From assembly GCA_013286315.1 (NCBI GenBank), contig JABDFX010000013.1, forward strand, positions 1 through 45,493: a stretch of 45,493 nucleotides of DNA. Reading direction: 5' to 3'. A program made the translations under genes and the position numbers. This stretch comes from Bacteroidota bacterium (GTDB taxonomy: Bacteria > Bacteroidota > Bacteroidia > Chitinophagales > Chitinophagaceae). Under the pieces are notes generated by a model. That model did not search any database and was not told the origin of the DNA. It saw only the letters and a list, made by a program, of their open reading frames with translations. How positions within the stretch are numbered: the first letter of the stretch is position 1; the number at the start of each line of letters is the position of its first letter. Of the stretch, positions 1 to 45,493 are shown in pieces.

Positions 1-231
1 ACACCAGACGAATTCTATGAACAATTGCGCAAGATCATCAAACAGGAGATGCAACAGGATCAGCTCCTGACGAAGGAGGGTGCAATCAAGATGGCGGGCG
101 TGAGCAACGCGACCTTCATGAAGGCGATCCATAACGGGATCATCAAGCCGCAGTTGGTGAAGGGCAGGACCAGGGCTATGTATCTGGAATCCGAAGTGCT
201 CAAGATCGAGAAGAAGAAAAGAACGGATTAA
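1..231 (+). CDS. helix-turn-helix DNA-binding protein, 5' end outside window
   Basis: The reading frame is open from base 1 and ends at TAA 229-231, so the true start lies upstream; TTG at 25 is only an internal candidate. The visible part is about 76 residues. It has a charged N-terminal helix, then LLTKEGAIKMAGVSNATFMK, which resembles the first half of an excisionase/MerR-type winged helix, followed by a basic stretch and an AMYLESEVLKI ending typical of small DNA-binding proteins of Bacteroidota mobile elements. A role as excisionase or element regulator is inferred. The stop overlaps the stop of the convergent gene at 228. Confidence 0.6.
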   Translation, partial: TPDEFYEQLRKIIKQEMQQDQLLTKEGAIKMAGVSNATFMKAIHNGIIKPQLVKGRTRAMYLESEVLKIEKKKRTD

Positions 232-413
232 GCGGGATCACCGGCGTCCGAAGCGTTTTGCAGTTCGATGAGCCAGTCAAGATCTTTTTTAAGTTCGATA
301 GTGAGTTTGGGGTCGTAACCGGGCTTGCCGGCCAGATCGAGTTGCCGCTGATAGGAGGCCTCAATGGCGCGCTTGCGGGCTTCGATGACGGAGGGATCGA
401 TGGGGAGGGACAT
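228..413 (-). CDS. small hypothetical protein
   Basis: A frame of about 61 residues on the minus strand, starting at ATG 413-411 and ending tail to tail with the upstream helix-turn-helix gene (shared TTAA stops). The protein is rich in charged residues and looks mostly helical (PSVIEARKRAIEASYQRQ and a C-terminal KKDLDWLIELQ stretch). A TTG at 482 would add 23 residues, but that extension is Cys/His/Pro rich and reads poorly, so the ATG is preferred. No family recognised. No clear ribosome binding site is visible. Confidence 0.4.
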   Translation of the reverse strand: MSLPIDPSVIEARKRAIEASYQRQLDLAGKPGYDPKLTIELKKDLDWLIELQNASDAGDPA

Positions 414-505
414 GGATGCAATATGCGCTTTTTTACCGTGCGGGCAAGGGTGTTTTTCCCCTTTTTCTGATTCAATCGGCAATTAGTTTTAGGAAAAACA
501 AGCTC

Positions 506-676
506 ATGCAAAATCGTCATTACCCCCTTTTGCTGGTGATCGTGAATCGGACGTCGACCGGCACCCGGCTCATCCGTTCCGAGGAAGAATATTTTGAATT
601 TATCCGTAATCTGAATGCCGATGTGATCGCGTTTTACGAGGCGGGTGCCTTTGAAAGCGTGTTCAGGCAAAAATAA
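506..676 (+). CDS. small hypothetical protein
   Basis: A 56-residue frame beginning at ATG 506. The product begins MQNRHYPLLLVIVNR and contains RSEEEYFEFIRNLNADVIAF, a hydrophobic strand followed by an acidic helix, which looks like a folded small protein rather than random translation. Twenty bases separate it from the next gene on the same strand, so the two may be co-transcribed. No family recognised. Upstream in-frame starts to 416 exist but read through a low-quality segment. Confidence 0.4.
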   Translation: MQNRHYPLLLVIVNRTSTGTRLIRSEEEYFEFIRNLNADVIAFYEAGAFESVFRQK

Positions 677-695
677 AAACAAGTCACACAACTAA

Positions 696-1841
696 ATGGA
701 AGCAACCACATTATCCCGCGAAGGACACGGGGCGGAATCTATTATTTTAACCCGTGAAGAACTGTATGAAATGGTCTGGCGGGAATCCATTCTTTCCATT
801 TCAAAAAAGTACGATATCTCCGACGTGGGTATTCGAAAGACCTGCAAGCGACTGGATATTCCGACGCCGCCAAACGGGCACTGGCAACGACTTCGTTATG
901 GAAAAAAATCGCCTAAGGCGAAACTTCCCAAATTCAGCGGCAAAGAAGAAAAAATCATTTGGCAGGCCCGCACCGCAGAATCAGAGATCGCCAAAACAGT
1001 TAAGATGGTAACCGATAATACGGTATTAAAAATTCACATTCCGGAAAAACTGATCAACCCGGACAAACTGATTATCGAAGCTCGTGAAAGATTAAATCAC
1101 ATGGACGAATGGACCCGTCCAGGTGAGCTGCGGTACAGCAACCGTGATACTCTGGATATTCGCGTGACAGATAAATTTATTTCGCGGGCACTGCGGTTTA
1201 TGGACACTCTGATCAAAACACTACGGTTGCGTGGTCACGAGGTAAGGATCGACGACGCGAGCTGGCGGCCATCCACCTATGTCGAATTCGAAGGACAAAA
1301 GGTCAAGATCTTTTTGCGGGAGCGAACGAAGCGTGTTTATAAAAACGACAATGGCTGGAACAGGTCTGACATGGTTCCCAGTGGCGTACTTTTCTTCAGG
1401 GTAGAAGGCGAAAATGGCCGAGAATTCGTCGAGGGTAACCGGACACTGGAAGAGATGTTCCCGGACATCATTGAGAAAATCGAACTGGAAGGCCAGAAAC
1501 TCATCATACGCGAAGCGGTATGGGCGAAAGAACGAGCGATCCGTGATGCCGAAGAGAAAATCCGAAAAGAACATGAAGAACGCCAACAAAAAGAAGTAGA
1601 TGACATGATCGAATTGCTTGCAAAATTCAACCGATGGCAACAGACCCTCCAACTGCGTGAATACCTGGATGAGCTTGAGAATAAAATGATCCAGGATAAT
1701 AAAAACACCGAAGATTTCATGTCATGGTTGAAAAGAGCAAGGGAAAAAGCCGACTGGCTCGACCCGATGATAGAACGCAAAGACGAGTGGCTGGACGTCT
1801 TCGACCGCGAGAAAGTGATCGCCCGCGCAAATGAAGGTTAA
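696..1841 (+). CDS. hypothetical protein with N-terminal HTH-like segment
   Basis: A 381-residue soluble protein. Residues about 18-70 contain the pattern ELYEMVWRESILSISKKYDI followed by SDVGIRKTCKRLDIPTPPNG and HWQRLRYGKK. This is a recognisable helix-turn-helix-like motif (ELYxxVW ... ISDVGxxKxCxxxxIPxPPxGxW) seen at the start of many uncharacterised bacterial proteins of variable C-terminus. The middle carries beta-rich segments with RIDDASWRPSTYVEFEGQ. Residues about 265-345 are highly charged with long helices (coiled-coil-like KERAIRDAEEKIRKEHEE). No catalytic motif is visible. It probably binds DNA; the function is unknown. Confidence 0.7.
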   Translation: MEATTLSREGHGAESIILTREELYEMVWRESILSISKKYDISDVGIRKTCKRLDIPTPPNGHWQRLRYGKKSPKAKLPKFSGKEEKIIWQARTAESEIAKTVKMVTDNTVLKIHIPEKLINPDKLIIEARERLNHMDEWTRPGELRYSNRDTLDIRVTDKFISRALRFMDTLIKTLRLRGHEVRIDDASWRPSTYVEFEGQKVKIFLRERTKRVYKNDNGWNRSDMVPSGVLFFRVEGENGREFVEGNRTLEEMFPDIIEKIELEGQKLIIREAVWAKERAIRDAEEKIRKEHEERQQKEVDDMIELLAKFNRWQQTLQLREYLDELENKMIQDNKNTEDFMSWLKRAREKADWLDPMIERKDEWLDVFDREKVIARANEG

Positions 1842-1934
1842 CAGCAATTACGCTTAGGTGAGAGCAAAGTGTTTACCATTAACGCAAATAACTTCTACGG
1901 GTTTGTTAACTTGTTGGCAAGAATATAGAGGAAG

Positions 1935-2822
1935 TCAGTCCTGATCCCTTAACCCGAGCAATTTCTCTAGCCGCCGAATCCGGTTATAAATAATAGGATG
2001 ACTTCCCTTCATCAAATTTTGATATCTATTGACGGGCATATCGCCATCGAGTGTGGATTTAATTAAAGCGTCTAGTAAGTTCTGTCCATATCCAATCGAA
2101 AAAGCAAATGCGTCCTGCCGGTATTCACGAAACCGCGAAACAACGAACCAACAAAAATCATTTAGTCGCCTAAATAACGGAAATACAAGAATAAAACAAA
2201 ACACAATAATCAATGGCAACGTATGAGTCGTCTTGCTTGCCGGATAAACATAAACAAAATATAGGAAACCGATGACCGCGAATAAAAGAATAAATCGTTT
2301 TCTGATTTTCGACTGGACAATTGTAAAAGGCCGCCAGATGAGCCCTGTTAATTTCATGGCCGTAATATAAGCTGCTCCGATCCGGCAATCCCAGCTTTCC
2401 AAATGGCCGAGCTCATGGGCCATAATACCTTTTATTTCATCGTGCGTCATTATTTTCAGCATCCCCTTTGATATCGCGATAGTACGACTGCCTGCGGCAA
2501 ATGCTTCAAGACCGGATTCCTCGCTGATCCATAACCTGACAGGATTAGTAAATAAAGTTCTTTGTTGAACTTCTAAAAATAGAGAATCTATTAACTTCTC
2601 TTCTTCTAAAGTAGGCATCCGGAGCTTGCTATGGCGAAACAAATAATGTGCTGAGACATAGGGTCCGACGCCGACACAATACAGAACCCATCCAACTATG
2701 ATCACAACGCATTGTGTCGGACTGATCGGAACACCTATGGTCTTCAACACAAATAAAATAAATCCGGTGCTGAGGATGGCATAGACCAAAAACAACATTA
2801 TCTGAAAGTGTTTACTGTTCAT
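1935..2822 (-). CDS. M48-family membrane metalloprotease
   Basis: A 295-residue zinc metalloprotease of the HtpX/Ste24-like class. Two hydrophobic segments lie at residues about 8-30 and 36-58. The zinc-binding HEXXH motif reads AHELGHLESW (His136, Glu137, His140). A second hydrophobic pair spans about 175-215, and a downstream SRFREYRQDAFA segment supplies the probable third zinc ligand Glu, as in the family. The active site would face the cytoplasm. Its start overlaps the stop of the upstream gene by ATGA (2819-2822), so the two are translationally coupled. The substrate is unknown. Confidence 0.85.
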   Translation of the reverse strand: MNSKHFQIMLFLVYAILSTGFILFVLKTIGVPISPTQCVVIIVGWVLYCVGVGPYVSAHYLFRHSKLRMPTLEEEKLIDSLFLEVQQRTLFTNPVRLWISEESGLEAFAAGSRTIAISKGMLKIMTHDEIKGIMAHELGHLESWDCRIGAAYITAMKLTGLIWRPFTIVQSKIRKRFILLFAVIGFLYFVYVYPASKTTHTLPLIIVFCFILVFPLFRRLNDFCWFVVSRFREYRQDAFAFSIGYGQNLLDALIKSTLDGDMPVNRYQNLMKGSHPIIYNRIRRLEKLLGLRDQD

Positions 2823-3544
2823 TTGATAACATCTTTCAATTTTTTAGTTCTGGATTTTCCATCGGCCAACACATTCTCGATTTCATCATTTGTTTTGGAT
2901 TCAAATTGCACCAAAGCCGGAGACTCGAGTTCATGAATGGTGATGGTGCGCTCACGCGGATTGGCCTGGATGTAAACCTTGCGGTGCGCGCCTTCCTGCC
3001 GGATAAAGGCGGTCTGCAGATTACCTTTTTCCAAAGACCGGATCAGCATCGAGCGATCCCAGTTGGCTGTCGGTGTGTCGATCATCAGGGAATCAATGAG
3101 TGCTGACAGATCGAATCCATAACTCTCGGGATAGAGGCGGGGCTTAAACCCATTGTCCTCGCGGATAGTGAGATCCAGGTCGATCCATTCGTTGTAGGTC
3201 TGGCCGTTCTTAGCCGTACGCTGTTTGAAAACGGCCCGGCCATTCAGCAGGTTGAAGGCCTCTTTAACCGTCATGCCCCGGCCTTTGAAAACATAAAAGC
3301 TGTGCTTCCTTCCACTGACAGACAAAACGTATTTAGAAAAAAAGAAATAGCCTTCCGGGGTCAGGCGGTGGAAATAAAGGACGGCTTCGACAGGCTCCTG
3401 TTGGATCGAAGCTCGGTATTCGAGTTCGAATGCGTCTGCCTCTGTACCGAGCATCTCCTTTAGCTCAGCGTTGAGGCTGGAGTCAAATCCCAGATACTTC
3501 AAATCTTTTACTAAAAATTCGTAATTGTTTTCCGTGTATTCCAT
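2819..3544 (-). CDS. hypothetical protein coupled to the M48 protease
   Basis: A 241-residue soluble protein without signal peptide or membrane segment. Features include RLTPEGYFFFSKYVLSVSG, KGRGMTVKEAFNLLNGRAVF, and a segment reading AKNGQTYNEWIDLDLTIRED. The FKGRGMTVKEAFNLLNGRAV and YNEWIDLDL signatures resemble proteins found on Bacteroidota conjugative and mobilizable elements (DUF3945-like family). That resemblance is from memory and weak. Its stop overlaps the protease start by four bases, suggesting that the two products act together. Confidence 0.6.
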   Translation of the reverse strand: MEYTENNYEFLVKDLKYLGFDSSLNAELKEMLGTEADAFELEYRASIQQEPVEAVLYFHRLTPEGYFFFSKYVLSVSGRKHSFYVFKGRGMTVKEAFNLLNGRAVFKQRTAKNGQTYNEWIDLDLTIREDNGFKPRLYPESYGFDLSALIDSLMIDTPTANWDRSMLIRSLEKGNLQTAFIRQEGAHRKVYIQANPRERTITIHELESPALVQFESKTNDEIENVLADGKSRTKKLKDVIK

Positions 3545-3631
3545 GGCGTAGTAGTTTTTGTTACCACGAAATTGGAATACGAAATCACGATTTCACTTAT
3601 GAGGTTAAACTTAGAATTTATGAATGTTGGT

Positions 3632-4663
3632 TTATTTTCCCTTCGTCCGGAAAGATTCAGGCGAACATCCGAAGCGTTTTTTGAAGGCCGCGGTGAGATT
3701 GGAGTTATCTGGATAACCGCAGCGCTCGGCGACGGACTGAATGGGGATATCTGTATCCAGCAGTAGCTGTTTGGCAAAATCAAGGCGTGCTGATTGGGCA
3801 TATTCGAATATCGTTGTACCGTACAAGTGCTTGAACACAAGCTGCAATTTGGTTTCAGAAGTACCGGTTTTCCGCGAAAGATCCCGAATACTGTATTTCT
3901 CACTGAAGTCAGCTATCAGTAAGTTCCTCGCCACCGCTGCACTCTGCATCTCATGATCCGAATACTTCACCGGTCTTGTTATGGTGGCGTCGTGGATCCG
4001 GTCCAGCACTAATGTCAGCATCATCAACGCTCCGGCTTCGTAAAAATAAGCTGCAAGTTTATCCAGCATGTTAAATGACAGCATATCCAGCACCAACCGT
4101 TTCATGGCAGCACTAATGAGTCGTTTGTGTCCGGTGAGAGAAACGGGTTCACCACGGTCAACTTTTTCTAAAAAATGTCCGAGTGCGGGACAGGACCCCG
4201 CAAACCGGTCCAAATATTCCCTCGAATAATGAATGTCGAAAGTTCTGCAATCGCATGCTTCCTTAAAACTGTTTTTGTAATTGGCAAATGGCACGTAAGA
4301 CAACTCGAATTGCTCGTCCTGCACGAACTCGGACGCATTGCCATTCCAACTGGAATGAATATTCGCGACTAGCGGAATACTGAGTTCAAGGAGCGCTATT
4401 TCCCCACGCGATAAAAAATCCACCGCCCTGGAGATATTGTACTCACTGTGCCAGATCGAAAATCCATTGCCGGGATAATGATGAAAACCCATATGCCCGA
4501 AATCCCCCATCGCGTACATGGAGTCAAAAGCAACTAGCCCGTAAGATTTTCTTAACGTTTCCGGAAAACCATGAAAAACGGTGACACGATCTCCGTCGCC
4601 AGTGCGGATCTCGAGTGGGGATATGGCAACCTGGGAACCTTCCATGGAAAAATAGATGGGCAC
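3632..4663 (-). CDS. AraC-family transcriptional regulator
   Basis: A 343-residue regulator. The last 100 residues form the AraC/XylS DNA-binding domain: the first helix-turn-helix is in YSIRDLSRKTGTSETKLQLV and the second in IQSVAERCGYPDNSNLTAAF, followed by the family signature KKRFGCSPESFR. The N-terminal ~230 residues are a beta-rich sensing domain (FHGFPETLRKSYG, MGFHHYPGNGFSIWHSEYN) typical of Bacteroidota AraC regulators. The start at 4663 is GTG; ATG at 4645 (MEGSQVAIS) is an equally plausible start. It stands alone between unrelated genes; the ligand and target are unknown. Confidence 0.88.
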   Translation of the reverse strand: MPIYFSMEGSQVAISPLEIRTGDGDRVTVFHGFPETLRKSYGLVAFDSMYAMGDFGHMGFHHYPGNGFSIWHSEYNISRAVDFLSRGEIALLELSIPLVANIHSSWNGNASEFVQDEQFELSYVPFANYKNSFKEACDCRTFDIHYSREYLDRFAGSCPALGHFLEKVDRGEPVSLTGHKRLISAAMKRLVLDMLSFNMLDKLAAYFYEAGALMMLTLVLDRIHDATITRPVKYSDHEMQSAAVARNLLIADFSEKYSIRDLSRKTGTSETKLQLVFKHLYGTTIFEYAQSARLDFAKQLLLDTDIPIQSVAERCGYPDNSNLTAAFKKRFGCSPESFRTKGK

Positions 4664-4686
4664 CTAAATTAATCAAAATCCCGCAT

Positions 4687-5055
4687 TTAATGACCGCCAC
4701 CCCATCGCCTGATTATTTTAAATTTTTTATTTCCGATATCCCTGTATCCATAGTCATAACAAAACGTAAAAACATTCTTTTGCAGCTCCGAGGTAAAAAA
4801 GTGAGTATGATAATCAAACAAAAACCCATTGTGCTCCAGCGTTTCTTTCGGAATGATTTGATCATCTTTCTTGCCAATTAACTTTTTTAAAATATTTCTA
4901 TTTTTCCTGAGTGACAGGCGAATCGACCTGATCTCTTCATTTTCCTTGGTCTTTAGTTCATTCGAATAATTTGTTCTGCAGGAATCGCTGCAATACTTTT
5001 TATCGGCGCGACCTTCAAATTTTTTACTGCAATAAATGCACTTTCCCGTAGCCAT
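4687..5055 (-). CDS. small zinc-ribbon protein
   Basis: A 122-residue protein. The N-terminus is a treble-clef/zinc-ribbon unit: CIYCSKKFEGRADKKYCSDS followed by CRTNYSN, giving a CxxC...CxxxC metal site as in small HipA-neighbour and transposon-linked zinc proteins of Bacteroidota. A basic helix follows (SIRLSLRKNRNILKKLIGKK), then a C-terminal beta-rich part ending FKIIRRWGGGH. The ATG at 5055 places the Cys motif right after the start; the 53-residue upstream extension to 5214 overlaps ssb and the regulatory palindromes and is rejected. It is divergent from ssb. A DNA- or RNA-binding regulatory role is inferred. Confidence 0.7.
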   Translation of the reverse strand: MATGKCIYCSKKFEGRADKKYCSDSCRTNYSNELKTKENEEIRSIRLSLRKNRNILKKLIGKKDDQIIPKETLEHNGFLFDYHTHFFTSELQKNVFTFCYDYGYRDIGNKKFKIIRRWGGGH

Positions 5056-5070
5056 ACCTTTTATGTTATC

Positions 5071-5119
5071 CGTGTATACACGTATAGACTCGCATATATA
5101 TTCATATACAAAAGTATAT
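5071..5119. promoter_or_regulatory. divergent promoter region with two inverted repeats
   Basis: Between the divergent zinc-ribbon gene and ssb lies a perfect 12-base palindrome CGTGTATACACG (5071-5082) and a second inverted repeat ATATAC-AAAA-GTATAT (5104-5119). Their position suggests operators controlling both genes. Downstream, CATCTTTG at 5145-5152 resembles the Bacteroidota -7 element TAnnTTTG for ssb, but no well-spaced -33 TTTG is evident, so the promoter assignment is tentative. Confidence 0.4.
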
Positions 5120-5203
5120 TGAACTTTTTGGTTTTTCCGTGACCCATCTTTGTCCGGATAAATACATCTATAAAATTTAATCATCAAAAAAACGTCAAAC
5201 GCA

Positions 5204-5530
5204 ATGAGAAACAATGTTGTGCAACTAACCGGTTATGTGGGAGATAGCCCCAAAATATTTATTTCTAAGGATGGAGTTAAACGTGCTATTATCCGTGTAG
5301 CTACTCACAGCCAAATAAAATACGGAGTTGATAAACCTGTTTTTGGGACAACCTGGCACGAAGTAGTTGCCTGGGATAAAACTGCTGATCTTGCTGAACG
5401 ATCATTTGTAAAAGGAAGCCACATTTTGGTTTGGGGATCGCTCGGATACAGAAAATATGTTGACAAATCAGGATTACTGCGTGAAGTCGCCGAGATTAAA
5501 GCCAACTCTTTGAATAATCTGGACCGATAA
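5204..5530 (+). CDS. ssb: single-stranded DNA-binding protein (no acidic tail)
   Basis: A 108-residue OB-fold SSB. It shows the family start NNVVQLTGYVGDSPKIF, a KRAIIRVATHSQ strand, TTWHEVVAWDKTADLAE, and the GSHILVWGSLGYRKYVDKSG strand. It ends right after the OB fold (NSLNNLDR) and lacks the acidic DDxPF tip that SSBs use to recruit partners, unlike the second ssb at 7782. It is ten bases upstream of yifB and probably co-transcribed with it. It would coat single-stranded DNA during transfer or replication of the element. Confidence 0.92.
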   Translation: MRNNVVQLTGYVGDSPKIFISKDGVKRAIIRVATHSQIKYGVDKPVFGTTWHEVVAWDKTADLAERSFVKGSHILVWGSLGYRKYVDKSGLLREVAEIKANSLNNLDR

Positions 5531-5540
5531 AAATAATATT

Positions 5541-7130
5541 ATGCTGGCAAAAATAAACAGTAGCGCGCTTTTCGGAATAGATGCATTTCGGGTGTCTGTC
5601 GAAGTGAGTGTAACCAAAGGTTTAGGGTATATCATTACTGGTCTTCCAGACGATGGAATAAAAGAAAGCCTGTCTCGAATTGCAATTGCTATTCATAATA
5701 TCGATTTTCAGATGCCCAGAACGAAATTGGTAATCAATCTTGCGCCGGCTGATGTGCGAAAGACAGGAACCGCATTCGACTTGCCAATCACACTAGGAAT
5801 CCTGCTGGCTACTGAACAAATCAGTGATATTGAAAAACTGTGTGATTTTGTGGTAATAGGTGAAATCGGTTTGGACGGAAGTATTTTTCCAGTCAGAGGA
5901 GCGTTTTGCATGGCATACCAGGCTGCGAAAAATGGATATAAAGGTATCATTTTGCCTAAGACCAACGCACAGGAAGCAGCACTTGTGAAAGGCATCAAAG
6001 TCTATGGCGTATCCCATATAAAAGAAATCTTAGAATTCATACAGACAACTGCAGTGCTTACGCCGGTAAAACCAATTCCCTTTAATCCAAAAGCAAAATT
6101 AAATGGCCCAGATTTTAATGAGGTAAAAGGACAATCCAGGGTAAAACGTGCACTTGAAATTGCGGCAGCGGGAGGGCACAATGCATTACTGATCGGACCG
6201 CCAGGAAATGGTAAAACAATGTTGGCCAGCCGGCTTCCTTCCATACTTCCTCCTTTGACTTTAGATGAGGCGCTCGAAACGACAAGAGTTCATAGTGTGT
6301 TAAGTCAAAGGGAACATCTGACGGCTTTAATCAGAGAAAGACCCTTTAGAAGCCCCCATCATACCAGTAGCGATATCGCATTGGGAGGAGGTGGCAGTAT
6401 ACCTATGCCAGGTGAGATCTCACTTGCCCATAATGGTGTGCTGTTTCTTGACGAATTACCCGAATTTAAACGGAGTGCGATCGAAGTCCTTCGCCAACCA
6501 TTGGAGGCAAGAAAAGTATTGATAGCAAGGGTCAAATGCTCTATAGAATACCCGGCCACATTCATGTTGCTCGCGGCAATGAATCCATGTATATGCGGAT
6601 ATTTGGGTCATCCAACCCGTAAATGCACTTGTAATAAAACGGCTATCTATTGGTATCGTCGTAGAATTTCCGGACCCATTTTAGAACGCATTGATCTTCA
6701 TATTGAGGTTGAGTCACTTTCGATTTCCGAAATAATCGAGCGCGAGGAAGTGCAGGAATCCTCTGCAGTAATCAGAGAACGGGTTATTAAAGCCAGAAAA
6801 ATACAAACCGCAAGATTCGAAAGTGAAAAAGGTGTGCACTGCAATGCCCAAATGCCCGAGAACAAAATAGAGGAATATTGTCAGCTCGATAAACCAACTA
6901 AAGATTATCTGCTACGGAGCATGGATTTGTTGCAACTATCAGTACGTGCATATTCTCGTATTTTGAAAGTCTCCCGCACGATTGCGGACCTCAGAGGGAG
7001 TAAAGAAATCCGACTTGACCATGTGGCGGAAGCCATATCATTTCGAACCCTCGACAAACCGTTTCTAATTGTTTCAGGCAAGAGGGTAGCAAAGCCACCC
7101 CTGACTAATTCAAATCATTCATTTCTTTGA
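5541..7130 (+). CDS. yifB: YifB/ComM-like Mg-chelatase-type AAA+ ATPase
   Basis: A 529-residue AAA+ ATPase. The N-terminal ~180 residues are the ChlI/Lon-protease-like domain (GLPDDGIKESLSRIAIAI; TGTAFDLPITLGILLA). The ATPase core has Walker A GPPGNGKT at residues about 219-226, Walker B NGVLFLDELPEF, and the family segment MNPCICGYLGHPTRKCTC with RISGPILERIDLHIEV. The C-terminal Mg_chelatase_C domain ends in SRTIADLRGSKEI. ComM is a branch-migration helicase that helps integrate incoming single-stranded DNA. A copy between two ssb genes on a mobile element suggests processing of transferred DNA. It is slightly longer than typical members (about 500-515). Confidence 0.93.
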   Translation: MLAKINSSALFGIDAFRVSVEVSVTKGLGYIITGLPDDGIKESLSRIAIAIHNIDFQMPRTKLVINLAPADVRKTGTAFDLPITLGILLATEQISDIEKLCDFVVIGEIGLDGSIFPVRGAFCMAYQAAKNGYKGIILPKTNAQEAALVKGIKVYGVSHIKEILEFIQTTAVLTPVKPIPFNPKAKLNGPDFNEVKGQSRVKRALEIAAAGGHNALLIGPPGNGKTMLASRLPSILPPLTLDEALETTRVHSVLSQREHLTALIRERPFRSPHHTSSDIALGGGGSIPMPGEISLAHNGVLFLDELPEFKRSAIEVLRQPLEARKVLIARVKCSIEYPATFMLLAAMNPCICGYLGHPTRKCTCNKTAIYWYRRRISGPILERIDLHIEVESLSISEIIEREEVQESSAVIRERVIKARKIQTARFESEKGVHCNAQMPENKIEEYCQLDKPTKDYLLRSMDLLQLSVRAYSRILKVSRTIADLRGSKEIRLDHVAEAISFRTLDKPFLIVSGKRVAKPPLTNSNHSFL

Positions 7131-7211
7131 AAACTTGGCAATGAAAATAATTTGAACAATTCAAAGTCAAATCCAGAGTTCATAATTCCCTACAATCAAA
7201 TTAACTACATA

Positions 7212-7565
7212 ATGGCAGGTCATAACGAGACGGGAAAAAAAGGAGAGAGACTGGCAGTCTGTTGGCTCTCGGAACGGGGGTATCAGATCATGTTTAAAAA
7301 CTGGCGATATCGTAGGGGTGAAATAGACATCATTGCCAGAAAGAAGGGTGTACTTCACTTTATTGAAGTCAAAACAAGCCGAACAAGTTCCTTTGGCTAT
7401 CCGGAAGAAAGAATAAACTTACGAAAATGGAGAAGTTTGATAAATTCTTCGATGGCATTTCTGGAAGGATTTAGTGAGGAAGCCCCCTTTCAATTTGATA
7501 TTATTTCTATTTTAATTGAAACAAATACCGCAAAATATTATTTCATAGATGATGCGTTTCCCTAA
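7212..7565 (+). CDS. YraN/UPF0102-family putative endonuclease
   Basis: A 117-residue protein of the YraN family, a RecB-like/Holliday-junction-resolvase-like nuclease fold. The family motifs are visible: GKKGERLAVCWLSERGYQI, then NWRYRRGEIDIIARKKG and LHFIEVKTSRTSSFG, giving the E-x-D...ExK catalytic arrangement (GEIDII, EVK). ATG 7212 (MAGHNETGKKGE) matches the usual start; a TTG at 7152 would add 20 unconserved residues. It follows yifB closely and is likely in the same operon. YraN members are usually chromosomal and of unknown role; here the context suggests DNA processing. Confidence 0.88.
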   Translation: MAGHNETGKKGERLAVCWLSERGYQIMFKNWRYRRGEIDIIARKKGVLHFIEVKTSRTSSFGYPEERINLRKWRSLINSSMAFLEGFSEEAPFQFDIISILIETNTAKYYFIDDAFP

Positions 7566-7583
7566 TTCTTGGAATTTGAAATA

Positions 7584-7740
7584 AAACGGCAAAAAGCGAA
7601 AGCAAATTACCGGCTTCCATGCACAACCAAAAGCTTACGGCATAACACAGTTCCTCCGCGCTGGCAAGCATTTATTCCGTTTCCTTTTGGTGTCTGATCG
7701 ACTCACTGCCGGTTTTTTCATGCTTTCTTTTTTCCCGTTT
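7584..7740 (+). promoter_or_regulatory. structured leader hairpin, copy 1 (upstream of second ssb)
   Basis: A long imperfect hairpin. Pairs seen, outside in: AAACGG 7584-7589 with CCGTTT 7735-7740; GAAAGCA 7598-7604 with TGCTTTC 7721-7727; ACCGGC 7609-7614 with GCCGGT 7708-7713; ACCAAAAG 7626-7633 with CTTTTGGT 7684-7691; ACGG 7637-7640 with CCGT 7677-7680; ATAA 7642-7645 with TTAT 7672-7675. The same architecture with different bases recurs at 10088-10195. The start codon of ssb is 42 bases downstream. It may be a single-stranded-DNA promoter, a replication-priming site or an RNA leader; see findings. Confidence 0.6.
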
Positions 7741-7781
7741 TTTCTTTTAAAATCATTTATTCATTTATTAAATCAAAAGTT

Positions 7782-8150
7782 ATGGAAATTCTAGTAGGTC
7801 GACTAACAGCAGATGCGAAAACCGAAACTATTTCGGACGAAAAAAAGGTAGTGCACTTTACAATTGCAATCAACGAAAATTACAAATCGAAGTCAGGGAA
7901 AAGGCCTGTCAAATTTGTTGACTGTTCTTTTTGGAAAAACACCGGTATTCAGCCTTTTCTAAAAAAGGGCCATGTCGTTGAGCTATATGGAAGCATCACA
8001 GCCAGGGCATGGGTTGATCAGCAAGGTGAGGCTCATGCTGCTCTAAACTGTAGTGTGAACAACATCATATTGCATGGCGGTGTAAAAAAGGAAACGTTGT
8101 CGGAGGAAAACCATGTCCCAAATCAAGCAGCCGACGACCTGCCATTTTAA
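7782..8150 (+). CDS. ssb: single-stranded DNA-binding protein with DDLPF tail
   Basis: A 122-residue SSB. The OB fold reads MEILVGRLTADAKTETISD, VHFTIAINENYKSKSGKRPV, FVDCSFWKNTGIQPFLKKG and VVELYGSITARAWVDQQGEA. The C-terminus ends in DDLPF, the acidic tip that binds SSB partner proteins. It is a second, divergent SSB within 3 kb of the first. Its leader contains the structured hairpin at 7584-7740 and the sequence TTAAATCAAAAGTTATGG at the start. It precedes parB by 30 bases. This is the usual position of an ssb in conjugative leading regions. Confidence 0.92.
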   Translation: MEILVGRLTADAKTETISDEKKVVHFTIAINENYKSKSGKRPVKFVDCSFWKNTGIQPFLKKGHVVELYGSITARAWVDQQGEAHAALNCSVNNIILHGGVKKETLSEENHVPNQAADDLPF

Positions 8151-8180
8151 TTCATTTACTTTTTATTTTAAACTCGTTAT

Positions 8181-9998
8181 ATGCAGACAACAAAAAAAAT
8201 ACTTTATAAAGGAGCAAAAAATCCAAAACAAGCAAACCAGTCAGGAACAAATTCCAAAGAATCTCCTTCTTTGAAAACGGGGGAATTTAAAAATATACCT
8301 ATCGACGATTTGGATACCAGTCCATTAAATTACCGCATATCTTTTCCGAAAAAGGAATTGGATGAATTAGCTGCCGACATAGCGCAACACGGGATTATCT
8401 CTAATTTGGTTGTTCGGCGTTTCGATTCTGGGAGATATGAAGTTGTGGCGGGAGAGAGGCGATATCGTGCGGCCAAGATAGCCGGTTTGAAAGAAGTGCC
8501 TGTAAACATCGTATCGCTGAGTGATCAGGAAGTTGTTGAAATTCAATTATCCGAAAACCTGCAAAGGTCGGACACCCATCCGATGGAAGAAGCGTTTGCA
8601 ATTGAGCGACTTCGAAAAGTGTATTCCACCCTCGACGAGATATCTTTCCGGATGGGTAAGTCTAGGGCATTTGTACATAGTCGCCTGAAATTGCTTTCCC
8701 TGATTGAATCCATGCGATCCGTTTTCATGGCCGATAAGTGTACGATGCAACAGGCCATTGATATTGCATCACTTTCAGCAGTGTCCCAAAATGATTTTTA
8801 TGAGGAATATTGCTCAAACTGGCAGATAGATGCGGATTTTGAAATGCCTGACACGACCCGCGCTTTGAATCAATTTCGTTACGATTTAACAGAGGCACCT
8901 TTCGATATTAAGGACAAAAAGCTGGTGCCGGAAATGGGGGCTTGCACTTCCTGTTCGTTCAACAGCGCTACGCTCAAAACCCTTTTCCCCGACCAATCAA
9001 ATGACGCGGTTTGTTCCAATAAAGAATGTTATAAAAATAAATGCAATATCAGCTTTGGTGCGAAAATCCTGCGGATTTTCAAGGAGGACGAGCCTGATGC
9101 CTTGCTGTTTTATGGATCTCCGGACAGGTTTGGAGATCTGATCCACCTAATGCCGGAAGCGGCCACCTTACCACAATATAACTATTACAAAGTAGATACG
9201 CTGAACAAACCAGGTGTGCCTGCAAGAGAAGACTATATGGATGAAGATGAAGTATCTGGGGATGATGAGGAATCTTTTAAAGAAGCCTTGGAGGAATATG
9301 AAAATGATTTACAAGAGTATGAACAGGAAATGAACTCCGGGAAATACCGGAGAGGCTTGCTCATTGCAGAGGATAAATTTTCAGTCGTACTGTTTAATCC
9401 GGAAGAAAGGCCATCTGTGTCAGGCCGAATAGAATTGCCGAAGGCTGCACAAGTGCAATCAGCGATCAAATCCGGAACCGCCACGGTTGAACTATTGCAG
9501 GGGGAGATTGATCGGATCCAAGCAAGGGAAGAAAGGTCACTAGAGCTCGACCGGGAAAAAGTGCAATCGCTGGTACAACAAAATTTTTTGGAAAGGTTAA
9601 GCGGTTTGACCAGTAAGCCGTCTCCAGCTGATTGTGTGGCTGTCCGGCTTATATTATTTCAATCGCTGGACTATTCGGCGCGAAATACGGTTTTGCAGAC
9701 GCTATTTATGGAGAACGAGACGTTTGACTACCATGACACTAGGGAGCTATATAAACAGCTGGAAAATCTATCGGAAGGTCAATTTGCATATTTGATCCGG
9801 ATGGCCGTGGTGTCAAAACCGGATAGCAAAAATCCAAAAAGCGAAACCGGTTACTTCCTCTATCAGATGGCAGCACAGGCTGGTTTGGAATTGGAAGATA
9901 TCGAAAACGGACAGAAGCAGAAATCAGACAAAAGGCAACTGAATCAGCTTGAGAAAATATCCAGATTAAAAATTCAAATCGATAAGATTAAATCCTGA
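8181..9998 (+). CDS. parB: ParB/RepB/Spo0J-family protein
   Basis: A 605-residue ParB-like protein. After a basic disordered N-terminus, the ParB N-terminal domain covers about residues 35-130 (IPIDDLDTSPLNYRISFPKK; VVAGERRYRAAKIAGLKEVP, the GERRYRA CTP/DNA-binding signature; QLSENLQRSDTHPMEEA). A helix-turn-helix follows (IASLSAVSQNDFYEEY region). A Cys cluster CTSCSFNSA...CSNKECYKNKC around residues 255-290 probably binds zinc. The C-terminus is long, acidic and helical. No ParA partner is adjacent. Stand-alone ParB-like proteins are common in leading regions of mobile elements, so a role in establishment rather than classic partition is possible. Confidence 0.9.
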   Translation: MQTTKKILYKGAKNPKQANQSGTNSKESPSLKTGEFKNIPIDDLDTSPLNYRISFPKKELDELAADIAQHGIISNLVVRRFDSGRYEVVAGERRYRAAKIAGLKEVPVNIVSLSDQEVVEIQLSENLQRSDTHPMEEAFAIERLRKVYSTLDEISFRMGKSRAFVHSRLKLLSLIESMRSVFMADKCTMQQAIDIASLSAVSQNDFYEEYCSNWQIDADFEMPDTTRALNQFRYDLTEAPFDIKDKKLVPEMGACTSCSFNSATLKTLFPDQSNDAVCSNKECYKNKCNISFGAKILRIFKEDEPDALLFYGSPDRFGDLIHLMPEAATLPQYNYYKVDTLNKPGVPAREDYMDEDEVSGDDEESFKEALEEYENDLQEYEQEMNSGKYRRGLLIAEDKFSVVLFNPEERPSVSGRIELPKAAQVQSAIKSGTATVELLQGEIDRIQAREERSLELDREKVQSLVQQNFLERLSGLTSKPSPADCVAVRLILFQSLDYSARNTVLQTLFMENETFDYHDTRELYKQLENLSEGQFAYLIRMAVVSKPDSKNPKSETGYFLYQMAAQAGLELEDIENGQKQKSDKRQLNQLEKISRLKIQIDKIKS

Positions 9999-10011
9999 TT
10001 CAAGGTTCGGA

Positions 10012-10047
10012 AAGCTGCCACCCTACGGGCGGCAGCTTGTATTTTTT
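10012..10047 (+). terminator. rho-independent terminator after parB
   Basis: A perfect 8-bp stem AAGCTGCC (10012-10019) / GGCAGCTT (10031-10038) with a GC-rich loop, followed by a T-rich run. It closes the ssb-parB unit, so the radC-like gene downstream needs its own promoter, in the region that holds the second structured hairpin. Confidence 0.75.
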
Positions 10048-10087
10048 GGGTATTACAAAAGTGTTTTACTGAATTTCTTTACAAAGT

Positions 10088-10195
10088 TCGGCTTTGCCGC
10101 TTCGGGCGTCCAAACCGGCGGCATAAACTCAGGCCCATCCCACAGAGCTATCCTTTATACGCCTTCCTGTTTGGACTTACTCGCGACAAAGCCGG
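10088..10195 (+). promoter_or_regulatory. structured leader hairpin, copy 2 (upstream of radC-like gene)
   Basis: Nested pairs: CGGCTTTGCCGC 10089-10100 with GCGACAAAGCCG 10183-10194 (11 of 12 paired); GTCCAAAC 10108-10115 with GTTTGGAC 10169-10176; GGCG 10117-10120 with CGCC 10160-10163; TAAA 10124-10127 with TTTA 10154-10157. Order and spacing of inner stems match copy 1, and the inner left arm carries CGGCATAA in both. The stems differ in sequence but keep pairing. The radC-like start lies 44 bases downstream. No ORF explains the segment. Confidence 0.62.
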
Positions 10196-10238
10196 CTAAT
10201 GTTCCATAATTCATTTAAAACATTTTAAATCAAAGATT

Positions 10239-10709
10239 ATGGAAGGAAAAAATCAAACTTCAGATTGGACAAAAGTTTCAGAAGTAGAACTTATTTACAA
10301 ATCAAAAGTGAAGGCTTCAGAAAGGCCAAGAATTAGTGACTCCCGAGGAGCATATGCATTACTCATTTTTCATTGGGACCTGGACAAAATTGAATTGGTA
10401 GAGGAATTCAAGGTAATATTCCTTAACCAGGCCAATAGGGTGCTGGGTATATTCAATGTTTCTTCAGGTGGAATTACAGGAACTGTGGCTGATCCCAGGT
10501 TAATATTTTCAGCAGCCCTAAAAGCCTGCGCCTGTAATATCATGCTGGCTCACTCACATCCAAGCGGAAATCTCAAACCGAGCCGCGCAGACGAAGAATT
10601 AACTAACAAATTCAAAAACGCCGGTCAATTTCTCGATATAAGAGTGTTAGATCACCTGATCGTAACGAAAGATCAATATTTTTCCTTTGCAGATGAAGGG
10701 CTGATCTAA
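10239..10709 (+). CDS. RadC-family JAB/MPN domain protein
   Basis: A 156-residue RadC-like protein consisting of the JAB1/MPN metalloprotease-fold domain. The metal motif HSHPSG starts at His105 and continues NLKPSRADEELT, giving the H-x-H...D signature; VFLNQANRVLGIFNVSSGG-like strands and HLIVTKDQYFSFADEGLI complete the family pattern. RadC-type JAB proteins of this short form are very common on bacterial mobile elements, with no settled function. The leader ends TTAAATCAAAGATTATGG, nearly the same as that of the second ssb. It is the last gene before the candidate oriT. Confidence 0.92.
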   Translation: MEGKNQTSDWTKVSEVELIYKSKVKASERPRISDSRGAYALLIFHWDLDKIELVEEFKVIFLNQANRVLGIFNVSSGGITGTVADPRLIFSAALKACACNIMLAHSHPSGNLKPSRADEELTNKFKNAGQFLDIRVLDHLIVTKDQYFSFADEGLI

Positions 10710-10887
10710 GCCCTTTTTATATTTAATAGATAAATTATCCCTGTCTTACTGGCTCAAGGAAACTCAAACTTGAAGATAGCATAGCTAAAATTTAGTCCTC
10801 CTACAATCCGTCTATTTCTTACATCTATTTTTGATCCTCTAAAATTGCAGTCTTTGATAAAATTGGCCGGATTTTAAAACCGGGTTA

Positions 10888-10972
10888 CGTTGCCAAAATT
10901 GCAACGGGCGAGATGTTCAATTGTTGCACAATTGGATCTCGCCGCCCATTTGTCTCCGGAGTCGACGGGCGG
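10888..10972. other. candidate origin of transfer (oriT)
   Basis: The 317 bases between the radC-like gene and mobC hold no gene but a dense set of inverted repeats: CGTTGC/GCAACG (10888-10893 / 10901-10906); GGCGAGAT/ATCTCGCC (10907-10914 / 10936-10943) with CAATTGT/ACAATTG (10918-10924 / 10928-10934) nested inside; and CCGCCC/GGGCGG (10942-10947 / 10967-10972). This cluster immediately upstream of mobC and the relaxase is where oriT usually lies. The nic site cannot be placed from sequence alone. Confidence 0.55.
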
Positions 10973-11026
10973 TTTTGGTGAGCTGCGAAATGTGAATTGG
11001 ATATGTAAACCGATAAATGAATTGTG

Positions 11027-11407
11027 ATGAGTGAGAATCGAGAATGGATTAGTTTTCGTGTCAAGCCTGCTGAATATCTTCTGATTGAGCAGTACAGCAA
11101 AACGACTACTTGTAGAAGTTTAAGTGAATATGCCAGAAAGGTCCTATTGTCAAAACCAGTTGTGGTAAAATACCGGAACCAATCGGCTGATCAGTTTTTA
11201 GCTGAAATGCTGCTTTTCAAAAATGAATTGAGTGCCATCGGCAACAATTTTAACCAGGCGGTAAAGCGCCTGCATTCCTTAGACGGACTTCCGCAAATGA
11301 GATCCTGGCTTATGATTTATGACTCCACTCATAAATCATTTATGAACAAAGTGGGTGCAATCAATGAACATTTAGTCCAGATTTATGAATTATGGTCACA
11401 AAAATAA
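11027..11407 (+). CDS. mobC: MobC-family relaxosome accessory protein
   Basis: A 126-residue ribbon-helix-helix mobilization protein. The N-terminus WISFRVKPAEYLLIEQYSK followed by SLSEYARKVLLSKPV is the RHH DNA-binding part. The C-terminal half carries the MobC hallmark ELSAIGNNFNQAVKRLHSL. It would bind oriT and help the relaxase nick. ATG at 11027 is chosen over GTG 11024 directly before it. Its last 16 bases overlap the start of the relaxase gene, so the two are translationally coupled. Confidence 0.88.
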   Translation: MSENREWISFRVKPAEYLLIEQYSKTTTCRSLSEYARKVLLSKPVVVKYRNQSADQFLAEMLLFKNELSAIGNNFNQAVKRLHSLDGLPQMRSWLMIYDSTHKSFMNKVGAINEHLVQIYELWSQK

Positions 11408-12663
11408 CCAGTCCACACAGCATTAAACGTGCCCTGAATTACAATGAGAAAAAGGTTCAGAGTGGCCAGGCTACATGTATTTATGCTGGTAATTTTATAA
11501 AAGACCTGGATAAAATGAATTTTTATAACAAACTACAAAGGTTTCAGGCCCTGATTTCTTTGAATGAAAGGGCACAAAAAAGTAATACCCTACATATTTC
11601 ATTGAATTTCCACCCATCTGAGAAACTAAATCAGAAGACCCTATGTGCCATTTCTAATGAATATATGGCGATGATTGGTTTTGGAGAACAACCTTACCTG
11701 GTTTATGAACATCAGGATGCCGGACATCCGCATGTCCATATTGTTACGACAAGCATTAAGGCTTCCGGAGAAAGGATTGACACCTATAATATCGGAAAGC
11801 TAAAGTCAGAAATTGCCAGAAAAGAAATTGAAAAGAAATTCGGGCTTGTCAGAGCAATTGAAGGAATTCGCCTGGAGAAGGGAAAAATTGACATCCGAAA
11901 AGTTGAGTATGGAAAATCTGAGTCCAAAAGGGCGATTACTAATGTGCTTGAAAACGTACTGAAGCGCTACAATTTTACCTCCCTCGCTTCATTAAATGCA
12001 ATATTAAAGACGTTTAATGTTGGAGCAGATGCTGGAAAGGAAGGTGGTAGAATTCGCAGAAACAAAGGGCTATTATACCATATCCTCGATGAAAAAGGCA
12101 GACGAGTCGGAATTCCCATTAAGGCAAGCTCTATATATAGTAAACCAACTCTTGTTTTTCTCGAGCAACTCTTTAAAAAAAACGAATTGAACAGGTCTTC
12201 GACCGGTGATGAATTAAGAATCACAATTGATCGGGAGTTGAAGGCCAGCCCATCAAACCTGGAAGACCTCATTAAGAAATTGAAGCAACAAAACATTGAT
12301 ACTATTTTAAGGCAGAATAACGATGGACTGATATATGGAATCACTTTCGTTGATCATCGAAATAGATGTGTTTTTAACGGAAGCCAGCTCGGAAAAGAAT
12401 ATAGCATAGCTGCCTTACAGAAACGAATCAATTATGTAAAAGTCATTCAGCCAACAAATATGGCTGAATCAGTTAAATCAAATCAGCAGTATAGTCATTT
12501 TACAAAAAAACCAAGATCTCAGAAAAATTATACTCATTTACTTTCAAATAAAGGTTCGGCAAGCGTAATAAAGGATCTATTACAACCGGAAATTGATGAT
12601 TCAAGATTATTATATGCACTGATGGCTAGGCGACGAAAAAGGAAACGAAAATCACATTTATAA
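11392..12663 (+). CDS. relaxase / mobilization nuclease (MobB/VirD2-like)
   Basis: A 423-residue relaxase. The N-terminal ~150 residues are the relaxase domain: SIKRALNYNEKKV holds the likely nucleophilic tyrosine, SNTLHISLNFHPSEKL is the second motif, and YEHQDAGHPHVHIVTTS is the metal-binding histidine triad (His112, His114, His116). It would cleave one oriT strand and stay covalently attached to it. The C-terminal part is charged and ends with a basic run (RRRKRKRKSHL). It overlaps mobC at its start and is 15 bases before the coupling-protein gene. Confidence 0.9.
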   Translation: MVTKITSPHSIKRALNYNEKKVQSGQATCIYAGNFIKDLDKMNFYNKLQRFQALISLNERAQKSNTLHISLNFHPSEKLNQKTLCAISNEYMAMIGFGEQPYLVYEHQDAGHPHVHIVTTSIKASGERIDTYNIGKLKSEIARKEIEKKFGLVRAIEGIRLEKGKIDIRKVEYGKSESKRAITNVLENVLKRYNFTSLASLNAILKTFNVGADAGKEGGRIRRNKGLLYHILDEKGRRVGIPIKASSIYSKPTLVFLEQLFKKNELNRSSTGDELRITIDRELKASPSNLEDLIKKLKQQNIDTILRQNNDGLIYGITFVDHRNRCVFNGSQLGKEYSIAALQKRINYVKVIQPTNMAESVKSNQQYSHFTKKPRSQKNYTHLLSNKGSASVIKDLLQPEIDDSRLLYALMARRRKRKRKSHL

Positions 12664-12678
12664 GGATCAAACTGAGGT

Positions 12679-14490
12679 ATGATGGCGAACGGTACAGGTG
12701 AGAATGAAATAGGGCTTCAGAGAATTACCGGTTTTATGCGAAATGTCAGTGTGATAATATTGCTGTTACACTATTACCACAACTGCTATGGTGCTTTTGT
12801 AATTTGGAATTTGAATTGGAATTTAGTCGATCGAGTTCTTATAAATTTCTCAAAAACAGGATTGTTTGCGCATAATCATGCAAAATTTATTTGCATGGGA
12901 TTACTCATATTGTCTCTGGTTGGTTCGAAGGGTAAAAAAGATGAAAAGTTAAATTGGAAGCCCATCACACTGTATCTGTTCGCCGGAATCGTTTTATATT
13001 TATTTTCAAGCTTTATTACGGAAAGCCTGAACTCAATAGAAGTCCAGGCTATAAGTTATATGCTTGTGACTACCATAGGGTATTTGCTTATATTAAATAG
13101 TGGTGCCAGGCTATCAAGATTGATAACACTTACGCTCGGCATTGATGTTTTTAATGAGATCAATGAGACTTTCCCACATGAAGAGAGATTCATAGAAAAT
13201 GAATATTCAATTAATCTTCCAGGTCGTTATAATCTTAAAGGCAAAGTTCGGAAATGCTGGATAAACATAATTAATCCTTTTCGCGGTTTATTAGTAGTTG
13301 GATCGCCAGGATCGGGCAAATCATATTTTGTTATTCAGCATGTCATCAGGCAGCATATAACCAAGGGGTTCACAATGTTACTCTATGATTTTAAATATCC
13401 GGATTTAACTCAGATTGCGTATAACACCTTGAAGAGAAATGAAAAAGCTTATCGAATAAAACCATCTTTTTATAGAATAATCTTTGACGATCCGGCTATG
13501 AGCGATCGGTGTAACCCCCTGGATCCGGAGTTGATGTATGATATAACGGATGCGATAGAATCAGCAAGGTCCATATTGCTTGGATTAAACAGGGATTGGA
13601 TTACCAAACAGGGAGATTTTTTTGTCGAGTCCCCAATAAATTTTGTCACGGCAATCATTTGGTTCCTGAAAAAGTATGAAAATGGCGTTTTTTGTACGCT
13701 TCCGCATGTGATTGAGTTGATGCAAACGGATTACGAGAAATTATTTCCCGTTTTGAAGACTGAGCCGGAGATAGAAGTTTTGATAAACCCCTTCATTTCA
13801 GCTTATCAAAACGATGCGATGGAGCAGCTTGAGGGGCAGATTGCAAGCGCAAAAATCGGTATGGCACGCCTTTCTTCCACTCAGCTGTATTGGGTTCTGT
13901 CGGGTAACGATTTCAAACTGGACATCAATAATCCTGTAGAACCTAAAATCCTTTGCCTGGCAAATAATCCTCAGAAGCAACAGACTTTTGGGCCAGTTTT
14001 ATCACTTTATGTTACTAGGCTGGTTAAACTTGTCAATCAGAAAGGCAAACTCAAATCCAGTTTGGTTTTTGACGAATTTCCTACCATTTTTTTTAATGGC
14101 ATTGACAATCTGATCGCCACCGCGAGGTCAAATAAAGTTGCTACTTGCCTCGGCATGCAAGATTTTAGCCAATTAAAGAAAGATTATGGTGGAGATCAGG
14201 CATCAGTCATCATGAATATTGTGGGCAATATTATTAGTGGACAAGTTATGGGTGAGACAGCTAAATTGTTATCAGAACGATTTGGAAAAATTTCTCAGCT
14301 TAAAGAAAGCGTTAGTGTAAATCGAAACGATACCTCAATTAGCAAATCTAGCCAAATGGACTTTGCTATTCCGCAGTCTAAAATTTCTTCGCTTTCATCA
14401 GGTGAGTTTGTTGGAATGGTAGCTGATGATCCCGATCAGAAAATAAAATTAAAAGTCTTCCATTGCGAAATTTTACAAGAAAGAGCATAG
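12679..14490 (+). CDS. TraG/VirD4-type coupling protein
   Basis: A 603-residue membrane ATPase that would deliver the relaxase-DNA complex to a transfer channel. The first ~150 residues contain several hydrophobic segments (VSVIILLLHYYHNCYGAFVI; ITLYLFAGIVLYLFSSFI; YMLVTTIGYLLIL). The motor domain has Walker A VGSPGSGKSYF (about residues 208-216) and Walker B SLVFDEFPTIFF (Asp465, Glu466). No mating-pore genes are present, so the element is probably mobilizable rather than self-transmissible. Its last ~45 codons are repeated as a relic at 42931-43069. Confidence 0.9.
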   Translation: MMANGTGENEIGLQRITGFMRNVSVIILLLHYYHNCYGAFVIWNLNWNLVDRVLINFSKTGLFAHNHAKFICMGLLILSLVGSKGKKDEKLNWKPITLYLFAGIVLYLFSSFITESLNSIEVQAISYMLVTTIGYLLILNSGARLSRLITLTLGIDVFNEINETFPHEERFIENEYSINLPGRYNLKGKVRKCWINIINPFRGLLVVGSPGSGKSYFVIQHVIRQHITKGFTMLLYDFKYPDLTQIAYNTLKRNEKAYRIKPSFYRIIFDDPAMSDRCNPLDPELMYDITDAIESARSILLGLNRDWITKQGDFFVESPINFVTAIIWFLKKYENGVFCTLPHVIELMQTDYEKLFPVLKTEPEIEVLINPFISAYQNDAMEQLEGQIASAKIGMARLSSTQLYWVLSGNDFKLDINNPVEPKILCLANNPQKQQTFGPVLSLYVTRLVKLVNQKGKLKSSLVFDEFPTIFFNGIDNLIATARSNKVATCLGMQDFSQLKKDYGGDQASVIMNIVGNIISGQVMGETAKLLSERFGKISQLKESVSVNRNDTSISKSSQMDFAIPQSKISSLSSGEFVGMVADDPDQKIKLKVFHCEILQERA

Positions 14491-14520
14491 ACAGAAAGTA
14501 ACCCTTAAATCAAAATCAGA

Positions 14521-14706
14521 ATGTTGGAAAAGTCTACGGTGACGAAGGAAAGGATATCCGAAAATTATTATCGGATTAAAAGCGATATTGCCCAAATGAT
14601 AGAATCGGAAATTCAGAAGCTGCTTGATGAAAGCGCTAAAACTGCTGAAAATCAGAATCTTAAAGCAAAGCACGGGAAATCTAAATCAGACAGAAAGAGA
14701 GGCTAA
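14521..14706 (+). CDS. small charged protein at the end of the mob operon
   Basis: A 61-residue, highly charged helical protein beginning MLEKSTVTKERISENYYRIK and ending KSKSDRKRG. No family recognised. It lies 30 bases after the coupling-protein gene and is duplicated as a decayed copy at 43096-43281, again directly after a relic of the coupling-protein gene. This shows that the pair belongs to the element backbone. The last 20 bases also match the start of the boundary repeats at 35.1 and 37.4 kb. Confidence 0.6.
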   Translation: MLEKSTVTKERISENYYRIKSDIAQMIESEIQKLLDESAKTAENQNLKAKHGKSKSDRKRG

Positions 14707-14715
14707 AATCGACTT

Positions 14716-17049
14716 TCAGAACGGTGACTCGAACAGCCGGTCGATCTCATTTTCCGGCATATCTATCCTGACACTCCTTTTATCCGGAACAGGCGTGATT
14801 CTGTCATCTGCCCCGTAATCCCGGTAATCCGTATTTTCCGCAATAATGTCCTCCACGTCATCCATGAAAAACAGATCATCGTCGAAGGAATCATCATCGA
14901 TATCAAACTTTGAAAATATTTCGCCACGTTGATCCTTTAGTGTATCAATCATGCGCTCATAGTCGCGTTCGGTGTAAATAGTACTTTTTTCATCACGATA
15001 CCAGGCTTCCGTCTGATCCTTAACATATGCATTGAGAAGGTCACTAATGAATTTCCGATTGTCAGATCTTGACATAAATGCATCGAAGTCTACGCGGTAT
15101 TCATCAAAAAGATCTCTTATATATCCAAGTTCATCTGCCTCGGACGTGCCTGATATCAGGACTCTTATGACGGCATCCCAGTTTTCCAGCAGGAACTTAC
15201 CGACCAGGCTTTCATCATTACCACGACGAATGCAATTCATGTAATACTTCCAGTTACCCGAGTTGACTCTGTCCAGTCGGACAGAACGGAGTATGCCGGC
15301 CGTATATTGTTCGATTTTTTGCGTCGAGGTTTTATCAAGATACTTAAATCTGTTTAATAGTGATGCGATTTTTAATCCGGTAATTGATGTGCTGAAACTC
15401 TTTATACGAACTGCCTTTCCCAGTATATGCAACGCGAGTCTGGTTGATTCCTCTTCTATATTCGTAAGACGCGTTCCAATAACTGCGAAGAAATTCGAAG
15501 TCATTTGTTCGAACTGTTCGATATATGTTAAACCCTGAATGAGTTTCCAGCGTTCTTCCGGATTTTCATAGAAATAGCTCGTCAGGAAATCAGATAAGGA
15601 TGGATTAATAAAGGACACCCTGGCTTCGTCGTTCCTGACAATAACTTCACGCCTAAGAATGCCGTCCAGCAGCTTTTTGTGCGCATTTTTGAACGGGCTG
15701 GGACCGGGGCGGAAATGGTAAGATTCCATTTCGAAGTGCAGGAACGAGTCAAATATTTGTTTTGTCTGACCTTCATTTGCATTGTTTTGTTGGGTGAAAA
15801 CAGCGTGCATCAGTAACTTTTCCTCCACTGTTATCTGTTGTTCATAGGCATGACGCCATACTTCCTCCGGATTGTTCAAATGTTTTGTGACGAATGCAAG
15901 ATATTGACCTTTTTTTATGTCAGTTGAATTAACGGGATCCGTCACGAATTCAATTAATCGCGGATTATAATTTTGATGATTAATAATTGCCATGTAGGCT
16001 TTGTCTTTAAATATCTCCTTTTTCTTTTCATCCGGTAATGCTGAATGATAAATATGATTATATAGTATCTTGGCTTTATCCAGGTCGCTATAGTGTCCCA
16101 GCTGAATTTCTCTTCTTGCGATGTCTACGCTGGCCCTTTTCAGTTTTTCAAATCTTTCGATGGCGGTGCGATAGATTATTGTTCTCGTAGTTAGAATCAG
16201 GTATTTATTGGGTGAGTTTTTTATCCGGTCCAAAAAACTGACAAATTTTGATTCCGGGGTTTTGGGATTCATAATTTCCAGGTAATTGGCACCCAGAAAA
16301 TCATCAAAATAAAACACTTGTTTTGTTTTAGGGTTCTTAGCGATAATATCTTCAGCGTCTTTCAAATCGGAGTCGATATAAACCAGCTTGTATTTCTGCG
16401 CCAGCAGATGGTATGTCAGAAAATCTGCCAGCATGGTTTTTCCTACGCCGGGCAGGCCTGTGATTAGTATATACTTATATTTCCTGAGAATGTCAAAGGC
16501 GTCGTCGAAATTCACGCTGTACACGTATCGTTGAATATTTTTCCTGATTTTGCCTTCGTAAAAGTCTGACCGGCCTGTAACAGCGTTATGGAGAATTTTG
16601 GTAAGAACGGGGACGCTGGATAACCATAACTTATACCAGCTGGTTTCAATCTCCGGCAACTTCGACAAATATTTATTCAGATCATCCTGTCCAAATATAT
16701 CGTTGGGTGTTTTGATGAATGGTTTGAATTTTTTGCAGATTTCGTCCTTATTGGTAGCACTTAGTGGTAGCGCTGTGACCAGCATGTACCTGGTAGGTTG
16801 TAATCTTTTTACTTTGGGAAATTCGGATTTAACCAAGTCTCTGACCAGCGCTCTGTATCCTGATTTTATGTATTGTTTGGCCTGAACGACGATTTCATTA
16901 TTATTCTTTGGACTGCTGAAACGCAGATCGATTCCCTTGTCTTTCCCGCTTTTGAAACTTTGCAGGTCGAGCTTGAAACGGGCGTTGAGGATATCCATTG
17001 CAAGCCCTTCAAACTCCTTGTCATTCAGCGCCGAGAAATCATAAGCCAT
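14716..17049 (-). CDS. restriction endonuclease-like STAND NTPase, probable defence protein
   Basis: A 777-residue two-part protein. Residues about 1-110 resemble an Mrr/type IV restriction endonuclease-like fold: NDKEFEGLAMDILNARF, then SGKDKGIDLRFSSP and EIVVQAKQYIKSGYRAL, giving the D...GxD...QxK catalytic arrangement. The middle is a P-loop NTPase of the STAND type with Walker A TGLPGVGKTMLADF (about 198-205) and a Walker B-like QVFYFDDFLGANYLE. The C-terminal ~450 residues are helical without recognised motifs, as expected of a sensor region, with an acidic end. Nuclease-STAND fusions (novel STAND NTPase class, Avs-like architectures) act in anti-phage defence. ATG 17049 is preferred over an extension to 17109. 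It is convergent with the mob operon. Confidence 0.82.
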   Translation of the reverse strand: MAYDFSALNDKEFEGLAMDILNARFKLDLQSFKSGKDKGIDLRFSSPKNNNEIVVQAKQYIKSGYRALVRDLVKSEFPKVKRLQPTRYMLVTALPLSATNKDEICKKFKPFIKTPNDIFGQDDLNKYLSKLPEIETSWYKLWLSSVPVLTKILHNAVTGRSDFYEGKIRKNIQRYVYSVNFDDAFDILRKYKYILITGLPGVGKTMLADFLTYHLLAQKYKLVYIDSDLKDAEDIIAKNPKTKQVFYFDDFLGANYLEIMNPKTPESKFVSFLDRIKNSPNKYLILTTRTIIYRTAIERFEKLKRASVDIARREIQLGHYSDLDKAKILYNHIYHSALPDEKKKEIFKDKAYMAIINHQNYNPRLIEFVTDPVNSTDIKKGQYLAFVTKHLNNPEEVWRHAYEQQITVEEKLLMHAVFTQQNNANEGQTKQIFDSFLHFEMESYHFRPGPSPFKNAHKKLLDGILRREVIVRNDEARVSFINPSLSDFLTSYFYENPEERWKLIQGLTYIEQFEQMTSNFFAVIGTRLTNIEEESTRLALHILGKAVRIKSFSTSITGLKIASLLNRFKYLDKTSTQKIEQYTAGILRSVRLDRVNSGNWKYYMNCIRRGNDESLVGKFLLENWDAVIRVLISGTSEADELGYIRDLFDEYRVDFDAFMSRSDNRKFISDLLNAYVKDQTEAWYRDEKSTIYTERDYERMIDTLKDQRGEIFSKFDIDDDSFDDDLFFMDDVEDIIAENTDYRDYGADDRITPVPDKRSVRIDMPENEIDRLFESPF

Positions 17050-17158
17050 TGCCACTTTATTGTCTTGATCAAAACTATAATAAATATTGCGAAGAATGGA
17101 ACAGGACATAGAGGGTACATTTTCCCGATCAGAAGCATCTGTATATAAATCCTGGCAG

Positions 17159-17305
17159 ATGCGGAAAATTATTGTTAGTTTGATATTGATTTTGAGCGGG
17201 GTAGTAGTCTGTGCGCAGACACCCTATGCGTGGACATTTACGGTCAACCAGATCCCTGTGCATATAGCCAACCAGTGCTACCGGTCCTCCAAAACCACCA
17301 TGTGA
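17159..17305 (+). pseudogene. fragment of a secreted protein
   Basis: A 48-codon frame beginning MRKIIVSLILILSGVVVCAQ, a clear signal peptide with AQ cleavage, then TPYAWTFTVNQIPVHIANQ and a stop. Too short for a mature secreted protein, so it is probably the 5' end of a gene truncated by rearrangement. The same frame, after two further stops, continues into the boundary repeat at 17324. It is divergent from the endonuclease-STAND gene. Confidence 0.4.
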
Positions 17306-17323
17306 AGGAAAAGATAACTTATT

Positions 17324-17394
17324 CAAGGAAAAAGCGACGCCAACAGTCTTAAGTCGTTTAAAAAGTGGTTCGAGATCAGCCCGATGAGGTCACT
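17324..17394. repeat. boundary repeat, copy A (adjacent to intact recombinase)
   Basis: The first of four copies of one sequence. The central block 17357-17386, containing AAAAAGTGGTTCGAGATCAG, is shared almost exactly with 35.1, 37.4 and 43.3 kb. To its left, copy A is a diverged version (22 of 33 bases match copy C without gaps). To its right it continues as TCACTTAACGAAACA into a terminator and the recombinase gene, as copies C and D also do. Interpreted as an integrase attachment-type junction. Confidence 0.7.
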
Positions 17395-17395
17395 T

Positions 17396-17431
17396 AACGA
17401 AACAGCCTAATTTAGGATGTTTCGTTTTTTT
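17396..17431 (+). terminator. rho-independent terminator in element end (copy A)
   Basis: Stem CGAAACAGCCTAA / TTAGGATGTTTCG with one mismatch, followed by seven T. The same terminator recurs at 37444 and 43334 as part of the element end. It lies between a convergent position on the left and the 3' end of the recombinase on the right. Confidence 0.75.
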
Positions 17432-17561
17432 ATGCTAATAGACGATACTAACCAATAAGTTACGACGCTCTAGTTGATGGTTCGATTTCTGTCAATAAAT
17501 CGCTACATCTTTTCCTGTATGCAAGGCTAAAATGAGACGAAAGTAAGTATGGGTCTACGTT

Positions 17562-19250
17562 TCAAGAGGTTCGATTTCCCGTTAAGGATTCCATCTTGTT
17601 ATATGCTTCGTGTTTGTTATAGTTCTGGGCAATATGATAAAGAAAATCCAATATAACAGACGCCTCATCGTCATTGACTTCGATATTATTTTTAGCCAAA
17701 ACCTGCATCGCCCGTTTTAACGATATATTTCTAACTCTATAATTAGTGCTGTTAGACAGAATAATATTTACGCTCAAGCTATGAGAAAAGATTTGTTGCT
17801 TATGATGTAGAATTTTGACTAACGCACTACCCATCTGTAGAGAAACATCACCTGTTTGAATATTAACTTCTTCTGGAGGGATCAAACTTACTATTTGTTT
17901 TTTGTCAGACGCATCCATAAACTTATACAAATGGAAAACATCTTTAATAGACTTTCTGGCCTGTGCCAATTGTTGATCGATATGTTTTAGTTTGTCCGCA
18001 ACAGAGCTAAATTCTTTTTTTATTACGCCAGTAATATCTTGATACTCTTTTTTTAATTCCTTGAAATCATCAAACTTCAGTTTATCATCTACAAATAGTT
18101 TTCTGGCTTTTGATATTAAATATCCCTGTTCTTCGAGTTGCCTCACCAAAGTTCTTCGCTCATTCAAGAATTTTGTTTTGTACAATAGTGTATTCGTATC
18201 CTCTAAAACTAAGCTGAACAATTCAGCTCCTCTTTCTGAAAGTACAAGTTGTTCAAGTTTCTTATTGTAACTTTCATTTACAAGGCCTGCCTTAATTCTG
18301 GTTTTACAATTACCTGAGCAATGATAATAAGGATATCGTTTGGCACGTCCCTTTGAATAACTTCCCCGAAGTTTACGAGAACATTTCGGACAAATCAAAT
18401 AGCCTTTCAGAGGAAATGTTTCCTTTAATTCGTCTGTCTTGCCAAAAACTTTTTTTCGAGTACTAACAATATTTTGAACTTCGTAAAACAAGGCCTCTGA
18501 AATGATCGGTTCATGCACTCCTTTTATCAGAACTGTACTATCGGTTTCTGATGAAAGGCTAACAAAACCACAGTAAACAGGACTATGAATAATTCTTAAA
18601 AAATTTGATCGGGAGCACTTTAATCCTTTAGTTAAAGCCATTCTTCTAACCTCTTGAATAGTAAAAGTATTCTTCGAAAGTTGTTGAAAAGACCACTTAA
18701 TAATATCGGCAATAGATGGATTTGGAGCGATATACTTTTTGCCATCTGGCATTGCGAGATTGGAATAACCCAGTGGAGCTTTGTTTGGAAATCTGCCAAG
18801 TTGTTTTGCCCTGCGCATTCCATTTGATGTGTTTAATGCCCGTCGTAAGTTCTCTGATTCCGGTATGGATAAATAAACAGCAAGCATTACTGAGCTTTCG
18901 GGAACATTAAAATCAATAGGCTGGTCAATAGACATTGCTACTGTATTTAGCTTCCTTAATATGCCAATCATTTCATAGGCATATTCTATATTACGACTGA
19001 ACCTATCCCACTTTAGAAATAGTATAATATTGGGTTCTTTAGAGCGGGATTTTCTTATTGTAGCAACAAGTTTTTTCCATTCCGGACGATTAAAATCTTT
19101 AGCTGAGAAATCTTCCCGAAAAATGGCTTTAACCTCAATATTTTCGAATTCACAATACTTTAGTAGTCTGTCTTCTTGTTCCGGAAGAGAATAACCTTTT
19201 CGTTTTTGCTCATCGGTACTAACACGAATGTATAGGTAAGCTGATTTCAT
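17562..19250 (-). CDS. large serine recombinase
   Basis: A 562-residue site-specific recombinase. The N-terminal resolvase domain starts MKSAYLYIRVSTDEQKRKGY with catalytic Ser11, and continues with NIILFLKWDRFSRNIEYAYE. A recombinase domain follows (APLGYSN...SIADIIKWSFQQ). A zinc-ribbon segment has Cys287, Cys290, Cys311 and Cys315 (ICPKC...HCSGNC), then a coiled-coil region (LVRQLEEQGYLISKARKLF). This is the layout of phage/ICE serine integrases. Its 3' side borders boundary copy A, and a decayed homologue with the same flank sits at 37628-38323. It likely integrates and excises the element. Confidence 0.93.
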   Translation of the reverse strand: MKSAYLYIRVSTDEQKRKGYSLPEQEDRLLKYCEFENIEVKAIFREDFSAKDFNRPEWKKLVATIRKSRSKEPNIILFLKWDRFSRNIEYAYEMIGILRKLNTVAMSIDQPIDFNVPESSVMLAVYLSIPESENLRRALNTSNGMRRAKQLGRFPNKAPLGYSNLAMPDGKKYIAPNPSIADIIKWSFQQLSKNTFTIQEVRRMALTKGLKCSRSNFLRIIHSPVYCGFVSLSSETDSTVLIKGVHEPIISEALFYEVQNIVSTRKKVFGKTDELKETFPLKGYLICPKCSRKLRGSYSKGRAKRYPYYHCSGNCKTRIKAGLVNESYNKKLEQLVLSERGAELFSLVLEDTNTLLYKTKFLNERRTLVRQLEEQGYLISKARKLFVDDKLKFDDFKELKKEYQDITGVIKKEFSSVADKLKHIDQQLAQARKSIKDVFHLYKFMDASDKKQIVSLIPPEEVNIQTGDVSLQMGSALVKILHHKQQIFSHSLSVNIILSNSTNYRVRNISLKRAMQVLAKNNIEVNDDEASVILDFLYHIAQNYNKHEAYNKMESLTGNRTS

Positions 19251-19401
19251 ATTAACAAAGGATTTCTGGAGCCGTTTTCACAGATGAATATTTGATGTAA
19301 ACACAAATTCAAACATGTAAAGTTAACCATGGTACAAGCTTTAAGCCTGGCAACAATTCAACAGGCATACATGAGAGGGTATGTTTATTCTGAGAATCAT
19401 C

Positions 19402-21456
19402 TTATCCATTATTTATTTTTAGCAGGCTGGCATTAATCGCCACAACAATCGTACTGATGCTCATCATCGCTGCGCCAGCAGCCGGACTGAGCAGAATTCC
19501 GGAATGATATAGTACACCGGCGGCTAGCGGCAGCGCAATGATATTATATCCGGTCGCCCAGGCAAGATTCTGCATCATTTTCCGGTAAGTCGCTTTCCCG
19601 AACAGAATCAGACTGGCGATATCCTTCGGATTACTGTTAACCAGGATGATTCCTGCGGTTTCAGCTGCGATATCGGAACCTGAACCGACGGCAATACCGA
19701 TATCTGCCTGGGCGAGGGCAGGAGCGTCATTAACCCCATCACCCGTCATGGCCACAAACTCGCCTTTTGTTTGCAGTTCTTTAATTTTTTCCAGCTTCTG
19801 ATGTGGTAAGACTTCGGCAAAATAACTGTCCATCTGCAATTCCTTGCTGACCGATTCAGCCACCAATTTGTTGTCACCTGTAAGTAAAACCGATTTGATG
19901 TGATTTTTGTGCAACAGTTCTATGGCTTCAGCCGATTCCGGCCTGACAGAATCTGAAAGACTGACATAACCCGCCAGGGCATTATTGATTAAAATGAATA
20001 CAGTCGTTTCCTGGATATTTGTTCTTACGCCTAAAGGATTTGCGATATTTTCATTTTTTAGATAACCTGGACTCACCACTTTTACTGATTTTCCCTCAAC
20101 GACAGCTTCTACCCCCTGCCCCGTGATGGCCTTAAAATTTTCAGCGGCAGGAATTGAGACTGAAAGATCTTTTGCTTTTTGCAGAATGCCTGTAGCTATC
20201 GGATGTTCGGAATTTTGCTCCAACGATGCAGCTAACCGGATCAAATCATTCGCTGTGTATTCACTATTCAGAACGACAATATTAGATACGGCAAACATGC
20301 CCATGGTCAATGTGCCGGTCTTATCAAATACCAATGTGGTGATTTTCCTTGCATTTTCAAATGCCGTTCTGTTTTTAATCAAAAATCCGTTTTTTGCCGA
20401 AAGCGCTGTTGATTTGGCTACAACCAATGGAACTGCCAATCCCAATGCATGGGGACAACAGATGACAATGACCGTTACCATTCTTTCAATCGAAAAGGAA
20501 AGACCCTTTCCGGAAAGATACCAGACTAAAAAAGTAGCCACTCCTGTTGTAAGAGCAATCAGCGTTAGCCATTTTGCGGCACTATCCGCCAAAAGTTGTG
20601 TTTTTGATTTCGATTGCTCGGCATCATGCACCAGTTTTATTACTTGAGATAAATAGGAATCTTTTACGCCATGTAATACTGAAACTTTAATCGCGCCATT
20701 ACCATTAATAGAACCGGCGATAACTTTGTCACCATTCTTTTTATCCACCGGTTTGGATTCTCCAGTCAGCAAACTTTCATTCAGGTAACTTTCTCCCTCT
20801 ACAATGACTCCGTCAGCAGCAACTTTTTCTCCCGGTTTGATCAGTACTATGTCATTTTCTTTTAAAGTATCGGTTTTGACATCCATCACCATATCTCCAT
20901 GAATCAGATGCGCATCATCGGGCATTAATTTGACCAGCAATTCCAGTTCCCTTGAAGCGCCGGCAACCGATTTCATTTCAATCCAGTGTCCCAGCAGCAT
21001 GATCAGGATCAGGGTTGCCAGTTCCCAGAAAAAATCCATTCCTTCAAGACCTAAAACCGTCGCCACACTAAATACATAAGCAACTGTAATCGCAAACCCG
21101 ATTAAGGTCATCATTCCGGGATTCCAACTCTTCATTTCATCTTTCCAGCCCTTCAAAAAAGGCCAGCCGCCATAGAAGAAAACAAGTGAAGATAAAAGTA
21201 GGAGAAGATAATTTGATCCGGGAAATTGAATATGAATTTTCAGCCAGTGTTGAATGGTTTCAGACAGCAACATAATCGGTATGGTTAGCACCAAAACGAC
21301 ATAAAAACGTCTCCGGTAATCAGCGATCATCATAACATGATGGTCATGACCATCATCTACCATTGGAGCGCCTTTCTTGCCCATTCCTATAGTCATCCCT
21401 TCATGACCTGTTTTCATTGCCATTGAACTGGAGTGTTCACTATCTGTGTGTTCCAT
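19402..21456 (-). CDS. copB: CopB-type heavy-metal P1B ATPase
   Basis: A 684-residue P-type ATPase with a His/Met-rich N-terminus (HTDSEHSSSM, GHDHHVMM) in place of a CxxC domain. The transmembrane metal motif is CPH (CCPHALGLA, Cys334-Pro-His336), which marks the CopB/P1B-3 class (copper or silver export). The phosphorylation motif DKTGT has Asp378; TGES, SEHPIATG and the hinge MTGDGVNDAPALA are intact. Located in the inner membrane. It is the last gene of the metal cassette, 17 bases after the adaptor gene. Confidence 0.92.
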   Translation of the reverse strand: MEHTDSEHSSSMAMKTGHEGMTIGMGKKGAPMVDDGHDHHVMMIADYRRRFYVVLVLTIPIMLLSETIQHWLKIHIQFPGSNYLLLLLSSLVFFYGGWPFLKGWKDEMKSWNPGMMTLIGFAITVAYVFSVATVLGLEGMDFFWELATLILIMLLGHWIEMKSVAGASRELELLVKLMPDDAHLIHGDMVMDVKTDTLKENDIVLIKPGEKVAADGVIVEGESYLNESLLTGESKPVDKKNGDKVIAGSINGNGAIKVSVLHGVKDSYLSQVIKLVHDAEQSKSKTQLLADSAAKWLTLIALTTGVATFLVWYLSGKGLSFSIERMVTVIVICCPHALGLAVPLVVAKSTALSAKNGFLIKNRTAFENARKITTLVFDKTGTLTMGMFAVSNIVVLNSEYTANDLIRLAASLEQNSEHPIATGILQKAKDLSVSIPAAENFKAITGQGVEAVVEGKSVKVVSPGYLKNENIANPLGVRTNIQETTVFILINNALAGYVSLSDSVRPESAEAIELLHKNHIKSVLLTGDNKLVAESVSKELQMDSYFAEVLPHQKLEKIKELQTKGEFVAMTGDGVNDAPALAQADIGIAVGSGSDIAAETAGIILVNSNPKDIASLILFGKATYRKMMQNLAWATGYNIIALPLAAGVLYHSGILLSPAAGAAMMSISTIVVAINASLLKINNG

Positions 21457-21473
21457 ATGTTGGCGATTTAATA

Positions 21474-22667
21474 TTACATTTTACTCATGTCATGATCAGG
21501 GTTCGTTCCTCTCTTGAAGATATATTCACTATTGATCAGATAGGCACCACCAGTAACAACGATATCACCGGTTTTAAGACCTGAAAGGATTTCAACACGG
21601 TCCCCGTCTTCCTTGCCCGTCTTAATCGAAATGCTTTTGTACATATTGTGACCGGTTTGTACCCATACTATATTATTATGTTCATTTCTGATGATTGCAC
21701 TGGCAGGAAGGGTTAATACAGTCGTCTGATGATTGGTAATGACTACATAGGCATTCATACCCGGCCTTAATTGATCATCCTTATTTTGAACGGCAACCCG
21801 GACAAGATTAATCCGGGTATCTGGGTTTATTTCTGGATTTATGAGTTCTATCTTTCCGGTGATCTCTTTTCCAAGATCGGGTAGTTGAACAACTGCCGTT
21901 CCTTTAGCATCCAGTTCGGATAACTGGGATGTATAAACCTGTGCTTCGGCCCAAAGGGATGAAAGATCCGCCAGCCTGACAATGGTTCCTCCTTCAGCAA
22001 TGTATTCGCCCTCGTGACTTTCAAATGATGTGATGGTTCCGCTGGCAGGACTATAAAATGTGGTCAACGGGGAAGCTTGTTTTGTTTTTCCTAACGCAGA
22101 TATCTGATCAGCACTCAAACCCCAAAGCAGTAACTTATTTTTTGCACTTTCCACCAGCTGCTTAAAATCTATAATGGAATGATCCAGCAGGTTTTCTTTT
22201 TCAAGGGTTAGGATATATTCTTGTTTAGCATTGTTCAAAGTCTCACTATATAAATCATATAGTCTGTCTCCTTTTTTTATGTAGTCGCCGGTATTCTTGA
22301 AATATAGTTTATCCATTCGTCCGGATACCCTGCTGCTAATGGCAATACTTGTCGTTTCATCAATCGTAAGGGTGGCATTCAACACGTGCGTGTTCCCGAT
22401 TTTTCCCTTTCCCAGTGTGTCTACCTGGATATTTCCTAGCTGTACCTGCTGATCGCTGAGCACAATTATATTCTCTAGTTGATTCTGGTTTTTTTCAACG
22501 GCAATCAGCTCCATCCCACAGATGGGACATTTTCCGGGTTTTTCTTCCATGATCTGAGGATGCATGGAGCAGGTATAATAATGATCCCTTCTTGCCACCG
22601 CATCTTTTTTTTTCGTCTTGCAGGCGAAGAGGATCAATACCATCGAGAGGGCTAAAATATATTTCAT
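21474..22667 (-). CDS. cusB: CusB-like RND efflux adaptor with heavy-metal-binding domain
   Basis: A 397-residue periplasmic adaptor with lipoprotein signal (LALSMVLILFAC). Residues about 30-55 form a YHS-like heavy-metal-binding unit, YYTCSMHPQIMEEKPGKCPI then CGMELI. The membrane-fusion body follows (SSRVSGRMDKLYFKNTGDYI; TTFYSPASGTITSFESHEGE). It would link the RND pump to TolC and hand over metal. It begins two bases after the stop of the first adaptor; the two are related but not near-identical. Confidence 0.9.
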   Translation of the reverse strand: MKYILALSMVLILFACKTKKKDAVARRDHYYTCSMHPQIMEEKPGKCPICGMELIAVEKNQNQLENIIVLSDQQVQLGNIQVDTLGKGKIGNTHVLNATLTIDETTSIAISSRVSGRMDKLYFKNTGDYIKKGDRLYDLYSETLNNAKQEYILTLEKENLLDHSIIDFKQLVESAKNKLLLWGLSADQISALGKTKQASPLTTFYSPASGTITSFESHEGEYIAEGGTIVRLADLSSLWAEAQVYTSQLSELDAKGTAVVQLPDLGKEITGKIELINPEINPDTRINLVRVAVQNKDDQLRPGMNAYVVITNHQTTVLTLPASAIIRNEHNNIVWVQTGHNMYKSISIKTGKEDGDRVEILSGLKTGDIVVTGGAYLINSEYIFKRGTNPDHDMSKM

Positions 22668-22669
22668 AG

Positions 22670-23932
22670 TTATAGCTTTACTTTTATGAAACTTTCGCTG
22701 TCTACCAGAAACTGCCCATTGGCGGCTACGGAATCGGACTCACTCAATCCGGAAATAATTTGAACCTGATCTTTGTTAGTAATACCGGTTACCACCCGAT
22801 GTGCCTGAAATCCTCCGGCTGTCTTTAGAAAAACGATCTTGTCTATTCCCAGAGAAAGAACGGCATCTTTGGGGAGCCAGGTAGTAATTTCTTTTCCGGT
22901 AAATATTTGGGCGCGAACCTGGGAACCGATGGGAAGCATGCTCATGGGATTTTTTAAATATACCCTGGCAGTTAATGTCTTATTGTCTGGTCTATAAACC
23001 GGTTCGATAAAATCAATTTTCCCATTTATGCTCATTGAAGGATTTGTTTCAGGAGTAAACTTTACCGGATCCCCCTGTTTGACGAGGGCTTGAGATTCCG
23101 GAAAAATATTTAATAGCACCCATACATTTTCTGTATTGAACAATTGAAAAATACTCTGATCTTGTTGGACATACATACCTTCCTTAACAGGCAGTTCTTC
23201 CATAGAGGCATTTGCGTCATTCCTCTTTTCACTGAATGTACTCTCCGGCATAGTGTTACCCGCTTCATGAAGGTGACCGCTGTATTGACTATAAACAGTA
23301 ACCGTTGATGAAGGCTTACCTGTTAGGATAACTTTATTCAATTGCTCATCACTCATCCCTAATAGTAATAGTTTTTGTTTCGCTGCATGTATTAAGCCTT
23401 CATTTCCGGGATCATTTTTTACCAGGAACAACAGATCCTGCTGCGCCGTGGCAAGGTCCGGACTGTAGATGTCCATGATTCGGTCTCCTTTTAGAATATG
23501 CTGATAACGATAGCGTACATATAATTTTTCGATTCTTCCGGAAACCCGTGCAGAAATACTGTTGATTCGACGGGTATCATAAGTTACCGTACCCAACGCT
23601 TCCACAGGCACCGCTTTTTTTTCATTTTGCAGACTTACCACCGGAACGGAGGAAACAACGAACTGATCGGTAGGTTGAAGCAGGTCATCTAAGGCAATAC
23701 CCCTGATAACGGCTGCCTTCGTTTCCTTTTTGATCAGTTCCATACCACAAATTGGACATGATCCCGGTCCATCCCGAATCACTTCAGGATGCATCGAACA
23801 GGTCCAGACTTCTTTGGATTGGACTGTTTCGGCGGGTTTCTTTTTTCCATCATGACAGGAAAATATCAGGAAGGGAATACCTGCAGCCATCAAAGCGAAT
23901 AAAAATCTATTTGTTAGAAATCTCATTTTCAT
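22670..23932 (-). CDS. cusB: CusB-like RND efflux adaptor with heavy-metal-binding domain
   Basis: A 420-residue adaptor lipoprotein (signal ending LIFSC). The metal-binding unit is VWTCSMHPEVIRDGPGSCPI then CGMELI. The barrel-sandwich part includes SARVSGRIEKLYVRYRYQHI, and a beta-barrel and membrane-proximal domain follow. It lies six bases after the TolC gene. Two tandem adaptors of this kind behind one pump may form a hetero-oligomer or serve different metals; that is inference. Confidence 0.9.
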   Translation of the reverse strand: MKMRFLTNRFLFALMAAGIPFLIFSCHDGKKKPAETVQSKEVWTCSMHPEVIRDGPGSCPICGMELIKKETKAAVIRGIALDDLLQPTDQFVVSSVPVVSLQNEKKAVPVEALGTVTYDTRRINSISARVSGRIEKLYVRYRYQHILKGDRIMDIYSPDLATAQQDLLFLVKNDPGNEGLIHAAKQKLLLLGMSDEQLNKVILTGKPSSTVTVYSQYSGHLHEAGNTMPESTFSEKRNDANASMEELPVKEGMYVQQDQSIFQLFNTENVWVLLNIFPESQALVKQGDPVKFTPETNPSMSINGKIDFIEPVYRPDNKTLTARVYLKNPMSMLPIGSQVRAQIFTGKEITTWLPKDAVLSLGIDKIVFLKTAGGFQAHRVVTGITNKDQVQIISGLSESDSVAANGQFLVDSESFIKVKL

Positions 23933-23938
23933 CTGTAC

Positions 23939-25189
23939 TTATTTTACTTCCCGGATTCTTTCCAGTTCCACCTGCATCAGTAGTAATTGCTTTACCTGAT
24001 CCAGGTATTCAAGCTGAGTAATATTTAAACTCTCCCAGGCATCGTAGACGGTAAAAAGTTCCTCCGTGTTTTGTTCATAGGCCAGCAACAGAGACTGGAA
24101 GTTTCGTCGTAAGGCAGGTATGATATTGTTCTCGTATACCCTGATTTGTTTTTTTCTGGACGCGATCTCCGTCTGCAAACCGAAAGACAAACCCACAGCA
24201 TTATTGATCATCATCTGCCGCTGCTGATTCAGCGCTTCGGCCTTCCAGGCCAGGCTCTGGACATTGGCTTTGGAAGACCTGGATGACCATTTAGCCATAG
24301 GAAGTTTAACAACGCCCATCAGGGAATACTGTAACGGAAATCCACCGAATCCAAACATATTATCATAACGGACCCCGAATTCCGGTTTGAGTTTAGATCT
24401 TTCAACATCCTTTTGCAGACTGGTGAGTTGAATGTCTTTCTCTACTGCCCGGATATCACTTCGGTTATTTACCAGCGAAACGCTGTCCATGCCAACGCTG
24501 TCATAATTTTTTATTTCAAAAAAGGTGTCAATGTCATAAACCATTGATTTATCCCTGTTCATCAGCGTATTGAGCAATATTCTTTTCTGGGCTATTTCAT
24601 TTTCGAATTGCAGGCGCGCATTTTCCAGATTTCCAAGTGATGCTTTTGCCTTATAGTAAGCGCCCACTTTACCCAGGTTATTCTGGTATCGGAGTTCGGC
24701 ATTTTTGATCATGAAATCGAGCAGTTTTTGATTCTGGTCAAGGATATCCAGTTTCTTTTTAATGATTACCCATTCAAAATAATTTTGCTTGGCAGCCGCA
24801 TTTAATTCATTTAAGGAAGCATTTTTATTTTCTTTCACTACAGAGGACATAGCAAGCAAATACTTTTCCTCTGTTTGCTGTTTTTTTCCATTTGGAAACA
24901 TCTGTTCAACAGAAACAATATATTGCCCCATGCCGGTAGCACCATTGCTTTGTCTTTTCCACAGGTTGGGATCATAAGGTGTCATCCAGAACCCGGAACT
25001 CAACTGCGGCGCTTCCCAATTTCTTGCTCCTGCTGCTGCCGCGTCCTGGGAGTGTATCTGCGCATCGTACATTTTTAGCTGCGGATTGTTATAAGCGATA
25101 CTGGAAAAGATGCTATCAAGCGTTAATTTCTGTTGCGCATAGCCTGTCCGGTGAATAAAAAGTAGAAGTATTAGTATTGCTTTTTTCAT
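23939..25189 (-). CDS. cusC: TolC-family outer membrane efflux protein
   Basis: A 416-residue outer-membrane factor with an N-terminal signal peptide (MKKAILILLLFIHRTGYAQQ) and two TolC repeats of long helices (QKLTLDSIFSSIAYNNPQLK; VSLVNNRSDIRAVEKDIQL). ATG 25189 is chosen because it gives the signal peptide and starts four bases after the stop of the pump gene; a frame extension to 25243 would overlap the pump. It would form the exit duct of the Cus-type system. Confidence 0.88.
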   Translation of the reverse strand: MKKAILILLLFIHRTGYAQQKLTLDSIFSSIAYNNPQLKMYDAQIHSQDAAAAGARNWEAPQLSSGFWMTPYDPNLWKRQSNGATGMGQYIVSVEQMFPNGKKQQTEEKYLLAMSSVVKENKNASLNELNAAAKQNYFEWVIIKKKLDILDQNQKLLDFMIKNAELRYQNNLGKVGAYYKAKASLGNLENARLQFENEIAQKRILLNTLMNRDKSMVYDIDTFFEIKNYDSVGMDSVSLVNNRSDIRAVEKDIQLTSLQKDVERSKLKPEFGVRYDNMFGFGGFPLQYSLMGVVKLPMAKWSSRSSKANVQSLAWKAEALNQQRQMMINNAVGLSFGLQTEIASRKKQIRVYENNIIPALRRNFQSLLLAYEQNTEELFTVYDAWESLNITQLEYLDQVKQLLLMQVELERIREVK

Positions 25190-25193
25190 CCTA

Positions 25194-27122
25194 TTAATTT
25201 TTTGCGTCCAGGACATCGATCTTCCCGAAAGTTCTGAGTTCATATTCTTTGGTCATTAAAAATATCAATGGCGTGACAAGTAAAATATGGGTAGCAGACG
25301 TAAGCACACCGCCAACCATGGGCAGCACAATCGGCTTCATAACATCGCTTCCAACACCGCTGCTCCATAAAATGGGGATAAGAGCAAAAAGGGAAACCGA
25401 TACCGTCATGAGCTTGGGCCGGAGTCTTTTAGCGGCCCCCGCGATGACGGACTCTATCAAATCCTTCGAGGTAATGGTTTCCCTTGAGTTTCCTTTCCTG
25501 GCTACGAGCTGCTGCATGGCATCATTGAGATAGATCACCATGACAATTCCGGTTTCAACGGCCAGTCCAAACAGGGCAATAAAACCAACGGCAACGGCGA
25601 CAGAAAGATTTACACCCCAGAAATAGACCATGAAAGCACCTCCAATAAGTGCAAAGGGAATCGAAATCAGGCTGAAGAATGCTTCCCTCGCCGAATGGAA
25701 AGCCATATACATACAGATAAAAATAATTATGAGAACCACTGGTAAAATCAGTTTCAGTGTATTTTCGCTCCGGATCAGATTTTCATACTGGCCACTCCAT
25801 TCCAGGAAATATCCCTTTGGTAATTTGGTTAACATATTATCCAGCTTTTTCTGAGCCTCCTGGACAGTGCCTCCCAGGTCCCGGTCACGGACATTAAACA
25901 ATACGGTTCCCCGCAATAAAGCGTTTTCAGAATTGATCATTGGTGGTCCTTCTGAAATGCTGATATCTGCGACTGCTTCGAGTGGCACCGGACCAAACTT
26001 CATCGTCGGAACCTGCAGGCGTTTTATTGCCTGCAGATTATTTCTGTAGTCCTGCCCGAAGCGGGCATTGACGGAGAAACGCTGACGACCTTCGACCGTC
26101 GTCGTTAGTTTCGTTCCACCCAGAGCAGTTTCAATAATGGTATTCACGTCATCGATACTTAGACCGTACCTTCCGATTTCATCTCTTTTGATTTTGATGT
26201 CCAGATACTTGCCACCGGTGATGGGTTCGACATAAAGGTCTTTTACACCAGCGACGCCGGAAAGTGCGCTTTTGATTTGCTGTGCAAATGAATTGATTGA
26301 ATCCAGATTCTGGCCATAGACTTTTACACCTACATCTGTCCGGATACCTGTAGAAAGCATATTAATCCGGTTTATGATTGGTTGTGTCCAACCGTTGGTC
26401 GTTCCTGGAATCTGAAGTTTTGAATTCAACTCATTTATGATATCATTTTTGGACAATCCGGGTCTCCATTCTGATTTCGGTTTTAACAGGATGATGGTTT
26501 CGATCATGCTGATGGGAGAGTTGTCAGTCGCTGTATTCGCACGGCCGGCTTTACCGAGTACATTGTCCACCTCCGGAACAGATTTAATAATCTTATCCTG
26601 CACCTGCAATAAGCGTTTTACTTCCGAATTAGATACATCCGGCAGGGTGACTGGCATAAATAAAATAGATCCTTCATCAAGGGCTGGCATGAATTCAGTT
26701 CCCAAGCTGAATAATAATGGTATGCTAATAAGCAGGGCGATGATATTGACGCCGATGGTGGTTTTCCTCCACTTGATACAGGCCCGGATTACCGGTTCAT
26801 AAATTCTTTCCAGAAACCTGTTTACAGGATTAGCAGATTCCGGGCGGAACCTTCCTTTCATAAAAAATGAAATCAGGACCGGCGCCAGTGTAATCACAAG
26901 AAAAGCATCCACGATCAGGATAAAGGTTTTTGTATAAGCCAGTGGATGAAACAGTTTTCCTTCCTGTCCGGTCAGTAAGAAAACCGGCAGGAATGAAGCA
27001 ACTATGATAATTGTTGAAAAGAAAACGCCACGGGATACCTGTTTACAGGATCGCTCAATAATGGCCAGTCTTTCTGCCTCCGGGATCTTCTGATAGTTTT
27101 TATTTTTTTTAAACAAGCTCAT
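25194..27122 (-). CDS. cusA: CusA/CzcA RND pump, C-terminal two-thirds (split gene)
   Basis: A 642-residue protein corresponding to the RND permease from transmembrane helix 5 to the end: CKQVSRGVFFSTIIIVASFL then GQEGKLFHPLAYTKTF, the second periplasmic porter domain (GTEFMPALDEGSILFMPVTL), and helices 7-12 (ETGIVMVIYLNDAMQQ; VLPMVGGVLTSATHILLVTP). It starts at ATG 27122, 11 bases after the stop of the N-terminal piece and in a different frame, so the usual ~1050-residue pump is split in the cytoplasmic loop. The two pieces might assemble, or the pump may be inactive. The zinc/copper specificity is not decided by sequence. Confidence 0.85.
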   Translation of the reverse strand: MSLFKKNKNYQKIPEAERLAIIERSCKQVSRGVFFSTIIIVASFLPVFLLTGQEGKLFHPLAYTKTFILIVDAFLVITLAPVLISFFMKGRFRPESANPVNRFLERIYEPVIRACIKWRKTTIGVNIIALLISIPLLFSLGTEFMPALDEGSILFMPVTLPDVSNSEVKRLLQVQDKIIKSVPEVDNVLGKAGRANTATDNSPISMIETIILLKPKSEWRPGLSKNDIINELNSKLQIPGTTNGWTQPIINRINMLSTGIRTDVGVKVYGQNLDSINSFAQQIKSALSGVAGVKDLYVEPITGGKYLDIKIKRDEIGRYGLSIDDVNTIIETALGGTKLTTTVEGRQRFSVNARFGQDYRNNLQAIKRLQVPTMKFGPVPLEAVADISISEGPPMINSENALLRGTVLFNVRDRDLGGTVQEAQKKLDNMLTKLPKGYFLEWSGQYENLIRSENTLKLILPVVLIIIFICMYMAFHSAREAFFSLISIPFALIGGAFMVYFWGVNLSVAVAVGFIALFGLAVETGIVMVIYLNDAMQQLVARKGNSRETITSKDLIESVIAGAAKRLRPKLMTVSVSLFALIPILWSSGVGSDVMKPIVLPMVGGVLTSATHILLVTPLIFLMTKEYELRTFGKIDVLDAKN

Positions 27123-27133
27123 GGTAAGGAAAT

Positions 27134-28408
27134 TTAAGCCGGTGGGTTATTTTGTCTTTCTGATAAATTCCGGTAAGCGTTTTCGGACATAATAATTCCA
27201 TTATCGACTATTACGCCGATAGCCAGGGCAATACCGGTCAGGGACATGATATTTGAAGACAGTCCGAAAGCATTCAGCAGAATAAAACTTAGGGCAATGG
27301 TAATGGGTATTTGAATAATGATACTAAGGGCGCTGCGCCAGTGCAAAAGAAAAAGCAATACGATCAGGGAAACGACGATCATTTCTTCGATCAGTTTGCT
27401 TTTAACATTACTTATAGATGCTTTAATGAGCTCTGTTCTATCATATGCCACTTTGAATTTTACGCCATCGGGTAATCCTTTTTGGACATCTGCCATTTTC
27501 TTTTTTACCATTTCTATCACCTTGCTGGCATTCTCTCCGTAACGCATGACAACAATCCCACCTACTACTTCTCCTTCTCCGTTTTCATCGAATATGCCCA
27601 GCCTGAGATCGCCACCCATTTGTACGGAGCCAATGTCTTTTACCCGTACTGGAATTCCATTGTTGTTACCCACCGATATGGATTCGAGGTTCTCTTTATT
27701 TTTTACATATCCCAATCCACGAATGATATAGGCCATATCCCCCATTTCAAATTTTCTTCCCCCGACATCATTGTTATTCGCTTTAACCTTATTCATGACG
27801 TCCATCATGGAGATATTGTAATACTGCAGTTTGATGGGATCAATCACGAGTTGGTATTGCTTTTCAAAACCCCCAAAAGATGCGACTTCGGCTACTCCGG
27901 GTACCGTTTGCAAGGCCAGCTTTACATACCAGTCTTGTAAAGCCCTTTGTTCACCCAGATCCATTTGTCTGGCATCGAGTGTATACCAGAAGACATGACC
28001 CACCCCTGTACCATCCGGTCCAAGGGTAGGGGTTATGCCTGCCGGCAGAAGACGCTCTGCGTAACTTAATCTTTCGAGTACCCTGGTTCTCGCCCAGTAT
28101 ACATCTGCATCATCATCAAAAATGATATATACGAAACTTATTCCGAACATAGAAGTACCGCGGATGTTTTTCACTTTGGGAATCCCCTGTAAGTTGCTTA
28201 CCAGCGGATAGGTAACCTGGTCTTCAATCGTCTGGGGGCTTCGGCCCGTCCATTCAGTGAATACGATCACCTGGTTCTCCGATAAGTCAGGAATTGCATC
28301 GATCGGATTTTGCTGAACAGCAAAAAATCCCCAAACGAAGAGCGCTCCGGTTATCAGTAACACGATGTATCGGTGACGAAGCGATAATCCAATTAATTTC
28401 TGAACCAT
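27134..28408 (-). CDS. cusA: CusA/CzcA RND pump, N-terminal third (split gene)
   Basis: A 424-residue protein with the start of a heavy-metal RND permease: helix 1 (HRYIVLLITGALFVWGFFAV), the hallmark NPIDAIPDLSENQVIVFTEW, the first porter domain (MFGISFVYIIFDDDADVYWA), and helices 2-4 with the proton-relay region IALAIGVIVDNGIIMSENAY. It stops after LSERQNNPPA, where intact pumps continue into the loop before helix 5. The total of both pieces, 1066 residues, matches an intact pump, so a small frameshift or nonsense-type event is likely. Confidence 0.85.
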   Translation of the reverse strand: MVQKLIGLSLRHRYIVLLITGALFVWGFFAVQQNPIDAIPDLSENQVIVFTEWTGRSPQTIEDQVTYPLVSNLQGIPKVKNIRGTSMFGISFVYIIFDDDADVYWARTRVLERLSYAERLLPAGITPTLGPDGTGVGHVFWYTLDARQMDLGEQRALQDWYVKLALQTVPGVAEVASFGGFEKQYQLVIDPIKLQYYNISMMDVMNKVKANNNDVGGRKFEMGDMAYIIRGLGYVKNKENLESISVGNNNGIPVRVKDIGSVQMGGDLRLGIFDENGEGEVVGGIVVMRYGENASKVIEMVKKKMADVQKGLPDGVKFKVAYDRTELIKASISNVKSKLIEEMIVVSLIVLLFLLHWRSALSIIIQIPITIALSFILLNAFGLSSNIMSLTGIALAIGVIVDNGIIMSENAYRNLSERQNNPPA

Positions 28409-28427
28409 AAGAAAAGATTAATGAGTC

Positions 28428-28745
28428 TTACATTTTAGTTGACGGAGCCGGTTTCTTTTCGACCAGCTTCATCCCGCATTTCGGACAGTTGCCAGGTTTA
28501 TCGCTAATCACTTCAGGATGCATGGTACAGGTATAAACTTTATCGACTTTCTTTTTTACCAATGTCATACCGCATTTAGGACACTTGCCAGGCTTGTCAG
28601 TCATGACTTCAGGATGCATGGGACAGGTATATATATATTTCCCGGTTGTGTCTGATTTGCTTTTGGACATTTTTGGTTTTGAAGATTGTGCAAAGGAGAA
28701 TGTGGCACCGCTTAACACGAATACAAGAATGATCAATTTTTTCAT
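28428..28745 (-). CDS. secreted protein with two heavy-metal-binding units
   Basis: A 105-residue protein with a signal peptide (LIILVFVLSGATFSFAQ) and two tandem copies of the YHS-like heavy-metal-binding unit: YTCPMHPEVMTDKPGKCPKC then GMTLVKK, and YTCTMHPEVISDKPGNCPKC then GMKLVEKK. Each gives a C-x-M-H-P ... C-x-x-C-G-M set of ligands. Probably a periplasmic copper chaperone or buffer for the neighbouring pump, 19 bases upstream of the cusA gene. Function inferred from composition and context. Confidence 0.88.
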   Translation of the reverse strand: MKKLIILVFVLSGATFSFAQSSKPKMSKSKSDTTGKYIYTCPMHPEVMTDKPGKCPKCGMTLVKKKVDKVYTCTMHPEVISDKPGNCPKCGMKLVEKKPAPSTKM

Positions 28746-28772
28746 TTTTTGTTTTTTATGATGAATATTTAA

Positions 28773-29141
28773 TTACGATTTTCTCTGGTAATGGCAGCAC
28801 TCCGGAAGTTTGATATAAACATCTGCTGCAGCATTCATAGAATCAATATCATGACCCTGGCCGCTGACCAGTCTTTCGATGGTTACAGTGTTTACTTTTG
28901 ATTTGTCATAAGTAACCATTAGTATTTTAGAAGAAACATCCCAGTTGGAAAACCAGATACCGGGAAGAGTTTTGATTGAACTTTCAATCCGGTGTTTACA
29001 CATTTCGCAGGTGCCGTTTACTCTAAAAGATTTGGTAATGGCAAAAGGACCGTCCAGCTTCGGATTGAATTGCTGGGCTCTGGCAAAAGAAGTTAAGCTC
29101 ACTGCAATAGCAATGAAAAGAAACGTTTTTAGCGTTTGCAT
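28773..29141 (-). CDS. periplasmic heavy-metal-associated (HMA) domain protein
   Basis: A 122-residue protein with a signal peptide (FLFIAIAVSLTSFARAQ). The HMA fold has FRVNGTCEMCKHRIESSIKT, placing the metal-binding cysteines at Cys45 and Cys48, then WDVSSKILMVTYDKSKV and a second half-domain. A C-terminal CCHYQ adds thiol ligands. Periplasmic copper binding in the metal cassette is likely. Confidence 0.85.
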   Translation of the reverse strand: MQTLKTFLFIAIAVSLTSFARAQQFNPKLDGPFAITKSFRVNGTCEMCKHRIESSIKTLPGIWFSNWDVSSKILMVTYDKSKVNTVTIERLVSGQGHDIDSMNAAADVYIKLPECCHYQRKS

Positions 29142-29245
29142 AAAAATTAATTTAATAGTAGAAAATAATAGTTGAATGTCTCAGGTGCGGGCAGATATGC
29201 CAGGCACTGACTTAACAGTATGTTAAGCATAACGAAGAAGAAAAA

Positions 29246-29662
29246 TCAGAGGCGAAGATTGCGGTAAAGGACAAATAAAGGGAGATTGCCTTGTACGGGC
29301 GGAGCGTTGGTATTAGGATAGGCAATAGTAGCTGAAAAGGCTTTTATGTCTGATAAGGCCAATTCGTGTAGGGTTATTGCCTGAGAAAAATTATTGTACT
29401 TGGAAAATTCTGATGGGAAAAGCTTTTGATCTTTATCAGTTTTAATCTGTTTATGCTCATCCTTGCAGCAATCCATTTTGGATGCCATACACTGGGAATA
29501 TGATGTTTTTTTGACCATCCCACATTGCGCGCAATTTTTACTCTCATGATCGATCAGTCCCCAGGATGCCAACTTCCCCATGCAATAATGCAGGTGAATG
29601 GTCGCTCCCATAGAAGTGGAGAGGTAAACAAAGGCCAGTATAGTTGCTAAAACTTTTTTCAT
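29246..29662 (-). CDS. HYC_CC_PP family protein
   Basis: A 138-residue protein of the HYC_CC_PP family, named for its three motifs, all present: HLHYCMGKLASWG (His25-Tyr26-Cys27), MDCCKDEHKQIK, and PNTNAPPVQGN near the end. An N-terminal signal sequence (VLATILAFVYLSTSMGA) indicates export. The family is typical of Bacteroidota, often beside copper genes; its function is not established. The position between HMA proteins supports metal handling. Confidence 0.88.
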   Translation of the reverse strand: MKKVLATILAFVYLSTSMGATIHLHYCMGKLASWGLIDHESKNCAQCGMVKKTSYSQCMASKMDCCKDEHKQIKTDKDQKLFPSEFSKYNNFSQAITLHELALSDIKAFSATIAYPNTNAPPVQGNLPLFVLYRNLRL

Positions 29663-29867
29663 CGAATCCTGCGTAAAAGTATCATTTTTTATCCTACATC
29701 AAAACTAAGCATTGTTAATTTCTGAATTGTCAGGTGTCAGACAAAGACATTATTTTAACTATTTGCAGCGTCTTTCTTTGTAAGCATAAAGGTACGGCCT
29801 GTTTTAAAACGGAAGTTATAGGATTATGGTATAGGTTTATATAATTAGCACCACAGTCTGAAACATT

Positions 29868-30077
29868 TTAAGCCCTTTCTACCTTAAAACCAGCTCTTTC
29901 GATAACCGATTGAACATCCCTAGTTATCATATCCTCACCCGTCACCATGAGCGTTTTCCCCGGATTCTGCAGATCTACCTTCCAATTATCTTTGCCAAGC
30001 AATTCATTCAGTCCCGGTGTCACTTTTTCAATACAGCCGGAGCACTTCATATTTGTTTTGAAAATTACAGTTTCCAT
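29868..30077 (-). CDS. CopZ-like copper chaperone
   Basis: A 69-residue single HMA domain without signal peptide, so cytoplasmic. Start METVIFKTNMKCSGCIEKVT with Cys12 and Cys15 in the MxCxxC site, then KTLMVTGEDMITRDVQSVIE and a final AGFKVERA, a full-length HMA domain. It would carry copper to the CopA-type ATPase encoded 98 bases upstream. The 205 bases downstream to the HYC_CC_PP gene hold no further gene. Confidence 0.88.
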   Translation of the reverse strand: METVIFKTNMKCSGCIEKVTPGLNELLGKDNWKVDLQNPGKTLMVTGEDMITRDVQSVIERAGFKVERA

Positions 30078-30175
30078 ATATCCCCTTTTACTCAGTAAAA
30101 ATAAACCATTCCTCAGGTGGCTTTGTTATAGGATTTGTACTTATTGTCACATAATTTTAAGGGAAGAAACATCTT

Positions 30176-32452
30176 TTATTCTCCTAAAGATGATAGCTTT
30201 AATCTGAGACTATTACTGACCACACTTACAGAACTGAGAGCCATGGCAGCCCCGGCTAGCATCGGACTGAGCAAAAAACCATTGAAGGGATACAGTATTC
30301 CGGCTGCTATGGGAATTCCAATAATATTATAAATAAAGGCCCAGAAAAGATTCTGACGAATCGTTTGCATTGTTTTTTTTGATAGTGTGGACGCACGGGA
30401 GATATTATTCAGGTCAGAGCCTATAATGGTCATCTGGGCCACATCCATAGCAATATCTGAGCCCTTACCCATAGCGATGCTTATATCTGCCTGAGCCAAT
30501 GCCTGACTGTCATTAATGCCATCGCCTACCATGGCGACTACGTTTCCCGCCCTTTTGAGATCGATGATAAACGATTCTTTTTCCGCAGGTAATACTCCGG
30601 CCTTATAGTGACTTATTCCTACCTCACCCGCGACAATTTGTGCGGAACTTTCGTGGTCTCCCGTCAGCATATAAACCTCGATGCCTTGTCTTTGTAAAAA
30701 CTGAATAGCCGATTTGGATCCTTTCTTAATCGGATCAGTAACAGCAATCACGGCAAGCAAATCTTCACTCTTTGCGAAATAAATAACCGTTTTACCCTGC
30801 TTCTGCAACAATTTGACCGGACTTACTAAAATAGGATTTTCAATTATCTTGTTTTCTGCTATCAGATTCGCATTACCAATCAGGTAACGCTCATTTTCAT
30901 AAAAAGCCACTAATCCTTTTCCTGTGATGCTTTCGAACTTTTCAATTGTTAATGGTTCTACAGCTTGTTTCATTAAATCATTTACTATTGCTTCAGCAAG
31001 CGGATGCTCAGATTTCGTTTCTAAAGAAAGTAGTACCTGCTTATATCGATCATTTGATTTATTATCAACGAATATCATGTCCGTAACCCGAGGTTTGCCT
31101 TCGGTAATCGTACCTGTTTTATCCAGAACAACCACGTTCACTTTTCTCGCCAGTTCCAGGCTTTCAGCATCTTTAATAAGAATGTTTGACTCAGCACCCT
31201 TTCCTATGGCAACCATGATGGCCGTAGGAGTAGCAAGACCGAGTGCGCAGGGACAGGCAATAACCAAAACTGTTACCGCGGCAAGCAATCCATGACTAAA
31301 AGCGTTCGGCCCGTCAACTGTCATCCAGATAATAAAAGTTACCAGGGATATGCCGATAACCACAGGGACAAAAATTCCAGAGACTTTATCGACCAGTCTC
31401 TGAACCGGCGCCTTACTTCCCTGAGCAGCCTGGACCATTTTAATAATTTGTCCCAACACAGTATCTGCGCCAAGCTTTTCGGCCACGAATTGAAAACTAC
31501 CCTTTTGATTCAGGGTTCCTGCAAAAACAGGACTTCCTTCTGATTTCAGGACCGGTAGAGGTTCACCAGTAATGGTGCTTTCTTCGATATAGGATTCTCC
31601 ATCTATCATTGTTCCGTCTACCGGGATTTTTTCTCCGGGCTTTACCAGAACTATATCACCAACTTTAAGTTCTTCCACCGGCATGTCCAACATCTCTCCA
31701 TCGTGAAGAACATGCACCGTCCTAACCTGTAATCCGATTAACTTCCGAATTGCGAAAGATGTTTTTGATTTCGCACGCTCTTCCATCAGCTTGCCGAACG
31801 AAATAAATGTGATGACAACCGCTGCTGCCTCATAATAGACATATGCCTCTAAACCCTGTTGAATCCAGTATCCAGGATAAATCGTATCGAAAACGCTGAA
31901 TAACCAAGCCGAGCCCGTACTGACGGCAACCAGGGTGTCCATATTCGCTTTTCCGTGCCGGGCTTGCTTCCAGGCATTTGTAAAAAAACGCTGCCCAAAA
32001 TAAAACAATACGGGTGTTGAAAGTATCATCATAATCCAGTTTGCGTGCGGCAAATGCATAAAGAACATGCCGATCAACACAATGGGAACAGACAAAAGGG
32101 ATGCTCCAATCGTTCGCTGCCTGATAGAAATGTAATTTTTTCTATGCTGTTCTTCCTGAAGGAAATCTTTATTAACCAGGTCAATAATCAGATCATATCC
32201 GATAGCCTGGATATTTTTCTTAAATATGGTTGGATCCGTTCTGGAAGGGTCGTATGATATATTTACACTTTGATCTGCGAAATTTACGCCGACCTCCTGG
32301 ACTCCTGGCAAAGATTGCAAGGTTGATTCGACACTCACGGCACAGGATGCACATGTCATACCTGTCACTGGAAACGTCTCAGTGATGATCGAATGTCCGG
32401 TTATTTGCTGCTTCCGGAAAGCCGTATTTTTTAAAGTGGTTACGTCTTTCAT
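30176..32452 (-). CDS. copA: CopA-type copper-exporting P1B ATPase
   Basis: A 758-residue P1B-1 ATPase. One N-terminal HMA domain has Cys34 and Cys37 (TGMTCASCAVSVESTL). Eight membrane segments include the CPC motif ACPCALGLATPTAIM (Cys400-Pro-Cys402). Phosphorylation site DKTGT at Asp444; TGEP, SEHPLAEA and MVGDGINDSQALA complete the catalytic set. It exports Cu(I) from the cytoplasm. It is preceded by the HMA-AraC regulator on the same strand (97-base gap), followed by the CopZ-like gene. It differs in class from the CopB-type pump at 19402. Confidence 0.94.
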   Translation of the reverse strand: MKDVTTLKNTAFRKQQITGHSIITETFPVTGMTCASCAVSVESTLQSLPGVQEVGVNFADQSVNISYDPSRTDPTIFKKNIQAIGYDLIIDLVNKDFLQEEQHRKNYISIRQRTIGASLLSVPIVLIGMFFMHLPHANWIMMILSTPVLFYFGQRFFTNAWKQARHGKANMDTLVAVSTGSAWLFSVFDTIYPGYWIQQGLEAYVYYEAAAVVITFISFGKLMEERAKSKTSFAIRKLIGLQVRTVHVLHDGEMLDMPVEELKVGDIVLVKPGEKIPVDGTMIDGESYIEESTITGEPLPVLKSEGSPVFAGTLNQKGSFQFVAEKLGADTVLGQIIKMVQAAQGSKAPVQRLVDKVSGIFVPVVIGISLVTFIIWMTVDGPNAFSHGLLAAVTVLVIACPCALGLATPTAIMVAIGKGAESNILIKDAESLELARKVNVVVLDKTGTITEGKPRVTDMIFVDNKSNDRYKQVLLSLETKSEHPLAEAIVNDLMKQAVEPLTIEKFESITGKGLVAFYENERYLIGNANLIAENKIIENPILVSPVKLLQKQGKTVIYFAKSEDLLAVIAVTDPIKKGSKSAIQFLQRQGIEVYMLTGDHESSAQIVAGEVGISHYKAGVLPAEKESFIIDLKRAGNVVAMVGDGINDSQALAQADISIAMGKGSDIAMDVAQMTIIGSDLNNISRASTLSKKTMQTIRQNLFWAFIYNIIGIPIAAGILYPFNGFLLSPMLAGAAMALSSVSVVSNSLRLKLSSLGE

Positions 32453-32549
32453 TTGTAGCTATTTTCTGGTAGAAGACCCAATGCAAATTGCTACATTCAG
32501 AAGGGATAGTTGTTATAAGATCAGTAGAGAAATGTATATAATTTACCGG

Positions 32550-33113
32550 TTAAATCTTATCCAGGGGAATTCGCATGTTCTTTTTCAGACTTTTAAAATG
32601 GGAAGGTGTCAATCCGGTTGTTTTTTTGAACTGCTGGGAGAGATGTTGCACACTGCTATAACCGAGTTCATCCGCGATTTCGCTTAATGTGAGTTCGGCA
32701 TACATTAAAAGCTCCTTTGCTTTTTCTATTCTTTGCAGTATGACATATTTTTCGATCGTAATTCCCTCTACCGAAGAAAATAAACTACTGATGTGGTGGT
32801 AGTCCATTTTTAGTTTGTCAGACAGAAGCACGGAAAGTTTTTTATTCAGTTCTCCGGCTTCTATTCCCTGGATGAGTTGAATGATCGAGGATTTAATCTT
32901 TTCAACATGCCGAGTCTTCTTATCATCCAGCAATTCGAAGCCTAATTGTTGCAGGCGATTCTGTAAGTCCTTTATTTTTTCACTGGATATTGGTTTTGTG
33001 AGTTCCAATTCACCGAGTTGAATGTTTTTATAATTTAAATTGAGCTTATCTAACTCCTGCCTGACAACAATGATGCAGCGATCGCACACCATATTTTTTA
33101 TATATAATATCAT
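32550..33113 (-). CDS. AraC-family regulator with N-terminal metal-binding motif
   Basis: A 187-residue regulator. The N-terminal ~70 residues look like an HMA/ferredoxin-like fold with MILYIKNMVCDRCIIVVRQE, carrying MxCxxC (Cys10, Cys13), strands IQLGELELTKP, and a GFELLDDK end. The C-terminal ~100 residues are the AraC DNA-binding domain (LTLSEIADELGYSSVQHLSQ; FKKTTGLTPSHFKSL). This suggests direct copper sensing coupled to activation of the copA operon downstream. ATG 33113 is chosen because the metal motif starts there; an extension to 33143 adds unlikely residues. Confidence 0.82.
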   Translation of the reverse strand: MILYIKNMVCDRCIIVVRQELDKLNLNYKNIQLGELELTKPISSEKIKDLQNRLQQLGFELLDDKKTRHVEKIKSSIIQLIQGIEAGELNKKLSVLLSDKLKMDYHHISSLFSSVEGITIEKYVILQRIEKAKELLMYAELTLSEIADELGYSSVQHLSQQFKKTTGLTPSHFKSLKKNMRIPLDKI

Positions 33114-33393
33114 AAACGAATAGGATGGTTCCTGAGAAAACAAAGTTATCTTTTAAAATTGAACAGATTAAACAGGGGGATATAACTATGGAAATATATT
33201 CCATAGCGAGCCTTTTAGCTTGTGTAAATTCAGATTTGAGATAACTAATCTTTTCAATTTTAATAAACCAGTTCCTACTGTGAAATGTATATAAAATACT
33301 ATGGTCCCCGAGTGAGACCGAACACCTATGGTATTTCCTGATCTGTACCTAATTGCAACCTGACTATGATTGAAGGAAGAACATCCTTTAATC

Positions 33394-33418
33394 AAAAAAG
33401 GCAACTACGATAGTTGCC
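33394..33418 (-). terminator. rho-independent terminator after lipoprotein gene
   Basis: An 8-bp stem GGCAACTA (33400-33407) / TAGTTGCC (33411-33418) with six T on the minus strand just downstream (AAAAAA 33394-33399 on +). It ends the minus-strand lipoprotein transcript and insulates the metal cassette. The rest of the 400-base gap 33114-33513 shows no gene; it probably holds the regulator promoter near 33130-33250. Confidence 0.7.
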
Positions 33419-33513
33419 TCTTAAAATATATGCATTGAAACCGGATAAAAGATCAGAAGTCCGACGTCCCGGAATTAAAAAAAAACTAATAACAATAAAT
33501 CTTCATTATCAAC

Positions 33514-33957
33514 TTACAACCGGGTCTTGCCAGTCTCTGTTTCAATAACCTGAACACCTGTGGGAACGTCTGGCGGAAACATCATTGTAAGCGGGCCACT
33601 GCCATGAAGGAACGTATATACACCAGTTCCACTTACAATAACCCAATGTCCGGTCATATTTGCGCGGTTGCAATCCTGATGCGTAGTGAAAGAGCCAAAG
33701 GCATCTGTAAGCACAACTATGCAATGGGATGAATCCGTCGTGAGGGTAGTGTTCATTACATCTGTTCCGGATGTATTAATCCCTCCTGTTGCGTTAAAGG
33801 TTCCTGTAAAAGTCACGGTCCCGTCCTTGTTAACTGTCTTTGTTGTAAAAGTCTCGATGACGGTAGTATCACAGGCTTCGTGTTCTTTTTTACAGCCCGT
33901 GAACATACTAAGTGATGCTCCCATTAGAATCAGCATTGATGTTAATTGCATTTTCAT
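33514..33957 (-). CDS. hypothetical lipoprotein
   Basis: A 147-residue secreted protein with a lipoprotein signal (MLILMGASLSMFTGCKKEH, lipobox ending at Cys22). The mature part is beta-rich and Thr-rich (FTTKTVNKDGTVTFTGTFNA; TTDSSHCIVVLTDAFGSFTT; WVIVSGTGVYTFLHGSGPLT), like small surface lipoproteins with a one-domain beta-barrel. No family recognised. It is separated from the metal cassette by a terminator. Confidence 0.7.
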   Translation of the reverse strand: MKMQLTSMLILMGASLSMFTGCKKEHEACDTTVIETFTTKTVNKDGTVTFTGTFNATGGINTSGTDVMNTTLTTDSSHCIVVLTDAFGSFTTHQDCNRANMTGHWVIVSGTGVYTFLHGSGPLTMMFPPDVPTGVQVIETETGKTRL

Positions 33958-34391
33958 TGTAGTTAATTTTTAATTGTTTAAGAGATGGTTGACTTGTATT
34001 TATTTACAAAAAATACTTCATATGAGCCTATCGTTTGTATAGACGTGTACGGATGCAGGTACTGCTGTAACATGGCAGAATGGGAATATTAAATAGGGCG
34101 GAATGATAGGTTTGAACTCAGAAACGATGGTTACAATTCGAAGAAGTAAAAAATTTCAATTAAAAGGAAGAAGTCGGGTAAAATTATATTAAGTGGAATT
34201 TAAATAAACAGATTCTTATCGTTTTAAAGCTAACTTAGATTGTATGTCAAAAAAATACCTATTTATCGGTAGCGATTTGTTAATGAGTGGTTAACGGTAT
34301 CTGTCCTTATTAACATTCTTGGAAATGCGGAAAACGTATAGTTCATTCCCTTATTTGAAATTCGGATTTTATCAATTCTACAGTTTTATTT
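33958..34391. other. intergenic region without recognised gene
   Basis: AT-rich sequence upstream of the lipoprotein gene. It would hold that gene's minus-strand promoter. Small frames seen here do not read like proteins. No repeats, RNA genes or convincing hairpins were noticed. Confidence 0.4.
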
Positions 34392-35028
34392 TCAGCCGCC
34401 ATGTGCAACAAGGCCATCCAGCGGAGCATAAATATCACGGAAAACAGGGTGCGTTGTGGCGCCAGTATAAATGGTATAAAAACGGGTTTGTCGGGTATCG
34501 GTGAAATTTTTAAAATTGATAAAGAGAGAAAACCTGTTCCAGCTTTTTTCGGCCATCAATCCGAATGTCAAAAAGGTTTGCCGATCTTACCATCGCTGAG
34601 CGGTTGAGAGCTATAATAGTATGCTTCCAGGCCTACCTTCAATTTCCCGTCGCTTTCATATACCAATACATTATTAAAGCGGTTCCTCGCTGTCAGCGGA
34701 TTTTCCCTTATGACGCCATTTTCATTCAGATGTGCATCCGTAAACGTGTATCCGATATACAGCTGGAAGTGCCGACAACTGAATTTGATATTGGTCTCAA
34801 AGCCCTTTGAATCGGGCCACCTTTCACTATTAACCAGTTTATAAATGGGGCCATGAAGAATATCCATCACAAGTGGATTTCTGATGCGGGTGAAAAAGAA
34901 TAGTTGGTTAATACTGAATTTTAATCCTTCAAAAAATCCGGTCGAATAATTGAAGGCCCAGTTAACTCCATAGGATTTTTCCAGTTGGTTACTGTCTGGA
35001 GAAATAGGTAACACATTTTGATATAGCA
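34392..35028 (-). pseudogene. TonB-dependent receptor, C-terminal fragment (frameshifted)
   Basis: About 200 residues of an outer-membrane receptor beta-barrel. The first frame (from 35028) reads SPDSNQLEKSYGVNWAFNYS, TRIRNPLVMDILHGPIYKL, and GLEAYYYSSQPLSDGKIGKP. A frameshift near 34575 moves the reading to a second frame with SWNRFSLFINFKNFTDTRQT and a C-terminal DIYAPLDGLVAHGG before the stop at 34392. The end is typical of these receptors. The 5' part is missing: homology ends where boundary copy B begins. Confidence 0.75.
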
Positions 35029-35031
35029 GGT

Positions 35032-35220
35032 GTGTTTAACCCCGCAACTGAAGAATTCTCGATTTTAGGCATGGATCAGAAAGAAAGAGAAGCTAAAAGT
35101 TTTAAATCACTTAAAAAGTGGTTCGAGATCAGCCCGAGGACGGCACGTTTTCAGGCTAAAAAAGGCATTAGGGAGAATTTTAGGGACGATTTTGGGTATC
35201 GAAATGCAATTACCACCTAA
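35032..35220 (+). CDS. short ORF spanning boundary repeat copy B
   Basis: A 62-codon frame from GTG 35032, with EREAKSFKSLKKWFEISPRT then ARFQAKKGIRENFRDDFGYR before the stop, ending in a terminator stem. The middle is the boundary repeat; the same reading frame in copies A and D gives related peptides (DANSLKSFKKWFEISPM; RDANNFKSLKKWFDISPM). Differences are mostly at third codon positions, so this may be the 3' end of a real gene family that served as integration target. No family recognised. Confidence 0.4.
   Translation: MFNPATEEFSILGMDQKEREAKSFKSLKKWFEISPRTARFQAKKGIRENFRDDFGYRNAITT
35048..35140. repeat. boundary repeat, copy B (attB-like combination)
   Basis: Shares its left flank (CTGAAGnnTTCTCGATTTTAGG-like segment from 35048) and the central block with copy C. 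After AGCCCGAGGA at 35131-35140 it diverges into coding-like sequence instead of the element-end terminator. It is the only copy lacking the recombinase-side flank, so it resembles an unoccupied target or the far junction. Confidence 0.65.
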
Positions 35221-35263
35221 AGAAGTATGAAAAATAATATTACTTTTTAGGTGGTTTTTTTTT
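35212..35263 (+). terminator. rho-independent terminator after ORF at 35032
   Basis: A perfect 10-bp stem ACCACCTAAA (35212-35221) / TTTAGGTGGT (35246-35255) followed by nine T. The stem overlaps the stop codon of the ORF ending at 35220, which supports a genuine gene end here. Confidence 0.75.
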
Positions 35264-35292
35264 GCTTAATGAGCTACATGATTAGAAGAAAT

Positions 35293-35613
35293 TTAAGCAA
35301 GAGCCGGGGGTAATTCTAACCCATCATCTAAATTTTGGTCTTGCTGCCTATCGGTATCAAGTTGAGATTTTCTTGAATTAATTTCAGATTGCAGTTGTAC
35401 AATTGCCGCCTTGTATTCGTTTGCAGTTTCAGCTTTATCTTTATTTCTCATTATATGGGTGTATTGGCTGGTATAGGTCGCTAACAAATCGTAAAGAGCG
35501 GTTAATTCCAATTCTTTTAGGTCGTGTGCCATTAGTGGTCGGAGGTTTGGGAGTTGCATGACCATCAAAAACCATGCAAAGGCAAAATTTTGTTTTTTTT
35601 CCTGTAATGGCAT
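35293..35613 (-). CDS. small hypothetical protein
   Basis: A 106-residue protein from ATG 35613, or 79 residues from ATG 35532, the start of the better-looking part (MAHDLKELELTALYDLLATY). The rest is helical: HIMRNKDKAETANEYKAAIV then QLQSEINSRK. Similar small proteins with an LTALYDLL...EINSRK pattern seem to occur beside recombinases in Bacteroidota; this is recollection, not a search. Function unknown. Confidence 0.55.
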   Translation of the reverse strand: MPLQEKKQNFAFAWFLMVMQLPNLRPLMAHDLKELELTALYDLLATYTSQYTHIMRNKDKAETANEYKAAIVQLQSEINSRKSQLDTDRQQDQNLDDGLELPPALA

Positions 35614-35969
35614 GATTTTATAACCAAAATCTTTATGTATTGGTTAAAGCATTTTTTCTACCTGATAGATCATTTTCCCGGTGCTGCTGATTCTTGGGAT
35701 GCTCTTAAACTTCATTGTACCTATAATAGTAAAAAAGTGAAATCCCGGTAATAAAGGTTAGGGTGTTTTCACTCTGCATTGTAACACCATTACAGCCGCA
35801 GATTATTATTAATTTAAAGAACTATCTGCAAATAAATTGTAATTTCATTTTAAATGGTTTCTCAAATCCTTTACAACCACTCAAAGGATAAAAGTCCAGC
35901 AGTTATTAATAATATCCGTACAACATTATGTAGACTGATAAGCGTTTTATCACTCATAATTCATCGGCA
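35614..35969. other. intergenic region without recognised gene
   Basis: AT-rich 356 bases between two divergent small genes, which probably share promoters here. No gene, strong hairpin or repeat was recognised. Confidence 0.4.
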
Positions 35970-36152
35970 GTGCAAACCCCCGACCTCCAAGCGGAAATTG
36001 CTGCTTTGGAAATTCAATTAAAGCACTTTGAAAATTTGCTAGATCAGTCTATCATAAATAATGAAGTATTAGCTAAGACGAAACTCATACTTCACGAAGT
36101 GAAAAAAGTGTCTGAAAAATTAAATGAATTAAAGAGGCTGAATGGAATCTAA
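35970..36152 (+). CDS. small coiled-coil protein
   Basis: A 60-residue frame from GTG 35970, almost wholly helical with heptad-like hydrophobics (LQAEIAALEIQLKHFENLL; LILHEVKKVSEKLNELKRL). No family recognised. The start is uncertain as no ATG precedes it in frame. Confidence 0.45.
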   Translation: MQTPDLQAEIAALEIQLKHFENLLDQSIINNEVLAKTKLILHEVKKVSEKLNELKRLNGI

Positions 36153-36375
36153 GAGTAAAACTATTGCGGCTTCCTGAGTATTCTTTTCCCCATTCATTTA
36201 GCTTTTTATTCAAATTCTTAATACTTACATAACTACTTGGTATCTGTTCATTAAAAGCTTACATTCAATTATTCCTCTTCTCGTGAGTGTCCTTTATCTC
36301 AAATCTCCTTAAATAGTTTTGATTAACGTTGCCGACTAGGGGGACATAAATTTTTTTTTATATTAAAATGATTTT

Positions 36376-36810
36376 ATGAATAAGAACGGCCCCGTTGTTA
36401 TAATTGAGGATGATTTAGATGATCAGGAATTTTTAAGTGTAATCTTTAAGAAATTAAATTATTCTAACAAATTATTGCTTTTTGAAACAGGTTCTCAAGC
36501 ATTTGATTTTTTAAAGACCACAAGAGAAATACCTTTTATAATTCTTTCTGACGTGCATATGCCACGCTTAAGCGGGTTTGAATTAAAAGAAAAAATAAAA
36601 TCTGATTGTGAGTCTGGAATTCAGTGTGTTCCGTTCTTGTTTTTTTCTACGACCTCAACCCAGAGTATGCTCATTGATGCATATCGTAAATCTATACAAG
36701 GATACTTTTTAAAAGAAAGCTCGCTGGGAGAATTGGAAAAAACCATTAAAATCATAATGGAATATTGGAAGAGATGCGTTGCTCCAAATAATTTCGCAAA
36801 TGCCGCTTAA
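36376..36810 (+). CDS. single-domain response regulator
   Basis: A 144-residue receiver (REC) domain protein with no output domain. The acidic pocket is VVIIEDDLDDQEFL (Glu11, Asp12, Asp13), the phospho-acceptor is Asp59 in FIILSDVHMPRLSGFELKEK, followed by FFSTTSTQS and GYFLKESSLGELEKTI with the conserved Lys. It is CheY-like and of the Bacteroidota type often paired with hybrid kinases elsewhere. No kinase is nearby. It lies six bases before the next gene. Confidence 0.9.
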   Translation: MNKNGPVVIIEDDLDDQEFLSVIFKKLNYSNKLLLFETGSQAFDFLKTTREIPFIILSDVHMPRLSGFELKEKIKSDCESGIQCVPFLFFSTTSTQSMLIDAYRKSIQGYFLKESSLGELEKTIKIIMEYWKRCVAPNNFANAA

Positions 36811-36815
36811 ATCAT

Positions 36816-37208
36816 ATGGCTGTCAAATTATACTTTGATCAAGTATCAAATGGAGGTGCGCACGGGAAAACAAACAACGGTGATAAGATACTTTATAATC
36901 TCAATGCAATTGATCCTAAAAAAGCAGAAGAATATACTGATATGTTATTCAGGCAGGACAAAGCAACGATTTTTTATTATGCTGGGCGTTTTCTTATTAT
37001 TGTCACAGCATCCCTAGAAATGAAAGAAAAATTCATGGTAGCCTTTGACCTTAACGATAATGAAGATTCAGCCAAAAGGAGCTTTAAGAATGATCCAAAC
37101 GAAAAAGAACTTATGTCATTGTTTTATAAAATGAGAGAAAATATTAAGCAGGATTATGATAAATTCGTTTTAGTTGAAGGAAAGTCCCCTAACCAAGATT
37201 TTAAATAA
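36816..37208 (+). CDS. hypothetical protein downstream of response regulator
   Basis: A 130-residue soluble protein (LYFDQVSNGGAHGKTNNGDK; ATIFYYAGRFLIIVTASLEM; ENIKQDYDKFVLVEGK). It looks like a mixed alpha-beta domain. No family recognised. The short gap to the response regulator suggests co-expression. Confidence 0.6.
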   Translation: MAVKLYFDQVSNGGAHGKTNNGDKILYNLNAIDPKKAEEYTDMLFRQDKATIFYYAGRFLIIVTASLEMKEKFMVAFDLNDNEDSAKRSFKNDPNEKELMSLFYKMRENIKQDYDKFVLVEGKSPNQDFK

Positions 37209-37301
37209 ATTTCAGTTTATATAGATCAGACGGGATTAGACGAATCGGGAAATAAAAAACACCGAAAACCACCACCGATAGACAATTAGTCGACTAGAGA
37301 G

Positions 37302-37327
37302 CGGGGGAAATCCCCGGATTTCTTTAG
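37302..37327 (+). terminator. possible terminator after hypothetical gene
   Basis: A short GC stem CGGGG / CCCCG (37302-37306 / 37312-37316) followed by GATTTCTTT. The T-run is interrupted, so it is only a weak terminator candidate. A palindrome TAGTCGACTA lies just upstream at about 37287-37296. Confidence 0.35.
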
Positions 37328-37338
37328 GTTTCAAGCCA

Positions 37339-37440
37339 CTGAAGCCTTCTCGATTTTAGGACATAGTTCAGACAGAAAGAGAAGCTAAAAGTTTTAAATC
37401 ACTTAAAAAGTGGTTCGAGATCAGCCCGAGGAGGGTCACT
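37339..37440. repeat. boundary repeat, copy C (hybrid-type)
   Basis: The left flank (from CTGAAGCCTTCTCGATTTTA) matches copy B; the central block is nearly identical to copies A, B and D; the right flank (GGTCACTTAACGAAACATCC) matches A and D and leads into a decayed recombinase. It thus combines the target-like left side of B with the element end. Confidence 0.7.
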
Positions 37441-37443
37441 TAA

Positions 37444-37474
37444 CGAAACATCCTAATTTAGGATGTTTTGTTTT
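37444..37474 (+). terminator. terminator in element end (copy C)
   Basis: Stem CGAAACATCCTAA / TTAGGATGTTTTG followed by a T-rich run; corresponds to the terminators at 17396 and 43334. The T-run is interrupted by one G. Confidence 0.6.
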
Positions 37475-37627
37475 GTTATGCCAATAGGGGGTATTAACCA
37501 ATCAGTTAAGGCACTCTGGTTGATGGTTCGATTTCTGTCAATAAACCGCTTCATCTTTTCCTTTGTGCAAGGCTAAAATGAGATGAAAGCCAATCTGGAC
37601 CTACATTTTAGTGGGTTCGATTTCCCG

Positions 37628-38323
37628 TTATGGTATCTGTCTTTTATATGCTTTCTGTTTGTTGTGGTTCTGGGCAATATGGTAAAGAAAATTCAATATA
37701 ATTGTTGCTTCACAATCACTTACTTCAATGTTGTTTTTAGCCAAAATCTCTACCGCACGTTTTAAAGAAATATTTCTAACCGTAAAATTAGAATTATCAG
37801 AATGTGTGTTATTCAAGGCTGAGTTTTTAAAAACGATTTCTTTCTTGTGTCGCAGAATTTTGACTAATGCACTATCTATCTGTATTGAAACATCACCTGT
37901 TTGAAAATTAACTTCTGCTGGAGGAAGTAAACTTACAAATTGTTTCTTATCAGATGGATCCATCATTTGATACACAAGAAAGATGTCTTCAAAAGTGTTT
38001 ATGGCCTGCGCCATTTGTTTATCGATATACTTCAATTTGTCTGTAACGGAGTTAAATTCTTTTTTTAAAATATCAGAAATATCTCGGTGCTCCTTTTTTA
38101 GTTCCATGAAATCATCAAGTTTCAGTTTGTCGTAGACGAATAGTTTTCGCGTCCGGACGATTGAAATTTTTAGCTGAGAAATCTTCCCGAAAAATGGCTT
38201 TGACCTCAATATTTTCGCATTCACAATACTTTAGTTACCTGTCTTCTTGTTCCGGAAGAGAATAACCTTTTCGTTTCTGCTCATCGGTACTTACACGAAT
38301 GTATAGGTAAGCTGATTTCATAT
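37628..38323 (-). pseudogene. decayed large serine recombinase with internal deletion
   Basis: A homologue of the recombinase at 17562. The 5' end (ATG 38323) encodes MKSAYLYIRVSTDEQKRKGY as in the intact gene, but a TAA stop replaces a Leu codon at 38237-38235. Homology runs to the NRPE region (about residue 57), then jumps to the residue ~382 region (RKLFVDDKL-like), so about 325 codons covering most catalytic, DNA-binding and zinc-ribbon parts are missing. The C-terminal ~180 codons continue to 37628. It cannot be active. The noncoding flanks on both sides also match the intact copy. Confidence 0.88.
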
Positions 38324-38648
38324 CATAAAGTGATTTCTGAAGCCGTTATCACAGTTGAAAATTTGAAGTAAACAGAACTTCAAACGATTAAAGTTAACTA
38401 TGGTACAGAAAATGTATTCAGATAAAATGCTTTGCCTTCATGAGCAGTCGTTCTTTATGTTTACTTTCCGATACAAAAAGTACTGAAGCCCGATTCCAGT
38501 GGTTTTGCCGGGAATTGGTGACGGTTCGGTAATTGTAAAAATCTCCAAAAAAGCTTTGTCCATTAGTAGTATGATGGCAGGCTCAAATATTGTCAAACCT
38601 GCTATATCAATGCCGTGTGATATCACTGACTTTCCATAACGGCAATTC
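38324..38648. other. recombinase leader remnant and unassigned sequence
   Basis: 38324 to about 38412 matches the leader of the intact recombinase (19251 to about 19337, to GTTAACyATGGTACA), marking the edge of the repeated module. The remaining ~235 bases show no convincing gene. A 62-codon minus frame (38438-38626) was not accepted. Confidence 0.6.
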
Positions 38649-39907
38649 TTAGATTTTTTTTACTGGCGGAGGTATCCATTTCCCAGTCAGGATTTCATCC
38701 TTTGGCCAATAAAGCCTCAGGCAAAGCTTGAAAGGACCGGGCGGAGCAGGAAGCCAGTTGTTTTCTTTGTCTATGTCTGGAGAAGCATTCTGGAAATAGA
38801 TGTCCAGAGATCCATCGGCATTGTACTTTAAGGAATTCCGGTTGCCAATTGCATACCGCTTTATCAGATTCGCTATAAAATATCCTTCCGTACTATACAT
38901 TGTCAATGACCAGAATGCATTTACAGGTGGCGCTTCCCCTTTCTCAAAATGCATAACATACTTGTTTGCTCCATTATAAGGGTTTCCCGCAGAATCAACC
39001 GCGCTGGTGGGGTAAATGGCATCTTCAGGAATATTTGCCCCTAAACCCACAAAAGCGACTATGGCCCTTAAATCATAATCAACACCATAATTTCCAACGC
39101 CCTTAAAAGCAATACTCCAGCCATTTACGGGTTTAACGATGCCAGCATTCAATACTTCATAAATATGCGAAATAACCACTTTGGGAATTTGTTTCAGAGC
39201 CGCCTGGGTTGCAGTATCAAATGAATTCAGATCAAAGGTTAAACCGGGACCTACACCAATTTTTGCGAACTCTTTCATGACAGGCGCATCAGCGGCCGTT
39301 GGTGGATTTTCGACCAGCAACCTGTTTGTATAATTGAAAAAAGAATCTGTTGAAGTATTTGCCAATTGCTCGTTTGGTAATACGCGACTTGAATTGGCAT
39401 TAATTATTTCCTTAGGTGTAGTATACGGTTTCCCATATGAGCTAAGCGGTGTAACTAAAACTTTTTTCTCCAGCGGCACTACAATCCCGGCGCCCTGTTT
39501 TTCATTGTTCACCTGAAAACGACCGATTATCCAAACTGTACTGGTCGGTGATTTGATTTCCTTCATTCCTGCAGGTAATGAATCTTTCCAATCCGGACCA
39601 GAGATTAAAAAAGTACCACCTTTCTTAATACCTGTTCTGGTGCCTGGAGACGCAAATACATTTGTGAAAGCATCCAGCAAGGGAAGCAAAAAAAGTTATC
39701 ACTTGTAACGGGCAGGGTTAAAACCATCGGTTCTTTGTTAAGATCCAGAAATCCCATGGTATAATAGGTATCTGCATTGGGCCTGACAACCACCGTTTCA
39801 TTTTGTGCCGGGAAACTGGTTGAAATAGTGAGTTGATTAATGGGTGCAGCCTTTCCGGGTACCGGCACTTCCACGCTTGTAAAATTTTTCTTCGTAACGT
39901 CAGTCAC
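38649..39907 (-). pseudogene. DUF1254/DUF1214 protein, truncated and frameshifted
   Basis: The 5' piece (from GTG 39907) includes NETVVVRPNADTYYTMGFLD then LNKEPMVLTLPVTSDNFF. The second piece continues LLPLLDAFTNVFASPGTRTG, through WSIAFKGVGNYGVDYDLRAI to LYWPKDEILTGKWIPPPVK. The break lies in a run of seven T on the minus strand near 39689; eight would restore the family sequence. The usual N-terminal helical part and signal peptide are also missing. The rest, including the DUF1214 end, is well preserved. Confidence 0.82.
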
Positions 39908-39998
39908 CCCGAAACTCCTGTTTAACTGTTAAACCAATTTCAAGGGGCAGCAAACGTTTTGTTTTTCTAAAAAATTATAATGATTCGCTTACATTTAG

Positions 39999-40157
39999 AT
40001 ACTATTTCCTTTTTACATCTATACCCCGCGGCTACTTTTTTTATTCAATCCTGAAGAACGAAAATTCGCTAAATACCTGGGTTATGCAGATCATATAATT
40101 TGCGGAGAAGTTTTCAAACATTGGTCTGCTTTTAAAGAACTATTATTAAAATATTAA
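39999..40157 (+). pseudogene. unrecognised coding fragment upstream of sulfatase
   Basis: Within the 330-base gap 39908-40237, a frame opens after a TAG at 39996 and reads YIYTPRLLFLFNPEERKFAK, YLGYADHIICGEVFKHWSAF and KELLLKY before TAA 40155. It reads like the C-terminus of a real protein, but no start or family was recognised. The 80 bases after it would hold the sulfatase promoter. Confidence 0.3.
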
Positions 40158-40237
40158 ACAAGCGCCAATGAATCAGATAAACTGAGTATTCTTCAGATCG
40201 GCATTCCAATACACATTACTCATTAAACTATCATTTT

Positions 40238-42691
40238 ATGAAAAGAAAACACATTTTATCCCTGTTCATCTTAGGATTGATCTGCCTTGTTATAATTCCG
40301 GCTTCCGCGCAGATTCAAACGACCGGTACACCGGGATCGGCGGCCGCCACTACGACCATTAGCGGAAAGCAACTGCCCGCACCGCCGCCACCCAATGGCG
40401 GCGTGGAAGGCACACTTATTTCAAATTCCAAAGAATGGTGGGCACCGCGAATAGTTCCTAAAAAAGGAGCTCCCAACGTATTACTTATTATGACCGATGA
40501 TCAGGGCTTTGGCGTCAGTTCAACTTTCGGTGGTGTTATCCCAACACCCACGCTGGACAGAATTGCGGCTACAGGTCTCCGTTATACCTCATTTTGTTCA
40601 ACAGCATTATGTTCACCTACAAGAGCCGCTTTGTTGACGGGTCGCAATCATCATTCCGTCGGTTTTGGTATTATCTCTGAACTGTCTACCGGATATCCGG
40701 GATATAATTCTGAAATGACCGCCGGCAACGGCACAGTCGGAAATATCCTGAAAGGAAATGGATATGCTACGGCATGGTTTGGAAAAAATCACAATACTCC
40801 CGCTTATCAATATACCCTTTCCGGTCCTTTTGACCAATGGCCATCCGGCATGGGTTTCGATTATTTTTACGGATTCCAGGGCGGAGAAACCGACCAGTGG
40901 ACACCCTATTTATTTCAGGATCATACACAGATTTTCCCCTGGAAAAATAAACCGGATTACAATCTGACAACCGACATGGCAGATGAAGCCATCGCCCGAA
41001 TGAAAGGAATACAGGCAGGCGATCCGGGACAACCCTGGCTGATTTATTACGCTCCCGGCGGATCACATTCTCCCCACCAGCCTAAAAAGGAATGGATCGA
41101 AAAAATGAAAGGGAAATTTGATGGCGGGTGGAATGTGATGCGGGATACCATTTTTGCCCGCCAGAAACGTCTGGGCGTTATTCCGGCGAACTCTAAGCTA
41201 ACTGCATGGCCGTCAGAATTGCCCACCTGGGAATCCCTTACACCGGAACAGCGCAAACTTTTTGCCCGTCAGGCGGAAGTATATGCAGCCTATACAGCAT
41301 ATACCGATTATGAAATCGGTCGCGTGGTACAGGAAGTAGCGGATGAAGGCCTGCTGGATAATACCATCATCATTTATATATGTGGCGACAACGGAACCAG
41401 CCCGGAGGGCACATTATCAGGTACACCCAACACCTGGACTGCCTATAACGGAGTTCTCGATTTCCCCATCGCAGATCAGATGAAATTCTACGATGCGTGG
41501 GGATCTGCTGCCACGTATCCGCATATGGCTGTTGCCTGGGCATGGGCTTTTGATTGTCCCTATAAATGGACAAAACAGGTGGCTTCTCACTTTGGCGGAA
41601 CACGTCAGGGCCTCGCTATTTCCTGGCCGGGCCATATTGATGATCCCGGAGGTATCCGAAATCAGTTTCATCATATCATCGATATCGTGCCCACGATTCT
41701 GGAAGTAACAGGTTGTGCACAACCGGAAACCATCGACGGCATTAAGCAGAAACCCATTGAAGGGGTGAGCATGGCCTATACTTTTAAAAAAGCAAATGCG
41801 AATGCGCCGACAACACATAAGGTGCAGTATTTTGAAATGATTGCCAACCGCGGAATTTACGACGACGACTGGTATGCCTGTACCACACCACCGGTACCAT
41901 CCTGGGTATTGAACGCTCCCATGCCCGCCATTGATGACTATAAATGGGAACTATATAATATCAAAGAAGACTGGACGCAGAACAATGATCTTGCTGCAAA
42001 AAATCCGCAGAAGCTAAAGGAACTGCAGGATCTTTTTGATAAAGAAGCCAGGAAATATCATGTGTACCCAATTAACAACAATTCATTCGCCAGGGCCGTT
42101 CAACCCAGACCGAGTCCTACAGCCGGAAAATCTGCATTTACATATAGAGGTGTGAATCCTGGTATCGCAGTTCCCGATGCACCCAATGTACTTGGAAGGT
42201 CGTATACGGTAACAGCGGATGTAACTGTCCCGGAAGGTGGTGGCAAAGGAGTCATCTGTACAAACGGAGGACGCTGGGGCGGATGGGGACTTTATCTTAT
42301 AAATGGTATTCCGGTCTTCGACTATAATCTCCTTATTGTGGCAAATTACCGCTGGGCGGGTAAGGAGCCACTCAGCGCCGGCAAGCATGTGATAGAATAT
42401 GATTTTGTTTACGACGGGCCCGGTGTCGCCAAAGGCGGAACTGGTACTTTGAAAGTAGATGGACAGGTCGTGGACACCCACTCGCAACCCAACTCCATTG
42501 CATTTCTGCAGGTTGCCGATGAAACCTTTGATGTAGGCACCGATCTGTATACTGAATTAAATGCAAAGGATTATACACTTCCATTTGATTTCACCGGAAC
42601 GGTCAATAAACTCACCATCGATCTGAAACCGACACAGATTACCGCGTCCGAACAACAACAAATCAAGGACGCTGCAGTAAAAGCTGACTAA
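40238..42691 (+). CDS. arylsulfatase
   Basis: An 817-residue secreted sulfatase. The signal peptide is SLFILGLICLVIIPASAQ. The metal site starts VLLIMTDDQGFG (Asp87, Asp88). The sulfatase signature LCSPTRAALLTGRNHHS carries Cys125, which is converted to formylglycine. A GKNHNTP segment, a DNGTSPEG metal/substrate site, and HIIDIVPTILEVTGCAQP follow. The C-terminal ~200 residues form a beta-sandwich-like extension (SYTVTADVTVPEGG) as in long arylsulfatases. No dedicated maturase is adjacent. It would release sulfate from organic sulfate esters. Intact, unlike the DUF1254 gene next to it. Confidence 0.92.
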   Translation: MKRKHILSLFILGLICLVIIPASAQIQTTGTPGSAAATTTISGKQLPAPPPPNGGVEGTLISNSKEWWAPRIVPKKGAPNVLLIMTDDQGFGVSSTFGGVIPTPTLDRIAATGLRYTSFCSTALCSPTRAALLTGRNHHSVGFGIISELSTGYPGYNSEMTAGNGTVGNILKGNGYATAWFGKNHNTPAYQYTLSGPFDQWPSGMGFDYFYGFQGGETDQWTPYLFQDHTQIFPWKNKPDYNLTTDMADEAIARMKGIQAGDPGQPWLIYYAPGGSHSPHQPKKEWIEKMKGKFDGGWNVMRDTIFARQKRLGVIPANSKLTAWPSELPTWESLTPEQRKLFARQAEVYAAYTAYTDYEIGRVVQEVADEGLLDNTIIIYICGDNGTSPEGTLSGTPNTWTAYNGVLDFPIADQMKFYDAWGSAATYPHMAVAWAWAFDCPYKWTKQVASHFGGTRQGLAISWPGHIDDPGGIRNQFHHIIDIVPTILEVTGCAQPETIDGIKQKPIEGVSMAYTFKKANANAPTTHKVQYFEMIANRGIYDDDWYACTTPPVPSWVLNAPMPAIDDYKWELYNIKEDWTQNNDLAAKNPQKLKELQDLFDKEARKYHVYPINNNSFARAVQPRPSPTAGKSAFTYRGVNPGIAVPDAPNVLGRSYTVTADVTVPEGGGKGVICTNGGRWGGWGLYLINGIPVFDYNLLIVANYRWAGKEPLSAGKHVIEYDFVYDGPGVAKGGTGTLKVDGQVVDTHSQPNSIAFLQVADETFDVGTDLYTELNAKDYTLPFDFTGTVNKLTIDLKPTQITASEQQQIKDAAVKAD

Positions 42692-42715
42692 AAAAATCTG
42701 ATCACTTTTCCCAAC

Positions 42716-42742
42716 AAAAAACCCCGCTTTCGGGTTTTTTTT
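42716..42742. terminator. terminator after arylsulfatase
   Basis: ACCCCG / CGGGTT stem (42721-42726 / 42731-42736) with CTTT loop, flanked by an A-run on the left and eight T on the right, so it could act in both directions. Confidence 0.75.
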
Positions 42743-42930
42743 ATTCATTCTAACTTTTGCCTTATCCAATGGATTTACAAAAGAACTGCTCCAGGATTTT
42801 ATGAATTTATTTTAAGTTTATTGCAAATACGAGCTGGTAGATTGATCATTTACTTCATCGATTGAATGAGTATCTCACATCAACTCATTTAACCATCAAA
42901 AAAAGGTTCCAGTCAGCAACTTGGATACAA

Positions 42931-43069
42931 CCAAATGGATTTTGTCATTCCGCAATCTAGGATTTCCTCTCTTTCTTCAGGCGAATTTGTGGGAATGGTT
43001 GCCGACGATCCTGATCAGAAAATTAAAGTAAAAGCCTTCCATTATGAAATAATGTAAAAAAGAGCGTAG
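42931..43069 (+). pseudogene. relic of the coupling-protein (TraG) gene 3' end
   Basis: About 43 codons clearly related to the end of the gene at 12679: the translation DFVIPQSRISSLSSGEFVGM then VADDPDQKIKVKAFHYEIM parallels DFAIPQSKISSLSSGEFVGM then VADDPDQKIKLKVFHCEIL. A TAA at 43055 replaces the last codons. No 5' part exists: sequence left of 42931 is unrelated. It is the left end of a second copy of the element tail. Confidence 0.85.
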
Positions 43070-43095
43070 ACGAAAAGTGACTATTAAATCAAATT

Positions 43096-43281
43096 GCATT
43101 GGATAAATCAAGAGTTACAAAGGAGAGAATTTCTGAAAATTATTATCGGATCAAAAATGATATAACTCAAATGATGGAATCTTAGATTCAAATACTGCTT
43201 GAAAAAAGATCAGAAATGATGAAGATCAGACATTCAAGGTGAAAGAAAAGAAAACTAAATCAAACAGAAAGAGACGCTAAC
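43096..43281 (+). pseudogene. relic of the small charged mob-operon gene
   Basis: Corresponds to the gene at 14521-14706: SRVTKERISENYYRIKNDIT matches STVTKERISENYYRIKSDIA. The ATG is replaced by GCA, a TAG interrupts the frame after QMMES, and small indels follow. The end (NRKRR and TAA 43279-43281) runs straight into boundary copy D, showing the ancestral order: coupling protein, small gene, boundary, terminator. Confidence 0.82.
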
Positions 43282-43333
43282 AATTTTAAATCACTTAAAA
43301 AGTGGTTCGACATCAGCCCGATGAGGATCACTT
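43263..43333. repeat. boundary repeat, copy D (attP-like combination)
   Basis: The left flank is the end of the small mob-operon gene (relic), the central block (TCACTTAAAAAGTGGTTCGA) is nearly identical to the other copies, and the right flank is the element end with terminator. Homology to the recombinase-side flank continues to about 43440 and then stops, so no recombinase remains here. The combination mob-operon end plus recombinase end is what a circular element junction would give. Confidence 0.7.
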
Positions 43334-43369
43334 AACAAAACATCCTAATTTTGGGATGTTTCGTTTTTT
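43334..43369 (+). terminator. terminator in element end (copy D)
   Basis: AACAAAACATCCTAA pairs with TTGGGATGTTTCG (two mismatches), followed by six T. Third copy of the element-end terminator. The 178 bases from 43441 to 43618 hold no recognised gene. Confidence 0.65.
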
Positions 43370-43618
43370 ATGCCAATGGACGAAACTAACCAATGAGTTG
43401 CGATACTCCGGCTGCTGGTTCGATTACTGTCAATAAATCGTTAAGAAAAGATGAATACTATGGAAATCTCCCCCTTCTATATTCCAGTGTGCGTTTCTGG
43501 TTTTGGTATATAGTAAATATTCATCCGCCAGTAACTCCGGCAATTCAGTGGCTATTGACTGCCGGTTGTTTTCCGTTATGCCAATATTTGGATTCATATT
43601 TTCATCTTAATGTATTCA

Positions 43619-44302
43619 TTAGTTTTCGTTTGCAGCCGCTATGATCACTTTTGCCACTGCATCCGGCTGAGAAATGAACAACACATGACTGCCTTTTATT
43701 TCGGTGATTTTAGTTCCAGCACGACGGTACATGTTCCTTTCAATATCGGGGTTGATGGCTTTGTCTTCTGTAGCCACGATTCCATAACTTGGTTTGGTTT
43801 TCCAGGCCGCCTCCCTGACAGCAGTAGCAAAACAGGCTCCGAAAATAGGTCCCTGAGAAGCATACATAAAGTCGGCATCTTCCTTACTTAAATCTGCCGC
43901 GAAGCCTGCGTGAAATTTGGATTTATCAAAATAAACGACTCCTTTTTCATCGGGAGCCAAAATGCCAAATTCCGGGGCTGCAGGCAGAGAGGAAATCCAT
44001 TGTACTGAAGTCTCTCCTTTATCGGGTTCAAATGCCGCGATATAAACAAGGGCCACTACTTTAGGATGCGTACCAGCTTCCGTAATCACGGTCCCGCCCC
44101 AGGAGTGACCTACTAAAATAGTTGGTCCATCCTGCTTGTCCAGGGCGCGGACAGTAGCATCTACATCATCCTCCAGGGATGTAAGTGGATTTTGAACAAC
44201 CGTAACCTGATATCCTTTTCCTGTGAGGATTTCATATAATTTTTTATAACCTGATCCGTCTGCAAATGCTCCGTGAACAATGACAATGTTTTTGCTTTTC
44301 AT
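43619..44302 (-). CDS. alpha/beta hydrolase
   Basis: A 227-residue hydrolase. The start NIVIVHGAFADGSGYKKLYE has the oxyanion-hole HGAFADGS. The nucleophile elbow is ILVGHSWGGTVI with Ser67. Catalytic His is in GSHVLFISQPDAVAKVI. The HGAFADGSGW-type start groups it with the esterase/hydroxynitrile-lyase-like hydrolases often annotated as stress or haloperoxidase-like. No signal peptide. ATG 44302 (MKSKNIVIVHG) is preferred over an extension to 44323. The substrate is unknown. Confidence 0.9.
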   Translation of the reverse strand: MKSKNIVIVHGAFADGSGYKKLYEILTGKGYQVTVVQNPLTSLEDDVDATVRALDKQDGPTILVGHSWGGTVITEAGTHPKVVALVYIAAFEPDKGETSVQWISSLPAAPEFGILAPDEKGVVYFDKSKFHAGFAADLSKEDADFMYASQGPIFGACFATAVREAAWKTKPSYGIVATEDKAINPDIERNMYRRAGTKITEIKGSHVLFISQPDAVAKVIIAAANEN

Positions 44303-44430
44303 TTTTTTTGATTTTACAGTCAAACTCCAATGTTTGTGCCATCCCGGTGAATCCTATAAATCAACAAATTGAAGAAATCCGGAAATTGCAAGTCACCATA
44401 TTTGGTGAATTCGCATAAATATTAACGAGG

Positions 44431-45493
44431 TCAGGCAGAATGTTTTCTTTGGATCCCAAGTTTTTTCATTCTTGCTGTAAGAGTGCTCGGAGGTAATTTC
44501 AAAAGTTCGGCTGCGCCGCCGGATCCCGAAACTCGTTCATTACAATGCTTCAGGACAGATAGTACATGATCCCGTTGCATTTCGTCAATCGTCTTAATCT
44601 TCGAAAAGAGCTCCGGATGATTATAATTTTGTTTTACTTCAGGAAGCCATATTTCATCTATGAAATTATGTTTCGCAAGTAATATAGTTCTTTCCAACAG
44701 GTTTTGTAATTCACGGATATTCCCTGGCCATGAATACTCCATTAGTTTTTTCATCTGCGTATCACTAATGCCTGAAATCGATTTCCTTGCTTTTTCAGAA
44801 AAAATTTTAATAAAATGCTTCGTCAGCAATGGTATATCTTCCTTGCGCTCCCGAAGTGGAGGCAAGTTAATCGGGAATACATGCAACCTGTAAAACAGAT
44901 CTAATCTGAATCGTCCCTCTTCTATTTCCATTTCCAGGTCACGGTTTGTTGCTGCAATTATGCGGACATCAATTTTAAGAGTTGTATTCGACCCAATTCT
45001 CTCGAACTCTTTTTCCTGCAAGACCCTAAGCAATTTAACCTGCATATCAGCAGGCATATCTCCAATTTCATCCAGGAATATCGTACCCTCGTTTGCCTTT
45101 TCAAATTTCCCGATTCTTTTTTCTATGGCACCAGTAAAAGCTCCCTTTTCATGTCCAAATAATTCGGATTCTATTAAATTATGCGGTAATGAACTACAAT
45201 TTATTTTAACGAATCCTTTATCCCTGCGTTGGGATAAATTATGAATAGCATTGGCTATACCCTCTTTACCGGTACCGCTTTCACCCAGAATCAGAACAGA
45301 GGTATCAAATGGTGCCACCAGCCTAATGGAATCAAATATCTTCTGCATCTGGGGTGTTTCCCCCACTATGCCCTCGAAGGCCTTGTTTTTTTTAGCTATT
45401 GTTTTATCGTTGGCTTCAAAGAAGTATTTATTATCGGGGCGGTGATTTATTTTTTTGTTAATGGATGCTTTGGCTGAGAATTTAAATTGTAAC
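44431..45493 (-). CDS. sigma-54-dependent transcriptional activator, N-terminus outside window
   Basis: The frame is open to the window end (354 codons visible). It contains the AAA+ sigma-54 interaction domain: Walker A ILGESGTGKEGIA, the sigma-54 contact motif HEKGAFTGAIEKR, Walker B GTIFLDEIGDMPADMQ, arginine segment DLFYRLHVFPINLPPLRERK, and YSWPGNIRELQNLLERTILL. The C-terminal Fis-type helix-turn-helix follows (SGGAAELLKLPPSTLTARMK). The N-terminal sensor (possibly GAF, judged from the linker HRPDNKYFFEANDKTIAK only) is cut off. It may control the hydrolase downstream (128-base gap); this is inference. Confidence 0.93.
   Translation of the reverse strand, partial: LQFKFSAKASINKKINHRPDNKYFFEANDKTIAKKNKAFEGIVGETPQMQKIFDSIRLVAPFDTSVLILGESGTGKEGIANAIHNLSQRRDKGFVKINCSSLPHNLIESELFGHEKGAFTGAIEKRIGKFEKANEGTIFLDEIGDMPADMQVKLLRVLQEKEFERIGSNTTLKIDVRIIAATNRDLEMEIEEGRFRLDLFYRLHVFPINLPPLRERKEDIPLLTKHFIKIFSEKARKSISGISDTQMKKLMEYSWPGNIRELQNLLERTILLAKHNFIDEIWLPEVKQNYNHPELFSKIKTIDEMQRDHVLSVLKHCNERVSGSGGAAELLKLPPSTLTARMKKLGIQRKHSA

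Follow-up and report, generated by a model that had tools for sequence, protein, structure and literature searches.

Two hairpins, one in the leader of ssb and one in the leader of a radC-like gene, are likely to be Frpo-like promoters of a conjugative leading region that work on single-stranded DNA (ssDNA) and are read by the primary sigma factor of Bacteroidota. This assignment comes from comparative analysis of DNA sequence. The genes associated with such hairpins are probably the ones that enter a new host first. Both hairpins lie in one 45,493-nucleotide stretch of a Bacteroidota bacterium, hereafter called the window, and all features discussed below are collected in Table 1.

Table 1. 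Hairpins, promoter-like parts and neighbouring genes in the window
Feature	Position	Strand	Sequence or evidence
Hairpin 5' of ssb	7609..7713	-	divergent copy; R1 match E 1.9e-6, partial
Outer stem, ssb hairpin	7609-7614/7708-7713		ACCGGC/GCCGGT
Middle stem, ssb hairpin	7626-7633/7684-7691		ACCAAAAG/CTTTTGGT
Core, ssb hairpin	7637-7645/7670-7680		ACGG-C-ATAA/TTAT-T-CCGT
-7-like box, ssb hairpin	7602..7609	-	TAATTTGC; base of hairpin, placed by eye
TTTG, candidate -33 element, ssb hairpin	7686..7689	+	right (template) arm
Extra pairing, ssb hairpin	7598-7603/7722-7727 (7598..7727)	-	GAAAGC/GCTTTC; sequence and folds
ssb	7782..8150	+	Pfam SSB E 4.9e-15
ParB-like protein, 605 aa	8181..9998	+	Pfam ParB_N E 5.4e-25
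Hairpin 5' of radC	10089..10194	-	R1 match 10080-10202, E 3.8e-10
Outer stem, radC hairpin	10089-10096/10187-10194		CGGCTTTG/CAAAGCCG
Middle stem, radC hairpin	10108-10115/10169-10176		GTCCAAAC/GTTTGGAC
Core, radC hairpin	10117-10127/10154-10163		GGCG-GC-ATAAA/TTTAT-A-CGCC
-7 box, radC hairpin	10082..10089	-	GAACTTTG; base of hairpin, 5/6 informative positions of TAnnTTTG
TTTG, candidate -33 element, radC hairpin	10170..10173	+	right (template) arm; 20 nt before -12 pair
Predicted transcription start +1	10206 (give or take 1-2 bases)	+	assumes folded minus-strand template
Inverted repeat	10202-10210/10236-10244	+	TTCCATAAT/ATTATGGAA; covers radC start codon, straddles predicted +1
RadC-like (JAB) gene	10239..10709	+	Pfam RadC E 1.6e-37
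oriT-like conserved inverted repeats 5' of mobC	10880..10980	.	alignment of 27 mobC upstream regions, 24 listed
mobC/NikA-like	11024-11407	+
MobA relaxase	11392-12663	+
T4CP with YWFCY domain	12679-14490	+

The hairpins belong to a widespread family

Both hairpins in the window are real members of a widespread family. The nested stems that the first-pass annotation had described are present in each, and a covariance model (R1) built from 10 relatives with the window left out returned the two hairpins as its top two matches in the window, with the third at E 0.65. Because the window was not in the training set, this independent ranking is the strongest evidence for both hairpins; the match to the ssb hairpin covers model positions 31-103 of 129. 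A second model, R2, matches the ssb hairpin at 7621-7696, this hairpin having belonged to its training set. Compared with shuffled sequences, RNA folding gave z-scores of -3.2 for the ssb hairpin and -4.3 for the radC hairpin, whereas folding of the plus strand as DNA was less clear, with z-scores of -1.7 and -3.4, respectively. The letters also bear out that CGGCATAA sits on the inner left arm of both. The similarity claimed for the downstream leaders (ATTCATTTA, TTAAATCAAA and then ATG) is visible in the window but does not extend to relatives, in which radC-type and ssb-type leaders differ.

A wider covariance-model search, which the same annotation had proposed together with a covariation test, found copies in 42 of 147 genomes of the host family and in 34 of 395 genomes of the phylum, with up to eight matches in one genome. 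The genes behind the hairpins in these related elements are radC, ssb, ParB, DUF932 and others. Many elements carry several copies, each of which precedes a gene of this shared set, often at a near-fixed distance. Covariation is strong, the real score being above those of all 500 shuffles. Neither of the two outcomes that the annotation had named as refuting its reading was seen.

Three sets of copies were used for the counts that follow. The family set began as 100 matches, from which 14 antisense shadows and the three rows of L101, a duplicate of the L102 stretch, were taken out; 83 copies were left, of which 81 are distinct. Outside the family, 41 matches less one antisense and one weak match (E 0.024) left 39; one phylum-level match among these (G588, L191) looks like a false positive and was later removed, leaving 38. 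The third set, drawn mainly from named genomes and hereafter called the named-genome set, comprised at least 119 stretches and three viral contigs, from which at least 135 copies with enough flank were reduced to 64. The sets overlap in part, some contigs, recognised by their equal lengths, being common to the named-genome set and the other two, and since copies are related the counts are not independent.

RadC alone does not imply a hairpin. The core letter pattern was absent in 19 of the 30 RadC loci examined (L016-L034), R2 found no match in longer stretches of two of the core-less RadC loci (L136 and L137), and at E up to 0.05 a hairpin was absent from all four named plasmids that carry a RadC homologue (L168-L171: two from Pontibacter, one each from Pedobacter and B. 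finegoldii).

Position relative to the mob genes

The hairpins lie beside the mob region, where oriT-like repeats precede mobC, and the genes behind them point to the mob genes. Among the papers listed by a literature search, none gave a mapped nick site for these relaxases. Where these were in range, mobC was downstream and on the same strand for 35/35 copies, mobA for 34/34 and the T4CP gene for 32/32, the rest of the 81 copies being without such a match in the fetched stretch. Readings of the hairpins as parS sites, integron-like folded sites or transposon ends would leave the placement before a shared gene set unexplained. Placement and strand orientation would fit equally well with a priming site for complementary-strand synthesis, at which the hairpin RNA serves as primer only and has no role as mRNA, and the publication on Frpo that PMC9849209 cites as reference 55 names promoter and primer roles in its title. 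We nevertheless regard a pure priming site as improbable, since the recurrence of copies in front of shared-set genes, often at near-fixed distances, suggests that gene expression is the selected output.

A -7 box at the base of the hairpin

The -7 box of Bacteroidota promoters spans positions -12 to -5 (PMC9723704). Exact TAnnTTTG is present on the minus strand of the outer left flank in 27 of the 81 distinct family copies, against 4.6% in dinucleotide shuffles, while the mirror position and the plus strand of the same flank both gave 0/81. Outside the host family it is found in 12/39 copies (shuffles 3.9%; mirror 0/39), and in the named-genome set, with redundancy removed and among the matches listed, in 19/64 (shuffles 4.6%; mirror 0/64; plus strand 1/64). 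A frequent form of the box is GAACTTTG in radC copies and TAACTTCG in ssb copies. All six box letters are present in only about a third of copies, and since 5/6 matches by themselves occur no more often than shuffling would give (43/81 versus 51%), the weaker boxes count solely through their position.

With respect to position, predicted pairing drops within the box. Where the box scores 5/6 or better, pairing computed with DNA parameters falls between -12 and -11 from 0.69 to 0.29 in the family (70/81 copies), from 0.66 to 0.27 outside it (29/39) and from 0.57 to 0.28 in the named-genome set (53/64, among the matches listed). Taken over every 5/6 site and not the best only, the step in the family is 0.29 for the real position versus 0.02 for the mirror; outside the family the mirror control also steps, by 0.17 versus 0.34 for the real position. 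Stem ends came from thermodynamic folding and from a contiguous-stem search, the latter free of any motif but with a narrower range for the right arm than for the left, its arm lengths being excluded from the evidence. With the motif-free ends, 33 of 80 family copies have a box of 5/6 or better exactly at their outermost pair, and 9 have it at the next offset; outside the host family 6 of 38 have it at the outermost pair and 7 at +2.

In the radC hairpin of the window, pairing extends outward as far as -12 (P 1.0), and -11 is unpaired (P 0.06). The ssb copy is a weak example, with an imperfect box and a 23-nt spacer between TTTG and the 7609/7713 pair where the family norm is ∼19-20. Its box is an incomplete TAnnTTTG that fits TAnnTTGY (motif SM5 of PMC9723704), and the automatic scan picked GTAATTTG (4/6), one base further in. 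The additional GAAAGC/GCTTTC pairing beyond this box would close a small unpaired bubble.

Arm spacing, ordinary promoters and wobble pairs

The two arms of the hairpin differ in how tightly their length is held. In 56 of the 81 family copies the template arm measures 29.1 nt (sd 1.16) and the other arm 39.6 nt (sd 8.7; Levene p 2e-8), and 59 copies left after redundancy reduction gave 29.4 (sd 1.5) versus 38.3 (sd 8.5). The contrast is weaker in 15 copies from outside the host family, with 30.3 (sd 1.65) for the template arm and 33.5 (sd 3.1) for the other. All these figures take in only pairs at 21-44 nt; among copies whose P(-13) reaches 0.5 or more, this range misses 2/58 in the family and 5/20 outside it. 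The predicted fold restores host promoter boxes at proper spacing, more weakly outside the host family and in the ssb copy of the window; radC copies carry a weak -33 element.

A minus-strand box in duplex DNA would drive leftward transcription, and one could read the element as an ordinary leftward promoter of double-stranded DNA for which the hairpin provides a binding site upstream. We consider this very improbable. In linear duplex, copies differ by tens of bases in how far the box lies from the core (28-63 nt for the left arm), so that the TTTG of the middle stem would stand at no fixed -33; moreover, the shared genes lie to the right, and such a promoter has no need for covariation.

A different account would make the hairpin a cis-acting RNA leader of ssb and radC mRNA, riboswitch-like or autoregulatory, with ordinary promoters further upstream. 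The location in gene leaders, the RNA folding scores and a covariation as strong as RNA families can show all agree with this, and Rfam already has two candidate RNAs of related context, STAXI and a Proteobacterial "radC" motif (PMC2864571). However, a rightward TAnnTTTG within 300 nt upstream was found for only 8 of 112 hairpin genes versus 97 of 438 other genes (Fisher p 1.4e-4; 112 of 119 copies, the other 7 being left out as without a usable reading frame). Pairing is kept in the stems but G-U is not above A-C, with 17 G-T versus 18 A-C cells in alignment A5 and 3 versus 8 in a second count, and the wobble pairs point to neither strand as the one that folds. A leader RNA would also leave unexplained why a -7 box stands on the minus strand at the base of the stem and why the template arm is constant, and overall we find it unlikely.

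A model for transcription from the incoming strand

Of the options that the first-pass annotation had placed side by side (single-strand promoters, priming sites or a structured RNA), the single-strand promoter is specifically supported by the -7 box at the minus-strand junction of single- and double-stranded DNA, the constant template-arm spacing and the direction of the genes toward the mob genes. The scarcity of ordinary rightward promoters and the lack of an RNA-like G-U excess support it further.

In the promoter mechanism that we propose, the minus strand, presumably the transferred one, would enter the recipient first in conjugation, starting from a putative oriT near 10.9 kb, and each hairpin would fold on it. 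The stems would rebuild the upstream half of the promoter, with the -33 TTTG in the middle stem and ∼19-20 nt of template-arm spacing, while the -7 box would stay unpaired directly past the outer stem, which would make -12 the last duplex position and -11 the first open one. RNA polymerase could then bind a ready-opened fork and transcribe rightward out of the hairpin, and mRNA for ssb, ParB and radC would be made before a second strand exists. Once the DNA is made double-stranded, the hairpin would be gone and the promoter off. At radC we infer the start site from the -12/-5 position of the box. A point against the model is the extremely conserved apical core, for which promoter boxes do not account.

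More tentatively, the element may be a mimic of a pre-opened transcription bubble, with duplex to -12, an unpaired -7 box and a second duplex downstream, to which radC-type copies possibly add a translation filter. The TTCCATAAT/ATTATGGAA repeat would hide the radC start codon in read-through mRNA. The predicted single-strand start falls inside the left arm of this repeat, at the A that opens ATAAT after TTCC, in 24 of 26 copies, and mRNA derived from ssDNA would therefore be translated more freely than read-through mRNA. Such double control would restrict most expression of the radC-type gene to the first minutes in the new host.

In the literature searched, the definition of a single-strand promoter rests on Frpo and on boxes of the sigma-70 type. 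If our assignment is correct, transcription from incoming ssDNA arose in, or adapted to, a second sigma system, and the family marks the leading region in many Bacteroidota elements. The hairpins would then provide a search handle for early genes, including those for DUF6876, DUF6943 and DUF932 proteins, short orphan proteins and RadC-like JAB proteins, and the linked genes would be candidates for establishment or anti-defence functions. The mechanism makes exact predictions for one base, -11, and for one start site.

Comparison with known systems

We found no published description of this hairpin family in the literature searched. The radC motif (RF01754) and STAXI (RF01728) are likewise structured elements near radC or near ssb and antirestriction genes; they are listed for Proteobacteria and Enterobacteriales, and for STAXI the authors considered ssDNA but favoured RNA (PMC2864571). 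Neither model matched the window at gathering score, nor 6 relative loci at E up to 0.5 or 18 loci at E up to 1, three loci being in both groups. RF01754 matched 0/60 genomes, but its 14 controls were equally silent, which makes this search uninformative. No Rfam family scored above threshold anywhere in the window, and none matched at the hairpins in the relative loci scanned. Elsewhere in the relative loci two tRNAs reached threshold, and sub-threshold matches to L20 leader, Flavo-1, Histone3 and asX2 did not overlap the hairpins.

Hairpins also serve as promoters on ssDNA for the virion RNA polymerase of phage N4. That system differs in using its own phage-encoded, single-subunit polymerase and in not being conjugative.

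A survey of single-strand promoters reported 13,089 Frpo homologues in 6,006 elements, together with new candidates (PMC11541004). These too are leading-region hairpins before ssb and anti-defence genes but, unlike the Bacteroidota hairpins, were found through similarity to Frpo and TTGACA/TATAAT boxes; the word stem "Bacteroid" is absent from the main text of that paper.

A close parallel, judged by published description and gene context, is with Frpo itself. F carries two such hairpins, Frpo1 and Frpo2, ∼5 kb apart in its leading region, and ColIb-P9 has an Frpo-like promoter (PMC9849209). As in the Bacteroidota elements, the hairpins lie 5' of ssb and other early genes, and folding restores promoter boxes on the transferred strand, which in the Bacteroidota elements is the presumed one. 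The Bacteroidota hairpins differ in belonging to another phylum, in having TAnnTTTG/TTTG boxes instead of -10/-35, in their conserved core CGGCATAAA/TTTATTCCG, in a box that lies where the base of the stem forms a fork or bubble, and in having up to eight matches in one genome and more types of gene behind them; their architecture was not seen when we folded the F region upstream of ssb. In neighbouring genes and their direction the two agree again: ssb and the ParB-like and DUF932 genes of the F leading region share a strand and face traM, just as the Bacteroidota genes run toward the mob genes.

Two hairpins of one architecture and their relatives

The first-pass annotation had described two hairpins of the same architecture in the leaders of ssb and a radC-like gene, and both are borne out by the sequence letters, each made up of outer and middle stems around an inner core that carries CGGCATAA on its left arm. 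RNA folding of both hairpins beats that of dinucleotide shuffles.

Hairpin-associated and neighboring features of the window
Feature	Position	Strand	Remarks
ssb-copy apical core	7637-7680		
ssb	7782-8150	+	
ParB-like protein	between ssb and RadC-like gene	+	605 aa
radC-copy putative promoter box	10082-10089	-	GAACTTTG, read on minus strand
radC-copy -12 pair	10089/10194		
radC-copy apical core	10117-10163		
radC-copy TTTG	10170-10173		spacer 20 nt
Inverted repeat over radC start codon	10202-10244		TTCCATAAT/ATTATGGAA
radC-copy predicted +1	10206		
RadC-like protein	10239-10709	+	
oriT candidate	~10880-10980		inverted repeats upstream of mobC; alignment of 27 related loci
mobC/NikA, MobA relaxase, T4CP with YWFCY domain	in this order after RadC-like gene	+	
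nSTAND3 NTPase with Mrr-type nuclease domain	14716-17109		just past T4CP gene; defense-like
Serine recombinase, two E1-E2 ATPases (one with heavy-metal domain), partial AcrB-family frame	17562-32452		probable metal-resistance cargo

The earlier proposal had been made to depend on further copies before ssb, radC or ardA-like genes in related elements and on covariation in their alignment. A RadC search across 248 genomes of the order gave 30 loci, and the structure was recognized by letter pattern before radC in 11 of them (L005 to L015, the first being the window itself) and was not seen by that pattern in the other 19. We left the window out and built a covariance model (R1) from the alignment of the ten remaining copies. 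Of the 26 pairs in this alignment, 13 had both partners changed (37 cells), and pairing held in 94.6% of cells; none of 500 shuffles reached any of these three values, and 3 of 500 reached the count of further pair types. Sliding the partner column by 1 to 3 columns left 39 to 51% paired. With filters off, the top two R1 matches in the window were its two unseen hairpins (E values of 3.8e-10 and 1.9e-6), the next match having an E value of 0.65. The alignment of 69 copies behind a core model (R2), the window copies included, showed both-side changes in 12 of 18 pairs (197 cells; 0/500 shuffles). A fixed C/T mismatch is present in the apical core in 68 of these 69 sequences, and this core is the most conserved part of the structure even though it lies upstream of the putative -33 element discussed below.

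Copies before ssb and radC were found with R1, R2 and an exact two-arm sequence pattern, and covariation was strong in the shuffle test. R1 matched 42 of 147 family genomes (35 of 100 genera), as often as 8 times in a single genome, and R2 matched 34 of 395 phylum genomes in 21 of 170 genera; one of these 34 (G588) looks spurious. The two-arm pattern occurs in at least 119 stretches of the genome collection and also in three viral contigs; the matches listed include Chryseobacterium, Flavobacterium, Mucilaginibacter, Sphingobacterium, Tenacibaculum, Winogradskyella and Hydrotalea, and for 4 of the 80 titles listed (MAGs or unclassified) the name does not clearly indicate Bacteroidota. Three contigs of one genome (G272; L073, L075 and L077) stop ~205 nt past a hairpin and have very similar radC starts, which suggests that leading modules are repeated within one genome.

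Genes behind the hairpins

We took the first recognized gene within ~600 nt of each hairpin, with Pfam names from representatives. The 81 copies within the family precede RadC (34), SSB (11), short orphan proteins (11), DUF6943 (6), DUF6876 (4), GIY-YIG (3), DUF932 (2) and AraC-type (1) genes, with 9 unassigned. Outside the family (38 copies) the genes are RadC (14), ParB (5), DUF932 (5), SSB (4), DUF6943 (1), DUF1281 (1) and unassigned (8), and in a set of mainly named genomes (64 copies) they are SSB (23), RadC (5), DUF932 (5), DUF6943 (4), short orphan (4), ParB (3), GIY-YIG (2) and unassigned (18). Short proteins of ~73 to 85 aa starting with MQKQLRII or MQKH lie behind many hairpins (L103:2317-2544, L104:10824-11054 and similar) and are candidate early genes; a Pfam scan of the one from L103 gave no match.

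Among the 81 family copies, mobC lay rightward of the hairpin on the same strand in all 35 with mobC in range, as did mobA in 34/34 and the T4CP gene in 32/32; some copies share a locus, and for the remaining copies the stretch retrieved gave no match to these genes. In 27 loci, the region upstream of mobC aligns around conserved inverted repeats. The hairpins form a widespread family, located next to the mob region in conjugative elements of Bacteroidota.

A putative promoter box at the hairpin base

TAnnTTTG at -12 to -5 is described as the Bacteroidota promoter box in a passage of PMC9723704. Read on the minus strand, the flank adjoining the left side of the hairpin carries the exact box in 27 of 81 family copies compared to 4.6% of dinucleotide shuffles; neither the mirror position nor the plus strand of the same flank carries it (0/81 each). 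The same was found outside the family (12/39; shuffles 3.9%; mirror 0/39) and in the named set (19/64; shuffles 4.6%; mirror 0/64; plus strand 1/64). Boxes matching at 5 of 6 positions were not enriched in the family set (43/81 versus 51% in shuffles), so for these only position counts.

DNA parameters were used to fold the minus strand independently of the motif, and pairing was averaged across those family copies (70 of 81) whose box scored 5/6 or better. The averages were 0.76 to 0.88 from -22 to -13, 0.69 at -12, 0.29 at -11, 0.28 to 0.45 from -10 to -6 and 0.69 at -5, and the drop from -12 to -11 recurs in the other two sets. Over every 5/6 site, the mean step was 0.29 versus 0.02 on the mirror strand in the family and 0.34 versus 0.17 outside it. 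When stem ends were defined without the motif, a 5/6 box fell exactly at the outermost pair in 33 of 80 family copies (9 at the next offset), and outside the family in 6 of 38, with 7 at +2.

With the minus strand folded and read outward in the rightward direction, the template side would be the right arm. From core to -12 the family right arm measures 29.1 nt (SD, 1.16) versus 39.6 nt (SD, 8.7) for the left (Levene P = 2e-8), in the 56 of 81 copies whose -13 base has a well-determined partner on the opposite side of the hairpin; right-arm pairs were kept at 21 to 44 nt, and the 2 of 58 copies outside this range both pair within their own side. Outside the family (15 of 39 copies) the values are 30.3 (SD, 1.65) versus 33.5 (SD, 3.1), with 5 further well-determined copies beyond the range, and in 59 redundancy-reduced copies 29.4 (SD, 1.5) versus 38.3 (SD, 8.5). 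The right arm is 28 to 31 in 18 of 19 named copies and 45 in one. In the logo, the middle stem of the right arm shows a T-T-(T)-G run ~19 nt before -12, which is weak in radC copies but in a fitting place for a putative -33 element; PMC7366714 reports that a TTTG around -33 had been deduced for B. fragilis and that no such element could be identified in F. johnsoniae. The window radC copy fits this predicted geometry well. The window ssb copy is divergent, with a 23-nt spacer and a partial R1 match; its box, TAATTTGC, was set by eye, the automatic scan having picked a 4/6 match shifted inward by one base.

Of the 112 hairpin genes, 8 had a rightward TAnnTTTG in the 300 nt upstream, versus 97 of 438 other genes at the same loci (Fisher P = 1.4e-4), and 1/112 versus 24/438 had one with TTG at 18 to 22 nt (P = 0.04). 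This scarcity of ordinary promoters would fit reliance on a single-strand promoter, although the hairpin itself takes up part of the interval.

A repeat over the start codon

Among 61 copies with a start codon 56 to 84 nt past the core, 34 have a 9-nt arm able to form 8 or 9 of 9 pairs with sequence around the ATG, compared to 22% for shuffled upstream sequence. In 24 of the 26 such copies with a defined stem, the predicted +1 coincides with base 5 of the left arm, and predicted start-codon pairing averages 0.95 with the whole arm in the RNA and 0.57 from the predicted +1, being lower in 32 of 34. The repeat may act as a translation filter, leaving mRNA started on single-stranded DNA freer for translation and hiding the ATG in read-through mRNA. 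Part of this regularity may be ancestry, the copies being mainly related radC ones.

Taken together, the hairpins are best explained as single-stranded DNA promoters recognized by the primary sigma factor of Bacteroidota, a reading that we consider quite probable; its coupling to a translation filter is tentative and rather doubtful. Confidence in both is slightly reduced by the arm-range rule as applied outside the family, by 5/6 boxes that are not enriched and by the 22% control for the repeat. Structure, family and geometry are established from the sequences, and from these we infer that the hairpins would drive transcription and that the minus strand would be the one transferred.

Comparison with known systems

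The main text of a 2024 leading-region survey (PMC11541004) lacks the string 'Bacteroid', as does that of a 2026 paper mapping Frpo in plasmids (PMC12826799). The pLS20 authors, in a passage of PMC8708921, weighed and then rejected single-strand promoters for the EGeRS1 sequences. Rfam holds a Proteobacterial radC motif and STAXI (PMC2864571), neither of which matched the window or the relative loci scanned. No description of this hairpin family appeared among the open-licence PMC papers listed, and within that scope it is undescribed. The functional model is Frpo of plasmid F, as outlined in PMC9849209. In plasmid F (L329, 48000-67000), ssb, a long ParB-like protein, psiB and DUF932 follow in order, all toward traM, and the early gene types and direction common to this leading region and the Bacteroidota elements (ssb, ParB-like, DUF932) form a cross-phylum parallel.
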